From assembly GCA_964019425.1 (NCBI GenBank), contig OZ025805.1:530501-594500 (forward strand): 64,000 nt of DNA, read 5' to 3'. Below are positions 1 through 64,000 of this stretch, piece by piece (within the stretch, counting starts at the first letter, position 1; each line of letters begins with the position of its first letter). This stretch comes from Flectonema sp. DT1601 (lineage: Eukaryota > Euglenozoa > Diplonemea > Diplonemida > Diplonemidae). Below the pieces are notes generated by a model, which had not been told where the DNA came from, did not search any database, and was given only the letters and a program-made list of their open reading frames with translations. Position numbers and translations under genes: made by a program.

Positions 1-2
1 TA

Positions 3-356
3 TTGTCAATTCTTGGGATAATATTGACATTGAGATATTGGATGTCAATCTGTTCAGGGAGGCTACCTCTAGAAATACCTTCTTTCATCTATAAGTTTGG
101 TTGGTTTGTTTGTTTTGCTGGGTTTGTTATTGTTGCTGTGGCAGCTTTGATTCTCCCATACTGGTCTAATGCTCAATGTGATGGATTACTGCGTGGGATG
201 GGTTTGGTTATGGTTGTCACACTAGTGGTGGCTGAACCTCTCAAACAAATTGTTTTCTATTCCAATTCCCCAGCTGGTGATCACAATTCTGTTGCGTCTG
301 CTTTGGGTGTCTTCTCCGAGGTAATCGGGTTGTCTTACGTGGTTCTGAATTTTTAA
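3..356 (+). CDS. C-terminal end of a multi-pass membrane protein (partial)
   Basis: The frame is open to the left edge of the window, so only the last 118 or so codons are present, and the apparent first codon (TTG) is not a start. The fragment is very hydrophobic, with likely membrane spans around residues 33-52, 60-80 and 97-115. The middle segment contains the string VVAEPLKQIVFY. A Pro-Leu-Lys after a transmembrane stretch recalls the polycystin/PKD-like membrane region, but this is only a resemblance. The stop is followed at once by a T-tract (361-375), as after other genes here. It is on the same strand as the next five genes. Product not recognised. Confidence 0.5.
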   Translation: MSILGIILTLRYWMSICSGRLPLEIPSFIYKFGWFVCFAGFVIVAVAALILPYWSNAQCDGLLRGMGLVMVVTLVVAEPLKQIVFYSNSPAGDHNSVASALGVFSEVIGLSYVVLNF

Positions 357-3300
357 AGTTTTTTTTTTTTTTTTTCTTCTGTTTCCCAACTTACTGCTTA
401 GTGTCTTGTTACCCACATAATAATCACTTCAAGATCGAAGCCTTCGTTCGTTATGTTTGCCCTGTTTAAAATATTTCTCTATAATAGTATATGTAGTTAA
501 TAAGTCAGAAAACAAAAACTTAAGTTGATTCCCCTCTTTTTGTGGTCTCACAGGTGTTTACTCGACAACCTCCTTCAAATTCAGATTTAAATAAAATAAA
601 CTGATATTTCTAATGGTCCTTTGCCGATTAGGATTATTGTCTGCGATCAAAGAAGAAACGGAACTACTCTTGAGATGGTTTTTTCTTTTTTTATACCATT
701 GATTTGAAAAGTGTTGTTTAATATTGATCATTCCCTTTCTTTTCTTTTCTGTTTTTCTTTTTTGAGTTTAGTAATTTAATATAACCTTACTACTGGTACT
801 ACTATGTTCGATATTCGTTCTGTTTTTTTTTTTTTTTTTTGTCTCAACTTCATCTCAAAGTGAATGTTAGTACTTCCCTTCTCAAGTTTGTGCAACCAAA
901 TATGAGGAAGTTTTTTTTTTTTTTTTTTTTTTCAGATTGAGAGCCGATTTTCTTGGTGATGCTTGTTCTTCTCTCCATCCTCCCCTTCATCAAGTTTTAC
1001 CTCCCCCCTGTGCGGTTAGTTTTTTTTATTGTTTTTTTCGGGCAGCAAATAATTTTAAGGCTCACTCTGAATTTTAGTTTTTTTTTGTTTCTAATCTGCT
1101 CAAATACGATTGGCTTTTTAGGGAAAACTCCTATTTTCTACACGAAGTAAAAATAACGAATTTCAGGCCAAATCATCACATCCAAAATGACTGTTTGTGT
1201 GGACACGAAGCACAAACCTTTTTGTCATACGGAAGTGAAGAGTTTTTATGACCTTCTTGGGCTTCGGTACAGGTTTCTTGGACTTTTTTTTTCTCCGAAT
1301 TATTGGGCTTTCATCCTTTACGGATTCATGTTTAAGCTGAACAATACTTTAGTATCAGTGTCAGGGATCCCCGTACCTGTGATAAGATCTTTCACCTTTG
1401 GCAGCTGTGCAACTCCCTCTTCACCATCTATGTAAGAAATTCAGTCCCTTCTGTATTGCCCCAAAAAGAACGTTTTTTTTTTTTTGCAGCAAACTTTGTG
1501 TTGCGATCCGTGTTTTTTTGAAAAAAAAACTTTTGTGTGGACATAGAAGTTTTCCCAAAAAAAAAAAAAAAAAAATATTATCAAAGCAAGTCGAAACGTT
1601 GGATTAAATAACTCATATTATTACCCTGACTGAGTTTCTTTTTTTTTTTTTTTTTTTTTAAATAAACTTTTGTTTGTACCGCAGCGTTGGGAATACCCGA
1701 AGAGTTGTATTCTCTTTGAGAGTTTACCTGATTTGGTACTATCGGTGACCTGTTTGAGTTCACCAAACTAATTATCTCGTCTTTCTTGATCTCAGTTTCT
1801 AGTTTAGAGGAAGACATCTTTTCTTAAATAAAAAGCAGCCTGTCCTCTTAATTATAACTATTAATTTATTTTATCTAAAACTCAATTTTCTTTTTTTTTT
1901 TTTTTTTTTTTTTTTTCTTTGGAAGCAAACCTTTTTTTTCCAAAAAAAAAAAAAAAAAAAAAAAAAGAGAGTTGTGCAAAGATTCCTCTTATTTCATTCT
2001 TTCCTCGGATTTTTTTTTCCGTTCATTTATTTTTTTTAATGCATCGATGAAGACGTAGGAGGAAACTATTTCAGATTAAGGAGCCGTTTATTTATTATGG
2101 TCAACTTGGCGTCTCAAACACTGTCTGTTTGTGCAGCCGGTGGTTTAGGTAGTCGTCTGGTTCAGGTTGTTCTACGGCTGTTATCGTCAGAGAGTCTCGT
2201 GGTTGGATTTTTTGTTTGCGATCACTAAAAAAATAAGGCTTTTTTATCTGAATGGTTTTTTGTTTTTGTTTTTTGTTTTGTTTATTATTACCCGCAGCGC
2301 GCATGTTGTTGCAGTTGTGAAGTTTTGAGAAGCGACTTTTTTTTTTAGACCTCGTCGTGCCAACGTCTTGATGCGGGTACTCAGTAAACAAGAAAGCTGG
2401 CATTTTATCTATTTTACCTTTTCCAATTGAACTCTCCTTGGAGAATGTGGTTACGTTACTCTATAGAAGCAGTTCATTTATTTTATTTATTGTTTTGATT
2501 CTTTTTGTTCTCCTCCAACAATTCTAAAGCAAATATTACTGCTGCAGAGAAAGTAGTTAAAAATGCAACTACAGTCAGCCGGGTCTTTTGATGAAGCCCC
2601 CGGCTGAGGGGAAGGCATGAGAGACCAGCAGTGAAGCAAGACTTCCTTATCAATATCTGTCTATTTCCTTTTTTTATATTTTGAATTAGTGCGCATTCTC
2701 TTATAATAATTTCTTGTGTTTTTTTATCGATCTATCCTCCGTAGTCGTTTAGTGCGGATAACTTCTACGGATGTTGTTTTTGTTATATAACTTATGATAT
2801 GACGAAGTGATGGAGTCTCTCTCTTCTTATGTGTGAGAGTCATCATGGTTGTGAATAATAACTAGCATTCCTCCCGGAATAAAGAAATAATGGAAACAGT
2901 TGTCTGTATCGAAGGTTTTTTTTTTTTTTTTAAATAAATTCCTTCGATGGTGGACGTTGGATGTCAAATGTCGACTCTTCTTTTTCAGATTGTTCCCACC
3001 AACAGGGATGGAAGACTCTGTCCTCGGAACGTTGTCCTCGCGCGATATTTATTTTCTTCTCCTTCTCTTTCTCATATAGTCCGGTACAGTTAAGACCTAA
3101 AACTGACTGTCTCATCAGTGCTTTCTCACAGATTGGTATAGTTACTCCTGTTGTTGTTTTAAAGCCTTCACGAAATGAAAGGTTTTCTTTTTTTGGGGGA
3201 GTCCCCCTCCCGCGGGATCTACTTTTTCTTTTTGGGAGACGATCCTCCCGTCAAATAGTTGTTTTCATTAGTTTTGGTATTAGTTAGTCTTCGTCACCTA

Positions 3301-3524
3301 TTCGGTTAGTACTCCGTGCGAGGGGGTCGTTCATAGTTTTAGTTACTTCTGAAACAAAAAAAAAAGAAAAAAAAGGGACATGTCTTTTGGTGCTGCGAAT
3401 GGCGAATTTCCGTACAAGATTGACTTGTAGTAACCAAAAAGAAAAAAAAGAAGAAGAAGTTTTTTCCTGTTTTTTTTCTTTGTGATTATAATGTTGTACT
3501 ACTCTTCAAAAACAGGACAACAAG
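357..3524. other. 3.2 kb gene-poor spacer rich in T-tracts
   Basis: No reading frame here has convincing codon character or a recognisable domain. The stretch is dominated by T-runs on the + strand (for example near 826-840, 911-932, 1639-1659, 1891-1916) with a complementary A-run near 1940-1966. The only notable structure is a GC-rich hairpin at 2575-2607, listed separately. I see no tRNA, 5S or snRNA signature. Confidence 0.5.
2575..2607. other. GC-rich perfect hairpin in AT-rich spacer
   Basis: TCAGCCGGG at 2575-2583 pairs perfectly with CCCGGCTGA at 2599-2607, giving a 9-bp stem around a 15-nt loop. The loop contains TTGATGA, which resembles a snoRNA C box, but no convincing D box or terminal stem is present. 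It could be part of a small structured RNA or chance. The GC content contrasts sharply with the T-rich surroundings. Confidence 0.25.
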
Positions 3525-5393
3525 ATGAGCGAATCCCGACGAGTTGGTATGAAGAAGAAGACTCGCAATGAAAAGAGATACAGCAACATATTGGATTACT
3601 TGGATGGTGTGGACGCCTATTCTGTCAGTTCTGTTTCAACTGTTGAGCAGTCAGGTTTCCTTACGAAGTCAGCATTAGCTAATCACATCGAACTGATGGA
3701 TACCTCGTCAGTATCTGGTGAGACTGAGACACTAACTGTTGGAGGTACTGTTAATGATGCTGAGTCTGTCTTCACAGGTGTGAAAGCAAAGATTGATAAA
3801 CTTCATCATGAGAGCAGACAGAAAGATAAAGTAATCGAAGAACTTAAATTGGTAATCAAAAAGAATGAAACTCGAGAACACAACAGGATAGCAGAAACAC
3901 AAGCTGCTAATGAAGACCACACTCGGATTCTAAAACAAGATTACGAGAATGTTGTTAAAAGAAATGTTACACTACTTAATCAACTTCTCGAGGATAAGGA
4001 AAGACTCACAACACAACTCATTGACACTCAAGAAGCTCTACAAAAACAAGAAGACACCACTGAGAGGAAGAGTAAGAAGACCGAACAACAACACCTCTCA
4101 CAGATTGCTAATATCAAAACGCAACTGACTACAACAGAAAAACAAAAACGAGCTCAATGGATCGCTTCGGAAACAAAGAAAATAAAAGCAGCTGCAGTCA
4201 AAGCATTAGAACCCGACATCGCAATGTTATTATCAAAACATAAATCTGAGATCAGACGAGTTGAGGAAGAACACAATACAGAACTCAGACGTAAAGATCA
4301 AATATTAAACGACCGAAACAGAGAAATAACAACTTTAACATCGAAGGCGGCATCAGACAGAGAGGACGCGTTATCTAATGTAAGAGAAAGTTTTCATGAC
4401 AGACTAAATGACCAATCGAGGAGACTTGAAACTCGGATGGATGAAGAGCGAAGAACTCATCTCCGGGAACGTCAACTTCTCGAAGAGTCGATTGAAGAAG
4501 AACGCCGGTCTTATCGAATGAAAGTCCAGTCGTTGGAACAATCCCTCACTGAGAGTAGAAATAATGAAGACAACGCTCAAAGAAGTCTGCATCATTCTCT
4601 TGAAGATCATAAAAAAGAAATTCGACAGGCGAAGGACTCAGAAATAGCTGCCCTGCGTACCCAACTTGAGTCTGATAAGAATATGGAAATTGAACTTTTG
4701 AATGAAAAACTTCGGAGAGAAGCATCTGATTTCCTCAAAACAAAAGAAGAAGACCTCACAGCAAAACTAACATCCCAAAGAGATTTAGAAGTTAATAATA
4801 TCATATCGAAACTCGAGGATGAAACTTTGCGAATGAACGATGAAAGCAGACATCAACAACGACGGCTGCAGGAACTTTTGACAAACGCCGAACGAGAACG
4901 AGACGTTCAGACGTGTAAGTTGAAGAATTGCGAAGAAGAAAATCGAGAACTGAAAAATATAATAAACGAAAAGGATGATTTACTATCTGACCAGTCTTCT
5001 CGTATCCGAAGAGAGAGAGAACGTTGGGAAGCAGAACGAGATGATGTCGAAGGCGGGTTTGCTTCTCGTCTTCGGTCATCTGAAGTGATGATCGAATCTC
5101 GTTTTGAATCTCGTCTTTCTGAAGCTGCTGCAGCTCAAAGATCACTCGAAGCTGAAATAGAAAAGTTCCACCAGCAGTTTGTTCGTCAAAAACAACAAAC
5201 TTCTGATCAACTAGACGACCGCGATGAGAAACATGGAGAAGAACTAGAAGCTGTTCAACAACGTGTGGTCACAACAATCACAAAGAAGGATCAAGAAATT
5301 GCTGTTCATCGCGAGACTATTCGAAAATTAGAATCAAAGATCCGACAGCACGATGACCTCCTACTCAGACAGAAACATCTCATATCACCTTGA
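3525..5393 (+). CDS. CEP131: CEP131/AZI1-like centriolar-satellite coiled-coil protein
   Basis: A 622-residue protein, almost entirely charged coiled coil after a Ser/Thr-rich N-terminus (first 70 residues or so). Recognition rests on the block around residues 206-250. It reads QWIASETKKIKAAAVKALEP followed by a KHKSEIRR-type segment, and closely matches the vertebrate CEP131 signature (W-I-S-E-x-TKKIK...LEPEI...HK-E-RR). The C-terminal third also follows CEP131: an R-D-x-E...I-x-LE block, then a QEFEDRL-like block, then a terminal EE(L)EAVQQRV...KK stretch. CEP131 family proteins sit at centriolar satellites and the ciliary transition zone and are needed for cilium or flagellum assembly. This copy is shorter than the human protein (about 1,080 residues) and lacks its long low-complexity N-terminus. 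The start is the ATG after an acaacaag leader. There is no intron. Confidence 0.8.
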   Translation: MSESRRVGMKKKTRNEKRYSNILDYLDGVDAYSVSSVSTVEQSGFLTKSALANHIELMDTSSVSGETETLTVGGTVNDAESVFTGVKAKIDKLHHESRQKDKVIEELKLVIKKNETREHNRIAETQAANEDHTRILKQDYENVVKRNVTLLNQLLEDKERLTTQLIDTQEALQKQEDTTERKSKKTEQQHLSQIANIKTQLTTTEKQKRAQWIASETKKIKAAAVKALEPDIAMLLSKHKSEIRRVEEEHNTELRRKDQILNDRNREITTLTSKAASDREDALSNVRESFHDRLNDQSRRLETRMDEERRTHLRERQLLEESIEEERRSYRMKVQSLEQSLTESRNNEDNAQRSLHHSLEDHKKEIRQAKDSEIAALRTQLESDKNMEIELLNEKLRREASDFLKTKEEDLTAKLTSQRDLEVNNIISKLEDETLRMNDESRHQQRRLQELLTNAERERDVQTCKLKNCEEENRELKNIINEKDDLLSDQSSRIRRERERWEAERDDVEGGFASRLRSSEVMIESRFESRLSEAAAAQRSLEAEIEKFHQQFVRQKQQTSDQLDDRDEKHGEELEAVQQRVVTTITKKDQEIAVHRETIRKLESKIRQHDDLLLRQKHLISP

Positions 5394-5778
5394 GAGTCAG
5401 ACAGAACTCATTCTCCCTTTTTTTTTTTAAGAAAATATTTTTGTTTTCCCTACGAATAGCAGGGGAAGTTTTTGTAATTTTCCTTTCTTCTTCTTTTTTT
5501 TTTTTTTTTCCACTTTAAAATTGTTAAACAAAAAAAGAAATCACACATAGAAAACACATTAGAAAAATAGAATTAACTGAAGTCAGTCTCTTGTGGAGTT
5601 CCATTTTATTTTCTTCTTTTCTGTCAGTAAACTCAAATAGATGACAACACAGATCGCAGTAATGTTTTCAGATCCGACCTGAAGTCTGAACTCTGATGAT
5701 GAGAAACAAGTTGAGTAAAGTCTGTTAGTAATGTAAACTAATTCTTTTTTTTTACATCAGATTTATTGTTTTTATTTT
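5394..5778. other. Intergenic spacer with T-tracts
   Basis: It holds T-rich tracts just after the CEP131-like stop (5418-5429, 5493-5509) and before the next start (5744-5754, followed by catcag). No further gene is seen. Confidence 0.5.
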
Positions 5779-6399
5779 ATGTCCGACAAGACTGCCATCG
5801 TCATCCGACACGCTGAGTCAGAATTTAATTATGAACTCGACGGTGATAACGATAAGAGATTCGATGAGAAGATGAAGAAACTAGTCGACTGTGGTATTAC
5901 AGAAAAAGGAATTCAAAAATGTAAAGAAATGACCGGAACTGTGACAGCAGATATTGTTGTGATCAGTCCTTTGAGGAGAGCAATTGAAACAGCGATGTTA
6001 ATATTTCCTGGAATAGTGACTGGAGATGTTCCGCATGTAATCCAACCTCTCGCTGCTGAACACCTTCTTGACACCTGCGATATTGGAAGTGATCGAGAGC
6101 AGCTTAAGAATAGATTTCCCTGGATAAACACTTCCCTTTTAACAACAGATCGATGGTGGTATTCTGGAAAAGATCTCAACGACATTTGGAAAGACATGCA
6201 ATCCCCTCCATTTGAACCCGAAGAACACTTCGAATCTCGTGTTTCAAAACTCCGACAATACTTGACCACCCTAACCGATGATAAAATAGTTGTCGTCGCT
6301 CACTCAAATGTGATCTTCTGTCTAACTCAGTATGAGAAAGAAGGAGAGATCTTTGGTCAATGGGTCGACAACAACGCTTGTGTTGAGATACCACTTTAA
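5779..6399 (+). CDS. Histidine phosphatase superfamily protein (phosphoglycerate-mutase-like)
   Basis: A 206-residue protein with the full histidine-phosphatase catalytic set. The phosphorylated His lies in the N-terminal IRHAESEF motif (residues 9-16). A second Arg is in ISPLRRAIETA (about 65-75), the acid/base region is around LAAEHLLDTCD, and the second catalytic His is in VVVAHSNVIF (about 171-180). The family includes cofactor-dependent phosphoglycerate mutases, fructose-2,6-bisphosphatases and many small-molecule or protein phosphatases. The LAAEHLLDTCDIG...WWYSGKD segment is typical of the generic eukaryotic PGAM-like phosphatases rather than glycolytic mutase, so the substrate is unknown. 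No signal peptide is visible, so it is probably cytosolic. It is an intron-free single frame. Confidence 0.85.
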   Translation: MSDKTAIVIRHAESEFNYELDGDNDKRFDEKMKKLVDCGITEKGIQKCKEMTGTVTADIVVISPLRRAIETAMLIFPGIVTGDVPHVIQPLAAEHLLDTCDIGSDREQLKNRFPWINTSLLTTDRWWYSGKDLNDIWKDMQSPPFEPEEHFESRVSKLRQYLTTLTDDKIVVVAHSNVIFCLTQYEKEGEIFGQWVDNNACVEIPL

Positions 6400-6538
6400 T
6401 GTGATTTATATTAACAACGAATGGTTCTATCCGTTACCTAACCTTTAGGATGGAAACCTTTTCTTTTTTTTTTTTTTTTTTTTTTTGTAAAGTGTCCCAT
6501 GAAGTTCTTTACAACAGAAAAATAAAATAACAACAACC

Positions 6539-6567
6539 ATGAGAATGTCAGAACACAAACTTTGATG
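6539..6567 (+). promoter_or_regulatory. Upstream ORF overlapping a start codon (TGATG)
   Basis: An ATG at 6539 opens an eight-codon frame whose TGA (6563-6565) overlaps the ATG (6565-6567) of the following gene by one base. Such a TGATG junction would force ribosomes to reinitiate or leaky-scan, and could lower expression of the downstream protein. This is inference; the mRNA start is unknown. Confidence 0.3.
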
Positions 6568-7266
6568 AGCTGTCGAGTTCCGAGTTTCTATTTTGACAAG
6601 ACCAGCACGAGGAGTCAGAGAAACAAGTCATCTTCGAGAACTGGACATAATCAAGGGAATGACATAATGTACGATATTGAAAACAACATCAGCGACCACC
6701 GAAAGATTCAAATGTCAATCAGAAGAACAGGACGAGGAGATAAGATGAGCGGCAATCGACTGTTGGACTCACAAATGAACACAAACAACCTCTCATACAA
6801 CGTCGAATGGTCGACTCAAGAGAAGAAGACTCACGGATTTATTGACATAGCGAGATCCCTTCCCAGTAAAGGATTGAATAAAAAAGTATTCTTAAAACCG
6901 ACGGGAGGTACTATCGGATGTGCTTACGAAGATCCGGCAATGAAATACATACCTGGACCGTTTATTAAGAAACAGATTTCTCGATGTCAAAGAAATCGAG
7001 TTGGATATGTTGTTTCTGATTGGCAATCAGTAGAATGGAACAGCCAACAACATCCTCTCAATGTGAAGTATCAGCTGACTGATAAACGACGAACAGATAA
7101 GTTTGCTACATTTGCTAAACTTGTTCCAAAAGTCTCATTTAAAAATCCGACTGATCTTTCATTCGCAAACTCCGAATGTACTTCACAAATTGACATCTCA
7201 TTCAACGCCACAAAACGACCAATCAGCAGATCAATAAGACTCGGACCTGGTCTTCGAACTCGCTGA
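6565..7266 (+). CDS. Unrecognised basic 233-residue protein
   Basis: The first true ATG is at 6565. The protein is basic and rich in Ser, Asn and Arg, with no membrane segment or signal peptide. It has loosely repeated aromatic blocks: YDIENNISDH with a following RRTGRGD; YNVEWSTQEKK; and YVVSDWQSVEWNSQQ. Each starts with Tyr and is followed 15-25 residues later by a Pro or Lys-rich turn. Such spacing recalls microtubule-associated short-repeat proteins, but I cannot assign a family. Its neighbours (a CEP131-like gene upstream and a similarly compact unknown gene 128 bp downstream) are compatible with a cytoskeletal role, which is inference only. Confidence 0.65.
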   Translation: MSCRVPSFYFDKTSTRSQRNKSSSRTGHNQGNDIMYDIENNISDHRKIQMSIRRTGRGDKMSGNRLLDSQMNTNNLSYNVEWSTQEKKTHGFIDIARSLPSKGLNKKVFLKPTGGTIGCAYEDPAMKYIPGPFIKKQISRCQRNRVGYVVSDWQSVEWNSQQHPLNVKYQLTDKRRTDKFATFAKLVPKVSFKNPTDLSFANSECTSQIDISFNATKRPISRSIRLGPGLRTR

Positions 7267-7393
7267 ATATATTATTTTGGAGTGAACTTACGTTCTCTCT
7301 GAGGGAGGAACTTGGTAATAAACTTTTTTGAAATGACTCTCTTCTCTCTCTGTGTTTTTCAAAATGATTTGTTTGTACAGTCAAACAACATAA

Positions 7394-7984
7394 ATGAGTT
7401 TTCATCTTCTGGTTGAGAACACCAAAAGGGAAATCGACGAGGAATTAGTTATTAATGAAACCCCTTCAGAGTCTGATGTTCGACTACCGCGATCTGTATT
7501 TCAACAGAATAGAAATTGGGCTCTTGTCGCTATCGAGAATGCGGATATAACAGCGAGGGAGTCGCTGTTGTTGTACAACTCATCATCACGGTTATCACCT
7601 CCTCAAGGGATTACTGTTGGAATTGTTCATAAAGCCCCTCCATTAGCTAGTCACATCCCACCTAACCTAGTACCTGGGCAGTGGGACGTTGTGAGTCATC
7701 ACAGGATTCCTCCACCGAGAACGAGGCAATTGGCACTGGCACCTACAAGTGCGAGGACAGCACTGCGAGAAATATTAAAACAGCCGAGGTGTCCTCCTGG
7801 TATTCGACTGAAGAAAGTGAAACGAGGATTTATTAATAAAATGAATTTTTATAAAGCAACCGCTCCCACTATCGCAATAACTATTCCGAAACCACCTCAG
7901 GATCCTCCTCCTGGAGCTGGCGATTCAATCCCACGTCTGAACACAAATCGAAGTTTTCTAAAACGAAAGCGACTTAAACGATAA
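7394..7984 (+). CDS. Unrecognised Pro-rich protein with basic C-terminus
   Basis: A 196-residue frame starting at ATG 7394 after a cataa leader. It has an acidic N-terminus (REIDEELVINETPSES) and a Pro-rich middle (HIPPNLVPGQWDVVSHHRIP; KPPQDPPPGAG). It ends in a strongly basic tail, RSFLKRKRLKR, that resembles a nuclear localisation signal. There is no transmembrane span and no recognisable domain. The gene lies 128 bp after its neighbour on the same strand and is followed by a poly-T tract. Function unknown. Confidence 0.6.
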   Translation: MSFHLLVENTKREIDEELVINETPSESDVRLPRSVFQQNRNWALVAIENADITARESLLLYNSSSRLSPPQGITVGIVHKAPPLASHIPPNLVPGQWDVVSHHRIPPPRTRQLALAPTSARTALREILKQPRCPPGIRLKKVKRGFINKMNFYKATAPTIAITIPKPPQDPPPGAGDSIPRLNTNRSFLKRKRLKR

Positions 7985-8175
7985 AAAAAATAAAAAAAGA
8001 AAATTATATATTTACACGCAATTCATATTTCTCATTATGAAGATCGTTTTTTTTTTTTTTTTTTTTTTTTTTTCAAGTTAAAAACAGTTTTGATGATAAT
8101 AAAGTCCTCAAATTATTAAAAAATAATATAATTTCTTTTTTTTTTTTACCCACAAACAGTAAACAACAACACCCA

Positions 8176-9705
8176 ATGTTCAAAACATATTTCGTTGTTG
8201 TCACTTTTATTCAGATAGCTGTGGCAGAGATGCTGACGGATATCGTCCCTGTTGGTGAAGGTTTGATAGGGGATAAAACAATTTTAAAAAATGACATGAA
8301 AAAAGGAGAAGTAGTTTTTAAACAAAAATTAAGTGACATAGTTCATGCAGATGGCGCTGCGGAAATTGTGTTTGGAGAGAATGGTGGGAGTGAGAAACAC
8401 GAAATATCATCTATACTGTCATCTTCGAGGGGTGAAGATGAGAACGAAGAAACATCGACGGCTTACACACCTCCTCACTTACTTATTCATGATGATGAGG
8501 CAACTGAATTGGCAATCGCAATGCTGCTGATCGATAAGTACAATGAATGGTATCATGATCATTTTATATTTACAACAGAAGACGTTAGACAGCTCTCACC
8601 CGGATTTCAAAGAGAATTCTCTTTAATAACAAAGAGAGCTGACAACTGGTTTTCAACATTATCGAAGTTGAAATCTTCGTCTTGGAAGTCACGGATGTCA
8701 ACCGATGATCAAAAATTAAAAATAAAAGAAATACTACTTTGGGTATCCCTAACACTTCGTCAACGTGGTCTGCTATCTCCATTTGGTACTTTAATCTCAC
8801 CGATCATGATATCTATGAGGCAGGCTCACAGTAATTGTAATGTACTCACTCTTCACATGCCAGACGACAATACGGTAATTGGAGTTCTACAGAATGACGC
8901 AAAGAAAGGAAGTGAAGTTTGTATCGCTTACTCACCTTCATTATCAAGACAAGAGCTACTTGTCAGATATTACGTTTGGGATGAAAAGATTCCAATTGGA
9001 ATTCATTACTACGTACCTGAAGCTGAAGAGGAGGATCTTATTTTAAAACATTTCGGATGCGAGTCTGGAGAGATATTTCTGTCTCAGAATGGAAAGTTAT
9101 CTGATTCAGCAGAATTATGTTTTCGGTTGGCACAGCTTCCGTCTAATGTACGATCAGATCACAGAGAGCTCTTTAAAAGTAAAGAAGCTCAAAACGAAGC
9201 CTTTGCGGCTCTGGGAACGCTGACTCTGACGGCATTGGATTCGTACTACGGGGTTTCCGACGGAGGGAACTTCAGTTTTAGCGAAACTTTAACTGACAAC
9301 GTTGAGTCGATATTCGACTTCGTTGATCAACGAGGAGACGAGGGAGATATGCCCCCAGAACTCATTGCTTTAATTAAGGAACGGGAAGGTCAACAAAAAG
9401 GAGCAGCAGATCCACAACAGGAAGAAGAAGAAGAAGAAGAAGAAGTAGAATCGATTACAGAACTGGAGTCCGAAGATGTTATCGACATTGTTCCGACACC
9501 TAAGTTTATTATCCAACTCGATGTCCTTCTTCACTCAGTTGTACCAGAACTGATGGTATTCTTAAGCAACACTCACAACAGTTGGAGTAACGGAATAAAG
9601 AACATCATCAAGACTCGCCTCTCCTATGATCAGGCTGAGGCTGAGCGAATACGCGAACAAGTTCGAAGGAATCTCGAAGACTATGAACTGAGTAGCGATC
9701 CTTGA
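8176..9705 (+). CDS. SET-domain protein of the SETD3/Rubisco-LSMT type with N-terminal signal peptide
   Basis: A 509-residue protein. Residues 1-18 form a clear hydrophobic signal sequence (MFKTYFVVVTFIQIAVAE). The body matches the split SET fold of the SETD3/RLSMT family: an early segment LIGDKTILKNDMKKGEVVF; then LAIAMLLIDKYN with a helical insert; then PIMISMRQAHSNCNVL at the place of the usual D-x-x-N-H...N catalytic motif; then KKGSEVCIAYSPSLSRQELL, equivalent to the GEEV-x-x-SYG...LL stretch. A helical C-terminal region follows, with an acidic run (E-rich, around residue 415-425). The family normally methylates lysine or histidine in cytosol, nucleus or plastid. The signal peptide suggests secretory-pathway or organelle targeting, which is unusual. 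The catalytic Asn-His pair is altered (AHSN), so activity is uncertain. Confidence 0.7.
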   Translation: MFKTYFVVVTFIQIAVAEMLTDIVPVGEGLIGDKTILKNDMKKGEVVFKQKLSDIVHADGAAEIVFGENGGSEKHEISSILSSSRGEDENEETSTAYTPPHLLIHDDEATELAIAMLLIDKYNEWYHDHFIFTTEDVRQLSPGFQREFSLITKRADNWFSTLSKLKSSSWKSRMSTDDQKLKIKEILLWVSLTLRQRGLLSPFGTLISPIMISMRQAHSNCNVLTLHMPDDNTVIGVLQNDAKKGSEVCIAYSPSLSRQELLVRYYVWDEKIPIGIHYYVPEAEEEDLILKHFGCESGEIFLSQNGKLSDSAELCFRLAQLPSNVRSDHRELFKSKEAQNEAFAALGTLTLTALDSYYGVSDGGNFSFSETLTDNVESIFDFVDQRGDEGDMPPELIALIKEREGQQKGAADPQQEEEEEEEEVESITELESEDVIDIVPTPKFIIQLDVLLHSVVPELMVFLSNTHNSWSNGIKNIIKTRLSYDQAEAERIREQVRRNLEDYELSSDP

Positions 9706-10140
9706 GCTGGTTTTAAAAAAAAAAACATGAAAATAATGTTAGCGAGTTTTTTTTTTTTTTTTTTTTTTTAGACATTTTTTTTAACAATTTAATATTATTA
9801 TTTACCTAATTCATTTTTTTTACGTTTTTTTTTTTTGGCAGAAAGTTTTTCTTAATTAATTCCATTTTGTCAAAAAAAAACAGATTTCAAAGAATGTTTC
9901 CAATCGAACCACCTTACAGTTGACAATTCGAATCAGACGTTGATCTTATTTATTCCATTCAAACAGATAATTCATTGTAAAACATTATAAGTACTTACAC
10001 ATTCACATTAAGTTTGGAGTCGCTTTTGTTCATTTTATTCATAATTAGGGATACAAGCTATGTCCTAATTGGAAAAATATAAGTATTGTGGCATCATCAC
10101 GTGTTCGTGATGTATTTTAAATTTTTTTTTCTAGATTCAT
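9706..10140. other. T-rich spacer at the end of the + strand cluster
   Basis: It holds poly-T tracts (9747-9769, 9824-9836) and AT-rich sequence with no supported gene. It marks the transition from the + strand gene cluster to the accessory island. Confidence 0.5.
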
Positions 10141-11040
10141 GGTGTTTCAATACGCAGCAGCGATAGATAGGAAAGAACTACGAAGCAAAGGAAGCACTTG
10201 CACATTTGACTAGTGGGGAATACCTGGCAAAGCAGCTATCCGCACTCAACACTGGATCACGGCAGGAGATGGTGGAGTTGCGGGAGGAACTGAATGATAG
10301 ATTTCAAGAGCTGTGGGCAAGGATTCCACGAAAGCTATGCAATTCATGAAATTTATAAACAACTCAAGCCAAGTACTTCCTTTGCTTTGGATGCCATTTT
10401 CTAAGATTCCAAGAACCTAATCAGGTTGTGCTCTGTTATGCTCAGAGAAGGGGGAGTGTGCTCGTCGAATGCAACATATGTTTTGTTTTGATTGGCTGGG
10501 TGGTGAAGTGAAAATAGAAGAAACAATTAGGGACAGCCTCTCCCCATCCTCCCCCACGTCTTCACGTTTTATTAATATTATTACTTATGTTAGTATTATA
10601 AAGTTTATTACTGTTTCTACATTGTCAAACTATCACCATTCAGCAAACAATGTCTCACCCAAACATGGATGAACACTTTGCGGGTTTAGCGGAGAGTGAA
10701 AAGCTGGAGACCCGCATTGCACGATTGCAGGAGGAGCTGAATTGAAGTTTACAATACGCAGAAAAGAGAGGGACTCGGGTGAACGTGTAAAAGCTGAGAT
10801 CCGCAAGGAAATTGTTGAAACCAACATCGTCAAAGCTGAGAATCAGAAAAATTTCTGGAAATTGAAGGAAGAGAATCAGAAAAATATCCGGAAATTGGAA
10901 GAAGAGGAGATGCAGGTCAGGTTCGGAAAAGGTATTTTGGTATCACTGCAAAAGAGAGGGGTTTCTACCTGAGTCGGCTGGAAACTGCAATCGCCGATGC
11001 TAAAGCTGAGAAAACACGACTCGCACTCGTTGGATCACAA
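10141..11040 (+). pseudogene. Degraded coiled-coil coding remnants upstream of the ATPase-nuclease locus
   Basis: Two patches still read like coding sequence on the + strand. One, near 10165-10330, reads as an amphipathic coil (for example EALAHLTSGEYLAKQLSALN and EMVELREELNDRFQELWARI). The other, from about 10650, starts with an ATG and a SEKLETRIARLQEEL coil followed by Lys/Glu-rich sequence. Both are decayed and treated as fossils. They may be the leader part of the Crinkler/RHS-like locus just downstream, or relics of other genes. The second patch ends near a GTATGC that could be an old 5' splice site. Confidence 0.4.
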
Positions 11041-11064
11041 GTATGCTTTTTACTTTTTTGAATT

Positions 11065-11119
11065 GGGGAAAAGGGGTAGGGGCTCGGAAAGGTGGTGTGA
11101 CAAAGTGAACCGCCATTGT
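11065..11119 (+). repeat. Dispersed repeat R1, copy 1
   Basis: The segment around GGGGTAGGGGCTCGGAAAGG and GTGTGACAAAGTGAACCGCC has a clear relative in inverse orientation at 24828-24884, where the complementary strand reads GGGGTAGGGCGACTCGGGAA then GATGTGACAAAGTGAGCCGC. Both copies lie upstream of coding sequence on the same relative strand. The repeat is not part of the VIPER-like termini. Its family is unknown. Confidence 0.6.
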
Positions 11120-11596
11120 TTTATATGTCAGGTTTATGACTCTAACAATATTAATAAGATACCGAAAAGGTGTTTTATTAAAGATGGCTCCAAAATCATG
11201 GAAAAAACCATAGACTTTGAGCACAAGACCAATGGAAACAAGGCATGCTTTAACGCCTCTCAAAAGATCAAACATTATCAGATTGATCCAAAAAAAGAAC
11301 ACTTTAAGAAAGCTCAAGTTTTAACCCGAGTATTTCATGGAAGGATAAATTTTTCAAGAAATGGGAATAAAAAGGTTACGATGGATAATTCGAATATTTC
11401 AAAGAATGTCACCAATAAACCCAGCCAGGTTGCGAACTAGTAACAGCATGAGGAATGTTTTTTTTATATACATGCATGATAACAAAGTAACTGCATCCTA
11501 GTAACTTAGGTTGTGACTTGTTTTCTACTTTACCATGAGTTTTATTGAAAAGCTGTTTTACTTACCGTTTAGTTAACCTTCCCAACACTAAAACAG

Positions 11597-13506
11597 GGTG
11601 GTCACAAAGTGGAATATTTGTTAGAGTGTGATAGTGAAGAAGGAAATGCGATCTTGAAGAGATGGGAACACCTAAAGTTCGATCCTTACAATCAGGAGTT
11701 GATTTGTCGCGAAAGTGCAAAAGAAATAATCCTTGACTACGCTAAGAAGGTGGTGCAGAAGGACGAGAAATATTGGACTCAAGACGATAAATCAAAGTTG
11801 CTGACTTCGTATGGAGTGAAAGGTACGGGCAAAACAGCAGTCATGCGAGCAATGGTCGGATTCGATGGGAAGCCAGGGTGGGTTCAGGCAGCTGACCCAA
11901 ATGCAAGGGCCGTGACGTCTTCATTCAATGAATGTGGTGGCAAGGTTGATATGTTCGGAAATGATTGCGAGAAACTAGGTTTACATCGGACAGACATTGC
12001 ATTCGGTAGGCACATCTTAAGGTACAATGGAATGTGTGAAGAGGATGTTCAAAGGGTTGGAAGCTTCAAAACTGCTGTGTTCCTCCTGCGGAAAAAGCTT
12101 GGGCAAACAATCCCAGGCACCCTGGTCATTGGTATTGATGAACTCGCAATGATTGAGGGAGAAGCTGCCAAAGTGGTGAGCAGTCTTATGCAGCAGCAGG
12201 ATTATTCCATTGGATATCCCGATGCATACGGAGGTGCGGTCATTTTTATCTTGTCCGCATTAACTGAATCTTTCGCTTCGAAAGTGCAAACTGCTTCAGG
12301 TCGCCCTATCCTGACAAACATTCCCCTCCATAACTTGCCACAGGCTGAAGCGTTCGATCTCCTCCCTGCTGACATCAGAAGTGCTGCAAAGAAAGATGGA
12401 CGGATTCAAAAGCTGATTAACCAATGTGGTGGGAATCCACGGGCTTTGTTTGAAGGTGTCATGAACTCAGAGACTACCTTGTAAAGGGGGACCAAGAGGT
12501 GTATGATAGCGATATTGCCAAAGCCCGATCGACAATTCTTAAGGACTGCAAGATAATAAGTACAATTCAGGGTCACACTCTGATGGACATTGTTTCTACT
12601 TGGTTCGCGGTTCAAGAACCCACTGAAGAATGGAGGGATACCATGCGTGGTGCAGGATTCCTCCAACCTGTTCAGGGTAAGGATTCCAATGAGATATTTT
12701 TCCCGCTGATGCTTGCTGAGTGGTCAAAAAGAAAGCAGTTGGGTTCTCTCATGTCGCACCACATTGCAGGCTGCTATGACAGCGACGATCAGATAATGAC
12801 GGGACAAGAGAAGAGGGTCGAGCATCTGTTAATGCACTATGAGATAGTTCGAAAGGTGGCATACCATCATCTGAAAAAGAAGCCACCGATCGGTGCATTC
12901 TTCAAGCACTCAACTGTCAGTCCTGCAACAAAAGCTACCGATCGTAAATGCGACCTGCTTAGGGCTGAAGATACGTTCCTGATCGAATTTAATGATTTAT
13001 CTACAAACTTAGTCAGTCATGTTTCGAAGTTTAAGGAGCTTACTGACGGTGATTGGAAGTCATTCAGCTATGGGCACACTCTCTACTCCGATCTCTCCAA
13101 CGAAAAAGGAATTGAATACATCACACCCCACTTTCGTCTGATCAATGGAAAGTCAGTCCTCACAGCAGAAGTGTGCCAGATCAAATATACACAGTCGGCT
13201 GATTGGCCCAATTGGCAAGAGAAGCTCAAGACATCACCTGGGGTGAAAGCACTCAACAAGAAGAAGATCCCCTGGTTTGCTGTGTACTATGTTAGCCATT
13301 CCCCTATTCCCCAGACATACAAGACCGACTGTATTCATTTTCCGAAAGACGCCCTGGACAAGTTCACTGCTCCGTTAGGGATACTGCACCTTGAGAAGGA
13401 AACACTGAAATCCCCCCTTTCTGGGGCAATGTTGAGACATCGCCCATGGGTGTCACCTGCTAAGCTACCTTCTCGGATCCCGCGAGTTCTTTTGAAAATG
13501 TTCTAA
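11597..13506 (+). pseudogene. Broken Crinkler/RHS-type (CR) locus: P-loop ATPase part and REase-fold nuclease part
   Basis: The first part (about 11.6-12.5 kb) encodes a P-loop NTPase with Walker A GVKGTGKTAV and Walker B LVIGIDELAMI, then LLPADIRSAAK and a NQCGGNPRALFEG sensor-like stretch. This is the layout of the AAA/STAND-like ATPase in Crinkler-RHS-type effectors and trypanosome retrotransposon-hot-spot proteins. The second part (about 12.5-13.5 kb), in another frame, ends in a restriction-endonuclease-like block: GIEYITPHFRLING, EVCQIKYT, and KKIPWFAVYYVS. These are the expected strands and Q-x-K core. The locus looks broken (at least one disruption plus a decayed leader) and is treated as a fossil. 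An acceptor-like AAAACAG precedes the ATPase part. CR proteins are known as host-nucleus effectors or as selfish, element-associated proteins. Its setting beside a VIPER-like element favours the second view here. Confidence 0.6.
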
Positions 13507-14760
13507 TCTGCCGCTTCTAACGTCTTTTGTTATTCCCGTTCTTCCATCCTTTCTTCTCAACCATTTGAATGTGTGGAATCATAATTTGTTTTGGTATCGT
13601 TATGTTATGTCAACGATGTGCCAACACAAATAGAATTCCTTTGCTCTATGTTCCTTTTTTTTTTGAAATAAATCACGCTGGTGCCAACCTGTATGGTTGG
13701 TCTGCCCCTGCAAATCTTATGACTTCGTTCACAAGGGATGAACTGAACCTGGTGTCGGATTTGAACGTCCACATCCAGAAATAGTGATAGCAATAGTAGT
13801 CATTGTTGTATCTCAATGGATGGGTTTTATAGAACGTCGTTCTTTAGCAAAACCAAGTATCTATTTTATCTAACATACAAGACCGACTGTTAGTACAGAA
13901 GTTACAGGTGATAAGCATATTGAGGTCCCCCCTATTCCCATGAAGGACAATTCTGTAAGATCTCTTGTAGTTCTCGCATAGAACTTAGAAGGACACAGGA
14001 GATGGTATTATTTCGGTAAAACCTCCCCACCCTGGACTTTGCCCAACATTTAATGTTGAACTATGTAATTGTTGCTAACAACCCTGTTATTCCAAACTTA
14101 TTTTGGTTTTTATGTGTTATTTTTGTTGTTTTTATCTTTTTTTATTTTCTTATTTGCAAAACTTAAATGAGATTATTCGAGTCCGTGTCATGCGGTCTCG
14201 TTCTCCTTTTGCAAAAATTCTTCACAAAGCTTTTATTATTTGTGTGATGTAGGTTTTTCCTCCTTGTTTGGCAGTCTTGCTTTTCTCTTATGTTCACTTT
14301 AAGTAAAAAAAAAAAAAGATTATTATTTTGGTAATCAAGTCGTTTTAATTGTCAACTCTTTAACAGGGAATGGATATTATTAATTTGGTGATTTGGTATA
14401 TTTCAGATGTCTTTTTTTTATATTAGTTGTCAAAAACAGGTCGTAGAAAATATAAAAAAAATTGATTCAAAATTTTGATACTCAAAAACTGCCCACTCAG
14501 AAGTGACATTGTTTCCTTACAACTCATTAATAAAGTCAGAGAAGATGTTTTTTTGTGAGAGGATGAGATAGACAAACATTTTTCAGCTTTTTCTTAGTTG
14601 CTCATTTTTTGGTAGATGGCTCAGATATCTCACCTACTAGCTTCATTCTTTCTACAGTCTTATGTTATTACTTTGCAAGTGTGTTGTGTGTTGGGAGATT
14701 TCACCAGACTAAAAAATATAATCAAAAGGAGAGTCCGGGGGACAACGACAGGAAGCGGCG
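13507..14760. other. AT-rich stretch without supported gene
   Basis: No domain or sustained coding signal is seen. A short stretch, ACATACAAGACCGACTGT, near 13875 repeats sequence from the nuclease part (near 13315) and is followed by CCCCCTATTCCC-like sequence. A small duplicated scrap of that locus may therefore lie here. The rest is AT-rich with A/T runs. Confidence 0.4.
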
Positions 14761-14984
14761 AGCACGGTGAGGGATGGAAATGATGGAGGCCCGACACCAA
14801 CTACCAACAACAAGAAACCCACTCTGCCAGAGTGGTACATTCACGCAGCGTGGGCTAAAGCAACACCTACGCTTAAATTCTCAGAAGCAATCGATGCCTC
14901 CAAAAACAACTCGGACGGACTCGTGGTCATCAGCTCAAAGGCTGATTATGAAGCACTGAAGCAAACACGAACGAAGGGCGACTG

Positions 14985-15575
14985 GGCTTCCATGTTACTC
15001 CCGCTTCCTTAGCAAATCCATCCATTCTTCTTGTCGCCGCCTCTACATCTTCCTTCTTACCAAACAACCTTATGTTGTCAACCCACCAATGAATACCAAC
15101 ATGTTTCTCAGCAAACTCCTCCCTCACAAACATTGGATCACCGGCCACAACTGCTGCAATGGTGTTCATGATTTCCGGTGCACAAACATGTCCCATTGGC
15201 AATCGTGTCAAAGCAAAAGTCCTTCCAGATGAATCGAAAAATGTAAAGAACTTCTGTGACTGTTCTGGTATTTGGATCTGAAAGAAACCAGTCTTGAAAT
15301 CCCTGCATGAAGCCACCTCAGAACGAACTGCATCCAAGTAGTATGAGATTCGGCTCGTATAGCGGAACATTCGGCTCATATCCAAAATCTGTCAGGTTTT
15401 CATTTGCTTCTCGCGTCCATAAAATGAAGCGTTGCCAGCCCCTCTCCTCATACACTGTAAAAGGTATGTTCTCAGACAAAGGGGCCGTGCCAACAGGTAC
15501 CGCAATCCCACAGTTTACAAATTCTTCTGCGTGTTCAGAGCTGAAACGTGATTTCTTCCTTCCAACCCGGTTCAT
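14985..15575 (-). mobile_element. VIPER-like reverse-transcriptase remnant (minus strand)
   Basis: Two minus-strand frames match the reverse transcriptase of the whole element at 16.1-21.2 kb. Shared strings include IPFTVYEER, RFILWT, YLDAVRSEVASCRDFKTGFF, LTRLPMGHVCAPE, MNTIAAVVAGDP, and HWWVDNIRLFG. Homology starts in the RT finger region and ends just after a TWKPS motif. Amino-acid divergence from the whole element is substantial, so this is a different subfamily. It is broken and older than the intact neighbour, and is treated as a fossil. Confidence 0.8.
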
Positions 15576-15582
15576 TTTCTAG

Positions 15583-15957
15583 AATTCATTCAGGTAATTT
15601 TCCACCAAGCTTAGCACCGGAAAGAAATAATCAAAGGAATCAGACAGAAAAGTGTATGATTCCGAAGTTGGAAAAATGAACAAAACAACAGACATTTTTT
15701 ATATATTCTTTAGCCTTCTATTTTTCAAAAGAAATTCTTTATACAGCTCGATCACTTCTTTCTCTCACACTCACGTTTTCGAAGTGGAGCTGAGTCCAAC
15801 GAAAACGGACTTCAGTTACCCCGCCGCAGCGAGCCACCTCGAACCAGGGTGTTCTTGCAATCGCGCGTTCTAGTGTAATCGCTTGTTTTTGGTGCGTGTG
15901 TAGTTTTTAAGTTTTATTATTTCGACAGGTGCAAAGCATGGAAGGGCAATTACTCCT
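15583..15957 (+). repeat. Diverged terminal-repeat-like segment of a VIPER-like relative
   Basis: It begins with a stretch similar to the start of the A repeat (AGGTAATTTTCCACCAAGCT versus AGGTAATTTGCCACCGAAAC in A1) and ends with one similar to the end of the B repeat (CAGGTGCAAAGCATGGAAGG versus CAGGTGCATACAGTATAGGA). In between, near 15820-15885 on the minus strand, is a weak tRNA-like block (TAGAACGC ... TGGTTCGAGG), in the same relative place as the tRNA-like block of A1. It therefore looks like the joined A-B terminal region of another subfamily, probably belonging with the adjacent RT remnant. Confidence 0.5.
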
Positions 15958-16084
15958 TTAACACAGGGAACGATAAAGACAAGACATGCTTGAACCTCTC
16001 CAAGATCGCTGGATGCATTCTGTCTTGAACCATCTCAAGATCCAGAAACTGGTTTCAGTTGAGGCAACATGGTAATTAGCCTTC

Positions 16085-16343
16085 TCAAAATTCCATTTAG
16101 GTAATTTGCCACCGAAACTGAGCACCAAACAAAAACCGCCGTCAGCGGGTTTTGAACCCTCGACCGCCATTCTCGCAGACCGGCGTTCTATCAATTGAGC
16201 TATGTAGCCACATAATCGACGTTTCTTTTATTTCTATAAGTCAATGTCTCTATTAGTTTTCTGACGATATCAAATATTTCTATCCCTTTATCAGTTCTCA
16301 CACCCCTGTCTTCATCACAAGAAAACTTATATTTAAATTAAGT
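16085..16343 (+). repeat. A1 terminal repeat of the VIPER-like element
   Basis: 259 bp, matched at 20726-20984 (A2) without a difference that I could find by reading. It starts TCAAAATTCCATTTAGG and ends TTTAAATTAAGT, seven bases before the gag-like ATG. It contains an antisense tRNA-like block (16131-16209). Confidence 0.85.
16131..16209 (-). other. tRNA-like block inside the A1 repeat (antisense)
   Basis: Read on the minus strand from 16209, the sequence begins GGCTACATAGCTCAATTGAT (acceptor-like start plus a good Pol III box A, TAGCTCAATTGATAGA). It continues through an anticodon-like hairpin with CTGCGAG in the loop, then a box B-like GGTTCAAAACC in a T-arm-like setting, and ends at a run of five T. 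The D stem has one mismatch and the 3' acceptor half pairs poorly with the 5' half. It is therefore not a functional tRNA but a tRNA-derived or tRNA-mimicking module that could recruit Pol III. The same block recurs in A2 (20772-20850). Confidence 0.6.
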
Positions 16344-16349
16344 TAAATA

Positions 16350-17606
16350 ATGACTCGTGTAAATTTTGAGTTCCCTGAGTTCCTAGTGGAGATTTGGAAG
16401 GCACGAATGGGTGAGGAACCGCCAAAGAAGTTGGATAATATTAACTTGGATGAGCTGATTGCATGCATCCCCTTTAGCATCGATCTAAGTACATTGAGAT
16501 CGGACAAGGAGACGAGGAGGTTGATCCAAGGCACACTGGCTATGTGTCTTGGGATCTCAAGCGACGCAGCCAAGACACTTTCGATGAATAAGTGTCTAGT
16601 AATACTGGGGGTTCTATCAAGGAGCCGCTTGCAGTTGGTCAACCAGAGCGCCGCCCGGATGAGCGAGCGGATATCCAAGGGGGGGTCGGATAGGTTGGTG
16701 ACACACGACGAGGCGGAGGATGCGATGGGATCGCTGCAGCAGGGCACGGACACGCTCCGAAGCGACACCAAGCAAGGATTCGACTCGTTGAGAAACGAAT
16801 GTCAGAAGGAATCCCAATCGGTGAGGAGAAGGGTTGGGGAGGCCGCCGAGAAAGCTGAGAACATCGGGGGCATGTGGGAAGCATTCAAAGAGCAACAGGT
16901 TCTACAACAGCAACAACAAGATAACATCATCCAGCAGCTCACACAGCAACAACAAGATCAGCAGGACCAGAATACTGCATTGTTCCAGAGCATCAGTCAA
17001 CAACAACAGGTCCATCAGGAACAACAGGCAGCCGTGATACAAGGTATCATGCAGGAATTAGCAGGTCTGAAGAAGAGGTCTACCACAACTCAGCAAGGGC
17101 CAGTACCTCAAGCACCAAAGACGGAAGAAGAAGAAGCAACACAGGAGGTGACCGACCCATCTGCAGCCAGAGATGTAAAAAGATGGGCAGCAGTAATGAG
17201 TTCGGGAAGGACCGAGGCCCTGGTACACGGGATCAGAGAGAGGTATGTTAACAGCCTCGAATACAAAGTTGGGGGAAGCCAACTTCTCAGTTATTTCAAG
17301 CAATTGAAAAACTTTATACTCGGGTTCGAATATGTAGTAGCGTGGGAAGAAAACCCCCACTTCGTAGAGCTAGGCAACGATTTGTTGGAGCAGCTGCGGA
17401 TTCAGCATTACTTCTGCAAGGATGGGACGAAGAGATCCGAGCTGGAGATGATAATGAAAGTGGCATCGGAAGACCCGTTGGAGAAGGCAAACGCCATAGC
17501 TAAGAGGAACAAACATGTGAAGCTGCAGCAACCAAAATGGAAAGGAGGGAAGGCGTCTGTTTCCACATACCCAGCATCGGGAAACGGGAGAGGGTTCGCG
17601 AAGTGA
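16350..17606 (+). CDS. Gag-like protein of the VIPER-like element
   Basis: A 418-residue frame starting seven bases after A1. The N-terminus is globular (FEFPEFLVEIWKARMGEEPP). A long helical/coiled-coil middle follows, with a striking Gln-rich stretch (residues about 185-230). A second globular part contains QLLSYFKQLKNFILGFEYVV, which has a diverged counterpart in the minus-strand gag remnant at 21.2-22.0 kb. No zinc knuckle is seen. Position and composition support a nucleoprotein role for the element RNA; this is inference from the family. Confidence 0.7.
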   Translation: MTRVNFEFPEFLVEIWKARMGEEPPKKLDNINLDELIACIPFSIDLSTLRSDKETRRLIQGTLAMCLGISSDAAKTLSMNKCLVILGVLSRSRLQLVNQSAARMSERISKGGSDRLVTHDEAEDAMGSLQQGTDTLRSDTKQGFDSLRNECQKESQSVRRRVGEAAEKAENIGGMWEAFKEQQVLQQQQQDNIIQQLTQQQQDQQDQNTALFQSISQQQQVHQEQQAAVIQGIMQELAGLKKRSTTTQQGPVPQAPKTEEEEATQEVTDPSAARDVKRWAAVMSSGRTEALVHGIRERYVNSLEYKVGGSQLLSYFKQLKNFILGFEYVVAWEENPHFVELGNDLLEQLRIQHYFCKDGTKRSELEMIMKVASEDPLEKANAIAKRNKHVKLQQPKWKGGKASVSTYPASGNGRGFAK

Positions 17607-17669
17607 CCAGCCGACCGGACCCTGCAAGTAACAACAGTACTCCCAAGACGAAGGTTAGAGTACAGGAAT

Positions 17670-18914
17670 ATGCAAGTATTAGAAACACTCCCATTACCAA
17701 GGTTGAAGTATTTAAGGAAACCAGCAAGACTTATGCAGAAGCGCTCAAAACAGGTATTGAAGGACGGCCGACTACGAACAAGGTTAAGAAGATCCATAAG
17801 TTCGATCGTTCGAGGCCCGGACAACAATATAAAATCCGCAGTCCGAGGATCCCCCAGCGGAAGGGAGATGGAAGCAAATTCAGACAGAGAAACGGGAGAG
17901 ATAAATTCCACACCAATCACAGTCACAACGGATACAATGCCCTCAGAAGAATTAGGAAAAAACATAGTTGGAAGAATTCTGCTGAACATGATGGAGGGAT
18001 GCCCCGAGGGGGCAAAGAAGCGGCATGCGGAGGATTCCGTTACATACATAGAAGCGACGGAAAGACTTCAAGAAACACTAGAGAAGATGTGGGCCTCAAA
18101 GACAACAGCAAGCAGGCGGAATCTGTGGAGAAGATTTCGGGCCTGGGCAAGGGAAAAGGAGAAACCAGCAAACGCAAGCTCGGCTGTTCTGTTCGTGATG
18201 GCGACAGGTGTGGCAGTGCAGGGGCTTCTCTCTTATGCAAAGAGTCTATCTGCAGTGATGGGGAGAATCGGAATAGAAAACGGACCTCTGTTGAGCTTAG
18301 CTGCAGCACTGAGGGCGAACGGAGCGGCAATACCACTAGAACAGGCAACGCCAATGACAAGTTTCGACCTGGTGGATTGGGCAAGGGGGCAAGAATTAAA
18401 GACCCACTTGGCAATGCTAGTGTGCTGGAAGACTGCATCAAGATGGGGCGAGACCGCAGCGCTCTCAAGGGACCAGTTCATCTCTGTAAGTCCGTCAGAG
18501 ATCATTATCGATTGGTTCCGCACGCCGAAGGGAAGGAGGGCAAACCCTTACTCGCCAAGCAGATGGACGGTGATAAAGGGGAATCACACAGAAGAGATAA
18601 AGATCTTGCTGGATGCGATGGGGGAGTTCAAAAAACTACACCCGTGGGACACGTCAAAATTAGTGAAAACGTTCCAGCAAGACGGCAGGATGAAAAGATA
18701 CACCGCCCACTCAATAAAAAGGGGTGCGATAAGTCATCTGTTGGAAGTTCTGGCATCCGACCAAGAGCAGCAAGGACTCACAGAAGGGCTGATAAGCAGG
18801 CTGGCCAAGCATGCAGGAGTGTCGGCTCTTTCGGACACCACGCTGAGGTACGGGGGGAACCCAATTGCAATGGCGAGGGCGTTAAAGACAGGGGATGTCA
18901 CCTGTTTCCTGTAG
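17670..18914 (+). CDS. Tyrosine recombinase of the VIPER-like element
   Basis: 414 residues. The C-terminal catalytic domain shows the tyrosine-recombinase set: an Arg in TASRWGETAALSRDQF; the H-x-x-R pair in YTAHSIKRGAISHLL; a second His in RLAKHAGVS; and the nucleophile Tyr in TLRYGGNP. The N-terminal region (KMWASKTTASRRNLWRRFRA) fits a core-binding domain. In this element class the recombinase integrates a circular DNA copy, replacing a DDE integrase. It lies between the gag-like and RT frames. The RT frame remains open beneath it. Confidence 0.85.
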   Translation: MQVLETLPLPRLKYLRKPARLMQKRSKQVLKDGRLRTRLRRSISSIVRGPDNNIKSAVRGSPSGREMEANSDRETGEINSTPITVTTDTMPSEELGKNIVGRILLNMMEGCPEGAKKRHAEDSVTYIEATERLQETLEKMWASKTTASRRNLWRRFRAWAREKEKPANASSAVLFVMATGVAVQGLLSYAKSLSAVMGRIGIENGPLLSLAAALRANGAAIPLEQATPMTSFDLVDWARGQELKTHLAMLVCWKTASRWGETAALSRDQFISVSPSEIIIDWFRTPKGRRANPYSPSRWTVIKGNHTEEIKILLDAMGEFKKLHPWDTSKLVKTFQQDGRMKRYTAHSIKRGAISHLLEVLASDQEQQGLTEGLISRLAKHAGVSALSDTTLRYGGNPIAMARALKTGDVTCFL

Positions 18915-18949
18915 TTGATAGATCAAAAAATGCGAGCGAACGGGATGTG

Positions 18950-20644
18950 ATGCGGAGCGTAGCAGCTCAGTTCACACACAGAACAAAGAGCACGCGCATT
19001 CCCATAACGAAGGAGGAGATATCTTCACCACTACATGTGGCCCCTACACCTAAGATGGATGTTTCAGCTGTGAGGGGGAGGATGCTGCCATCGGTCCTGA
19101 AGAGGTTTGATTATGTTTGGGACCTCACCTTCTTTCCTAAGGATTCTTCTGTCAATGCACGGCTCTCGAGGAGGGCAACTTCGAAGTTGGCAGGGAAACA
19201 TGCAAGAGAATTGGTTGAGTGTGGTATTGCAGTGCCGAGTGATTCTGTACCGCTGTCTCGGAATGTACCATTTACAGTGTATGAGGAGAGGGAGACGGGG
19301 AACAGACAGCGGTTCATCCTCTGGACAAAAGAGCAGAACGAACTGATCTCGTCTGGGGGATATGAACCATTCGTTCCACTGCAGCACATTTCTTGTTACC
19401 TGGATGCTGTACATTCGGAGGTGGCATCCTGCAGGGACTTCAAGACTGGATTCTACCAGGTCTGCATACCTGAGGGGTCAACTTCACTCTTCAGTTTCTC
19501 TGATTCAGCTGGGAAGGTTTACTCTTTGACTCGACTTCCGATGGGTCATGTGTGTGCCCCAGAACTGATGAACACCATCGCTGCAGTAGTTGCTGGTGAC
19601 CCGCTGTTCGTTAAGAAAGAATTTGCGGAGGAGGAAGTTGGGATTCACTGGTGGATTGATAACATTAGGTTATTTGGTCCCAAGGAGAAGGTTAAATGCG
19701 CAGCTGAGAGGATGGACTCCTTTGCCAGAATGGCAAACATCACATGGAAACCAAGTGATACTGTGGATCTCTCTCCGAAGTATGAGTTCTTGGGGGTCAC
19801 CTTTGATCACCATACAGACAGGGTGAGCTTGGGGACCAAGATTGGGAGAAAAATCAAGAACACCAACCTTGATTCATTGACTGCATCGGAGTTGGAGTCC
19901 TTAGGAGGTCGCCTGTTGCATGCCAGCTCCATTGTTGGAGTTCCACCTGGGAAGTACTGGTTTAGCTTGAAGTATCTTCGCAGAGTCACAAATTACTTGA
20001 ACAAGGGAACCCTACAAGTACAGCAGGTACTAAAATTGCCCCGTTCAGTAAGGAAGGAATTAGAAATGTGGATCGGTGCTGTGCAGAAGGAGAGAATAAT
20101 TATGCCTGAGCAGAAAGAGGGGAGGACTGCCGAAGTGTTTGTAGATGCCTCATTGCAGGGATGGGGAGGTGTCATTGTTTGGAAAACAGGTGAGTTGGAA
20201 ATTCTTGGTGCGGCATGGCCTGCTGGTGAAGACCGACATATAAATATCCTTGAAGCGGACGCTCTTGGGAAGACACTCAAAGGAATTGCAAAGGCCGACC
20301 ACCTTTCCATCTGGGTTGACAACACTACAGTTTGTGGTGCTTTTCGGAAGAAGATGTGTGTTCGCTCACACAGTCTCAACAGGTGTTTGATAACTGCGAT
20401 TGAATGCCTTTTAGTTTTGAAATGTTCCTACTCCCTTGCCTGGGTAAGCACGAAGCTAAACCCAGCAGACATTCCTTCTCGAGAGGAAGTCTCACACGGA
20501 ACGAGAGCGAAGGTTGAACAAGCGTTGGGGTCGTTCTTTAACTCGCGTGGTGGTGGTGGTGCCGGTGTCCCGTCGAATCGAAACGGCCCGGTACAACCCC
20601 TACGCAGAAGTAATCTGCACCACAGTGTAGATTCTTCTTTGTGA
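18950..20644 (+). CDS. Reverse transcriptase-RNase H of the VIPER-like element
   Basis: RT landmarks in order: PFTVYEERE, RFILWTKEQNELI, DFKTGFYQV (palm), LTRLPMGHVCAPELMN, HWWIDNIRLFG (palm core), and YEFLGVTFD. RNase H follows with VFVDASLQGWGG, ILEADALGK, WVDNTTVCGAF and a terminal NPADIPSRE. I take the first ATG after the recombinase stop (18950) as a minimal start, but the frame is open far upstream, so the true translation start is uncertain. The last 84 bases overlap the B1 repeat. Products would copy the element RNA into DNA. Confidence 0.85.
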   Translation: MRSVAAQFTHRTKSTRIPITKEEISSPLHVAPTPKMDVSAVRGRMLPSVLKRFDYVWDLTFFPKDSSVNARLSRRATSKLAGKHARELVECGIAVPSDSVPLSRNVPFTVYEERETGNRQRFILWTKEQNELISSGGYEPFVPLQHISCYLDAVHSEVASCRDFKTGFYQVCIPEGSTSLFSFSDSAGKVYSLTRLPMGHVCAPELMNTIAAVVAGDPLFVKKEFAEEEVGIHWWIDNIRLFGPKEKVKCAAERMDSFARMANITWKPSDTVDLSPKYEFLGVTFDHHTDRVSLGTKIGRKIKNTNLDSLTASELESLGGRLLHASSIVGVPPGKYWFSLKYLRRVTNYLNKGTLQVQQVLKLPRSVRKELEMWIGAVQKERIIMPEQKEGRTAEVFVDASLQGWGGVIVWKTGELEILGAAWPAGEDRHINILEADALGKTLKGIAKADHLSIWVDNTTVCGAFRKKMCVRSHSLNRCLITAIECLLVLKCSYSLAWVSTKLNPADIPSREEVSHGTRAKVEQALGSFFNSRGGGGAGVPSNRNGPVQPLRRSNLHHSVDSSL

Positions 20645-20719
20645 TCTCAGACTTGTTAACTGCATGTTCATTCAATTAAGTATACTTCTCTTTCCCAGGT
20701 GCATACAGTATAGGAAGGC
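20561..20719 (+). repeat. B1 repeat of the VIPER-like element
   Basis: 159 bp starting GCCGGTGTCCCGTCGAATCG and ending AGTATAGGAAGGC, matched exactly by my reading at 21003-21161 (B2). It overlaps the end of the RT-RNase H frame. Confidence 0.85.
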
Positions 20720-20725
20720 TAATTA

Positions 20726-20984
20726 TCAAAATTCCATTTAGGTAATTTGCCACCGAAACTGAGCACCAAACAAAAACCGCCGTCAGCGGGTTTTGAACCC
20801 TCGACCGCCATTCTCGCAGACCGGCGTTCTATCAATTGAGCTATGTAGCCACATAATCGACGTTTCTTTTATTTCTATAAGTCAATGTCTCTATTAGTTT
20901 TCTGACGATATCAAATATTTCTATCCCTTTATCAGTTCTCACACCCCTGTCTTCATCACAAGAAAACTTATATTTAAATTAAGT
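20726..20984 (+). repeat. A2 repeat of the VIPER-like element
   Basis: 259-bp copy of A1, located between B1 and B2 as expected for split direct repeats. It carries the same antisense tRNA-like block at 20772-20850. A short C-rich spacer (CCCACCCACCCTTCCCCC) separates it from B2. Confidence 0.85.
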
Positions 20985-21002
20985 CCCACCCACCCTTCCC
21001 CC

Positions 21003-21161
21003 GCCGGTGTCCCGTCGAATCGAAACGGCCCGGTACAACCCCTACGCAGAAGTAATCTGCACCACAGTGTAGATTCTTCTTTGTGATCTCAGACTTGTTA
21101 ACTGCATGTTCATTCAATTAAGTATACTTCTCTTTCCCAGGTGCATACAGTATAGGAAGGC
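21003..21161 (+). repeat. B2 repeat of the VIPER-like element, left arm of a palindrome
   Basis: 159-bp copy of B1 forming the right end of the element. Its last 120 or so bases are repeated in inverse orientation immediately beyond it (21168-21289). Confidence 0.85.
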
Positions 21162-21289
21162 CAATTACTATACTGTATGCACCTGGGAAAGAGAAGTATA
21201 CTTAATTGAATGAACATGCAGTTAACAAGTCTGAGATCACTTAGAATAATCTACACTGTGGTGCAGATTACTTCTGCATAGGGGTTGTA
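21036..21289. repeat. Long near-perfect palindrome from two B repeats in opposite orientation
   Basis: B2 ends ...CAGGTGCATACAGTATAG at 21155. After a 12-base spacer the complement begins, CTATACTGTATGCACCTGGG, at 21168. The 60 bases 21181-21240 are an exact reverse complement of B2 sequence, and similarity continues with a few differences to about 21289. Arms are roughly 120 bp. It joins the right end of the whole element to the end of the minus-strand remnant. Confidence 0.8.
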
Positions 21290-22000
21290 CGCTTGCAAAG
21301 GAAGCGGCGCACAACAAGAAGAACCGTAACTGCCTCAACAAATTACCCCCCAACTTCACCAAGTGAGGAACCTGCGTCCAGCCTGTCACTCTTTCCATAC
21401 CAAAAAGGAAGTTTGAGAGGTTCTCAAATTTTTCAACCAGACCATATTTTAGACCGGAAACATATCGGCCATCAAGCTTCATCACTACGTGTCGCCCCCT
21501 TCGCTTCAAGGATTTCCTCCCATGCCTTGACCCTTTGCACATGACAGGTCAGTTCTAGGTGCTCTTCATGATCAGGTTCAGGCTGAGTAGTCTGTTGTAT
21601 CACCGGTGGCTGGAATGGCTGAGGTGGCATCCCCACTGGTGGCTGATGTGATAGTGGCGGTGGTGGTGGTGGCATCGGCATCTTCACTGCTTCGTGTTGC
21701 TGTGGTCGTGTCCCTTGTCTTTCTACCCGTGTTTTTAGCGAAACGAGTCCCGCCATTAGCGACTGCATTGCAGCCTCGGTTTGTTGTTGCTGTTGCTGCT
21801 GTCTCATTGTAAAATCTTCGATGGTTGTTCTTATCGACCCCATCTCTTCAGCCGTGTTTTCCCTGTGCCTGGCAACCGATTCAAACCTCTGACCCACTCC
21901 AGAAAAGGTTGCCTCTGTCCGACTTTCTAACACCCCATGGCCTTCCCCCCACCACCCACGTATCAACCACAACCTGAATGCTGTTCTGCACTTGCCGCAA
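21168..22000 (-). mobile_element. VIPER-like gag-only remnant, minus strand, head to head with the whole element
   Basis: Minus-strand frames encode a Gln-rich coil (MRQQQQQQQTEAAMQSLMAG) with a Pro-rich segment. They also encode a globular stretch (EKFENLSNFLFGMERV, HLVKLGGNLLRQL) that aligns with the second globular part of the gag-like protein of the whole element. A B repeat closes the remnant, including the translated scrap RSNLHHSVDYSK seen at the end of the intact RT frame. Only gag-like and terminal parts are present. It is broken and treated as a fossil. Its gag has diverged strongly while its terminal repeat is nearly identical to B2. Confidence 0.7.
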
Positions 22001-22067
22001 GGTCTGCATTTAGTTAGTTAGTTGGTATTAATAATTATTAGTCAATCAGAAAAAAAGAAAGAAAATT

Positions 22068-22258
22068 TTGTGGACAACAAACTTGGTTTCGGGCTAAGAT
22101 TAAAAACAATCTGTCTTCGGACCATTCCTTACCTGCCAAAAGAAGGGAGAGGGTGGGAAAATTCAATTGAATGCAAAAGTTCGCAGGACAACAAACAAAT
22201 AATAATGGTTGATTTCGGGCTAAGATTCAACAATATTTCTTCGGACCATTCCCCCTTA
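22068..22258 (+). repeat. Local tandem duplication (two units)
   Basis: GGACAACAAACTTGGTTTCG ... TCGGACCATTCC at 22068-22128 recurs at 22187-22251 with internal changes (shared TTTCGGGCTAAGATT and TCTTCGGACCATTCC). Origin unknown. It lies between the gag-only remnant and dispersed repeat R2. Confidence 0.6.
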
Positions 22259-22391
22259 GGTAGTTAGAATATGAATTTTTATTATAAAAAGTGCACTAAA
22301 ATAAAATATAAGAAAGAAAAGTTATAAAAACACATTGTTCTGCCGTTCCATAATACACTGTGGAAGTTTCAGGCCTTAATCTTATACTACT
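22259..22391 (+). repeat. Dispersed repeat R2, copy 1
   Basis: It shares TTAGTTAGAAT-like start sequence, then ATAAAAACACATTGTTCTGC, then GGCCTTAATCTTATACTACT with 45245-45373 in the same orientation. Unlike copy 2 there is no long A-run in the middle. It is not related to the VIPER-like ends. Confidence 0.65.
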
Positions 22392-22543
22392 GACCACATA
22401 TCCCTGTGCCTAATTTTACAGATCGCACCCTCCCCGATTCCAAAAAATCGAGCAAAAGTATATCGTGTAACCTTCTTGCTCAGGCGGTGAGAAAATGGTG
22501 TTTTTTGTTCGCAAAAAAAAGGAATGACTGATATATTTTTTTT

Positions 22544-23460
22544 TTGTATTTTAAAAAAAACGATGACATCACACAATACACAACAAACACAACAAACAGT
22601 TGGAACAACGAATGTCGATTCTGTAAAGTATCGATTAATGAAAAAGACACTGGATCTGTGATGGTAATGGACTTAGACCAGTTACTACCAACACTCGCTG
22701 GTAAGGACGCCACAAAAGCAACATTCGTACAGGCGATGGAATTGTTTGAGGTATGTTTTGACACCTCAATGCTTCAGCCGTGACTAATGAAAGAATAGGG
22801 AAGTTTCATACAGAAGAACTTGGGAATTGCCTACCCAGAATAGTTTGTTGTCGCATGGCACAAGCTTTGGGTGTCAAGCAAATTTTGGTTGCCACCTTTC
22901 TTCCTGGGCTGAGAAAATGCTTGTGATTGTTTTTATCAGACTCTTTTATGACTTTCCTTTCAACAGTACTTCACTGAGAATGCCGAGCGGTTCTGAGAAT
23001 GCCCAGCACTGACTTATAATATTTACCTTTTCATTTATGTTAAACGGTGTTTAAGTATTATTTCTGTTCTCTTATCATTATTTCATTGTACTCATTTATT
23101 CAGGCTAGGAAGGGTCTTAACACAAAGCGTTTTCCCACCCAGCTGATTTTAGGCTGTGGTCGAACATGCGGTGCCGTTTTCCCATTACCCCTTCGTGAAT
23201 GAGTTGCTTCATGTTAAGTTGGTTCCCATTTGTCTTTCTCACCATCAATTTCTTCAGCTGAGAAAATGGGAAAGCTTGGACGACATGAGCCTTATGATGT
23301 TAGTATCTTGTTATGTGGTTAATATGTGTGTTATTATCAGACTCTCTTTTATTACTTTTCCTTTCAACAGTACTTCACTGAGAATGCCGAGCGGTTCCCC
23401 GCAAACCTGGGATGTTATCAGTCAGCCATCCTAAGACAGTAAGAGACTGCTACACAACCA
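22544..23460 (+). pseudogene. Degenerate remnant of a spliced gene with a duplicated exon
   Basis: A patch at about 22620-22750 reads as coding (SVMVMDLDQLLPTL then KDATKATFVQAMELFE) and is followed by GTATGT, a good 5' splice site. A TTTCCTTTCAACAG acceptor followed by an exon start reading YFTENAERF occurs twice, at about 22940-22993 and 23340-23397, along with parts of the preceding intron-like sequence. The second copy continues PANLGCYQSAI before decaying. The protein family is not recognised. It may be a decayed host gene or part of an element. Confidence 0.4.
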
Positions 23461-23538
23461 TTCCTGCTCCCTCTCCTTTCCACATTGTCTTCTGCATCAA
23501 GAAAAAGGTCACCTGACAATCAACAATATTCACTGGCC

Positions 23539-23772
23539 TTAAGGCTGTTCATGCCTTGGATGATTTGGAACCCTCTGCTCTTGGAACAGGGTGGAATCGA
23601 ACCAAACAACTACAACATCTCTAGTCGATAGTGTGGCTATCTCTGCTTCATAAGCAGGATCTTGAGTTTCAGCAATCCACACTCCCTTTTCAGTTACAGG
23701 GGCAACCGTCGGAGTCATCGCGTTCGCTGGTGATGTGATCCACAGCAAGGCAACCAACAGCGGACAAATCAT
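23539..23772 (-). CDS. Small putative secreted protein (77 aa)
   Basis: It starts with a textbook signal peptide, MICPLLVALLWITSPANA, then a short acidic ectodomain (GVWIAETQDPAYEAEIATL) and a Val-rich strand. There are no cysteines after the signal region and no recognised domain. It may be a fragment, since it lies in the accessory island and its 3' end abuts decayed sequence. Its signal-peptide character resembles that of the next minus-strand frame at 24.2-24.7 kb. Confidence 0.4.
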   Translation of the reverse strand: MICPLLVALLWITSPANAMTPTVAPVTEKGVWIAETQDPAYEAEIATLSTRDVVVVWFDSTLFQEQRVPNHPRHEQP

Positions 23773-23964
23773 TTTTTATTTTTGCTCCAGAGAACTGATA
23801 GACAATAAAGTGACAGGAAGTTGCTACGCTTGCAAAGAACACACATATGTGTTAAGAAAATAAAATACAAAAGATACAAGTACAATGATAAATACTAATC
23901 CCAGACCTGGAAGGACAGATCGAGGCCCTCATTTAGATAAAAATAATTTTGTAATTTGCATGAT

Positions 23965-24187
23965 TCAAATACCACGTGGGCGTTGGATAACTATATGGTC
24001 GCAAACATCATTTTGTAGTGCAGCGTTTTCCGTTGATAATCTTTCTCCTTCAGTTGTTGTTTTACATAATAACTTTGCCTGTTGTGTGTTCTCAGTGAAT
24101 GTGTCATCACTTTCTTGTGTTTTACGAAGAATAATGTCTTGTAGGTTCTTCACTTCACCATGTAGAGCTTCCTTTATTCATGGCTAA
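23965..24187 (-). pseudogene. Coiled-coil coding fragment
   Basis: The minus strand reads an amphipathic stretch, ALHGEVKNLQDIILRK ... ESDDTFTENTQQAKLL ... RLSTENAALQNDV, consistent with a coiled coil, but has no good start and stops after about 70 residues. It is probably an exon or gene remnant between the two small secreted frames. Confidence 0.3.
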
Positions 24188-24238
24188 GTTATAATGAGTG
24201 ATTGCACATGAGTACTGCCTTCTTCTAACATACACATA

Positions 24239-24736
24239 CTAGACCCCAAGGTACTCCGGATGCACACTTGGATCAGTGGGAACTCTGCGATCAATGCTTG
24301 AGTAAAAGGGTGTTTTCAGCAGCCATTGGATAATTCTTTCAGAACCGTTAGCATCAGAAACACCATACGTAACTGAGAGACCCGAAACTTGGTATCTGGC
24401 TACCGCGAATCCCGAAGTTCCCGCCAGATTCCTGACATCATCAGCCACAACGTGAGCTCCGATACATTCAAAAGCAAAATTGAACACGCGAACAAAAACA
24501 GAATCCTCCATAATACCACTTACAGCAAACCAATCAGTTCCAACTACCGACATACCAACGAATGGGTATGCCGCGTACATTGCTGTTTCTAATGTACCTC
24601 CCTGCTTTTTAATGGTGATGTCCCCACCCAATCCGAACACCATGTAAAGTTGGCATTCGACAGCAGCGAAAACAGAACCAGCTTGCGCGTAGCAAACAAC
24701 AACCAACATCAAAATTGAAGAGGCGCAAGGAGTCAT
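24239..24736 (-). CDS. Putative secreted 165-residue protein
   Basis: It begins MTPCASSILMLVVVCYAQAG, a convincing signal peptide. A compact domain of about 140 residues follows, rich in Gly, Val and aromatics (CQLYMVFGLGGDITIK, YAAYPFVGMSVVGTDWFAVS, FAFECIGAHVVADDVRNLAG). It has two mature-region Cys and a likely beta-rich fold. One sequon occurs (DANGSER). No family was recognised. The gene lies alone in the accessory island, with dispersed repeat R1 about 90 bp upstream. It is the first intact-looking gene to the left of the - strand cluster. Confidence 0.55.
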   Translation of the reverse strand: MTPCASSILMLVVVCYAQAGSVFAAVECQLYMVFGLGGDITIKKQGGTLETAMYAAYPFVGMSVVGTDWFAVSGIMEDSVFVRVFNFAFECIGAHVVADDVRNLAGTSGFAVARYQVSGLSVTYGVSDANGSERIIQWLLKTPFYSSIDRRVPTDPSVHPEYLGV

Positions 24737-24827
24737 AAGAACTGAGCTTATTTTTGTCTTTGGTGGGGTTTTCTTTTGTTCTGTTCACCCCTTAGTTGTG
24801 AATGTGTTTGTATTTTTAACGGGCAGG

Positions 24828-24884
24828 CAATAGCGGCTCACTTTGTCACATCACCTTCCCGAGTCGCCCTACCCCTGTTCCCCG
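24828..24884 (-). repeat. Dispersed repeat R1, copy 2
   Basis: Inverse-orientation relative of 11065-11119. It lies about 90-150 bp upstream of the putative secreted-protein start at 24736, so it would fall in that gene's promoter or leader. Confidence 0.6.
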
Positions 24885-25044
24885 TTTGCTCTTTTTTTCA
24901 AAAAAGAGTGTCAAAAACCCGGGTTTTACCCCCGTCCGTAATGGGTTAACTTCTTTTTTAATGTTTTCTTAATTTTCTCGGGATAGAAAGAAGGTGAGGA
25001 ACCAGACATAACTAAATCTTTTCAAAACAGATGACACACAATTT

Positions 25045-25240
25045 TTGAAGAAAGAGACAGGAAACAGGCCAGAGATTTTTTATTCTCTGGACTGAGCAGA
25101 ATGACTTTATTTCTGCCAAAGGTTATGAACCCTGCAACATATTTCTCATTACCCGAGTAGCCTCCCACTCAACAAGGTACGTACCATCAAATACGTGGAA
25201 GGCCACTCACTGCAGAGATTGTTCTCAACAGTGAACCCGT
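25045..25240 (+). mobile_element. Short VIPER-like reverse-transcriptase remnant
   Basis: The + strand reads FILWTEQNDFISAKGYEPCN, homologous to FILWTKEQNELISSGGYEPF in the RT of the whole element. Weaker similarity follows over the next domain (ATHCRD against ASCRD). It is short, decayed and older than the whole element, and is treated as a fossil. Confidence 0.65.
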
Positions 25241-25858
25241 AGCGACATCAAATCCAAAAAAAAGAATACTGAAGAGAAATATTCTCGCGGATTCGGGAAT
25301 TTTTTTTCAAACTCGCGGGTTTTTCCCACAAGAATATTTCCCTGCCACAGAGGATTTTTTGCGAAAGTTTGTCAGTGGATCAAGAATGTGAGGAATCCTT
25401 GTATTTCCATCAAGTGCAAGCTGGAACAAATAATTATTTACTGAGCAAACACAACTAAAAACAACTATACTGCATAATGAGAATAATTTTTGCTGTCGTA
25501 ACACATGTATTTTCTTCACAAAAAGGAACTAAAATAAAATGTATGTTGGCAGGGTTTAATAAAAAAAAGAAAATCTCTGCCTACTGGGTTCTTGCATATT
25601 GCCAACCTCCGATGCCATTTTACGTTAAGATTGGACTTTCCGTTGAAGTGATAGTTAACATTTGTGTTGGTCAGTTGTGATGTAACATTTTTGTCCTATA
25701 AACTGATGTGTGAATTATAATGAAATTGGAATTATGAAAAGAAATTGCATGCCTGAACAAATTTAGATCATAAAGTTTATGAGAGAGGAAGTGTAAATAC
25801 TGCGAAGGGGAATAATACCTACATGAAATCACAATAAGTGTGATAAAAGTGTGGCTTG
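25241..25858. other. AT-rich stretch at the right edge of the accessory island
   Basis: No supported gene. A short inverted repeat (GAAATATTCT at 25276 and AGAATATTTC at 25331) flanks GC-rich TCGCGG/CTCGCGGG motifs. The rest is AT-rich. Confidence 0.4.
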
Positions 25859-26872
25859 CTACGTGGTCCCGCCCTCCTCCCCAAAAAGAAGGTCGAATGC
25901 TGAAGCAACAGAATAGTCTGGGTTCCCAGGATGGGTACCGCGACCATTGCGACGCTCCTTGTAGAAAGTTCCTTTTTTATATGAAGGAAAAGCCCCATCA
26001 ATGTCTGCTACGTAATTAGTCTCTCTGTAATGACGACGTTTAATTGGGAAGTGAAGGGGTATTCTGGGATCAGCAGGACAACTCAAATCGATACCATCTG
26101 TTGAAAGAGAAAGCATGGCAAAACGCATGTCTGTTTTTTTCGGAGGCATCGCACAAGGTTTGGACCTTGGGTCAGGAGTTGCATTCTTGTCAGCCCACAG
26201 CGAGATTGCTTCACTTCCCATGTTTTTAATATTCTTAGGAACGTCATAAACATAACGTGGTTCCAACGGGTTGCTAGGTTGATGAATTCTTCCCCTCTGT
26301 TTCTGTCTGCCATTAATACTTTTTGCATCGAGTAAATAAGAAGTCTTAGCAGCTGGGGGTGCAGGCCGTGGCTTAGATCCTTCCACATCAATCTTCTTTG
26401 CGTTACAATTTGTCTTTAGCTGAGGGCGATATGTTGTAATATCACTGCAGTATGGAACGTTTCTTAATTGCTTTGGTGGCGATGCCTGTTCGTGATCATA
26501 AGAAGGAAGTTGGTATGATGGATCCACTGGATTCACTCTTCTCCTCGTTGCATTTCTCCTTGTTGGCATTGCCCCTCTGATATCGCTGCAATTCAAGTGA
26601 AAATCTCTCCGTTTGTTGGGGGATTTGGGTATCAGCACTGTTGGTCTGGCACCGTCGATATCTGCTGTTGTCAAACTGCTGAACTGTCGGTTAGTTTTTT
26701 TCCTTCGTCTCCAAGTTCCTGCTTGCGCACCCTCAATGTCAGAAGTGAGTAAGCACCGCGATGTGTGTCCAGCTGCCTTCCTCTTTACTCTCTGCCCCGC
26801 ACTTTCAATTGTACTTAACATACTCCTCACCATCGTATCAGCAGTGTTCGTTTCCGATGCCAACACCGTCAT
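25859..26872 (-). CDS. Basic protein with repeated DI-x-GA motifs
   Basis: 337 residues, ATG at 26872, no signal or membrane segment, highly basic. It has spaced repeats of a short motif: TSDIEGAQAG, TADIDGARPT, CSDIRGAMPT, KIDVEGSKPR, AKSINGRQ and VADIDGAFPS. Between them is a second recurring type, NPVDPSYQLPSY, NPLEPRYVYD and HPGNPDYSV. Motifs of this kind (D-I-x-G-A-x-P paired with N-P-x-x-P-x-Y) occur in uncharacterised protist proteins that I associate with cilia or flagella, but I cannot name a family, so a flagellar role is inference. It is the first gene of the continuous - strand cluster. Confidence 0.65.
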   Translation of the reverse strand: MTVLASETNTADTMVRSMLSTIESAGQRVKRKAAGHTSRCLLTSDIEGAQAGTWRRRKKTNRQFSSLTTADIDGARPTVLIPKSPNKRRDFHLNCSDIRGAMPTRRNATRRRVNPVDPSYQLPSYDHEQASPPKQLRNVPYCSDITTYRPQLKTNCNAKKIDVEGSKPRPAPPAAKTSYLLDAKSINGRQKQRGRIHQPSNPLEPRYVYDVPKNIKNMGSEAISLWADKNATPDPRSKPCAMPPKKTDMRFAMLSLSTDGIDLSCPADPRIPLHFPIKRRHYRETNYVADIDGAFPSYKKGTFYKERRNGRGTHPGNPDYSVASAFDLLFGEEGGTT

Positions 26873-27651
26873 GTTGTGTACAACTTCAAGAAGAAGAATT
26901 CAAAAACATGATTGCAACGGACAGCACAGAAAGTATAACCTTCCAGGATTCCAGATAATAATTCTCCTCCACTTGTTCGGAGTCCCTGAGATATTAAAAA
27001 AGCAGAATCCCTACAATTATAAAGGAGAGAAATAGAGAGGATAGCCTTGTACATGTCCACGAAGTTCCGTTTTTTTTTTTGTCTGGTGTTGGTAGTGAGT
27101 TAGACAAAAAAATGTTCAATTCCGTCAAATATAAAAAGAAAGGGAAAAAAAAGGCAAAACTTCATTTTGTGACTGCAAGTTACCCCACGTCGGAAAGCAT
27201 GAGAACTACGTACTTTTCCACACGTGTTTGCTATTCACAACAGGAGGCAACAGGCAACAGACTCAAATCGCTGGTCTGTCTGTGCAAAAAAAAGAAGTTC
27301 CCAAACTAATAGGAATATACCTTATGTTTTATCATACCAATTACTTTTACGATATAAAAAAGAAAATAAATAAATAAATAGAGAGAGCACCATGTACAAG
27401 GACATTTAATTGCCAGACACCATGAGTTTCGTAGTGTAAGGTGGAAACAAGAAATCAAATAAAAGCAAAAAACATATTACGTTGAATATGACTGTAAGAA
27501 CAGAAACAAAAAGCAGATGTTTGCCTAACACGGAGTGTTAGTACAGTTCGGTCTTGCACAGCGATATCGTAATACCGATGCGGCGTATTATTTCAATTCA
27601 AAAAATATTTTCAAAGAGGAATGAAAGGATTGGAGACTTTAGTCGCAAAAC
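26873..27651. other. Intergenic spacer
   Basis: AT-rich, with A-runs and an (AAAT)n patch near 27363-27380. No gene is supported. Confidence 0.5.
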
Positions 27652-30600
27652 TCAAATCCTTTCCACAGAAATCTGTGCCTCTTGAAGTTCTTCTTTTGGG
27701 TTTTGTTCGAAGTCACAGAAGCTCAATTCATTGACGTTCTCAGCTGAAGATCTCGTTTTCAGGATAGCAACTCCTACACCTCCAGCACAGAGTGCTCCCA
27801 AGACACTAATGAGTGCATATAACCAAGTCTTACTACTGTTATTATTAACATTCATTGGTTGCTTATCTTCTACAGTCATTCCTTCCCCAACAGGTTCAAT
27901 GAGATATTTGTACCCCTCTTTGTTTTCCAGAAGTGACGGATCCGCATTGCCAATTTTTGACGAGATCTGATCAACAGAAACATCTTCAGACGTAGCCTCA
28001 ACAAAGATTCCTTCAGTTCCAAGAGTTGTGTGTGAATTAGTTGACTGAACTCCAAGAGCCTTCGCGGCTCTTGAACGAGTGCCAGCGATGGAATCTAAAA
28101 TGCTCTTCAGCCCCATCTCTTCTTCCGCGTTCTCGTCATTCCACAGGTCCGGAATAGGGATTCCCCAGTTGTCGATCTCATTTTCCGACGGGAACGAATT
28201 GTTGCCTGCCTTCAACCAACCTATGAAGGAAACTCTCAACGAAGTCGGATTCTCCTGCAGTGCGTTGGAAGTTGCGATTAGCGCCATTCTGACTCCCCTC
28301 AGGAACTGCTTCGGGTTGAGTTCGATCTCCGATTTGCTTCCCTTCATTGCCAGGCGGAAGTTCTTTTTTCCAGCAGCCGTCGCAAGGGTTCTGTCCTTCT
28401 TCGGCTGTTCCGAGGAGTTGCACTGAAGTCCCTTGAGCACACAACACTCACTTCGCTGGGAAGTGCTGGCACTCCTCATTGTGCAGTCAGTGGCACAGCC
28501 AGCGTTTTCTCTTGTGCAACACCAACTCTGCTTCTGGCCATCCCAAGATGATCCTTCAAGACAATTATGTATTTTCGCCTTGCATCCCAATCCAATCTTC
28601 TGACAACATTTTGCTCTCAGTTCTTCGTCAGCAAATTTTTCTACCTGACACTCATTGAGGAGCTTCTTCTTATCTCCATTAACATCTGCATCTACTTTTC
28701 TGTTACAAGCAACATTTTCACGGCGGCAGCATTCCTGACGCCTTATCGCAGACCAGATCGGAGCGTTTTCAGGGAAGCTGCAGTCGAATTCTTCCGCTTC
28801 ACATCCAATTTGAAACTGATTACAGCAGTAGCTCTTCTTCTCTTCAGACCAACCGACAGTTCCATCCACAGCGACATTTACACTGCTTCGCGATCTCAGG
28901 ACTACTGAGTCCGCGACAATGCTGCAGTCATGATCACCGACTGGGCACCCTACTCCTTCGTTCACACAACAATGCTGTCGCTGTTGGAAGTTCCACCTGC
29001 TTGGCTCAGAAAGGCAGTCAAACTTCGATTTTCTGCACCACCTCCAAGTTGGGAACATTTCGCAACAAAATTCTAACTTTTGTTTAGAAATAACAGAATT
29101 GTCCATGCAGTCGAACACCTCACATCCAATCTGTTCCTCTCGGCAGCAGTACTCCCTTTCCGTTGTTGATAAGTTTTCATTGGAATCACACATAACAGAC
29201 GGTCTTGGCAAACACCTTGGCAATCCTCGTAATATTTCACACTTCATGTTGGACCCACACTCGATCGTATCACAATTCCTATCAGCAGATACACAGACCG
29301 GAATACCAAACTTCATCTCACACTTCATCTTGTCAGAACACTTAATCGTCGAACAACTTTTAGACTCATTTCCAGGAATACACTCAGGGAATCCTCTGAT
29401 CATTGTACAGTTGGTTCCTGGTGGGCACCACTTGTTCCAGCAAGTTGAATTGGTCTGGTTGTTCGAAATACACTCAGGGAACCCTCTGATCATTGTACAG
29501 TTGGTTCCTGGTGGGCACCACTTGTTCCAGCAAGTTGAATTGGTCTGGTTGTTCGAAATACACTCAGGGAACCCTCTGATCATTGTGCAATTGGTTCCTG
29601 GTGGGCACCACTTGTTCCAGCAAGTTGAATTAGTCTGGTTGTTCGCAATACATTCAGGGAACCCTCTGATCATTGTGCAATTGGTTCTTGGTGGGCACCA
29701 CTTGTTCCAGCAAGTTGAATTGGTCTGGTTGTTCGCAATACACTCAGGGAACCCTCTGATCATTGTACAGTTGGTTCCTGGTGGGCACCACTTGTTCCAG
29801 CAAGTTGAATTGGTCTGGTTGTTCGAAATACACTCAGGGAACCCTCTGATCATTGTGCAATTGGTTCCTGGTGGGCACCACTTGTTCCAGCAAGTTGAAT
29901 TAGTCTGGTTGTTCGCAATACACTCAGGGAACCCTCTGATCATTGTGCAATTGGTTCCTGGTGGACACCACTTGTTCCAGCAAGTTGAATTAGTCTGGTT
30001 GTGCGGAATACATTCAGGGAACCCTCTGATCATTGTGCAATTGGTTCCTGGTGGGCACCACTTGTTCCAGCAAGTTGAATTAGTCTGGTTGTTCGCAATA
30101 CACTCAGGGAAACCTCTGATCATTGTACAGTTGGTTCCTGGTGGGCACCACTTGTTCCAGCAAGTTGAATTGGTCTGGTTGTTCGAAATACACTCAGGGA
30201 ACCCTCTGATCATTGTGCAATTGGTTCCTGGTGGACACCACTTGTTCCAGCAAGTTGAATTAGTCTGGTTGTGCGGAATACATTCAGGGAACCCTCTGAT
30301 CATTGTGCAATTGGTTCCTGGTGGGCACCACTTGTTCCAGCAAGTTGAATTAGTCTGGTTGTTCGCAATACACTCAGGGAACCCTCTGATCATTGTGCAA
30401 TTGGTTCCTGGTGGGCACCACTTGTTCCAGCAAGTTGAATTGGTCTGGTTGTTCGAAATACACTCAGGGAACCCTCTGATCATTGTACAGTTGGTTCCTG
30501 GTGGGCACCACTTGTTCCAGCAAGTTGAATTGGTCTGGTTGTTCGAAATACACTCAGGGAACCCTCTGATCATTGTGCAATTGGTTCCTGGTGGGCACCA

Positions 30601-33600
30601 CTTGTTCCAGCAAGTTGAATTGGTCTGGTTGTGCGGAATACATTCAGGGAACCCTCTGATCATTGTGCAATTGGTTCCTGGTGGGCACCACTTGTTCCAG
30701 CAAGTTGAATTGGTCTGGTTGTGCGGAATACATTCAGGGAACCCTCTGATCATTGTGCAATTGGTTCCTGGTGGGCACCACTTGTTCCAGCAAGTTGAAT
30801 TAGTCTGGTTGTTCGCAATACACTCAGGGAACCCTCTGATCATTGTACAGTTGGTTCCTGGTGGGCACCACTTGTTCCAGCAAGTTGAATTGGTCTGGTT
30901 GTGCGGAATACATTCAGGGAACCCTCTGATCATTGTGCAATTGGTTCCTGGTGGGCACCACTTGTTCCAGCAAGTTGAATTAGTCTGGTTGTTCGCAATA
31001 CACTCAGGGAACCCTCTGATCATTGTACAGTTGGTTCCTGGTGGGCACCACTTGTTCCAGCAAGTTGAATTGGTCTGGTTGTTCGAAATACACTCAGGGA
31101 ACCCTCTGATCATTGTGCAATTGGTTCCTGGTGGGCACCACTTGTTCCAGCAAGTTGAATTGGTCTGGTTGTTCGCAATACACTCAGGGAACCCTCTGAT
31201 CATTGTACAGTTGGTTCCTGGTGGGCACCACTTGTTCCAGCAAGTTGAATTGGTCTGGTTGTTCGAAATACACTCAGGGAACCCTCTGATCATTGTGCAA
31301 TTGGTTCCTGGTGGGCACCACTTGTTCCAGCAAGTTGAATTGGTCTGGTTGTTCGAAATACACTCAGGGAACCCTCTGATCATTGTGCAATTGGTTCCTG
31401 GTGGGCACCACTTGTTCCAGCAAGTTGAATTGGTCTGGTTGTGCGGAATACACTCAGGGAACCCTCTGATCATTGTGCAATTGGTTCCTGGTGGGCACCA
31501 CTTGTTCCAGCAAGTTGAATTGGTCTGGTTGTGCGGAATACACTCAGGGAACCCTCTGATCATTGTGCAATTGGTTCCTGGTGGGCACCACTTGTTCCAG
31601 CAAGTTGAATTGGTCTGGTTGTTCGCAATACACTCAGGGAACCCTCTGATCATTGTACAGTTGGTTCCTGGTGGGCACCATTTGTTCCAGCAAGTTGAAT
31701 TGGTCTGGTTGTTCGCAATACACTCAGGGAACCCTCTGATCATTGTACAGTTGGTTCCTGGTGGGCACCACTTGTTCCAGCAAGTTGAATTGGTCTGGTT
31801 GTTCGCAATACACTCAGGGAACCCTCTGATCATTGTACAGTTGGTTCCTGGTGGGCACCATTTGTTCCAGCAAGTTGAATTGGTCTGGTTGTTCGCAATA
31901 CACTCAGGGAACCCTCTGATCATTGTACAGTTGGTTCCTGGTGGGCACCACTTGTTCCAGCAAGTTGAATTGGTCTGGTTGTTCGCAATACACTCAGGGA
32001 ACCCTCTGATCATTGTGCAATTGGTTCCTGGTGGGCACCATTTGTTCCAGCAAGTTGAATTGGTCTGGTTGTTCGAAATACATTCAGGGAACCCTCTGAT
32101 CATTGTGCAATTGGTTCCTGGTGGGCACCACTTGTTCCAGCAAGTTGAATTGGTCTGGTTGTTCGAAATACATTCAGGGAACCCTCTGATCATTGTACAG
32201 TTGGTTCCTGGTGGGCACCACTTGTTCCAGCAAGTTGAATTGGTCTGGTTGTTCGAAATACATTCAGGGAACCCTCTGATCATTGTGCAATTGGTTCCTG
32301 GTGGGCACCACTTGTTCCAGCAAGTTGAATTGGTCTGGTTGTTCGAAATACATTCAGGGAACCCTCTGATCATTGTACAGTTGGTTCCTGGTGGGCACCA
32401 CTTGTTCCAGCAAGTTGAATTGGTCTGGTTGTTCGCAATACACTCAGGGAACCCTCTGATCATTGTGCAATTGGTTCCTGGTGGGCACCATTTGTTCCAG
32501 CAAGTTGAATTGGTCTGGTTGTTCGAAATACATTCAGGGAACCCTCTGATCATTGTGCAATTGGTTCCTGGTGGGCACCACTTGTTCCAGCAAGTTGAAT
32601 TGGTCTGGTTGTTCGAAATACATTCAGGGAACCCTCTGATCATTGTACAGTTGGTTCCTGGTGGGCACCATTTGTTCCAGCAAGTTGAATTGGTCTGGTT
32701 GTTCGAAATACATTCAGGGAACCCTCTGATCATTGTACAGTTGGTTCCTGGTGGGCACCACTTGTTCCAGCAAGTTGAATTGGTCTGGTTGTTCGCAATA
32801 CACTCAGGGAACCCTCTGATCATTGTACAGTTGGTTCCTGGTGGGCACCACTTGTTCCAGCAAGTTGAATTGGTCTGGTTGTTCGCAATACACTCAGGGA
32901 ACCCTCTGATCATTGTACAGTTGGTTCCTGGTGGGCACCATTTGTTCCAGCAAGTTGAATTGGTCTGGTTGTTCGCAATACACTCAGGGAACCCTCTGAT
33001 CATTGTGCAATTGGTTCCTGGTGGGCACCATTTGTTCCAGCAAGTTGAATTGGTCTGGTTGTTCGAAATACATTCAGGGAACCCTCTGATCATTGTACAG
33101 TTGGTTCCTGGTGGGCACCACTTGTTCCAGCAAGTTGAATTGGTCTGGTTGTTCGAAATACATTCAGGGAACCCTCTGATCATTGTACAGTTGGTTCCTG
33201 GTGGGCACCATTTGTTCCAGCAAGTTGAATTGGTCTGGTTGTTCGAAATACATTCAGGGAACCCTCTGATCATTGTACAGTTGGTTCCTGGTGGGCACCA
33301 CTTGTTCCAGCAAGTTGAATTGGTCTGGTTGTTCGAAATACATTCAGGGAACCCTCTGATCATTGTGCAATTGGTTCCTGGTGGGCACCATTTGTTCCAG
33401 CAAGTTGAATTGGTCTGGTTGTTCGAAATACATTCAGGGAACCCTCTGATCATTGTACAGTTGGTTCCTGGTGGGCACCATTTGTTCCAGCAAGTTGAAT
33501 TGGTCTGGTTGTTCGAAATACATTCAGGGAACCCTCTGATCATTGTACAGTTGGTTCCTGGTGGGCACCACTTGTTCCAGCAAGTTGAATTGGTCTGGTT

Positions 33601-36543
33601 GTTCGAAATACATTCAGGGAACCCTCTGATCATTGTGCAATTGGTTCCTGGTGGGCACCATTTGTTCAAGCAAGTTGAATTGGTCTGGTTGTGCGGAATA
33701 CACTCAGGGAACCCTCTGATCATTGTACAGTTGGTTCCTGGTGGGCACCACTTGTTCCAGCAAGTTGAATTAGTCTGGTTGTTCGCAATACATTCAGGGA
33801 ACCCTCTGATCATTGTGCAATTGGTTCCTGGTGGGCACCACTTGTTCCAGCAAGTTGAATTGGTCTGGTTATTCGAAATACACTCAGGGAACCCTCTGAT
33901 CATTGTGCAATTGGTTCCTGGTGGGCACCACTTGTTCCAGCAAGTTGAATTGGTCTGGTTATTCGAAATACACTCAGGGAACCCTCTGATCATTGTACAG
34001 TTTGTTCCTGGTGGGCACCACTTGTTCCAGCAAGTTGAATTGGTCTGGTTGTGCGGAATACATTCAGGGAACCCTCTGATCATTGTACAGTTGGTTCCTG
34101 GTGGGCACCATTTGTTCCAGCAAGTTGAATTAGTCTGGTTGTTCGAAATACATTCAGGGAACCCTCTGATCATTGTGCAATTGGTTCCTGGTGGGCACCA
34201 CTTGTTCCAGCAAGTTGAATTGGTCTGGTTGTTCGGAATACATTCAGGGAACCCTCTGATCATTGTACAGTTGGTTCCTGGTGGGCACCATTTGTTCCAG
34301 CAAGTTGAATTGGTCTGGTTATTCGAAATACACTCAGGGAACCCTCTGATCATTGTACAGTTTGTTCCTTGTGGGCACCACTTGTTCCAGCAAGTTGAAT
34401 TAGTCTGGTTGTTCGAAATACATTCAGGGAACCCTCTGATCATTGTGCAATTGGTTCCTGGTGGGCACCACTTGTTCCAGCAAGTTGAATTAGTCTGGTT
34501 GTTCGAAATACATTCAGGGAACCCTCTGATCATTGTGCAATTGGTTCCTGGTGGGCACCACTTGTTCCAGCAAGTTGAATTGGTCTGGTTGTTCGGAATA
34601 CATTCAGGGAACCCTCTGATCATTGTACAGTTGGTTCCTGGTGGGCACCATTTGTTCCAGCAAGTTGAATTGGTCTGGTTATTCGAAATACACTCAGGGA
34701 ACCCTCTGATCATTGTACAGTTGGTTCCTGGTGTGCACCATTTGTTCCAGCAAGTTGAATTAGTCTGGTTGTTCGAAATACACTCAGGGAACCCTCTGAT
34801 CATTGTGCAATTGGTTCCTGGTGGGCACCACTTGTTCCAGCAAGTTGAATTGGTCTGGTTATTCGAAATACACTCAGGGAACCCTCTGATAATTGTACAG
34901 TTTGTTCCTGGTGGGCACCACTTGTTCCAGCAAGTTGAATTGGTCTGGTTGTTCGGAATACATTCAGGGAACCCTCTGATCATTGTACAGTTGGTTCCTG
35001 GTGGGCACCATTTGTTCCAGCAAGTTGAATTGGTCTGGTTATTCGAAATACACTCAGGGAACCCTCTGATCATTGTACAGTTGGTTCCTGGTGTGCACCA
35101 TTTGTTCCAGCAAGTTGAATTAGTCTGGTTGTTCGAAATACACTCAGGGAACCCTCTGATCATTGTGCAATTGGTTCCTGGTGGGCACCACTTGTTCCAG
35201 CAAGTTGAATTGGTCTGGTTATTCGAAATACACTCAGGGAACCCTCTGATAATTGTACAGTTTGTTCCTGGTGGGCACCACTTGTTCCAGCAAGTTGAAT
35301 TGGTCTTGTTGTGCGGAATACATTCAGGGAACCCTCTGATCATTGTACAGTTGGTTCCTGGTGGGCACCACTTGTTCCAGCAAGTTGAATTAGTCTGGTT
35401 GTTCGCAATACATTCAGGGAACCCTCTGATCATTGTGCAATTGGTTCCTGGTGGGCACCACTTGTTCCAGCAAGTTGAATTAGTCTGGTTGTTCGGAATA
35501 CATTCAGGGAACCCTCTGATCATTGTACAGTTGGTTCCTGGTGGGCACCACTTGTTCCAGCAAGTTGAATTGGTCTGGTTGTTCGGAATACATTCAGGGA
35601 ACCCTCTGATCATTGTGCAATTGGTTCCTGGTGGGCACCATTTGTTCCAGCAAGTTGAATTGGTCTGGTTGTTCGAAATACACTCAGGGAACCCTCTGAT
35701 CATTGTACAGTTGGTTCCTGGTGGGCACCATTTGTTCCAGCAAGTTGAATTGGTCTGGTTGTGCGGAATACATTCAGGGAACCCTCTGATCATTGTACAG
35801 TTGGTTCCTGGTGGGCACCACTTGTTCCAGCAAGTTGAATTAGTCTGGTTGTTCGGAATACATTCAGGGAACCCTCTGATCATTGTGCAATTGGTTCCTG
35901 GTGGGCACCATTTGTTCCAGCAAGTTGAATTGGTCTGGTTGTTCGAAATACACTCAGGGAACCCTCTGATCATTGTACAGTTGGTTCCTGGTGGGCACCA
36001 CTTGTTCCAACAAGTTGAATTGGTCTGGTTGTTCGGAATACACTCAGGGAACCCTCTGATCATTGTACAGTTGGTTCCTGGTGGGCACCATTTGTTCCAG
36101 CAAGTTGAATTGGTCTGGTTGTGCGGAATACATTCAGGGAACCCTCTGATCATTGTACAGTTGGTTCCTGGTGGGCACCACTTGTTCCAACAAGTTGAAT
36201 TGGTCTGGTTGTTCGGAATACATTCAGGGAACCCTCTGATCATTGTGCAATTGGTTCCTGGTGGGCACCACTTGTTCCAGCAAGTTGAATTAGTCTGGTT
36301 GTGCGGAATACATTCAGGGAACCCTCTGATCATTGTACAGTTGGTTCCTGGTGGGCACCACTTGTTCCAACAAGTTGAATTGGTCTGGTTGTTCGGAATA
36401 CACTCAGGTACACCGGTGCTCATTGAGCAGTTTGTTCCAGTTGGACATGCGACAGAAATGCAGTTTAATGAAATTGATTTTTGACCGTTAGCGAATGAAG
36501 TTAACCCAAGTAAGAGAGTGAACAAAATGTTTGTCAAATTCAT
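27652..36543 (-). CDS. Giant membrane-anchored glycoprotein with 78 tandem 30-residue Cys/sequon repeats
   Basis: 2,963 residues from the ATG at 36543. The frame extends upstream only through non-ATG codons, and the ATG follows a CCTACAACAACA leader. Residues 1-21 are a signal peptide (MNLTNILFTLLLGLTSFANG). After one degenerate unit come 78 near-identical 30-residue repeats with four Cys (CWNKWC...NC...EC) and three N-glycosylation sequons each (NQT, NST, NCT), about 230 sites. Two diverged units follow, then about eight modules with the pattern W...CC-x5-GC...DC, then a globular region of about 200 residues. A single transmembrane helix (TWLYALISVLGALCAGGVGV) and a 35-residue acidic tail end the protein. 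It is therefore a type I surface protein, probably a long heavily glycosylated rod or coat. There are no introns. The CC/GC modules resemble Cys motifs in other protist surface proteins; the main repeat is not one I recognise. Confidence 0.85.
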   Translation of the reverse strand: MNLTNILFTLLLGLTSFANGQKSISLNCISVACPTGTNCSMSTGVPECIPNNQTNSTCWNKWCPPGTNCTMIRGFPECIPHNQTNSTCWNKWCPPGTNCTMIRGFPECIPNNQTNSTCWNKWCPPGTNCTMIRGFPECIPHNQTNSTCWNKWCPPGTNCTMIRGFPECIPNNQTNSTCWNKWCPPGTNCTMIRGFPECISNNQTNSTCWNKWCPPGTNCTMIRGFPECIPNNQTNSTCWNKWCPPGTNCTMIRGFPECIPHNQTNSTCWNKWCPPGTNCTMIRGFPECISNNQTNSTCWNKWCPPGTNCTMIRGFPECIPNNQTNSTCWNKWCPPGTNCTMIRGFPECIPNNQTNSTCWNKWCPPGTNCTMIRGFPECIANNQTNSTCWNKWCPPGTNCTMIRGFPECIPHNKTNSTCWNKWCPPGTNCTIIRGFPECISNNQTNSTCWNKWCPPGTNCTMIRGFPECISNNQTNSTCWNKWCTPGTNCTMIRGFPECISNNQTNSTCWNKWCPPGTNCTMIRGFPECIPNNQTNSTCWNKWCPPGTNCTIIRGFPECISNNQTNSTCWNKWCPPGTNCTMIRGFPECISNNQTNSTCWNKWCTPGTNCTMIRGFPECISNNQTNSTCWNKWCPPGTNCTMIRGFPECIPNNQTNSTCWNKWCPPGTNCTMIRGFPECISNNQTNSTCWNKWCPPGTNCTMIRGFPECISNNQTNSTCWNKWCPQGTNCTMIRGFPECISNNQTNSTCWNKWCPPGTNCTMIRGFPECIPNNQTNSTCWNKWCPPGTNCTMIRGFPECISNNQTNSTCWNKWCPPGTNCTMIRGFPECIPHNQTNSTCWNKWCPPGTNCTMIRGFPECISNNQTNSTCWNKWCPPGTNCTMIRGFPECISNNQTNSTCWNKWCPPGTNCTMIRGFPECIANNQTNSTCWNKWCPPGTNCTMIRGFPECIPHNQTNSTCLNKWCPPGTNCTMIRGFPECISNNQTNSTCWNKWCPPGTNCTMIRGFPECISNNQTNSTCWNKWCPPGTNCTMIRGFPECISNNQTNSTCWNKWCPPGTNCTMIRGFPECISNNQTNSTCWNKWCPPGTNCTMIRGFPECISNNQTNSTCWNKWCPPGTNCTMIRGFPECISNNQTNSTCWNKWCPPGTNCTMIRGFPECISNNQTNSTCWNKWCPPGTNCTMIRGFPECIANNQTNSTCWNKWCPPGTNCTMIRGFPECIANNQTNSTCWNKWCPPGTNCTMIRGFPECIANNQTNSTCWNKWCPPGTNCTMIRGFPECISNNQTNSTCWNKWCPPGTNCTMIRGFPECISNNQTNSTCWNKWCPPGTNCTMIRGFPECISNNQTNSTCWNKWCPPGTNCTMIRGFPECIANNQTNSTCWNKWCPPGTNCTMIRGFPECISNNQTNSTCWNKWCPPGTNCTMIRGFPECISNNQTNSTCWNKWCPPGTNCTMIRGFPECISNNQTNSTCWNKWCPPGTNCTMIRGFPECISNNQTNSTCWNKWCPPGTNCTMIRGFPECIANNQTNSTCWNKWCPPGTNCTMIRGFPECIANNQTNSTCWNKWCPPGTNCTMIRGFPECIANNQTNSTCWNKWCPPGTNCTMIRGFPECIANNQTNSTCWNKWCPPGTNCTMIRGFPECIANNQTNSTCWNKWCPPGTNCTMIRGFPECIPHNQTNSTCWNKWCPPGTNCTMIRGFPECIPHNQTNSTCWNKWCPPGTNCTMIRGFPECISNNQTNSTCWNKWCPPGTNCTMIRGFPECISNNQTNSTCWNKWCPPGTNCTMIRGFPECIANNQTNSTCWNKWCPPGTNCTMIRGFPECISNNQTNSTCWNKWCPPGTNCTMIRGFPECIANNQTNSTCWNKWCPPGTNCTMIRGFPECIPHNQTNSTCWNKWCPPGTNCTMIRGFPECIANNQTNSTCWNKWCPPGTNCTMIRGFPECIPHNQTNSTCWNKWCPPGTNCTMIRGFPECIPHNQTNSTCWNKWCPPGTNCTMIRGFPECISNNQTNSTCWNKWCPPGTNCTMIRGFPECISNNQTNSTCWNKWCPPGTNCTMIRGFPECIANNQTNSTCWNKWCPPGTNCTMIRGFPECIPHNQTNSTCWNKWCPPGTNCTMIRGFPECISNNQTNSTCWNKWCPPGTNCTMIRGFPECIANNQTNSTCWNKWCPPGTNCTMIRGFPECIPHNQTNSTCWNKWCPPGTNCTMIRGFPECIANNQTNSTCWNKWCPPGTNCTMIRGFPECISNNQTNSTCWNKWCPPGTNCTMIRGFPECIANNQTNSTCWNKWCPPRTNCTMIRGFPECIANNQTNSTCWNKWCPPGTNCTMIRGFPECISNNQTNSTCWNKWCPPGTNCTMIRGFPECISNNQTNSTCWNKWCPPGTNCTMIRGFPECIPGNESKSCSTIKCSDKMKCEMKFGIPVCVSADRNCDTIECGSNMKCEILRGLPRCLPRPSVMCDSNENLSTTEREYCCREEQIGCEVFDCMDNSVISKQKLEFCCEMFPTWRWCRKSKFDCLSEPSRWNFQQRQHCCVNEGVGCPVGDHDCSIVADSVVLRSRSSVNVAVDGTVGWSEEKKSYCCNQFQIGCEAEEFDCSFPENAPIWSAIRRQECCRRENVACNRKVDADVNGDKKKLLNECQVEKFADEELRAKCCQKIGLGCKAKIHNCLEGSSWDGQKQSWCCTRENAGCATDCTMRSASTSQRSECCVLKGLQCNSSEQPKKDRTLATAAGKKNFRLAMKGSKSEIELNPKQFLRGVRMALIATSNALQENPTSLRVSFIGWLKAGNNSFPSENEIDNWGIPIPDLWNDENAEEEMGLKSILDSIAGTRSRAAKALGVQSTNSHTTLGTEGIFVEATSEDVSVDQISSKIGNADPSLLENKEGYKYLIEPVGEGMTVEDKQPMNVNNNSSKTWLYALISVLGALCAGGVGVAILKTRSSAENVNELSFCDFEQNPKEELQEAQISVERI
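29371..36390 (-). repeat. 78-unit, 90-bp coding tandem array
   Basis: 78 units of exactly 90 bp, each in frame. Variation is nearly confined to one dipeptide (codons giving SN, PN, PH or AN after the last Cys-Ile), a few synonymous sites (CATTGTACAG/CATTGTGCAA), and rare substitutions (for example CTPGT). Longer-range copies exist: a 360-bp (four-unit) block at about 34621-34980 recurs at 34981-35340. This pattern indicates recent expansion by unequal exchange or conversion. Confidence 0.95.
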
Positions 36544-37271
36544 TGTTGTTGTAGGCTGTGAATGAAACAGAGTTGTAGAGAACAAATTATATAAAAAAAA
36601 TTAACGTGGCGGAATCTTGCTGTAGCGAGCAGTAGTAATGAAAAGAAAAGTACATAACAAAGATAAATCATTGTAATCAGACACTATAAAAGATAAGCAT
36701 AAGGAATCCGGAAAATAACATTGTAACTATTCTGAATTTTCTGTTTTTTTTTTTTTTTTTTTTTTAAATTTAAAAGAAACATAACAAAAATTGCTTACTT
36801 ATCCCTTTGTTCTGTCGAATTCCTGTGTTGTCAACAAGGAGATAAAAAAGGTAAACATAAAAAAATACTTTTTGAACTAATACTAAAAACTTGTAATGTC
36901 TTCACCCCATAGATACAAATTTATAATAATGAAAAAAAAAAAAATAAGATTAACACTGCCACAGTTGACTTTTCACTGATCAATGGGCTTGTAATTACTT
37001 AAAACAAATCTCGCGCAAAAAAAAAAAAAAAAAAAAAATTTAACTTCGAAAGAAAATGGAAAGAAACAAAAATGCACGCTAAAGTGACACGAACAATATA
37101 ACTAAACAAACACGAAAAAAACATATAAAAAAAAAAAAAATGAAATAAAGTAAAGTAAAGATGAAGCAGTAATGTTTAATGAAATCTCGATAGTACTGCT
37201 CGACGAATTCTTAAGAAAACCGTCTACTGGAAACAAAAAGTATTCAACCGATTTAAAGTACGCTAATTGTT
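36544..37271. other. Spacer between the giant glycoprotein and the receptor gene
   Basis: It contains a T-run (36744-36765) and A-runs (36931-36943, 37017-37038, 37126-37140). It should hold the promoter of the glycoprotein gene. On the minus strand a TATATAA lies about 45 bp ahead of its ATG, a possible TATA-like element. No gene is seen. Confidence 0.45.
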
Positions 37272-40200
37272 CTATTCATTCTTCTGTTTTGATATGGTTG
37301 ATGAAGAAGGAAGTAAAGGAGCAGGGCTAGAAACTAAAGTAACGTCAGCATCAAATGTTGAAAACTGAGTTTCTTCTTCTTCCCTACTACCAGAAAACGT
37401 AAAAGCAAGAGGATTAACCAACTTAACAGAACCTTCCCTAATGGGTGGGTCGGGACCTGCCACAAGGAAAGGAGGTGGTGTTGTTCTGTCCTCAATGGAA
37501 GACCAGGAAATGTTATTATCAGAAAACCAAATAAAGTCTTTCACTTCTGAAGCTCTGCATGGTCGATTACTTTTCGATAAAAGTGATGAAATAAACTTCT
37601 GCAGACTTGGTGAGCACTCCGGGTCAAAACGAGGAGCTCCTCGCAATACCAAGTTAGCCGTGACTGCACGAGAGCTTCCATCAAATGCTCTTCTGTTGTG
37701 AATCATTTCATATAAAACACAACCTAATGACCAATAGTCTGAACTAGGTGATGGTTGAGTAAACTTTAACACTTCTGGTGAAGCATAACTTACTTTGTTT
37801 TCATCAGGTAAAGCAACCGGCAGTCCTGGATCCGCAAGCATTAGATGACCTGATTGACTAAATAATAAGTCAGTTGGAGCTAAGTTACGAAACACAATCA
37901 GATTCGCATGCAAGTGATCCAATCCAAGAACTGCTTCTGCAGTCCAGAAGGCAGCGTCTTGTTCGCTGAATTTACCAGACATTTCTAAATGGTATACTAA
38001 GTTACCTCCTGTTTGATAAGGAACTACCCAACAGATTTCTTCATCAGTTTCGAATGGGCAACTGACTCGAACTAAGAAATCAGATTTTAGTTTAGAAAGA
38101 ATTATTATCTCCGTTGCGATATTTCTTCGTTGAGAAGCTGTGAGTAGCTTCTTATCAACCAACGACAAGAGAAGGTGTTCAGAACCTCCTCGGAGATTAC
38201 AATGTCGTAGTTTACCATACGAAGTTGGCATCGCATCACCAAAGAAGTCGTAGTCTTGAATTCGATTAATCTTTGGAAGGAGTGCTTGTGCATCACCAGA
38301 AACAGTGAGTGATGTTCCGTTTATCGATTCCAAAATCTTTTGCATCCAATTTTCCGCTTCGCCTTCTTTCTCGCAAGCAAACGCGATTACTTTTCCCTTT
38401 TTACCATTGTCTTTACATATTGCAAAGCCTTCTTCACCTAAAGGTATTCCCTTTGCTTCATAAAGTGGTACGATATCGCTGTGTTTGGTAGAGTATTCAC
38501 TACTTTGGAGTCCATCACTTCCCTTCTTGTAGATAAGTAGAAGAGATCCTCGCAGTTCACACCAAACTCGTTCTCCGAAGTCTTTTGTTTTCTGGAGGAC
38601 AATTTCCGCATTGTCAGAGAGCTTACCTTTGTGATATATCGTGACTGATCCTACAGCTTTCGGCAGACATGCAAAATCTGCGTTTTCGTCATCTGCAGCC
38701 GCCTGTTCAGACAGTGCAGGATCGTATCTATTTCTTGTTATTAAAAAGACTATTCCAGTCCACAGAGCTGTAGCTGTGACTACGATCGCCAGCGATATTA
38801 ACATTCCAGTCGTAAGTGATTCGTTGATAACAAAAGATGCTATTGCTAAACAGAAAAATAAATGACTCAGAGTGACTGCAAGGTTTGTTCCAGATGACTT
38901 GTAAGGTTTTTGTCTGATTAAATACACGAGGTAGATAACACTTATGAAGACGATGATACAGATTCGAGGTTCACAACCAGAGTCACTGACTGATGAAATT
39001 ACAGAAAGGATTACAATTCTATAAAACGATATGATCGGATAATAAGTAACACTTCTCGGTAGTAATTCGTCAAATACTAATGCGTACTTTCTCATGAACA
39101 GTCTGTCACGAAGGTGTCGACAACACCAATGTCCCGTTGGAAGCCACACAAGTAACCAACTAGGCATCACATGTTTACGACGTGGTGACGATATAGCACA
39201 CGTTGCATTAGTGAAACTGTTTCCCATATTAATTTCTAAATACTCAATGTAGTAATTCCTACCTGTGTCAGTGTTCAGTTTTTTCTTCAGAAACCAATAC
39301 AAGAATGCTCCATAACCGAATATGTTTACAACAGCCCAGATACCCCCCACAATTACTATCACAGTTACTCCTTCAGCTGCAGCTTTTAAGAATCCAGCCG
39401 TTAGTGGAACTGTTCCGATATACAACAGAAGAATTAATAAGTTTGGAAAGAAAACTTGTCCAGCAACGTCTCGTAGCCTTCTGTAAGCAGTTGGTGTGAT
39501 AAACCAATTCACGACAACAATAAGAAGTACAAACACAGTTATTCCTGAGTGTAAAATTAGTGTTCCCAGAAAGTAGTTTGTATACTTGTGATCAGTCGCG
39601 AGTATTTGAAGTGGGAATACTACCGCACGGAGGCTAAGCAGACTAGAGTGAGCTGAAGGTTTAGTACAGCTATTGGAACCAGTGATGTAAAGTAATTGTA
39701 AGAACGTCAATGAATGAATTGGAGCAACTAGTGATCCTCCCAAAGCCACTTCCAATGCCACAGATGCAACAACAGAACTCCCCGCCACAGCACCTGTGAT
39801 CGCACTGTCTTGAACTACATCACAATGAATTCCTTCATAACCAGTATCACATAAACACATAGGTCCTTGAATACACTTACCCTGTACACAGAGAGGACAG
39901 ACTTTACAAAACCCTTCACTGTCGATATTGTAATTATGAATACAACCACTGCAGTCAGATAGAATTGGATTCTCACATTCCATTTGAATGTTAACAACAA
40001 AACCTGTTTCATTAGAACTCCCTTGTAACTCTGGTTGGATTCCTGACATAAATCCAGAACTTGATAAGGAACTGAGTCGAACAGTCAAAGTTTCCGTAGA
40101 ATTCCAACTCGCTGTCAATTGCGGTACCGGAGGCAATGAAAACTGCGCTACTTTTGTTGATATTTTCATCCAGGTTTGAAAACGGATTTCACTGTTGTAG

Positions 40201-41249
40201 AAGTCAGCCAACCAATCCAACGAAGACTCGATTATTGGAGGAGGGACTTGATCAACGTACAGGTCTTCTGAGCACAATGACATTTCTATTATTGTTGCGT
40301 TTCTTTTTATTAGTGACACGGTTGTTGTGGTTGGTCCCAACCAAGCATTCTCACTTGAGTGTTTTATACTCAGAGATGCAATTCCAACTGAAGGAACGAC
40401 AGTAAATGTTGTGGAAATGAACTCATCAGAAGGAGGTACCAGAACCGAAGCATCAACTCGAAGTGTAATTATTTCATTTCTAAAGATATCGTAGTGACTG
40501 AGGTCAGGACAGTTGTTTATCAAGGCTGCTGGTGCTACACTCGTAGAAGAAAGAGAACCTAACTTAATAAATAACGTCGTGTTTGGGTTGCTTCCTCCGA
40601 TCTGTACAATATTACCAGTTGAGCTCCTGGACAGTAGTGATGCCAGAGTTGGGTTAGTATTGGATTCGAGTACCAGCCATCCAACAGAAAGAAGTGAAAC
40701 ATTCACTGATCTGCTAACAATTATTTGAAGTCTGGAGTCCTGTTGAATTAATGACTTCTCAGTTACGACATTACTGACTGATGTTATCTGTGCGCAGATC
40801 GCTGATGATCTTTGTGGGAATTGAATGGGTTGAAGACCCAAAGTAGAACATTCAAGATTCGAAGTAGTATCGCAATTCGTGTGTAAGAAGAGCCTACCAG
40901 AATTCTGATTGTGAAAGTCACTTATTTTTAATGATATTTTCAACTTCGTCGTCAAAGAGTATCCCTCAGGTGGGCAATCAGTCAGTTCATAGGAAGACTC
41001 CGCTGAACCATTAAAAGAAGAATCAAATACCCTCCAATCTGTACACGAAGAATTATAATCCCTATCATCGCACTGGTTACTTGCTGAAAACTTTCCTGAC
41101 ACTCCCACTGATATAAATCCACCACCAGGTGGAGGTACTAATTCCAATGTCAACCAACTACAAGACGCCCATTCAATATTATTAACACCGACTTCACACA
41201 CCGCTGCAGAAGTCACTACTACCCATGCTAATTGTAGCAACACATTCAT
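37272..41249 (-). CDS. Multi-pass receptor with EGF-like module, PH domain and AGC-type pseudokinase
   Basis: 1,325 residues. A signal peptide (MNVLLQLAWVVVTSAAVC) leads into an ectodomain of about 425 residues with many sequons, then an EGF-like module (CVQGKCIQGPMCLCDTGYEG, about residues 451-475). Roughly eight or nine membrane spans follow (about 485-850). A PH domain (about 868-973: VTIYHKGKL, ERVWCELRGSLLLIYKK, W near its end) and an AGC-like kinase domain (about 997-1243) complete it. The fold is clear: VDKKLL, GGNLVYHLEMSGKFSE, LGLDHLHA, VSYASPEVL and SDYWSLGCVLYEMI. Key residues are changed, though. The ATP-site Lys position reads LLLSLV, HRD reads FRN, and DFG reads DPG. It is therefore probably a pseudokinase that scaffolds signalling at the plasma membrane through phosphoinositide binding. 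The start is the ATG after GTTAATCAACAACA-like sequence; the gene is intron-free. Confidence 0.8.
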   Translation of the reverse strand: MNVLLQLAWVVVTSAAVCEVGVNNIEWASCSWLTLELVPPPGGGFISVGVSGKFSASNQCDDRDYNSSCTDWRVFDSSFNGSAESSYELTDCPPEGYSLTTKLKISLKISDFHNQNSGRLFLHTNCDTTSNLECSTLGLQPIQFPQRSSAICAQITSVSNVVTEKSLIQQDSRLQIIVSRSVNVSLLSVGWLVLESNTNPTLASLLSRSSTGNIVQIGGSNPNTTLFIKLGSLSSTSVAPAALINNCPDLSHYDIFRNEIITLRVDASVLVPPSDEFISTTFTVVPSVGIASLSIKHSSENAWLGPTTTTVSLIKRNATIIEMSLCSEDLYVDQVPPPIIESSLDWLADFYNSEIRFQTWMKISTKVAQFSLPPVPQLTASWNSTETLTVRLSSLSSSGFMSGIQPELQGSSNETGFVVNIQMECENPILSDCSGCIHNYNIDSEGFCKVCPLCVQGKCIQGPMCLCDTGYEGIHCDVVQDSAITGAVAGSSVVASVALEVALGGSLVAPIHSLTFLQLLYITGSNSCTKPSAHSSLLSLRAVVFPLQILATDHKYTNYFLGTLILHSGITVFVLLIVVVNWFITPTAYRRLRDVAGQVFFPNLLILLLYIGTVPLTAGFLKAAAEGVTVIVIVGGIWAVVNIFGYGAFLYWFLKKKLNTDTGRNYYIEYLEINMGNSFTNATCAISSPRRKHVMPSWLLVWLPTGHWCCRHLRDRLFMRKYALVFDELLPRSVTYYPIISFYRIVILSVISSVSDSGCEPRICIIVFISVIYLVYLIRQKPYKSSGTNLAVTLSHLFFCLAIASFVINESLTTGMLISLAIVVTATALWTGIVFLITRNRYDPALSEQAAADDENADFACLPKAVGSVTIYHKGKLSDNAEIVLQKTKDFGERVWCELRGSLLLIYKKGSDGLQSSEYSTKHSDIVPLYEAKGIPLGEEGFAICKDNGKKGKVIAFACEKEGEAENWMQKILESINGTSLTVSGDAQALLPKINRIQDYDFFGDAMPTSYGKLRHCNLRGGSEHLLLSLVDKKLLTASQRRNIATEIIILSKLKSDFLVRVSCPFETDEEICWVVPYQTGGNLVYHLEMSGKFSEQDAAFWTAEAVLGLDHLHANLIVFRNLAPTDLLFSQSGHLMLADPGLPVALPDENKVSYASPEVLKFTQPSPSSDYWSLGCVLYEMIHNRRAFDGSSRAVTANLVLRGAPRFDPECSPSLQKFISSLLSKSNRPCRASEVKDFIWFSDNNISWSSIEDRTTPPPFLVAGPDPPIREGSVKLVNPLAFTFSGSREEEETQFSTFDADVTLVSSPAPLLPSSSTISKQKNE

Positions 41250-41635
41250 TGTTGTTAATCAGTGCGGCATTTGAAAGGGATCACTACCTGTCTGAAATAT
41301 TATTTATAATTTGAAGAAGAAGAAAAAAAAAAACATAATTTATGAACACCTCAATTGTATTGTTCATAATAGGAGGATATAAAATAAGATTTTTCCGGAT
41401 CAGCTCACAATCCTAACAAAAGTAGTTGCGATGTGTAAACAGGCCAACGTGTCAGTAATTCCAAGAACAGAATAAAAAGATTTCCTCGTTTTTTTTTTTT
41501 TTTTCGAGAAAACGCAAAAAAAAAAAGAATACAAACAGCAGCGATACCACAATTCATAAAAACAGACGAACAGCGAAAGGTTGGTACCAACACGACGAAA
41601 GTGAGGAGGAAGAGGATAATTTGATAATCAAGTTG
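41250..41635. other. Spacer with A/T runs
   Basis: It contains A-run 41323-41332 and the paired T-run/A-run at 41490-41504 and 41517-41526. No gene is seen. It should hold the promoter of the receptor gene and the 3' region is that of the same gene's upstream neighbour on the - strand. Confidence 0.4.
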
Positions 41636-42970
41636 CTACCTTGTGAGTATCAAACCTTGAAATCGTACTTCCAGTGGAACACCAGAAGCAGCAAACAACG
41701 CCGCTAGAAAGGAGTCGTACGTCCAAGATGGGTTTGATGAATCGATTTCTAATTTCATATTATCAGAAAACGAATCGACAATCGATTCCCATCGTGGGAT
41801 TTGATCTTTCTCAATTGAGGGAGAAATCAATTTAAAGAGATCATCTGAAGGGATTCGAACTACCGAAGTATTAAAAAGGTTTAATTTGTCAAACATTACT
41901 CGAAGTGTCGATTGAGTGGTCGCAGAAGTTGTCAGCAGAGCAACAAAAGAAACCAACTCAACGAATGATATTTTATTATCGCGACTGCTATCCAAAGACA
42001 TGTAAAGTTTTTCCAAAAGAAGAGGATCATCTCCAACTGTTTTCTGAAATGCCGTGGGATCTCTTTTTTCAACTTCCTTATGCAGACTAATCCAAGCAGC
42101 TGGAGTCATCGAATACTTCACATCCCCAGCAAACTTCGTATAAAGTGACTGCACTTCTGATGGAGTAAATGACGCCCATAATTTGCTGTAAGGCGTGTCG
42201 CGCAATGGATTAATACATTTCGCTCTTGTTCTATTAAAGCGCATCGTTACTTTTGATAATCCGGCCACAGCATGTTGACAGCGAGCTTCATAGTTCGCAA
42301 CGTCTATACTCTTAACGTGTTTTTCAGCAAAACTCTCTAATGCTGTTCTGCACTCATCAGCTTGACGTTGTTGTTGGGCGTTGTGAAGTTGGACAGCTTG
42401 TCGGGTTTGTAATAAGGATCCTTGAGTCTTCTTTTTTTTTAAATGAAGATCAAGATTGTAATATTGCAATCCCCAGTCACCATGTTCTGGAATAAGTTTC
42501 TTACGAAACCTTTGATTCGTGTCGTCATCAGGTGACGCAGATCTAGTCACGGCTGTTGTACTAAAACGCTTTGGTATATTCCTCACCGTAGGAATAGTGA
42601 CAGGTAGAGGTGCTACAGGTGGTTCCGGAAGAGACTTTCGTCGAGTCCTTGCAACCCAACTATCGTTAACTTTGTAGAATATTTTTGGTAACTTTCTTTC
42701 ACTTATCACAACATCGTATTGCGGTTTCTTACTCGATCTTAAAGCGAAGGACTCCGCTACCAACCTGCTAACGTGATTCTTTACTCTCATTTGTTCATGA
42801 AGTTGTAAAAGAACAGATGCCGGGGTTACCTTCTTCCCAATGAGACATCCGTCAGCAATACCTGTTCCCTTTTGATGTTCGAAGTCAATTATCTTTATGC
42901 AGGACTTGCGCTCTTCATGCACAGCGAGAGACTTCGCCACGCGAACTGATGCTAAAAGTGAAACCGGCAT
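41636..42970 (-). CDS. EF-hand-like protein of 444 residues
   Basis: The C-terminal half is helical, with one near-canonical calcium loop, LDSSRDNKISFVELVSF (D-x-S-x-D-x-x-I-x-x-x-E; residues about 320-336), and flanking diverged EF-like helices (FDKLNLFNTSVVRIPSDDLF). This is an arrangement seen in calcineurin-B-like folds with two paired hands. The N-terminal half is basic and low in order, with KKPQYDVVISERKLPKIFYK, a Pro-rich stretch and a Gln-rich coil (LHNAQQQRQADECRTALESF). There is no signal or membrane span. It probably acts as a cytosolic or cytoskeletal calcium-responsive protein. The family is not identified. Confidence 0.65.
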   Translation of the reverse strand: MPVSLLASVRVAKSLAVHEERKSCIKIIDFEHQKGTGIADGCLIGKKVTPASVLLQLHEQMRVKNHVSRLVAESFALRSSKKPQYDVVISERKLPKIFYKVNDSWVARTRRKSLPEPPVAPLPVTIPTVRNIPKRFSTTAVTRSASPDDDTNQRFRKKLIPEHGDWGLQYYNLDLHLKKKKTQGSLLQTRQAVQLHNAQQQRQADECRTALESFAEKHVKSIDVANYEARCQHAVAGLSKVTMRFNRTRAKCINPLRDTPYSKLWASFTPSEVQSLYTKFAGDVKYSMTPAAWISLHKEVEKRDPTAFQKTVGDDPLLLEKLYMSLDSSRDNKISFVELVSFVALLTTSATTQSTLRVMFDKLNLFNTSVVRIPSDDLFKLISPSIEKDQIPRWESIVDSFSDNMKLEIDSSNPSWTYDSFLAALFAASGVPLEVRFQGLILTR

Positions 42971-43322
42971 TTTTTTGTATTGAGTTAAGGGAAAACTGAG
43001 AGTATATTGTTACGGTAGTAATCTCATCTATCTGTTAATTGTGTGGTTGGCGACGTTTATTTTTTACTTTACCTGTCTGACAAGAACGAATAAAAAAAAA
43101 AAAAAAATTCCAAAAAAAAAACAAACAAACAAACTAACTAACAGTACATTCTAAACCTTTATCGCGTTGTTAAACAACTGCTCTGATCTAACTGACGTCT
43201 GACACATCCGTTTTTGGTGAAAATTGATAAAAGGACGATGATTGTTGTTAAGTATTGCATCCTTAAGGATCTCTTTCTTTATAAATATCGTAATCAGAGA
43301 GAGAGTTAGATCGATGTTAGGG

Positions 43323-43355
<33 letters not shown>

Positions 43356-45244
43356 TTCTCTTTTTAGGTCAAATCTCGGTAAGACATTAAATACCACCTT
43401 GAGAGCAAAACACACCGAGTATCAATTTTTTTGGGTTTTTTTTCTTACTGAAAATTAAAAAAAATGGGAAGACTTTTGCGGATGCCAACACAAGAATGAA
43501 AAAAAAAGAAATAAATAGGAAAGTATGTGGTAGGGTTATTTTTTTTTTCTTTTTTTTTTTGAGAAAATTAAAAATGGGAAGAAAGTACACCGTCGTCTAT
43601 ACTTGTGCTCGCAACAAAAACAAGTGTTTTTTTTTTTTTTTTTTTTCCATTCTATTCTTTTTTCCTGCCCTGAGAGAATGAATGCATCGGGCAATCAATC
43701 CTGAAATAGGAGATTAACCACTTACGGACAACTACCTTTTCTTAAGAAAAGAGGGGGCTGGATTCAGAAACGCGGTTCACCACACAAAACATGACTTCTT
43801 CGCTTCTGTAACAAAACAGCAGTGTGTGCTGCAACCCCGTGGGGGGTTGAATTGCTTGAATACATTTTAGGAAAAAAAAAAATATCTGTATTGGACCAGA
43901 GTATTCTAAAATAAAACGTTAATTCTGTATACAGTTGACCTAAAGTTAATGTTAGTAAAGGTAATCACTGCAATCGGGAGGTTATCTGTTTGAACGTGTC
44001 GTATCATAAACAACATATATTTGATCCAGTTTGACTAAAGGAAATGTTAGTGTAGACAAACACTGCTATTGACGCAAATACTTCGGAAGAGGGGGTAGTG
44101 ATAGATTGATAATGTAGAAAACAGTAATAAAAGGTTAAAACTGAAAGAAATGAACAGAAGATAAAGCTTTTCATGGGAAAAAAAAAAAAAAAAAAAAAAA
44201 AAAGGAAAAAAAAAGTTAGACTACGTAATACACGTACATATCTAAAATAATATTAGTATTTAGTATAAGTATCCAGAAGATGATTGCTGAATCTGGAGGT
44301 GCAATCGGGGAGGTAGTTAAAAAACCATATCATCGAACAACACCACAATTGATTTTAATGTTTTGGTTTGTGCGTGAAACACTAAACCGACACAGAAAGC
44401 TCCCATCAGATTTACGCGTAGCTAACATTCTTCATGGCTCTTCCAATACTTGTCAAATACAAAAAAAAAAAAGAAACGGGAAATAAATAAATAAATAACA
44501 ACAGCCTGGTAAACACTGTTAGTCAAAGAACATGAAGTCATTGGGTGTTAAATATTTAATGAAAACAGGAGAGGGAAAAAAAAAAAAAAATAATAATAAT
44601 AATAATGTAATAATCGAGTGGTATAAAGTAGATATATTCATAAAAAGATATATCTATGAGCGCACATATTGTGATGAAAAAAAAAAAAAACAACAACAAC
44701 AACAACAACAACAACAGTCCAGCTCTTTTCACCGTACACAATAGTTTCCTGAACGACCCATGAATTGAAGATCAAGAAACAAAAACAAAAAAAATAAATT
44801 GCTCAAATAAGCAGATCAAGGAGCTAGAGCTTGGCAGCAAGTGGCAACATTCTATCGGACATCCAAAACATCATTTGATCTCTTGGGATTCCTTTATTTT
44901 CTTTTTTATTTTTCTTTTTTTCTTTTTAACTTGATTAGGTCATCATTATCAATAAGACAGACCTCTACTTTTGATTTAAATTCGGAGTTGGGATAGAATG
45001 GAAAAAAAAAAAAAAAAAAAAAACGATGAAAACGATGAAAACGACTAGACAGATAATAAAAAAAAAAGTTCGGCACAAAAAACTTCAGACATGCTTCAGA
45101 ATAGTTGGCGATGCATACTGTTATATTTTAAGGGGGAAAAAAAATATAAAAAGGTAGTTGAAGGAAGAGAAAAGCTCGATCACAATTGCACCATCAAAAA
45201 ACAACAAATAACAACAAAAAAAAACCTATTTCTTGATTATTAAT

Positions 45245-45373
45245 GTTAGTTAGAATGTGAGTTTATTACGTGAGAGTGCGCCAAATCAAAAAAAAAAAAA
45301 AAAAAAATTCATAAAAACACATTGTTCTGCTGTTCCACAAAACGTAGTTTCTGGGCCTTAATCTTATACTACT
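45245..45373 (+). repeat. Dispersed repeat R2, copy 2
   Basis: It matches 22259-22391: GTTAGTTAGAATGTGA at the left, ATAAAAACACATTGTTCTGC in the middle, GGCCTTAATCTTATACTACT at the right, with an inserted A-run. A partial third start (GTTAGTTAG...GGAGTGCAGCTGAATCAAAA) follows at about 45417-45462. Confidence 0.65.
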
Positions 45374-46144
45374 CAAGTCTCTCAGTGTTAGTTTTTTGAG
45401 AGTCCTCCTCCTCAATGTTAGTTAGCCAGTCGAATGTACGAATTGGTGGAGTGCAGCTGAATCAAAAAAAAAAAAAAAAACACAACAAGAAAATCTAATT
45501 TAATTTAAAAAAAAAAAGTTATTAATTCGAGGCTAGGGATTAAAAAAAATATTCGGAGAACTCTCACTTCAAGCGACAACTCGTGAAGTACACCTGCGGC
45601 ACGGTGTTCCTTAATGAGATTACTGCTGGAAGAGAAAGTATTTTGACAGCATCTTAGTTTTTTTTTTTTTTCCTTTTTTTCTTTTTGCAAACCTTCTTAG
45701 TCATCAGTACAACGATCACTTTTGCGAGAACTTTTTTATTAAAAACAGACTACGTGAATAGCTAACACACATCATTATTATTATTTTTTTTTTTTTGAAT
45801 AAATAAAAGAAACGGTAACGATGTAGACAAGACGGTACATTTTGATCAGAAGAAGAAGAAGAAGAATCGTGGAAATAACATTTTAAAATAAACTGAGAGA
45901 AGCGAGGCACTCTCAAGCACCTCAAAAACAGCAGCGCAGATAGAACAACCTCATAATGTTAATGGAAATCCAAAGGCGGGCTCGATCAAAACACTTTTGC
46001 TTGCTTGTTTGTTTTTTTTTTTTTTTTTCTACTCAGAAAACAGTCTATCGATCTTGAAATGTTAACAATAAATAAGGGAGTCGGTTTGGGAAATGGGGAG
46101 GACAGTGTAGCTAAAAATTAACGGGAAAGAAGAAAGGGGGGAAG

Positions 46145-46220
46145 GGGGTAAATTGATACCATAAAGCAACTTGAAACCGGCTAAAATTAATTTTAGGTTC
46201 AACCAAAACCTGCAGTGCAA
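46145..46220. repeat. Dispersed repeat R3, copy 1
   Basis: AGCAACTTGAAACCGGCTAA followed by AGGTTCAACCAAAACCTG aligns with 55350-55435 (AGCAACCTGAAACTGGCTAA, then AGGGTTCGGCCAAACCTGG). The GGTT...AACC part can form a small hairpin in both copies. It lies about 0.5 kb beyond the stop of the ABCC gene. Confidence 0.6.
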
Positions 46221-46733
46221 TTGAAAAGATGGATGAAATCTCAACATGCTGCATACGTACTACAGGTTGAGAGTCCAATGCCCCGTAGTCCGTTACAGCT
46301 TAAAATTAGTTATATCTTCACGGGTTCAACTTAATAATAATGTGATACCTTGGACCGGGAAAACGGGAAAATAAAAATAGAAGAAAAAATAAAAACAAAT
46401 ACGAGTGCTAGGGATGTTAGTGTGTTGGAGGTCGTCAGAGGAAAGCTGAACGATAAGAAAAAGTCCACCTGGACAAGTGTTACACGCAATTATTGACAAT
46501 CGTTGTAATCACAATTCCAAAGAAAGAGGATTCATATTCTGCTGTTTTTTTCCCAAAACGGTTTTTTTCTACTCAGTTAGTTTGTAGACTTCTCGATAAT
46601 TGATATCAGCCAACGAGACAACAGGTCAAATCATGTTTATAATTAATGAGGTTCTTTTTTTCCTTTTTTCCTTTTTTTTTTTTTTTTTTTTCTCCCCCCT
46701 CACTGAAAATAGCGAAAAGAGAGCACAACTGCT

Positions 46734-49700
46734 CTACTCTTGTTCAGCTTGAGAAAGCATCTGAAGGTAGGCTTGTGTCGGATCATCAGCGTTGGCGATG
46801 TTTTTGAGACGTTTTTGTTCATCCGCAGGCAGAGACATGTAAATATTAGAATAAAAGAATCCCTCTGAATTGATAAGTTCCTTTGGACTATCCTGTTCAA
46901 CTACAGTACCACAGTGATCAACTCTTCCTAAGACAACTAACTGGTCGGAATCGATAATTGTTTGAAGTCTGTGTGCAATAGTGATGACTGTGTGAGAAGT
47001 AAATGCCTCTCTGATAGTCTTTTGAATTAAAGTATCAGTTTCCAAATCAATATTAGCAGTCGCCTCATCGATAAGCAGAAGTTTTGTTCCCTTCTTGAGA
47101 AGTGCTCTTGCCAAGCAAAGAAGCTGACGCTCACCGAGAGAGAAATTAGCAGCTTTTTCAGTGACCTCTCCAGAGAGACGACCATCGTGTTTTTCAATTC
47201 TGTCTTTCATGTTTACTTTAGTAACGGCATCCCATACTTCTTCGTCAGTCGACAGGTCGAATGGATCTAAATTTCTTCTAACAGTTCCTCTAAACAGAAC
47301 TGGGTCTTGAGGAACCATTGAGATACGTCTACGGAGGTCAGACATAGCGATAGTTGATGTGTCTTTTCCATTAATTCTGACAGCTCCACCGGCGATTTCA
47401 ACAAGTCTGAATATGGCAGTCATGATTGTACTTTTACCAACACCAGTTCCTCCAACAATTCCAATCCTCTGTCCAGCTTTAGCTTTAAATGATAAATCTT
47501 TTACAACAATTGGAAGTTCTGGTCGGTATCTTAAAGAGACGTTGTCGAATTCAATAGCGACGTCTTCTCCTGGCCATGATGAGTCTGGTTTCTCACCTGT
47601 TAGTTTCTCTTGTGGTACTTCATCCCATTGACCAGCAGTGTATTGTAAGATTCTCTCAACGCTATTAATTGATGCCTCAAGTGTGCTGTACATACTTGAC
47701 ATGATTGATAAATAGAATGGAAGTGATGTCGCGTACATAATCCCGAGAGCTTTTAGTGAAACAGATCCAGTTCCGTTACCTGATCTACACTTGTCGATGA
47801 CATTAACAGTGACGACAGACCCGACGATAATACATCCCATCAAACCAAGTCTAATAGCTAAGTATTGTGGTAATGCAATACTCGCAAAGGTACTCGTCAC
47901 ACTTTTATCGATTTGCTCAACATTTACTTTACAACTTCCATTCTGAAGACCATAAGCCCTGAGAGTTGTTATTCCGTTAATCGTTTCAGTGTAGTGAGCC
48001 AATACTGGTGTTCTGTTAATGCTGTCGATTCTCTTTGTTTCTCTTTGACTAGGAAGGTAGTAGTTAACAGTAAAGATATAAAACACTGATATTAATGCCA
48101 ACACGGCAATAACAATCGGTTGACTGGCAGCTTGGATAACGATGTTTCCAAGAGACATACAGGCGACGTATAAAAACCAAAACATGTTCGATGGAACAAC
48201 AGAATCCACTTGAAAAATGTCATCTGTAAACCTGTTTAGAATACGACCTGTTGGTGTGGTGTCAAAGAACGAAGTTGGAGCGGTTACTAAGTGTCTTAAC
48301 ATTCCGTCGTGCAGAGCAGTTGAACCTTTTCTAAATAAAGAATATCCATATTTAGTAACAAAGTAACAAGTAAATATCATTACTCCGATTATAGAGCTGT
48401 AAACTATAATAAAAAACTTATTATGAGTATATTGAGGAGCTAATGGAAAACGAGGTTCAGGTTCATGTGCCCAATACTGCAACCACAGGTCAGTCGCATT
48501 AAAGGCAAACTGGTTGAATGCCATCAGCATGAGAAGACCAATCCAGTAGACTACTCCTCCGCAATTTCTAATGTACGCGAGGTAGACTGCTGCTGTTACT
48601 TTTCCTGTTACTCTTTCTTCGTTTCTGATTAGCTGGTCGTCATCGTCCTTTTTGAGAGGGCTCGCCTTTGGTGTGTTCGCTTTGTCTTCAGCGACATCAT
48701 CTTCAAAGAATGAAATAGTTTCTGAATAATTAATTCTCATACTTCTTTGTAAGTATGATTTAGCCAACACTCTTGACCAATCACATGCAATCAATAGTTT
48801 AATAGAATTACCTCCTGGTGATGAGAGAATAGAACTTATCTTCGATAAAGCGTCTTCGAAATTGGTCAGGATCGATTTGTTTTTAATATCGGAATTCCAA
48901 ACAGCTGTAGTGTTGCTGTCAGTAAGAACGTTACTGAATCCTTCATCTGTGAGGTTGTTGTTGTAGTTCTTATTACAAACAGATAGGTTACTCGTCACAT
49001 TTATTAAGAATGATTGTTCCTGAGTCTGTGAAACTTCTTCTTTTTCAGATTCCTCGACATCAGCTTCGTCTGTTTCTTTTTCTGCCGCTAATATTTGTTG
49101 AAATTCAGATTCTTTGGATTTGAACTCTGAGTAGGTTCCGCTGAATTTTATTTCACCCTCACCAGAAGGAGACTTCTCGATTACGATAACGTTGTCTGCT
49201 TTGTCCAAGTATTGAACTTGATGAGTTGCGAGAACAATTGTCTTTCCTTTTAATACACCACAGATGCATTGTTCAACCATACGCCTCTGTGTTCCGGCAT
49301 CAAGTGCTGAGAGAGGGTCATCAAACAAGAAGAAATCGGTTCCCAAATAAACAGCTCTTGCTAATGAAACTCTCTGCTTCTGTCCCCCCGACAAGGTAAT
49401 TCCTCGTTCTCCGATCTCAGTTTGATCGCCTTGTTTGAAGTTCTTGAATTCCCTTCGTAGTTGACATACGTCAACACAAGCATTATACCAAATATCTTCT
49501 TTATCAGACTCCATGATGATGTTTCTCTCGACAGAAGCATTCTTTAGCCAGGCTTCTTGAGTTGCGTACACTGGTCTAGAAGTACAGTGAACGCTACCTT
49601 GAGCACAGTCAATGTTACCAAGCAGAGCATCAATAAAAGTAGTCTTACCACTTCCGGTTGGTCCAATTATCATCGTGAGCTTACCCTTTTCGATTGAAAC

Positions 49701-51617
49701 GGGACTTGATAATTTCAATAAAACCTTTTCAACTACTTTGTATTGAGCGTCTTTCTCGGCAGCTGCTTTTCCAGCTGCTTTTTCTTTTTCCTTTGATTCA
49801 TCGGCTGGGTCCTCTTCCTTTTCTTCAATTCCGTTTTCGCGATCAGCTTTCTTAGCGACGATTGCGCTCTCAGTGCAGGCAGCAGCTATGAGAACAGCAA
49901 CAATCTGAGAGTATTCAATAGGGGGCGGGAGTTTCTGTAATACAGATTCATCACCTTTTGATAACCTGACAGGTGTATAAGCGAAAAATACAGCAGCATC
50001 GGCTTCACCTTCAGGGAGGAATCCAGCGTCGGATTTACCAGTGCGAATCATCGCCGCGGAGTTTTCTGGTAACTCAGTTGTGCCAAAGTCAACACTTTCG
50101 ATAGTGTCCGGGGCTTCAAGCATTCTCGTAATTCTGTAGAAAGCTTCTCTACATGAAATCGCCTTCGTAATTAACGCTGGGAGAGTAGTAGACGGTTGAC
50201 GCATAATCGTGAAATAAGATTGAGATGTGAAGGCGATCGCTGCTGTCAAAGTATTTCCCAACAAACTAAAAACAATAAAACAAGTCGCATTCAACATTGG
50301 AATGGTAACAAGAATTCCAGCATAGAGAAATGCGAACAAGTGATGAGTTTGTTTTATGTATCCAACTTCTTCCTTACGGAGATCACCTACTTGCTCTGAC
50401 ATCTTATCTTCCCAGACCATGTACTTCACAATTCTGATGCCTTCGAAGAGCTCATAGACGAGTTTTAATCTTCTGTCTTTAACTCTATTCATTTGTTTGT
50501 AAGGCTCTCCCATTTTCATCATAATAATTCCTTGGAATGGTCCACAGACAACCAACACACCAAGAGAAACAAACACACTCGGACCAACCAAGTGATAAAG
50601 CATTATCATAGAATAAATAATCATAACTGGTGCAGCCCACAGATCGTGAATGTTTAATAGAAGTTCTCGAACTCTTTCAGAATCCTTGTCAATCAGGTTT
50701 ACTTTATTACCTGTGTTGAAGTCAGGATGAGCGTTCGCCTTGGTGCTGATACTGAAAGTCTTTTTGTAAATTCTCGAAGATAAAACTCCTTTCATTTGAG
50801 CACCAGTTCTATATAAAGAGAACTGATACCAAGCTCCAGTAAGAAATGAAACAAACTGACTGACGACCATGATTGCAACATAAGTAAACCCTTCACTGTA
50901 AGAAGCATCATCCGTGTCTTGCATAAAAAGGATAACTCTGCGAAGGATTTCAGGTTGGACAAACTGAGCCGCAACCGTCAACACTTTAAGGACACCAGAT
51001 AAAAATAATGAAGTTCTGAATGCCTTGAAAAGAGCGCGGAATGATGATGCGGCTTCTGGTTTCTCATCGGACCATTTATATGGAGATCCATCTTCCTTTG
51101 AGCAGAGAGGCTTTAGTAGATGCGGTTTAATGAATGATCCCTTTCCTTCAGAACATTCAAAGATTCTCTCACCCATGTAGTAACCATCACCACGACCTTT
51201 ATCGTTTGTGGTGTCCCATTCTACTCCACAAAATATTGATTCTCTAGCTGGTCCGTTTGGAAGAGTTCCAACCCACTTTAAGGTTCCCTCATTGCCATTG
51301 TCATCTACTACTTTAGATTGTTTCTCAACAAGATGATCCCAACAGTGAGAACGTCTTACTTCCTCTCTCCAATGTTTATCAAATCTGTGGCAATTCACAA
51401 CAGTTTTGTCCTGGTGAGCGAGACCTCCAAAATCCTCAAATTGCAAAGCCTCTCCTTCTTTACTCTTTTTGTAAGCTAACGAAACAGTTTTTCCAACCCA
51501 AATAAAAAACAGTCTGGAAAACCAACCTGCTTCTTCTTCTGCTGTCTTTTGTTCATTCCGAAATTCATTTTCATAATCCTCGTCATCTTGATTAATAAGC
51601 TGACGGTAGCCAGACAT
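46734..51617 (-). CDS. ABCC-type (MRP-like) transporter with an inserted CAP-Gly domain
   Basis: 1,627 residues. The ABCC lasso-like N-terminus (GWFSRLFFIWVGKTVSLAYK) is interrupted at about residues 100-172 by a CAP-Gly domain (GTLKWVGTLP, FCGVEWDTTNDKGRGDG, GERIFECSEGKGSFIKPH). TMD1 then begins (FRALFKAFRTSLFLSGVLKV). NBD1 has Walker A GPTGSGKTT (about 656), signature LSGGQKQRVSLARA and Walker B FFLFDDPLSALD. TMD2 follows, then NBD2 with Walker A GGTGVGKST (about 1389), signature FSLGERQLLCLARA and Walker B LLLIDEATANID. ABCC proteins export organic anions and conjugates. CAP-Gly domains bind EEY/F tails of tubulin and EB proteins, so this transporter may be tethered to microtubules; that is inference. 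An Asn/Ser-rich insert of about 120 residues separates NBD1 and TMD2. It is a single frame with no intron evident. Confidence 0.9.
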   Translation of the reverse strand: MSGYRQLINQDDEDYENEFRNEQKTAEEEAGWFSRLFFIWVGKTVSLAYKKSKEGEALQFEDFGGLAHQDKTVVNCHRFDKHWREEVRRSHCWDHLVEKQSKVVDDNGNEGTLKWVGTLPNGPARESIFCGVEWDTTNDKGRGDGYYMGERIFECSEGKGSFIKPHLLKPLCSKEDGSPYKWSDEKPEAASSFRALFKAFRTSLFLSGVLKVLTVAAQFVQPEILRRVILFMQDTDDASYSEGFTYVAIMVVSQFVSFLTGAWYQFSLYRTGAQMKGVLSSRIYKKTFSISTKANAHPDFNTGNKVNLIDKDSERVRELLLNIHDLWAAPVMIIYSMIMLYHLVGPSVFVSLGVLVVCGPFQGIIMMKMGEPYKQMNRVKDRRLKLVYELFEGIRIVKYMVWEDKMSEQVGDLRKEEVGYIKQTHHLFAFLYAGILVTIPMLNATCFIVFSLLGNTLTAAIAFTSQSYFTIMRQPSTTLPALITKAISCREAFYRITRMLEAPDTIESVDFGTTELPENSAAMIRTGKSDAGFLPEGEADAAVFFAYTPVRLSKGDESVLQKLPPPIEYSQIVAVLIAAACTESAIVAKKADRENGIEEKEEDPADESKEKEKAAGKAAAEKDAQYKVVEKVLLKLSSPVSIEKGKLTMIIGPTGSGKTTFIDALLGNIDCAQGSVHCTSRPVYATQEAWLKNASVERNIIMESDKEDIWYNACVDVCQLRREFKNFKQGDQTEIGERGITLSGGQKQRVSLARAVYLGTDFFLFDDPLSALDAGTQRRMVEQCICGVLKGKTIVLATHQVQYLDKADNVIVIEKSPSGEGEIKFSGTYSEFKSKESEFQQILAAEKETDEADVEESEKEEVSQTQEQSFLINVTSNLSVCNKNYNNNLTDEGFSNVLTDSNTTAVWNSDIKNKSILTNFEDALSKISSILSSPGGNSIKLLIACDWSRVLAKSYLQRSMRINYSETISFFEDDVAEDKANTPKASPLKKDDDDQLIRNEERVTGKVTAAVYLAYIRNCGGVVYWIGLLMLMAFNQFAFNATDLWLQYWAHEPEPRFPLAPQYTHNKFFIIVYSSIIGVMIFTCYFVTKYGYSLFRKGSTALHDGMLRHLVTAPTSFFDTTPTGRILNRFTDDIFQVDSVVPSNMFWFLYVACMSLGNIVIQAASQPIVIAVLALISVFYIFTVNYYLPSQRETKRIDSINRTPVLAHYTETINGITTLRAYGLQNGSCKVNVEQIDKSVTSTFASIALPQYLAIRLGLMGCIIVGSVVTVNVIDKCRSGNGTGSVSLKALGIMYATSLPFYLSIMSSMYSTLEASINSVERILQYTAGQWDEVPQEKLTGEKPDSSWPGEDVAIEFDNVSLRYRPELPIVVKDLSFKAKAGQRIGIVGGTGVGKSTIMTAIFRLVEIAGGAVRINGKDTSTIAMSDLRRRISMVPQDPVLFRGTVRRNLDPFDLSTDEEVWDAVTKVNMKDRIEKHDGRLSGEVTEKAANFSLGERQLLCLARALLKKGTKLLLIDEATANIDLETDTLIQKTIREAFTSHTVITIAHRLQTIIDSDQLVVLGRVDHCGTVVEQDSPKELINSEGFFYSNIYMSLPADEQKRLKNIANADDPTQAYLQMLSQAEQE

Positions 51618-52022
51618 AGTTGGTGTTGTTGTTGTTGTTGTTGTTGTTGATGATGTGAATAATCAAATTATCCTGTGCTTGTGATAAGAATGTGAGTAAA
51701 TAAATTATTCAAAACACTCAAAGTAAACTAAAGGAACAAAGAAATAGATAATCTCCCTCATCAGGTGTCGTCAGTCGGTAGAAAATAATACGCAGCAAAG
51801 TATCAAATCAGATGGTTGGTTAGGTAAAGACAACCTGACATGATATTTTTAAAAAAAATAATTAGCAAACAGTGCACACAGCTGGTGAATTTTCATCCAC
51901 GTTTGGTGCTTGACTTAAAACACTACAGCAAAAGTTCACTTGATCTGCAAGCAGATTCAGCACCAACAAAGTGAGAGATGGAGTAAGGGTGGTATCCCTT
52001 CGCTATTTAACAACACACAAAA
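51618..52022. promoter_or_regulatory. Leader and promoter region of the ABCC gene with (CAA)n
   Basis: On the minus strand the leader just ahead of the ABCC ATG reads (CAA)n (51624-51649 on the + strand as GTT repeats). Short CAA-rich leaders precede several genes here (for example the giant glycoprotein and the receptor), suggesting a preferred unstructured 5' UTR. The rest is AT-rich spacer with no gene. Confidence 0.45.
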
Positions 52023-54341
52023 CTATTTGTCTGCCATAAACTTAACACCACCATCAAACCCGACTGATAACATCTGAGGATTGACGGGGCTGAATGCAGT
52101 CTTACTGACAACGTCAGTGTGAGTGTGAATTTTAGAAATTAATCTTGATGAAGAAGTGTCATAAAGATAAGTACATCTATCTTCCGATCCCATTGACAAG
52201 TATCGAAGACAAGGAGAGATACTACACGCAATAGAATGAACTCGATTGATGTGATTAGAAAACGATCGAATTGGTTTTTGAGGTGTTCGGACGTCCCACA
52301 ACTTTACAAGTCCATCAGGGGCAGTGGTCGCAAATATTTCCATTGATGACTGCACGTGATCGACAAACGCTGTAGCTGAAGGCAATGAAATAGCGCTTAC
52401 TGCTCTGCTGTGTGGAATGTTTGAAAATATTACCTTCGAAGCGGAGATGTCGTAAAAACACATTTCTTTGTTGCTGCCACCCCACCAAAGCATAGATGAC
52501 ATGAATGTGTTGTGTGCCGCCACCGTTGTTATATTTTGATTAGTTGTTTTAATTGAGTGGATTTGAACATCAGCTGACCTGTTAGACATCCTCTCCAAGT
52601 CATTTACTGAGGTGTCAATTGTTACCTTGTGAAAGTCAATAAACGATCCTCCAGCAACAACAACAACATTATCAATATTATAAAAAAACGATTTCTTAAT
52701 CTCAAACTTCTTGACTATGGAGTATATCGGTTTATCGACAGATGACATTTTCCAAAGATGAACCAACCCATCAAGAGAAGAAGTTGACAACAATTGTTGT
52801 TCACCATGTGCGTGAGTCGTACAACAGGAAGTCAAAGCAGCTTTATGACCTCTCAGTATAATTGAATCACCTTTATGTTTTGATACTGGTAGCTTTATTA
52901 AAGCAGCTGTCTTGTCTGATGATGCCGTCAACACAAATTTTGCATCAGCCGAATACACAACATCAACAATAGCAGATTGATGAGCTGGTTTCTCTCTCAA
53001 TATTTTATTATGATGATCTTGAATAACGGAAGGAGGTTGACAGTCGATTTGGTATTTCGGCATTGAAGTACCAGCACTAGTCTTCTTTGATGAAGCTCTC
53101 CTAGCTTTCTGTTGTCGTAGAACACTCCAAGGAACACTTGCAGCGTATCCACTTGATTTTATATTTTTATGAAAAACGACAGCCTTGTCGGTGCTGGGTT
53201 TTGAGACTTCCGACATGTGAAGAGGTGTGCAGAATACTTCAGGAAGGGAGTTCTTACAAAAAACAGACATCGTCAGGTCGTCGGAAATTGTAATTGGTTT
53301 CAACGAATAAACTGTAATCTCATTCAGAAGTGAGTTGTAAAGAAGTAAATTAGGATATCGTGAGCATTGTTTTGTAATAAGAGTCGCTCCCACAATCGGT
53401 AAAATAAACTCAACAGAGTATGAATCACAATCAAACAGAAAAGACGTATGAGAAGTCACCACCAAAACAGAACTTCCAACTACTTCAATCAACTGCACGC
53501 AATGAGAATACTCTTCTGTGATGTGACTTTCTTCTAGCTCGGGTTGTGTTGATTGTTTCCAGGGTGGAAGAGATGAGATTATTTTTATTTTCGGAGAATT
53601 GATTTGTTCTTTTTCCTGAATGCCATCAACATGTTTCTTAAACACGTTATTAATATCTAAATTATAAATTAGTTTGCTACCATCTCCTGTGTAGACTTTA
53701 AGACAACCAGACTCCTCTCCAACAAGAATCCTCTCAGAGCCAACTGGAGCAGCAAAGTGAATGGGAGAAGAATGAATCGATGATTGAAAAAATAAAATCC
53801 CATTACTAATGTCCCAAATTTTAAAAGTCCTGTCTTCAGAAGTCGATATTATTTTACAACTTCCGTCATCGTCTTCAAAGAATTTAATATTCAATACTCC
53901 TCGATCATGACCTTCCAATAGATTAGTACACCTCTGATTATCAATATCATAAATTAAAATCAAACTGTCATAGGCAGCTGCTATTGTTGTCTCTGTTGAA
54001 TTAATCGAAACAGAACCAGACCTAATTCCAGTTAAATGTTCAATTGAGGAAACATCAATCGTAATGTGAGAATCGTTATCAGTGTCTGATATGATTTCTT
54101 CATATTGATTCCAATAATAAACATCGAGACAACTAACAACTAAAATTTTATTTCGAATTTGTAAATCGTCAATAGCCGCTGGGAGTTGAATCGCTGTGAT
54201 GATCGTAGCCTCGTCGTATACCTGAATATATCCATCACTCTTTCCTAATATCATTAAACCATTACAAAATCCCATCGCTGTAACCTGTCCTGAACCAGAC
54301 GGTTGCAGCTGCAGCTGCTGCACTGCAACATTTCTATTCAT
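52023..54341 (-). CDS. WDR27: WD40-repeat protein, WDR27-like
   Basis: 772 residues with WD40 units across the whole length. Clear repeats include LEGHDRGVLNIKFFEDDDGS with SEDRTFKIWDI; PAHQSAIVDVVYSADAKFV with SSDKTAALIKL; and LRGHKAALTSC with SLDGLVHLWKM. The C-terminal run reads TTAPDGLVKLWDVRTPQKP, GSEDRCTYLYDTSSSRLISK and HTDVVSKTAFSPVNPQML. The last block strongly resembles the C-terminus of WDR27 (GSEDxCxYxYDxRSS...HTDxVxxVAFxP). The length fits that family, whose molecular role is poorly known. There is no membrane segment. The gene is one uninterrupted frame. Confidence 0.65.
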   Translation of the reverse strand: MNRNVAVQQLQLQPSGSGQVTAMGFCNGLMILGKSDGYIQVYDEATIITAIQLPAAIDDLQIRNKILVVSCLDVYYWNQYEEIISDTDNDSHITIDVSSIEHLTGIRSGSVSINSTETTIAAAYDSLILIYDIDNQRCTNLLEGHDRGVLNIKFFEDDDGSCKIISTSEDRTFKIWDISNGILFFQSSIHSSPIHFAAPVGSERILVGEESGCLKVYTGDGSKLIYNLDINNVFKKHVDGIQEKEQINSPKIKIISSLPPWKQSTQPELEESHITEEYSHCVQLIEVVGSSVLVVTSHTSFLFDCDSYSVEFILPIVGATLITKQCSRYPNLLLYNSLLNEITVYSLKPITISDDLTMSVFCKNSLPEVFCTPLHMSEVSKPSTDKAVVFHKNIKSSGYAASVPWSVLRQQKARRASSKKTSAGTSMPKYQIDCQPPSVIQDHHNKILREKPAHQSAIVDVVYSADAKFVLTASSDKTAALIKLPVSKHKGDSIILRGHKAALTSCCTTHAHGEQQLLSTSSLDGLVHLWKMSSVDKPIYSIVKKFEIKKSFFYNIDNVVVVAGGSFIDFHKVTIDTSVNDLERMSNRSADVQIHSIKTTNQNITTVAAHNTFMSSMLWWGGSNKEMCFYDISASKVIFSNIPHSRAVSAISLPSATAFVDHVQSSMEIFATTAPDGLVKLWDVRTPQKPIRSFSNHINRVHSIACSISPCLRYLSMGSEDRCTYLYDTSSSRLISKIHTHTDVVSKTAFSPVNPQMLSVGFDGGVKFMADK

Positions 54342-55771
54342 TTGTGTGTCATTCTTTGTAAGAAGAAAATTTGATTTTTAAAAAAAAAAAAAAAAGCCAC
54401 AACCAACACTCAAAAAATGATATTTCCACTTTCGGAGTAGTTTTATATTATTTTTTATGACATAAAAGTTATCTGTTGCTAAATTATGGTTTTGGTTTAA
54501 AAAAGACAGGAACGACATTGAAAAAAAAAAAAAAAAAAAACATATCAAATCAAAAATTACACTAAAGCCATGAGCAGCAGAGGGAAAAAAAAAGCCAATG
54601 AGGGTGTAAAAGAGGGATTGCGAGCAAGCACGGAGCCAAAAAAAAGAGAATCAGCGCCACAACAATATAATAAATAATCCCATACGTGTAAGGCATATCA
54701 CTTTAAGCTTCCCCATCTCAGGGATGAGGACGACGAACGAATTGCGAGTGTAGAAAATAGAAACCCTTGATCTCTATTGTAAGGAAAAAACATAATAATA
54801 ACCAAAAAATGACATAAATATTTTAATCTCTGGGAGGGGAACTTGGATAAATAGATCAAGGGTTAACACGCAACAAATTCAGACACGAATCAACAACTGG
54901 ATTCCGTCCGTCACAAAGGGGAGAGAGGGAGTTCTTTTTGAAGTGGACAATAATCAACTACAGAAAGAAAATAAATAAAATTTGAGATTATGAAAAAATA
55001 AAACAATAATAATAATATATATTTTGTGACACTACCGTGTAGAAACACTGCGACACAACGCTTCGTAGGACAACGCGAGGGCTTTAAATAGAATTATGTA
55101 AAATGAATGAGTTTCCGATCAACTACTACCGTAAACAACGGAGAGTACCATTTTATGTCTCATCTTCGAACACCAAAAACATCCAACTCAGCCTTCTTAA
55201 TGATAGAATGAAGAACGGGGGGAGAGGGCGGGCGATTTTGAATTCTTGTCCGATTCGTGTCAGAAAATGACTTATGCTAAGAAATTGGGAATTACAAAAA
55301 TAAAGCCGCAATGAACAAAACTTCTTCAGAAAGAAAATGGCTCTGAGAGGGGGAGTAACTTGATACTAATATTAAATGGAAAGCAACCTGAAACTGGCTA
55401 AAACGAAAATAGGGTTCGGCCAAACCTGGTTGCAATATAAGTGCTGTCGAATATGGGGCCATGTGAAGGGAGGAAAGAAAACAAAAAAGAAAAAAAAAAT
55501 AGGATGGGAGATTTTACACCTCCCACCACACCAATACCCGCAATACGTCGTCACGTCATTATTATGTAGAAGTAGTCTTTATATGAGACTAGAGCAGTGG
55601 TTAGGGATGAATAACATGGTACACATGTGTTGATTAAAAAAACAGATTTAGGATGAGAAGAAAAAAGTTTAAAACACGTCGACAACAACAAATAAAAGAA
55701 AGCCAACCAGCTAATCACAATTAAAATTATACAACAAAAGGTAGTCTTTATGAGTGACTTCTGATATCATT
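54342..55771. other. 1.4 kb spacer without a supported gene
   Basis: AT-rich with A-runs (54379-54393, 54520-54540). Dispersed repeat R3 copy 2 lies at 55350-55435. Short frames here have no coding character. Confidence 0.5.
55350..55435. repeat. Dispersed repeat R3, copy 2
   Basis: Relative of 46145-46220 in the same orientation. It lies about 0.34 kb beyond the stop of the RING gene, so both R3 copies sit in the 3' flank of a - strand gene. Confidence 0.6.
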
Positions 55772-56828
55772 TTAAGCTGCACCAGTTTGTCTCCTTCTGT
55801 ATGAAGCTGCCGAAGGAACTCTCGAGTTCGGAGGACTCGGATTAGTATTGCGTCTGGTGCGACTGTTTTATTTTATTAACCCCTTTTCTGTGTTCATAAT
55901 AACATAACACATAAAGTAAATATATATTTTTAAACACATACTTCGCAGCGATAGATCCGCAGATCGATTTAGTCGAAGCAGACACCAACTCCAAAGGCTG
56001 GCTATCAATAAGAAGAGGACGGGAACATGTTTGAGGATCTTGTTTTGCTGAAGGAGCTGCAGGGGCACAGAGATCTGATCTTTCAACGTTACTTTCTATC
56101 TTACAAAGAGGACAAACAACACGAAATACTTCGACTGGTTCCATCATTCGAATTCGAAGATGACGACGAAGACAAGGTCTATGAAAAGCATGAGAACACT
56201 GAGACAATATTATTAAAGCTGCTGATGTCGAAAAGCACTCTGTTCTCCTCAACTGTCTAAACCCACACTGCTTTAGTACCCAAGTCTTCTTTGGTACATT
56301 TATAACTTCTGTTCTACACATTGGACACGATCGATTCCTTGACAACCATTCCTTTATACAATCTGGACAGTAAATATGACCACAAGGTAGCTGTGTAACT
56401 GTTTGACCTATTTCATAAGGATCCCTACAGATAGGGCAACTCTGGTTCGATTCTTGGCGGAGGTGGAATTTGCTGACTTCGATGAGTTCTAAATTTTCGA
56501 AATCAGCTTCTTTGATCGGAGGAATAGTTGAAGGCTGTTCCTGTGTTAGTGATAGTTGTAAAACATGTTGGAAGACTACATCATTAACAACTCCATTTAA
56601 CTCATCCTGAACATTTGATAAACGATGCAGTCTACCTCTAAGTGAGAGTAGCCTCTCAAGTATTGATAAACCAGATGAAAAGAATCGTTCTATTCTCATC
56701 TCGTATTGAGCTGATTCACCATCACCATCACTACCACTCCTTCCTAACTGAACGATAACACGTCCAACAGGTACTCTGCTGCCATCACTTTCCTCTTCAG
56801 TATTTTCTAACATGTCTTGGGATGGCAT
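55772..56828 (-). CDS. RING-finger protein (probable E3 ubiquitin ligase), two exons
   Basis: Exon 1 is 55942-56828 and exon 2 is 55772-55862. The 79-nt intron (55863-55941) starts GTATGTG and ends AAAACAG. Splicing replaces a hydrophobic read-through tail with a basic tail ending RRRQTGAA, giving 325 residues. A canonical C3HC4 RING (CPICRDPYEIGQ, LPCGHIYCPDCIKEWL, CPMC) is at about residues 130-170. A second, incomplete RING-like block follows (CSHAFHRPCLRRHL, VVCPLC). The N-terminal part is helical. The domain order (helical region, then RING after a Pro-rich linker) is like RNF126-type ligases. It would transfer ubiquitin from E2 to an unknown substrate. Confidence 0.75.
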
Positions 56829-56936
56829 TTTTTTTTGTTTTAGTCCCTCTTTGATCCTCCAACAGTTAATCTGTGAGGGGTGTTATAAAATATTAATAAA
56901 TCTAACTTATCAAAAGTAAGCATCGCGTTCTAATAA

Positions 56937-58149
56937 TTAAAAAGAGCGTCCTGCTGCTCCTGTTCCGCTAATAAAGTTCGCGTACTCGCGGTCACCAGTT
57001 GCGATGTCGGAATATTTTATGAATTCAGGAGTGGTTTCTATTCCATTCCTACGAACCCATCTGTAAAGAGAGAAAGCTTGCTCTCCCTGGGATGTAACAG
57101 AAAATAATTTCATCATCTCAGTGAACAGCGGAGGGTAACCAGACCTTGTAAAAGCTTCAAAAACATCCGAAACAATTGGCAACACAGAAGTAGGATTCTT
57201 ACAAACAGAAGCGCAACCAATCAACACAGTGGCATCAATCACATTTCGTTCTGTGTCCGACAAACCTTGTCTTATCCACGCCAGTTCAATCCCCTCCCAA
57301 TCACCTTTTTCTTTATAGCATTCTAAGAGAAGTGTCCAGCTTCTTTGTACGTCTACGGGTTTGCTATCGTCTCCTTGTGGTGGTCTTTTTCTCCAAAGTT
57401 TTTCGGCAGCTTCCGTATTGCCCTCCTTGCTGTAGACACTCAGTAAAGCATTAAATGTTAATAAAGATTTTGTTACTTTAATATCGTAAAGTTCAATAAG
57501 TCGATCAGCAATGGTTGAATCCTCAGTAGCAATCAACAGCAACGACATGGTTGATGAATTCAGAGGAAAACATGTGCTACGAAGCAGTCCTTCCATTGCC
57601 AGACTTGTTTCTTTTTTTGATATGAGGCACTCTGCTACTGAGTGTAGTATTCCTGTTGTTGTTATATTCTGTTAACTACTACTTTTAGTATAATATTAAT
57701 CATTCCTAACAATACATACCCAGAGTTGGTGGGTGATTGAAGGCCTTCATGTCGCTCCATAACTTTCTGAGAGCTTCGATATTTCCACATTGAGAAAAGG
57801 TAGTCGCCATGAGTTGATAGTCTCGTCCTTGTAATTTAATACCTGTTCCTCTGATGAGTTCCTTCCATAAGAATGAGAGACTGGTGTCATCTCTGGCGTT
57901 AACCGCGTATCCAATAGCTGTCCTTGCCGTCTTCTCACCTGGTTGATCACCTGCTTTTATCCATCTCGCAATTAGAGAACAGGCTTCGGTTGCTGATAGT
58001 TTTCGTGTTCCCCTAAGAGCATTACAGTGTTTAATTAATAAATTATTGCATTGTAAGTCTGTCAGTGCGTGAAGGCACTTCGTGTAACGAATCATTACAT
58101 TTCTGTTTTTGTCTTGTTTGAGTGAAATAATAATAAAACAGAACATCAT
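56937..58149 (-). CDS. Pentatricopeptide-repeat (PPR) protein, two exons
   Basis: Exon 1 is 57720-58149 and exon 2 is 56937-57652, with a 67-nt intron (57653-57719) beginning GTATGT and ending ACAACAG. Joining is in phase 1 and yields 381 residues reading smoothly through the junction (PTLGILHSVAECL). PPR-like helical hairpins are visible: DYQLMATTFSQCGNIEALRK, TFNALLSVYSKEGNTEAAEK, and SWTLLLECYKEKGDWEGIEL. The N-terminus is hydrophobic and then basic, as in an organelle presequence. PPR proteins bind organellar RNA and act in its processing, stability or translation. Only 108 bp separate it from the RING gene. Two ATGs in tandem (58147 and 58144) are possible starts. Confidence 0.75.
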
Positions 58150-58676
58150 CTGTTAAAACAACAAGGTAGGCCAGGACAGTAGTCTGACACAACCAACTCT
58201 ACGACTGGTAAGTGTACATGTTAACACGATAAAATAACAACTCCACACAATAATAATAATTTTTCTTCAACAACAACTCATGTTAATGAATGCCGTTACC
58301 GGAAAAGCCTTTTTTTTTTTTTTTTTTTAAATAAAAAAGAGCGTCACGAGATTATGTTTTTTTTCACATTATTACAATTTTGGTTCAGTGACTTTGTAAA
58401 ATGATTGAATGTCACGCACAAAGGAAGGCGAGACTTGTCTGAATACCACCAGTGAAATGAGAGGATTAAGACAGAGAGAGAGAGAGAGAGAGAGAGAGGA
58501 CAACAATGTAAAACGAAAGCTGATAGTATCTCCGGGGAATAATAAAAAAAAGAAAACAATTCAAAACGAATAGAATAATACTTGAGCTTTATAACAAAAA
58601 GGGTGTTACAGATGCCTCAACTCTCTCGCAATGGATACGTTGATTACATGGCTGCGGAGTGTTCTGAAAGCTGAAC
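58150..58676. other. Spacer with a (GA)n microsatellite
   Basis: It contains a T-run at 58309-58328 and a GA microsatellite at about 58471-58498. No gene is seen. Confidence 0.5.
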
Positions 58677-61600
58677 TCAAAACGTCGCTCCTTTGGATCG
58701 AATAGTGTTCGCGGTGATGTTTCCTTTCGGTAATCCAGGGTTGGTGTAGATACCAAGACGTTTCATAACTTGTTGTCGGTGTTTTCCATCACCGAGTCTT
58801 TCAAAAAGGTGTTGAGGATGTGGATCGCCAAATCCGTTTCCAAATTTAGAATCCCATCCTTCTTCTCGTTTTTTAGTTTTTGTTGTCGTGTTGTGAGGTA
58901 TGGCCCACTGAGATGATAAGACTGGTCGAGACGGCTTTGAATGATCAGATTCTACAACAGCAGAACTTTTTGCTAAAGAACGCTGATTTTTGAGAAGTAT
59001 TTTCTGTAATTGTTTTGCTTGCTGTTCATATTTATCCAACTCTCTAATCTGTTTCGGTAGTCGAGTTGTTAACGTCATCTGAGGAGATGATATGATACGA
59101 GGCTGAGTCAACTCAAACTGTTCAGGTCTCTTGAGGGCTAATATTTCTGAAATATGATCAGCAGTTGCCGTGTCAGTAGCGCTGTTCTTTGTTTCGTTCT
59201 TATAATGTGATCTACTCGGGGATCCATATCCCTTTCTAACTTTACCACTTCTTTGAACTGGTGATGTTCGATTCCGGGTGACTGCACCCTTTGTAGTCTT
59301 TGACATCCGAGGAAAGGAAGCCGACAATGCAAGTTCAGCTCCCATACTCATGTCTGCTTGCTTTCTAGCGCGGGCACCAGAGGCATATATTCGATCAGGT
59401 ACTGGGGGAGTCGGCCTGATATGCTTATCTAAGTTAGGAATCAATTTACGGAATTGGTCTAATTCACGCCAACGGATGCTCTGCATGACTCGTGACTGTG
59501 ATGAGGCAACACCGTTTCGAGACTGTTTTTATTTTATTTTATTTATTTATTTCCTCTTATGTTTTATGTCCATCACAGAACCCAACAATAACTACAAACC
59601 TTTGACTCTTCTAACAACAAGACTTCCACCGCATGATGAAATACGACATCTGGTGACTCTGTTCCACTCGCAACTACCCATCCCCATGTGTGGAGTTGCT
59701 CTTGAATGAGATTGTTTCTGTCTTGAGCTTCCAAATAAACAGTTGATTCACTGGTATGTTTTAATTTATAATTTAAAGACAACAAGTTCCCTATAACAGA
59801 ACAGATTGAAGACATACGTTTGATGAATTTGTTCTGCGTCTTTGATCTTCGCAGTCAATTTTATTAATCCAAATTGTTTTGCTGATCGTAAAGTAATACC
59901 TCTGAAGTCTTGAGCTTCTTGTCGAAGCCATTGGACTCTCAGAACTGCTTCATGTCGATTTGCTTTTCTTACGCATTGAGCGAGGACCATACCAGACTGT
60001 TGGTGTGTGTTGTTACTTCACAAATAAGGTTTTAATTAGACCTCCCCTCGCTCACCCCTCGGTAGTGATATTATAAACACATACCTCAACCTCATAGAGT
60101 TGATCAATGAGATCTCGTTGGTCGAGTTCTATGGACGATTGTTGGGCTCGATGGGCAAACTGTTTTATTTATTAATTGTCTGATGGTGATAAAGCGATAA
60201 GAGTACGAATAGCTACAAACCTCATTACGTTGTAACTCAACGAGAGTAAGTCCGCACTTCTCAAGAGCGAGTTTACGACCCATTCGATTGGCTGCTGCCA
60301 AGGCTTCAGTTCGAACTTCTTTACGAGTCTGTGCTTCAGTCTTAACGAGAACTGATGTTATCTTTGCTTGAATTGTTGAAGTGTTCTCTTTTTGTAGTCG
60401 ACATTTTGATAGATAACTGCGTCCAATCTTTTGGATAATTTTTATTGCTTTTGTTGTTCGAATGTTTGATGTTTTCCGACGAGCCTGACGCTGTCGTTGA
60501 ATTGATTGGATTTTAACAGCAGCGTTCTGTTGATCAGAGCGACGTTGATGTTGAAGTTCTGTGTAGACTTTACGTGTTTGTCTACCTCGGACGTGTTTTT
60601 GAATTTTTAGAGCGGCCGAGGATTTATTTTCCTCCTTCTTCTTTGAATAACCAACCCTCGCATGTCTTCCTCTCAGAGCTGATTGAATTCTAATGGCTGC
60701 CTGATCACGGGCTGCCTTTTCAGATCTCAGTTGAGCTGTTTTCTGTCGACTTATTTTCTGTCTCTGTAATCCCTGAATTCTTAAAGCAGCGTGATGTCTT
60801 TCTGTGTCTCTCTCAGCGCGAAGCTGCTCAGTTTTTTTCTTGCTCATCCTACTTCGTTGAATTGATTGTATCTTTATAGCCGCGGCATCTTTTTGTTCCT
60901 GCTCACGTTTATTTTGAGTCTTGGTTGCCGGGCTTATAAGTCGAGATCGTGCAATCCTTCCTCGTTGCATTGACTGAATACGAGTAGCAGCCTGGTCTGG
61001 GTTCATTGGTATCACACATTTATACTCTATTTCAGTTAAATATGTTTCTAGTGACACTATCGCAATGGCAGTGACGACGGAGATGATTTTAGTTTTCTTT
61101 CTCGTTTTGAATGCTTCTTTTTGTATGCAAACAGCGCACGTCAGCAACGACACCACCGAAGACGCGGTGATAACGCGAACCCGTCTTTTTATTGATAATT
61201 GCTTAGCAGTCCTTCCTCTTTGAACAGATTGAATCTTAACGGCCGCTTTGTTCTTATCTCTTGAGAGTTGATGGATGACATCCATATTATTAGTACTCGA
61301 CATTATTAGTTGTAAATAGTCTCCGTCTTGTTCTCTGTAAGTTTCATTTCTGTCATTTGTTTCTTCTCGCAGGAGGTTTGTGAAACACCTCGTGGCGTTT
61401 CCTCTGTGAAGGGATTGGATCTTTACTGCTGCTCTCTCATTCCTCTTATCATCTTGTTTTTTAGTTTCTTGAAACATAACTCTCGCAACCATGATTATCG
61501 ATGTCGCCGCCGCAGTAATACTCATCGAACACTTGAGTGACTTTGTGTGTTTACGAGCAGCACGTCCCCGTTCAAGTCTTTGGATACGAACAGCTGAGAG

Positions 61601-64000
61601 GAGGTTTATACTTTCGGTTTCGAACTTTAGTAGTCTTGACATCGATTCGAATGACCAATCTCGTTGGTTTGCAGTTCTTTGAAAAGTTTCATCTTCCTCG
61701 TTAAGGTTCATTAATCTGATGATTGCTTCCGTCGTAATTATTTCATTGAGTTGTAAAGAGTGTTGTGATTGTTCAGAAAAAGCTAACATCGCTTGTTCTT
61801 CAGATGCCAGAGTTGTTTTAATGTTGTTTTCAATATCTTCCCTCAGACTTGTTTCTTTGTTTTCAAGAGATTCCCGTCTCTGTTGATCAAATTTAATATT
61901 ATTCTCAATACTATCGGTCTCTTGATTTGCTTGTTCGACGTCAGCCTTCAAGCTTTGATTACTTTTTTTCTCTTCGATGTCAGGTTGTAAGTCTTGAATG
62001 CTATCCTTCTTCTCAAGTGGTTGTTCGATATCAGTTTTATTTAAACTTTTATTGCTTTGTTCTTTTTGAAGAGTCTCACGTTGGTGTTGTTCAACATCAG
62101 CTTCTTGAATAGCAGCATTAGATGATTCAAATTGTTCTAAAATATAACAACGAACTGACTCTTCTGTTGATGTAATCAGTTCTCCGTTTGATAAACTGAT
62201 ATTTAAAACAGTTTCAATCAGCTGCTGTAGTTCAGTAGTTAGTCTACAGATGCTTTCCAATTCAATCATATGAGTGTTGTATATTACTGTTCTATCATCT
62301 ATCTCAGAATCACAGAATTCATATTGTGATTCTTCACACACAGACAACCCTTCAGTTCGATGTGATTTATAAATTAGATTCCAACCAGAATTTTCAACAT
62401 CTTGAGTAAGAAATCGACTGATAGACTCGACTACTGAAATGTTGTTATATTCGAGTAGCCGACGTGTCGAGGTCTCGTCTAGTTGTGATGCAGATATTGA
62501 GATGGCGATTTGTTCAATAGTTTCATATTGATGGATATGATCGAAATCGATTACTTGGAATAATTCCAACTCCTCGATTTCAATCCGACTTCGATGTGAA
62601 CCCTCTTCGTAAATAACTTGTGAGGAAAGGATAGAATTAAACTCATTGTCGTTATCATTTTCAATAGTCTTTCTAAACTGATATTCCAAAATGATAAGTA
62701 ACCCAGTCTTATGAAACTGTTGTTGTTCTGACAGCGTGATGCCATAACACTCAATGATGATTTCTCTACAGAGAGATTCCAGGGTGTGAATTTCATTTGA
62801 TTCACTTTTATTTCTATCAATCTGTTCTGAGTTGACGACGCTCACGACACCATTCGCAGCCTCATCGAGCAGACGGACTTTGTCGCAATGATTTAGTTGA
62901 GTTAGTTGGAATACTAAATCGTGTTCTTCGATGATATTATTTCGATGGAGTTGTTCAGTCGAATTGTATTCAGTCAGTCGGGTTAGTAGTCTGAATGATG
63001 TTTCTGAAATAATTAATAATTCCAATTCTCTTTGAGATTCGATAGCGTTTCTACCGTCTGATTCCGTAGTTTCCATTTTATTTATTTCTTCTTCAGACAT
63101 AACGTTAACGTTTTCTTTATTATATTCCATTTTCATCCTCTCGTCTAGTTCTTCTTCGATGGTCGTTGCCCGAAGTAGTATTTCTTGTGATTCAATGGAA
63201 CTGATTGCGGCATCGATTCCCTTCAGCTGAAGCTGTTCTTCGTTGTACTGTTTGCGAATAGTTCTTCTGTCTTGAGCCTGCGTCGCAAGGATAGTAGATC
63301 GACAAGTACATTCTTCTTGTCCACAGCCTTCGATATTTTGTTTAGATTGTAATCTCTTATTGCGGTAGTTCAGGTCTCGTTGTCTCCACAAAAACGCACG
63401 AACGCTTCGCTGCACCAGCGAGGCGCTTGCCAATCTCCTGCTTATCCGAATTGATATTAAAAATCTTTTCAAAGCTATACATTCTTCACTGTTAGGACCG
63501 TAGCATTTCATTGCTACTTTGACTGATGACAGGGCGGCATTCTCAGCCTTGTTGAGTTCATTCTTTTTTAATAAGATTTCAGCTAACATCGTACCGCATG
63601 CGACGGTTTGCTCTGGTAGTTCGAGTTCTTCATTTATGACTAAGGCCTGAGAGAGAAGCTCAACTGCGATATCTTTTTTAGCCTCATCACCCTGAGTAAC
63701 ATATAGACTGGCAAGGTTAACCATCGCTTGAGAAGTACCTGATGGATGAGTTGGTTGCGAAAGTTGGGAATACCAGCCGGGAATGCCACAATAGGTTAAA
63801 CACATACCAGGATCATTCCTTCCTGAAGTAGAAGACAGAAGTGTAACGGCTGATCTAAAGTATTCCTCAGCAGCATTGAAGTTATTTCTACCCTGTTCCA
63901 GTAGCCCTAATCTGGAGAGTACGAGAGCTGCTTCTGGAGGAAGACTATCACCCGACAACGTTTCATACAATTTAAGCATCTCTTGTGAGAGTGACACCAA
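58677..64000 (-). CDS. TPR/multi-IQ-motif protein, five exons, 5' end outside the window
   Basis: Exons: 60221-64000 (open to the edge), 60085-60159, 59818-59996, 59600-59750, 58677-59522. Introns of 61, 88, 67 and 77 nt start GTTTGT or GTATGT and end ACAG or CCAG, and all junctions keep frame. The last exon would otherwise pass for a separate 269-residue gene. The visible product is 1,676 residues. An N-terminal kinesin-light-chain-like TPR region (LGLLEQGRNNFNAAEEYFRS, VNLASLYVTQGDEAKK, ELNKAENAALSSVKV) comes first. An IQ motif (ASLVQRSVRAFLWRQ) and an acidic, Glu-rich middle of about 500 residues follow. At least nine IQ motifs are next (for example AAVKIQSLHRG, AATRIQSMQRGRIAR, AAIRIQSALRGRHAR, AALKIQKHVRGRQTR). 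The C-terminus is basic and coiled. IQ motifs bind calmodulin or myosin-type light chains. An axonemal or cytoskeletal scaffold is likely; this is inference. Confidence 0.8.

Follow-up and report, generated by a model that had tools for sequence, protein, structure and literature searches.

A giant, apparently membrane-anchored protein carries a long array of sequon-rich disulfide modules and belongs to a multigene family with differing arrays

The window (the whole 64,000-nucleotide stretch of DNA analyzed here) contains an apparently single-exon gene for a giant repeat protein (Table 1). The minus-strand gene at 27652-36543 encodes 2963 amino acids, with a mass of 332,998 Da before modification. 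The whole protein has zero Pfam or NCBIfam family matches, with none in Pfam even at E<=1. It contains 358 Cys and 242 N-X-S/T sequons, 233 of which lie within the array. The N-terminus, MNLTNILFTLLLGLTSFANGQ, holds an 11-residue hydrophobic stretch (mean hydropathy 2.15; no 19-mer >1.2) and, by eye, looks like the N-termini of two relatives, P0002 and P0004. The sole 19-mer of the protein with a hydropathy of at least 1.6 comprises residues 2910-2928. The sequence-only reading had placed a signal peptide at one end and a transmembrane helix at the other; hydropathy and the N-termini of the relatives are consistent with this topology, short of proof. In the predicted structure of the membrane-proximal alpha/beta domain, ten-residue blocks in the first half have pLDDT values of 69-84.

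Table 1. Layout of the array gene and its protein (window positions).
Feature	Position	Strand	Basis or remark
Whole coding frame, 2963 aa	27652..36543	-	Read as one exon; start codon ATG at 36543, stop codon at 27652-27654
Putative signal peptide, residues 1-20	36484..36543	-	Read from sequence; top 11-mer hydropathy 2.15
First, diverged C4C module, residues 28-57	36373..36462	-	65/90 nt match array consensus
Array of 78 x 30-aa units, residues 58-2396	29356..36372	-	4 Cys + 3 sequons per complete unit
Two diverged post-array C4C modules, residues 2397-2451	29191..29355	-	Strict C-X4-C-X5-C-X8-C module count
Cys-rich stalk, CC-containing modules, residues 2452-2708	28420..29190	-	Common to gene family; alignment and own-genome search
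Membrane-proximal alpha/beta domain, ~residues 2724-2891	27871..28374	-	
Transmembrane helix, hydrophobic core, residues 2910-2928	27760..27816	-	Hydropathy
Cytoplasmic tail, residues 2929-2963 (35 residues), last residue Ile	27655..27759	-	

The repeat array is highly regular. TRF detects a single 90-bp array at 29377-36408 (78.1 copies, 95% matches, 0% indels), and in the minus-strand frame the units are spaced by exactly 30 amino acids at 77/77 steps between 78 units. Both agree with the sequence-only reading, which had described 78 near-identical 30-residue Cys/sequon repeats at 29371-36390 (78 x 90 bp). The commonest unit is CWNKWCPPGTNCTMIRGFPECISNNQTNST, whose Cys occupy positions 1, 6, 12, and 21 and whose three sequons begin with N11, N25, and N28. 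The proposed content of four Cys and three sequons per unit is kept in all 77 complete units, which retain 308/308 Cys and 231/231 N-glycosylation sequons; in the last unit, the linker has diverged. Strict C-X4-C-X5-C-X8-C modules number 81 in the whole protein, 78 of them being the array units.

The array is real and under purifying selection. There are 42 distinct DNA units among the 78, and the 77 complete units average 95.7% identity in pairwise comparison. In the minus-strand frame, variable columns are distributed 5/2/11 over the three codon positions, with heterozygosities of 1.02/0.05/2.72, and piN/piS among units is 0.10 (0.019 when codons 23 and 24, in the linker, are excluded). Because variation falls mostly at third positions, and because the protein has homologues, coding on the minus strand is favored over the plus strand. 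An antisense frame of 2461 aa (29099-36484, plus strand) is also open across the array; we read it as a by-product of stop-free repeats. Neighboring units (<=10 apart) are more similar than in shuffled order, a result reached by 0/2000 permutations. Lag 4 also stands out for unit similarity (0/2000 permutations), and an exact 403-bp repeat occurs at four-unit spacing. Local similarity of this kind is the trace that unequal crossing-over or conversion leaves, and the comparison with shuffled orders supports the earlier proposal of active turnover of units. The exact number of 78 units could be off.

The repeat unit is, by its sequence, a known kind of disulfide module. It had first been assigned to no named family; however, the 30-residue unit matches a module of the chicken cysteine-rich eggshell membrane protein, CREMP. 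A phmmer search of the PDB with residues 1-1180 as query returned a sole entry, 9pgb_A (E=3.1e-19), which is a four-module fragment of CREMP. With the C29 paralogue as query, phmmer also matched CREMP (9PGB, E=5e-17). Because composition bias could inflate such E values, we permuted the non-Cys core residues with Cys fixed, using six module strings in 12 comparisons and leaving out the C5 and C85 modules, which have a 12-residue third loop. The scores of the array consensus against CREMP modules were reached by 0/20000 and 11/20000 shuffles; in the weakest of the 12 comparisons, between the first post-array module and the second CREMP module, the figure was 280/20000. Common descent of the unit with the CREMP module is likely on these grounds; convergence on a small disulfide module could also account for the match. 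The fold match is weaker than the sequence match: the predicted array model, of low confidence (pLDDT 49.8), has 9pgb as its top Foldseek match at E=5.8e-6 and TM 0.20, and VIA-align gave no match.

The likeness to CREMP extends over spacing, core residues, and arrangement. CREMP modules are described as C-X4-C-X5-C-X8-C, and a 118-aa CREMP fragment as folded with no free thiols, in passages of Kodali et al. (2011; PMC3068167). All 78 window units have this spacing, both proteins contain long runs of near-identical modules, and the consensus core has 11/21 identities with one CREMP module and 9/21 with the other. Of the conserved CREMP residues D3, K8, G9, G17, and P19, the window array has G9 (76/77), G17, and P19, whereas it has N in place of D3 and P in place of K8, with a single Q at the latter position. 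The linker is X9 throughout the array but X6 or X11 in the CREMP a/b modules. Moreover, the window protein has three sequons per unit, a transmembrane anchor, a Cys-rich stalk, and an alpha/beta domain, and comes from a flagellate, whereas CREMP is an amniote oviduct product. The CREMP authors draw a comparison with the slime-mould spore-coat protein SP75, whose spacing is C-X4-C-X5-C-X6-10-C (PMC3068167). Going by the description in that source, SP75 resembles our protein in this spacing and as a Cys-rich coat protein, although the C-termini of its modules and the intervening residues are far more variable. The closest Pfam model is FOLN (PF09289), the follistatin/osteonectin EGF-like domain, against which the C29 paralogue (P0002) scores 20.9 bits at a cut-off of 21.1; this model has only 22 positions, and the E<=1 Pfam search of the window protein did not return it.

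The array differs in composition from the better-known repetitive coat proteins. Mucins and other coat glycoproteins have serine/threonine repeats, mucin repeats being Ser/Thr/Pro-rich and Cys-poor. The window protein shares with them a long repetitive array of potential glycosylation sites and one membrane anchor, but its array is rich in Cys and N-sequons (13.4% Cys, 16.0% Asn, 13.3% Thr, 10.8% Pro, 5.0% Ser). This composition speaks against the mucin-like coat suggested earlier, although sibling NWT arrays (C51 and the C60 cluster) are nearly Cys-free. The earlier estimate of about 230 N-glycans per molecule agrees with the 231 sequons, but as a ceiling on a predicted occupancy only, because one sequon is N-C-T with a conserved Cys in the middle and because the remaining two, of the types N-Q-T and N-S-T, are spaced by just three residues. 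Giardia VSPs are CXXC-rich type I membrane proteins that form a multigene family. The window protein likewise belongs to a multigene family whose Cys-rich members keep a conserved anchor, but it has 0 CXXC.

We read the array protein as a known disulfide module in a form that is apparently membrane-anchored and probably rich in glycans. Its gene is one of a multigene family that combines one kind of membrane anchor with differing arrays. With the 570 post-array residues as query, 57 genome stretches match at E<=0.001; merged by hand, they give 51 places including the window gene, six matches being second stretches of one frame and many covering only part of the query. Alignment shows that the Cys-rich stalk, alpha/beta domain, transmembrane helix, and tail are homologous across the family. 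Pattern matching, which did not capture the NWT genes, yielded 21 distinct tails, of which 19 end in Val or Ile, often as T-R-V/I. Such endings (e.g., window 27655-27663) could be an ER-exit or PDZ-type signal.

Array types were read in 30 loci, from up to 500 residues ahead of the anchor match. Cys modules are 30 residues long in the window, 34 in C5, C49, C60:274-293, and C85, 43 in C69, and about 29 in C29; C22 has a 97-residue repeat that is a three-module block, while the arrays of C13:1347, C73, C19, and C21 are mixed. The sibling 34-residue arrays are without the C-X4-C-X5-C-X8-C spacing, their third loop being X12. In C51 and C60 (502, 505, 529, 732), a 7-residue SPPSNWT-like sequon repeat with nearly no Cys takes the place of the modules. 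Across the 30 loci, sequons per 100 aa amount to 9.8 in the window, 3.0 in C29, 11.5 to 14 in the NWT arrays, and 0 to 0.4 in the others; outside this set, Cys-rich frames have 5.0 (C4:1375, 436 aa), 3.0 (C13:542, 495 aa), and 2.5 (C71). Among the 145 stretches listed, with 150/274 candidates scored, the CWNKWC type occurs at >=93% identity in the window gene only, C29 being next at 52%.

Several loci add detail to the family. Tandem NWT genes at L039-L042 (C60:496000-534499), together with L037 (C51, with 73 NWT motifs), have the same kind of anchor. L049 (C71:175500-185400) contains a 2954-aa frame with 73 sequons, irregular Cys modules of another kind, and a related anchor. At L045 (C20:467000-476999), two near-identical 718-aa anchor frames have other Cys-containing frames between them, which may reflect introns in this branch. 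Beside the C29 paralogue, L034 has a plus-strand frame (778-3234) for a long proline-alanine-rich repeat protein.

Array type follows anchor lineage. The anchor tree has 35 rows (34/51 places plus P0004) and was built by a quick method that flagged long branches; its omissions, which include C27 and two C20 places, lie outside the 30 best loci or escaped the pattern. The eight array types, labeled from partial reads, require 7 changes on this tree, which is the minimum possible and is the ground for this conclusion. The unit itself has been replaced between clades. The window gene, C29, and P0004 form a clade with an SH-aLRT of 99, in which the window and C29 anchors have 51% identity, with dN 0.41 and dS saturated. 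P0004 is a transcript-derived relative of the window protein; therefore, a relative of the array gene is transcribed.

Tandem paralogues whose anchors are identical or nearly so vary in length, several of them by whole units. For C5, C49, and C60:274-293, lengths are those of stop-to-stop frames, the differences being assigned to the array by inference. C49:237, C49:250, and C49:257 share 1755 identical anchor bases and have frames of 2242, 1732, and 1664 aa, so the pairwise gaps amount to 15, 17, and 2 of the 34-residue units. C5:744 and C5:737 share 1734 identical bases and are 340 aa apart (10 units), while C5:759, with a 99.8% identical anchor, is 204 aa (6 units) from C5:737; C5:737 and C5:752 are equal in length. 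C60:293 and C60:284 (anchors 99.8%) are 374 aa apart, or 11 units. Differences that are not whole are also found: 175 aa between C49:264 and C49:237 (5.15 units of 34), and 589 and 87 aa among the C22 genes (6.07 and 0.90 units of 97). The comparison does not include C49:227, whose anchor identity is 98.9%. Counted along the C60 cluster, the ten NWT genes contain 37, 99, 38, 66, 64, 43, 41, 74, 104, and 52 NWT motifs, and three of them have pairwise anchor identities of 98.1 to 99.1%. The earlier suggestion of a length-variable protein thus holds between tandem paralogues; the comparison was among these and not from isolate to isolate.

We favor, with a probability of roughly 0.55, the reading that the gene encodes a giant type I membrane glycoprotein whose disulfide-stiffened, N-glycosylated rod belongs to the surface coat of a probable diplonemid, plausibly to its fine hairs. 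The protein would enter the ER by its putative signal peptide. Each C4C module would close two disulfides, as in CREMP, and the 81 modules would form an extended, stable rod. Oligosaccharyltransferase would place N-glycans on the loop and linker sequons; STT3 has three matches in the genome, on three contigs. The conserved Cys-rich stalk, alpha/beta domain, single transmembrane helix, and short tail would hold the rod, as one component of a cell-surface coat made from the multigene family. Unequal recombination or conversion would shift array length by whole units, and array length would set the reach of the molecule and the number of glycans displayed. Modules of such size add 2-3 nm each; if this applies here, 81 modules reach some 160-240 nm.

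A surface location may include fine non-tubular hairs on the apex, flagella, and flagellar pocket. Passages of PMC10653844 describe such hairs over these three regions in the diplonemid Lacrimia vacuolata, along with hair-coated vesicles that bud from the pocket and a cell surface that is otherwise smooth, with a naked membrane. By analogy, we tentatively suggest that the array molecules could be located in the apical and flagellar hairs of a diplonemid. It is also conceivable, though less likely than not, that the family is a surface-diversity system in which a conserved anchor is combined with interchangeable arrays (sequon-free Cys rods, Cys rods with <=3 N-glycans per module, and 7-residue NWT chains). 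Recombination between tandem copies would then keep altering array length, and cells would differ in the reach and glycan number of these molecules while the unit is unchanged.

We consider it unlikely that the protein is a structural wall or matrix protein like CREMP and SP75, with an ectodomain that is shed or becomes cross-linked into a cyst wall, a collar, or a fibre outside the cell rather than forming a hair anchored in the membrane. The closest module of solved structure does come from an eggshell-membrane fibre, which its authors compare with a spore coat, but passages of the same paper (PMC3068167) mention no transmembrane anchor for CREMP. In the window family, the transmembrane helix and tail are conserved in aligned relatives, and the recurrent Val or Ile ending of the pattern-picked tails suggests a working cytoplasmic end. 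Quite unlikely, too, is a diversified recognition surface of prey or host adhesins or length-variable antigens, with selection acting on unit number and array type. The 51 anchor places, the several array chemistries, and the identical-anchor tandem copies of differing length would suit such a surface, as would the statement in PMC10653844 that Lacrimia pocket extracellular vesicles may carry adhesins. However, the window units barely vary in amino acids, their low piN/piS being the opposite of diversifying selection on the unit, and array type tracks the anchor tree with the fewest changes. It is highly improbable that the array is mis-sized by assembly or belongs to an unexpressed, decaying gene: assembly of such arrays is difficult, a point that Kodali et al. 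make about CREMP (PMC3068167), but the many different units, the diverged edge modules, zero stops or frameshifts in 2963 codons, an assembly of 89.5 Mb in 92 contigs, and the strong purifying pattern argue against it.

A literature search that took in passages of PMC10161547, PMC8061765, PMC12621601, and PMC10653844 found no description of a diplonemid surface-protein family like this one. According to PMC12621601, Paradiplonema papillatum can be manipulated genetically, and six draft genomes of diplonemids come from that paper. The family would provide concrete candidates for the diplonemid surface coat and hairs, and it would link a bird eggshell module with a protist coat. In addition, its tandem genes that share an identical anchor but not an array length form a natural series for measuring repeat turnover.

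The genome is euglenozoan and most likely that of a diplonemid. The paraflagellar-rod family PF05149, which we take to mark Euglenozoa, has 27 matches in it; the 14 negative controls seem to be prokaryotic and do not bear on this role as a marker. The best named relatives of an ABC transporter encoded in the window (46734-51617, minus strand) are P0009 (45%), a transcript whose prefix "Rhum" we take to denote Rhynchopus humris, and one Diplonema papillatum protein (41%, covering 53% of the query). Rhynchopus humris is a diplonemid, and so is Diplonema papillatum according to PMC10161547; the diplonemid placement comes from this single gene. The transporter has two ABC_membrane and two ABC_tran stretches and a CAP-Gly domain at residues 102-166; this domain (PF01302) also occurs in 5/13 other listed relatives (P0009, P0010, P0012, P0013, and P0014). 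Directly upstream of the array gene, a receptor-like minus-strand frame (37272-41249) combines what looks like an ectodomain, including an EGF-like stretch, with several hydrophobic segments, a weak PH match, and a C-terminal protein kinase. Around 20.6-21.5 kb of the window, most long frames lie on the plus strand to the left and on the minus strand to the right, like a strand switch between gene clusters.
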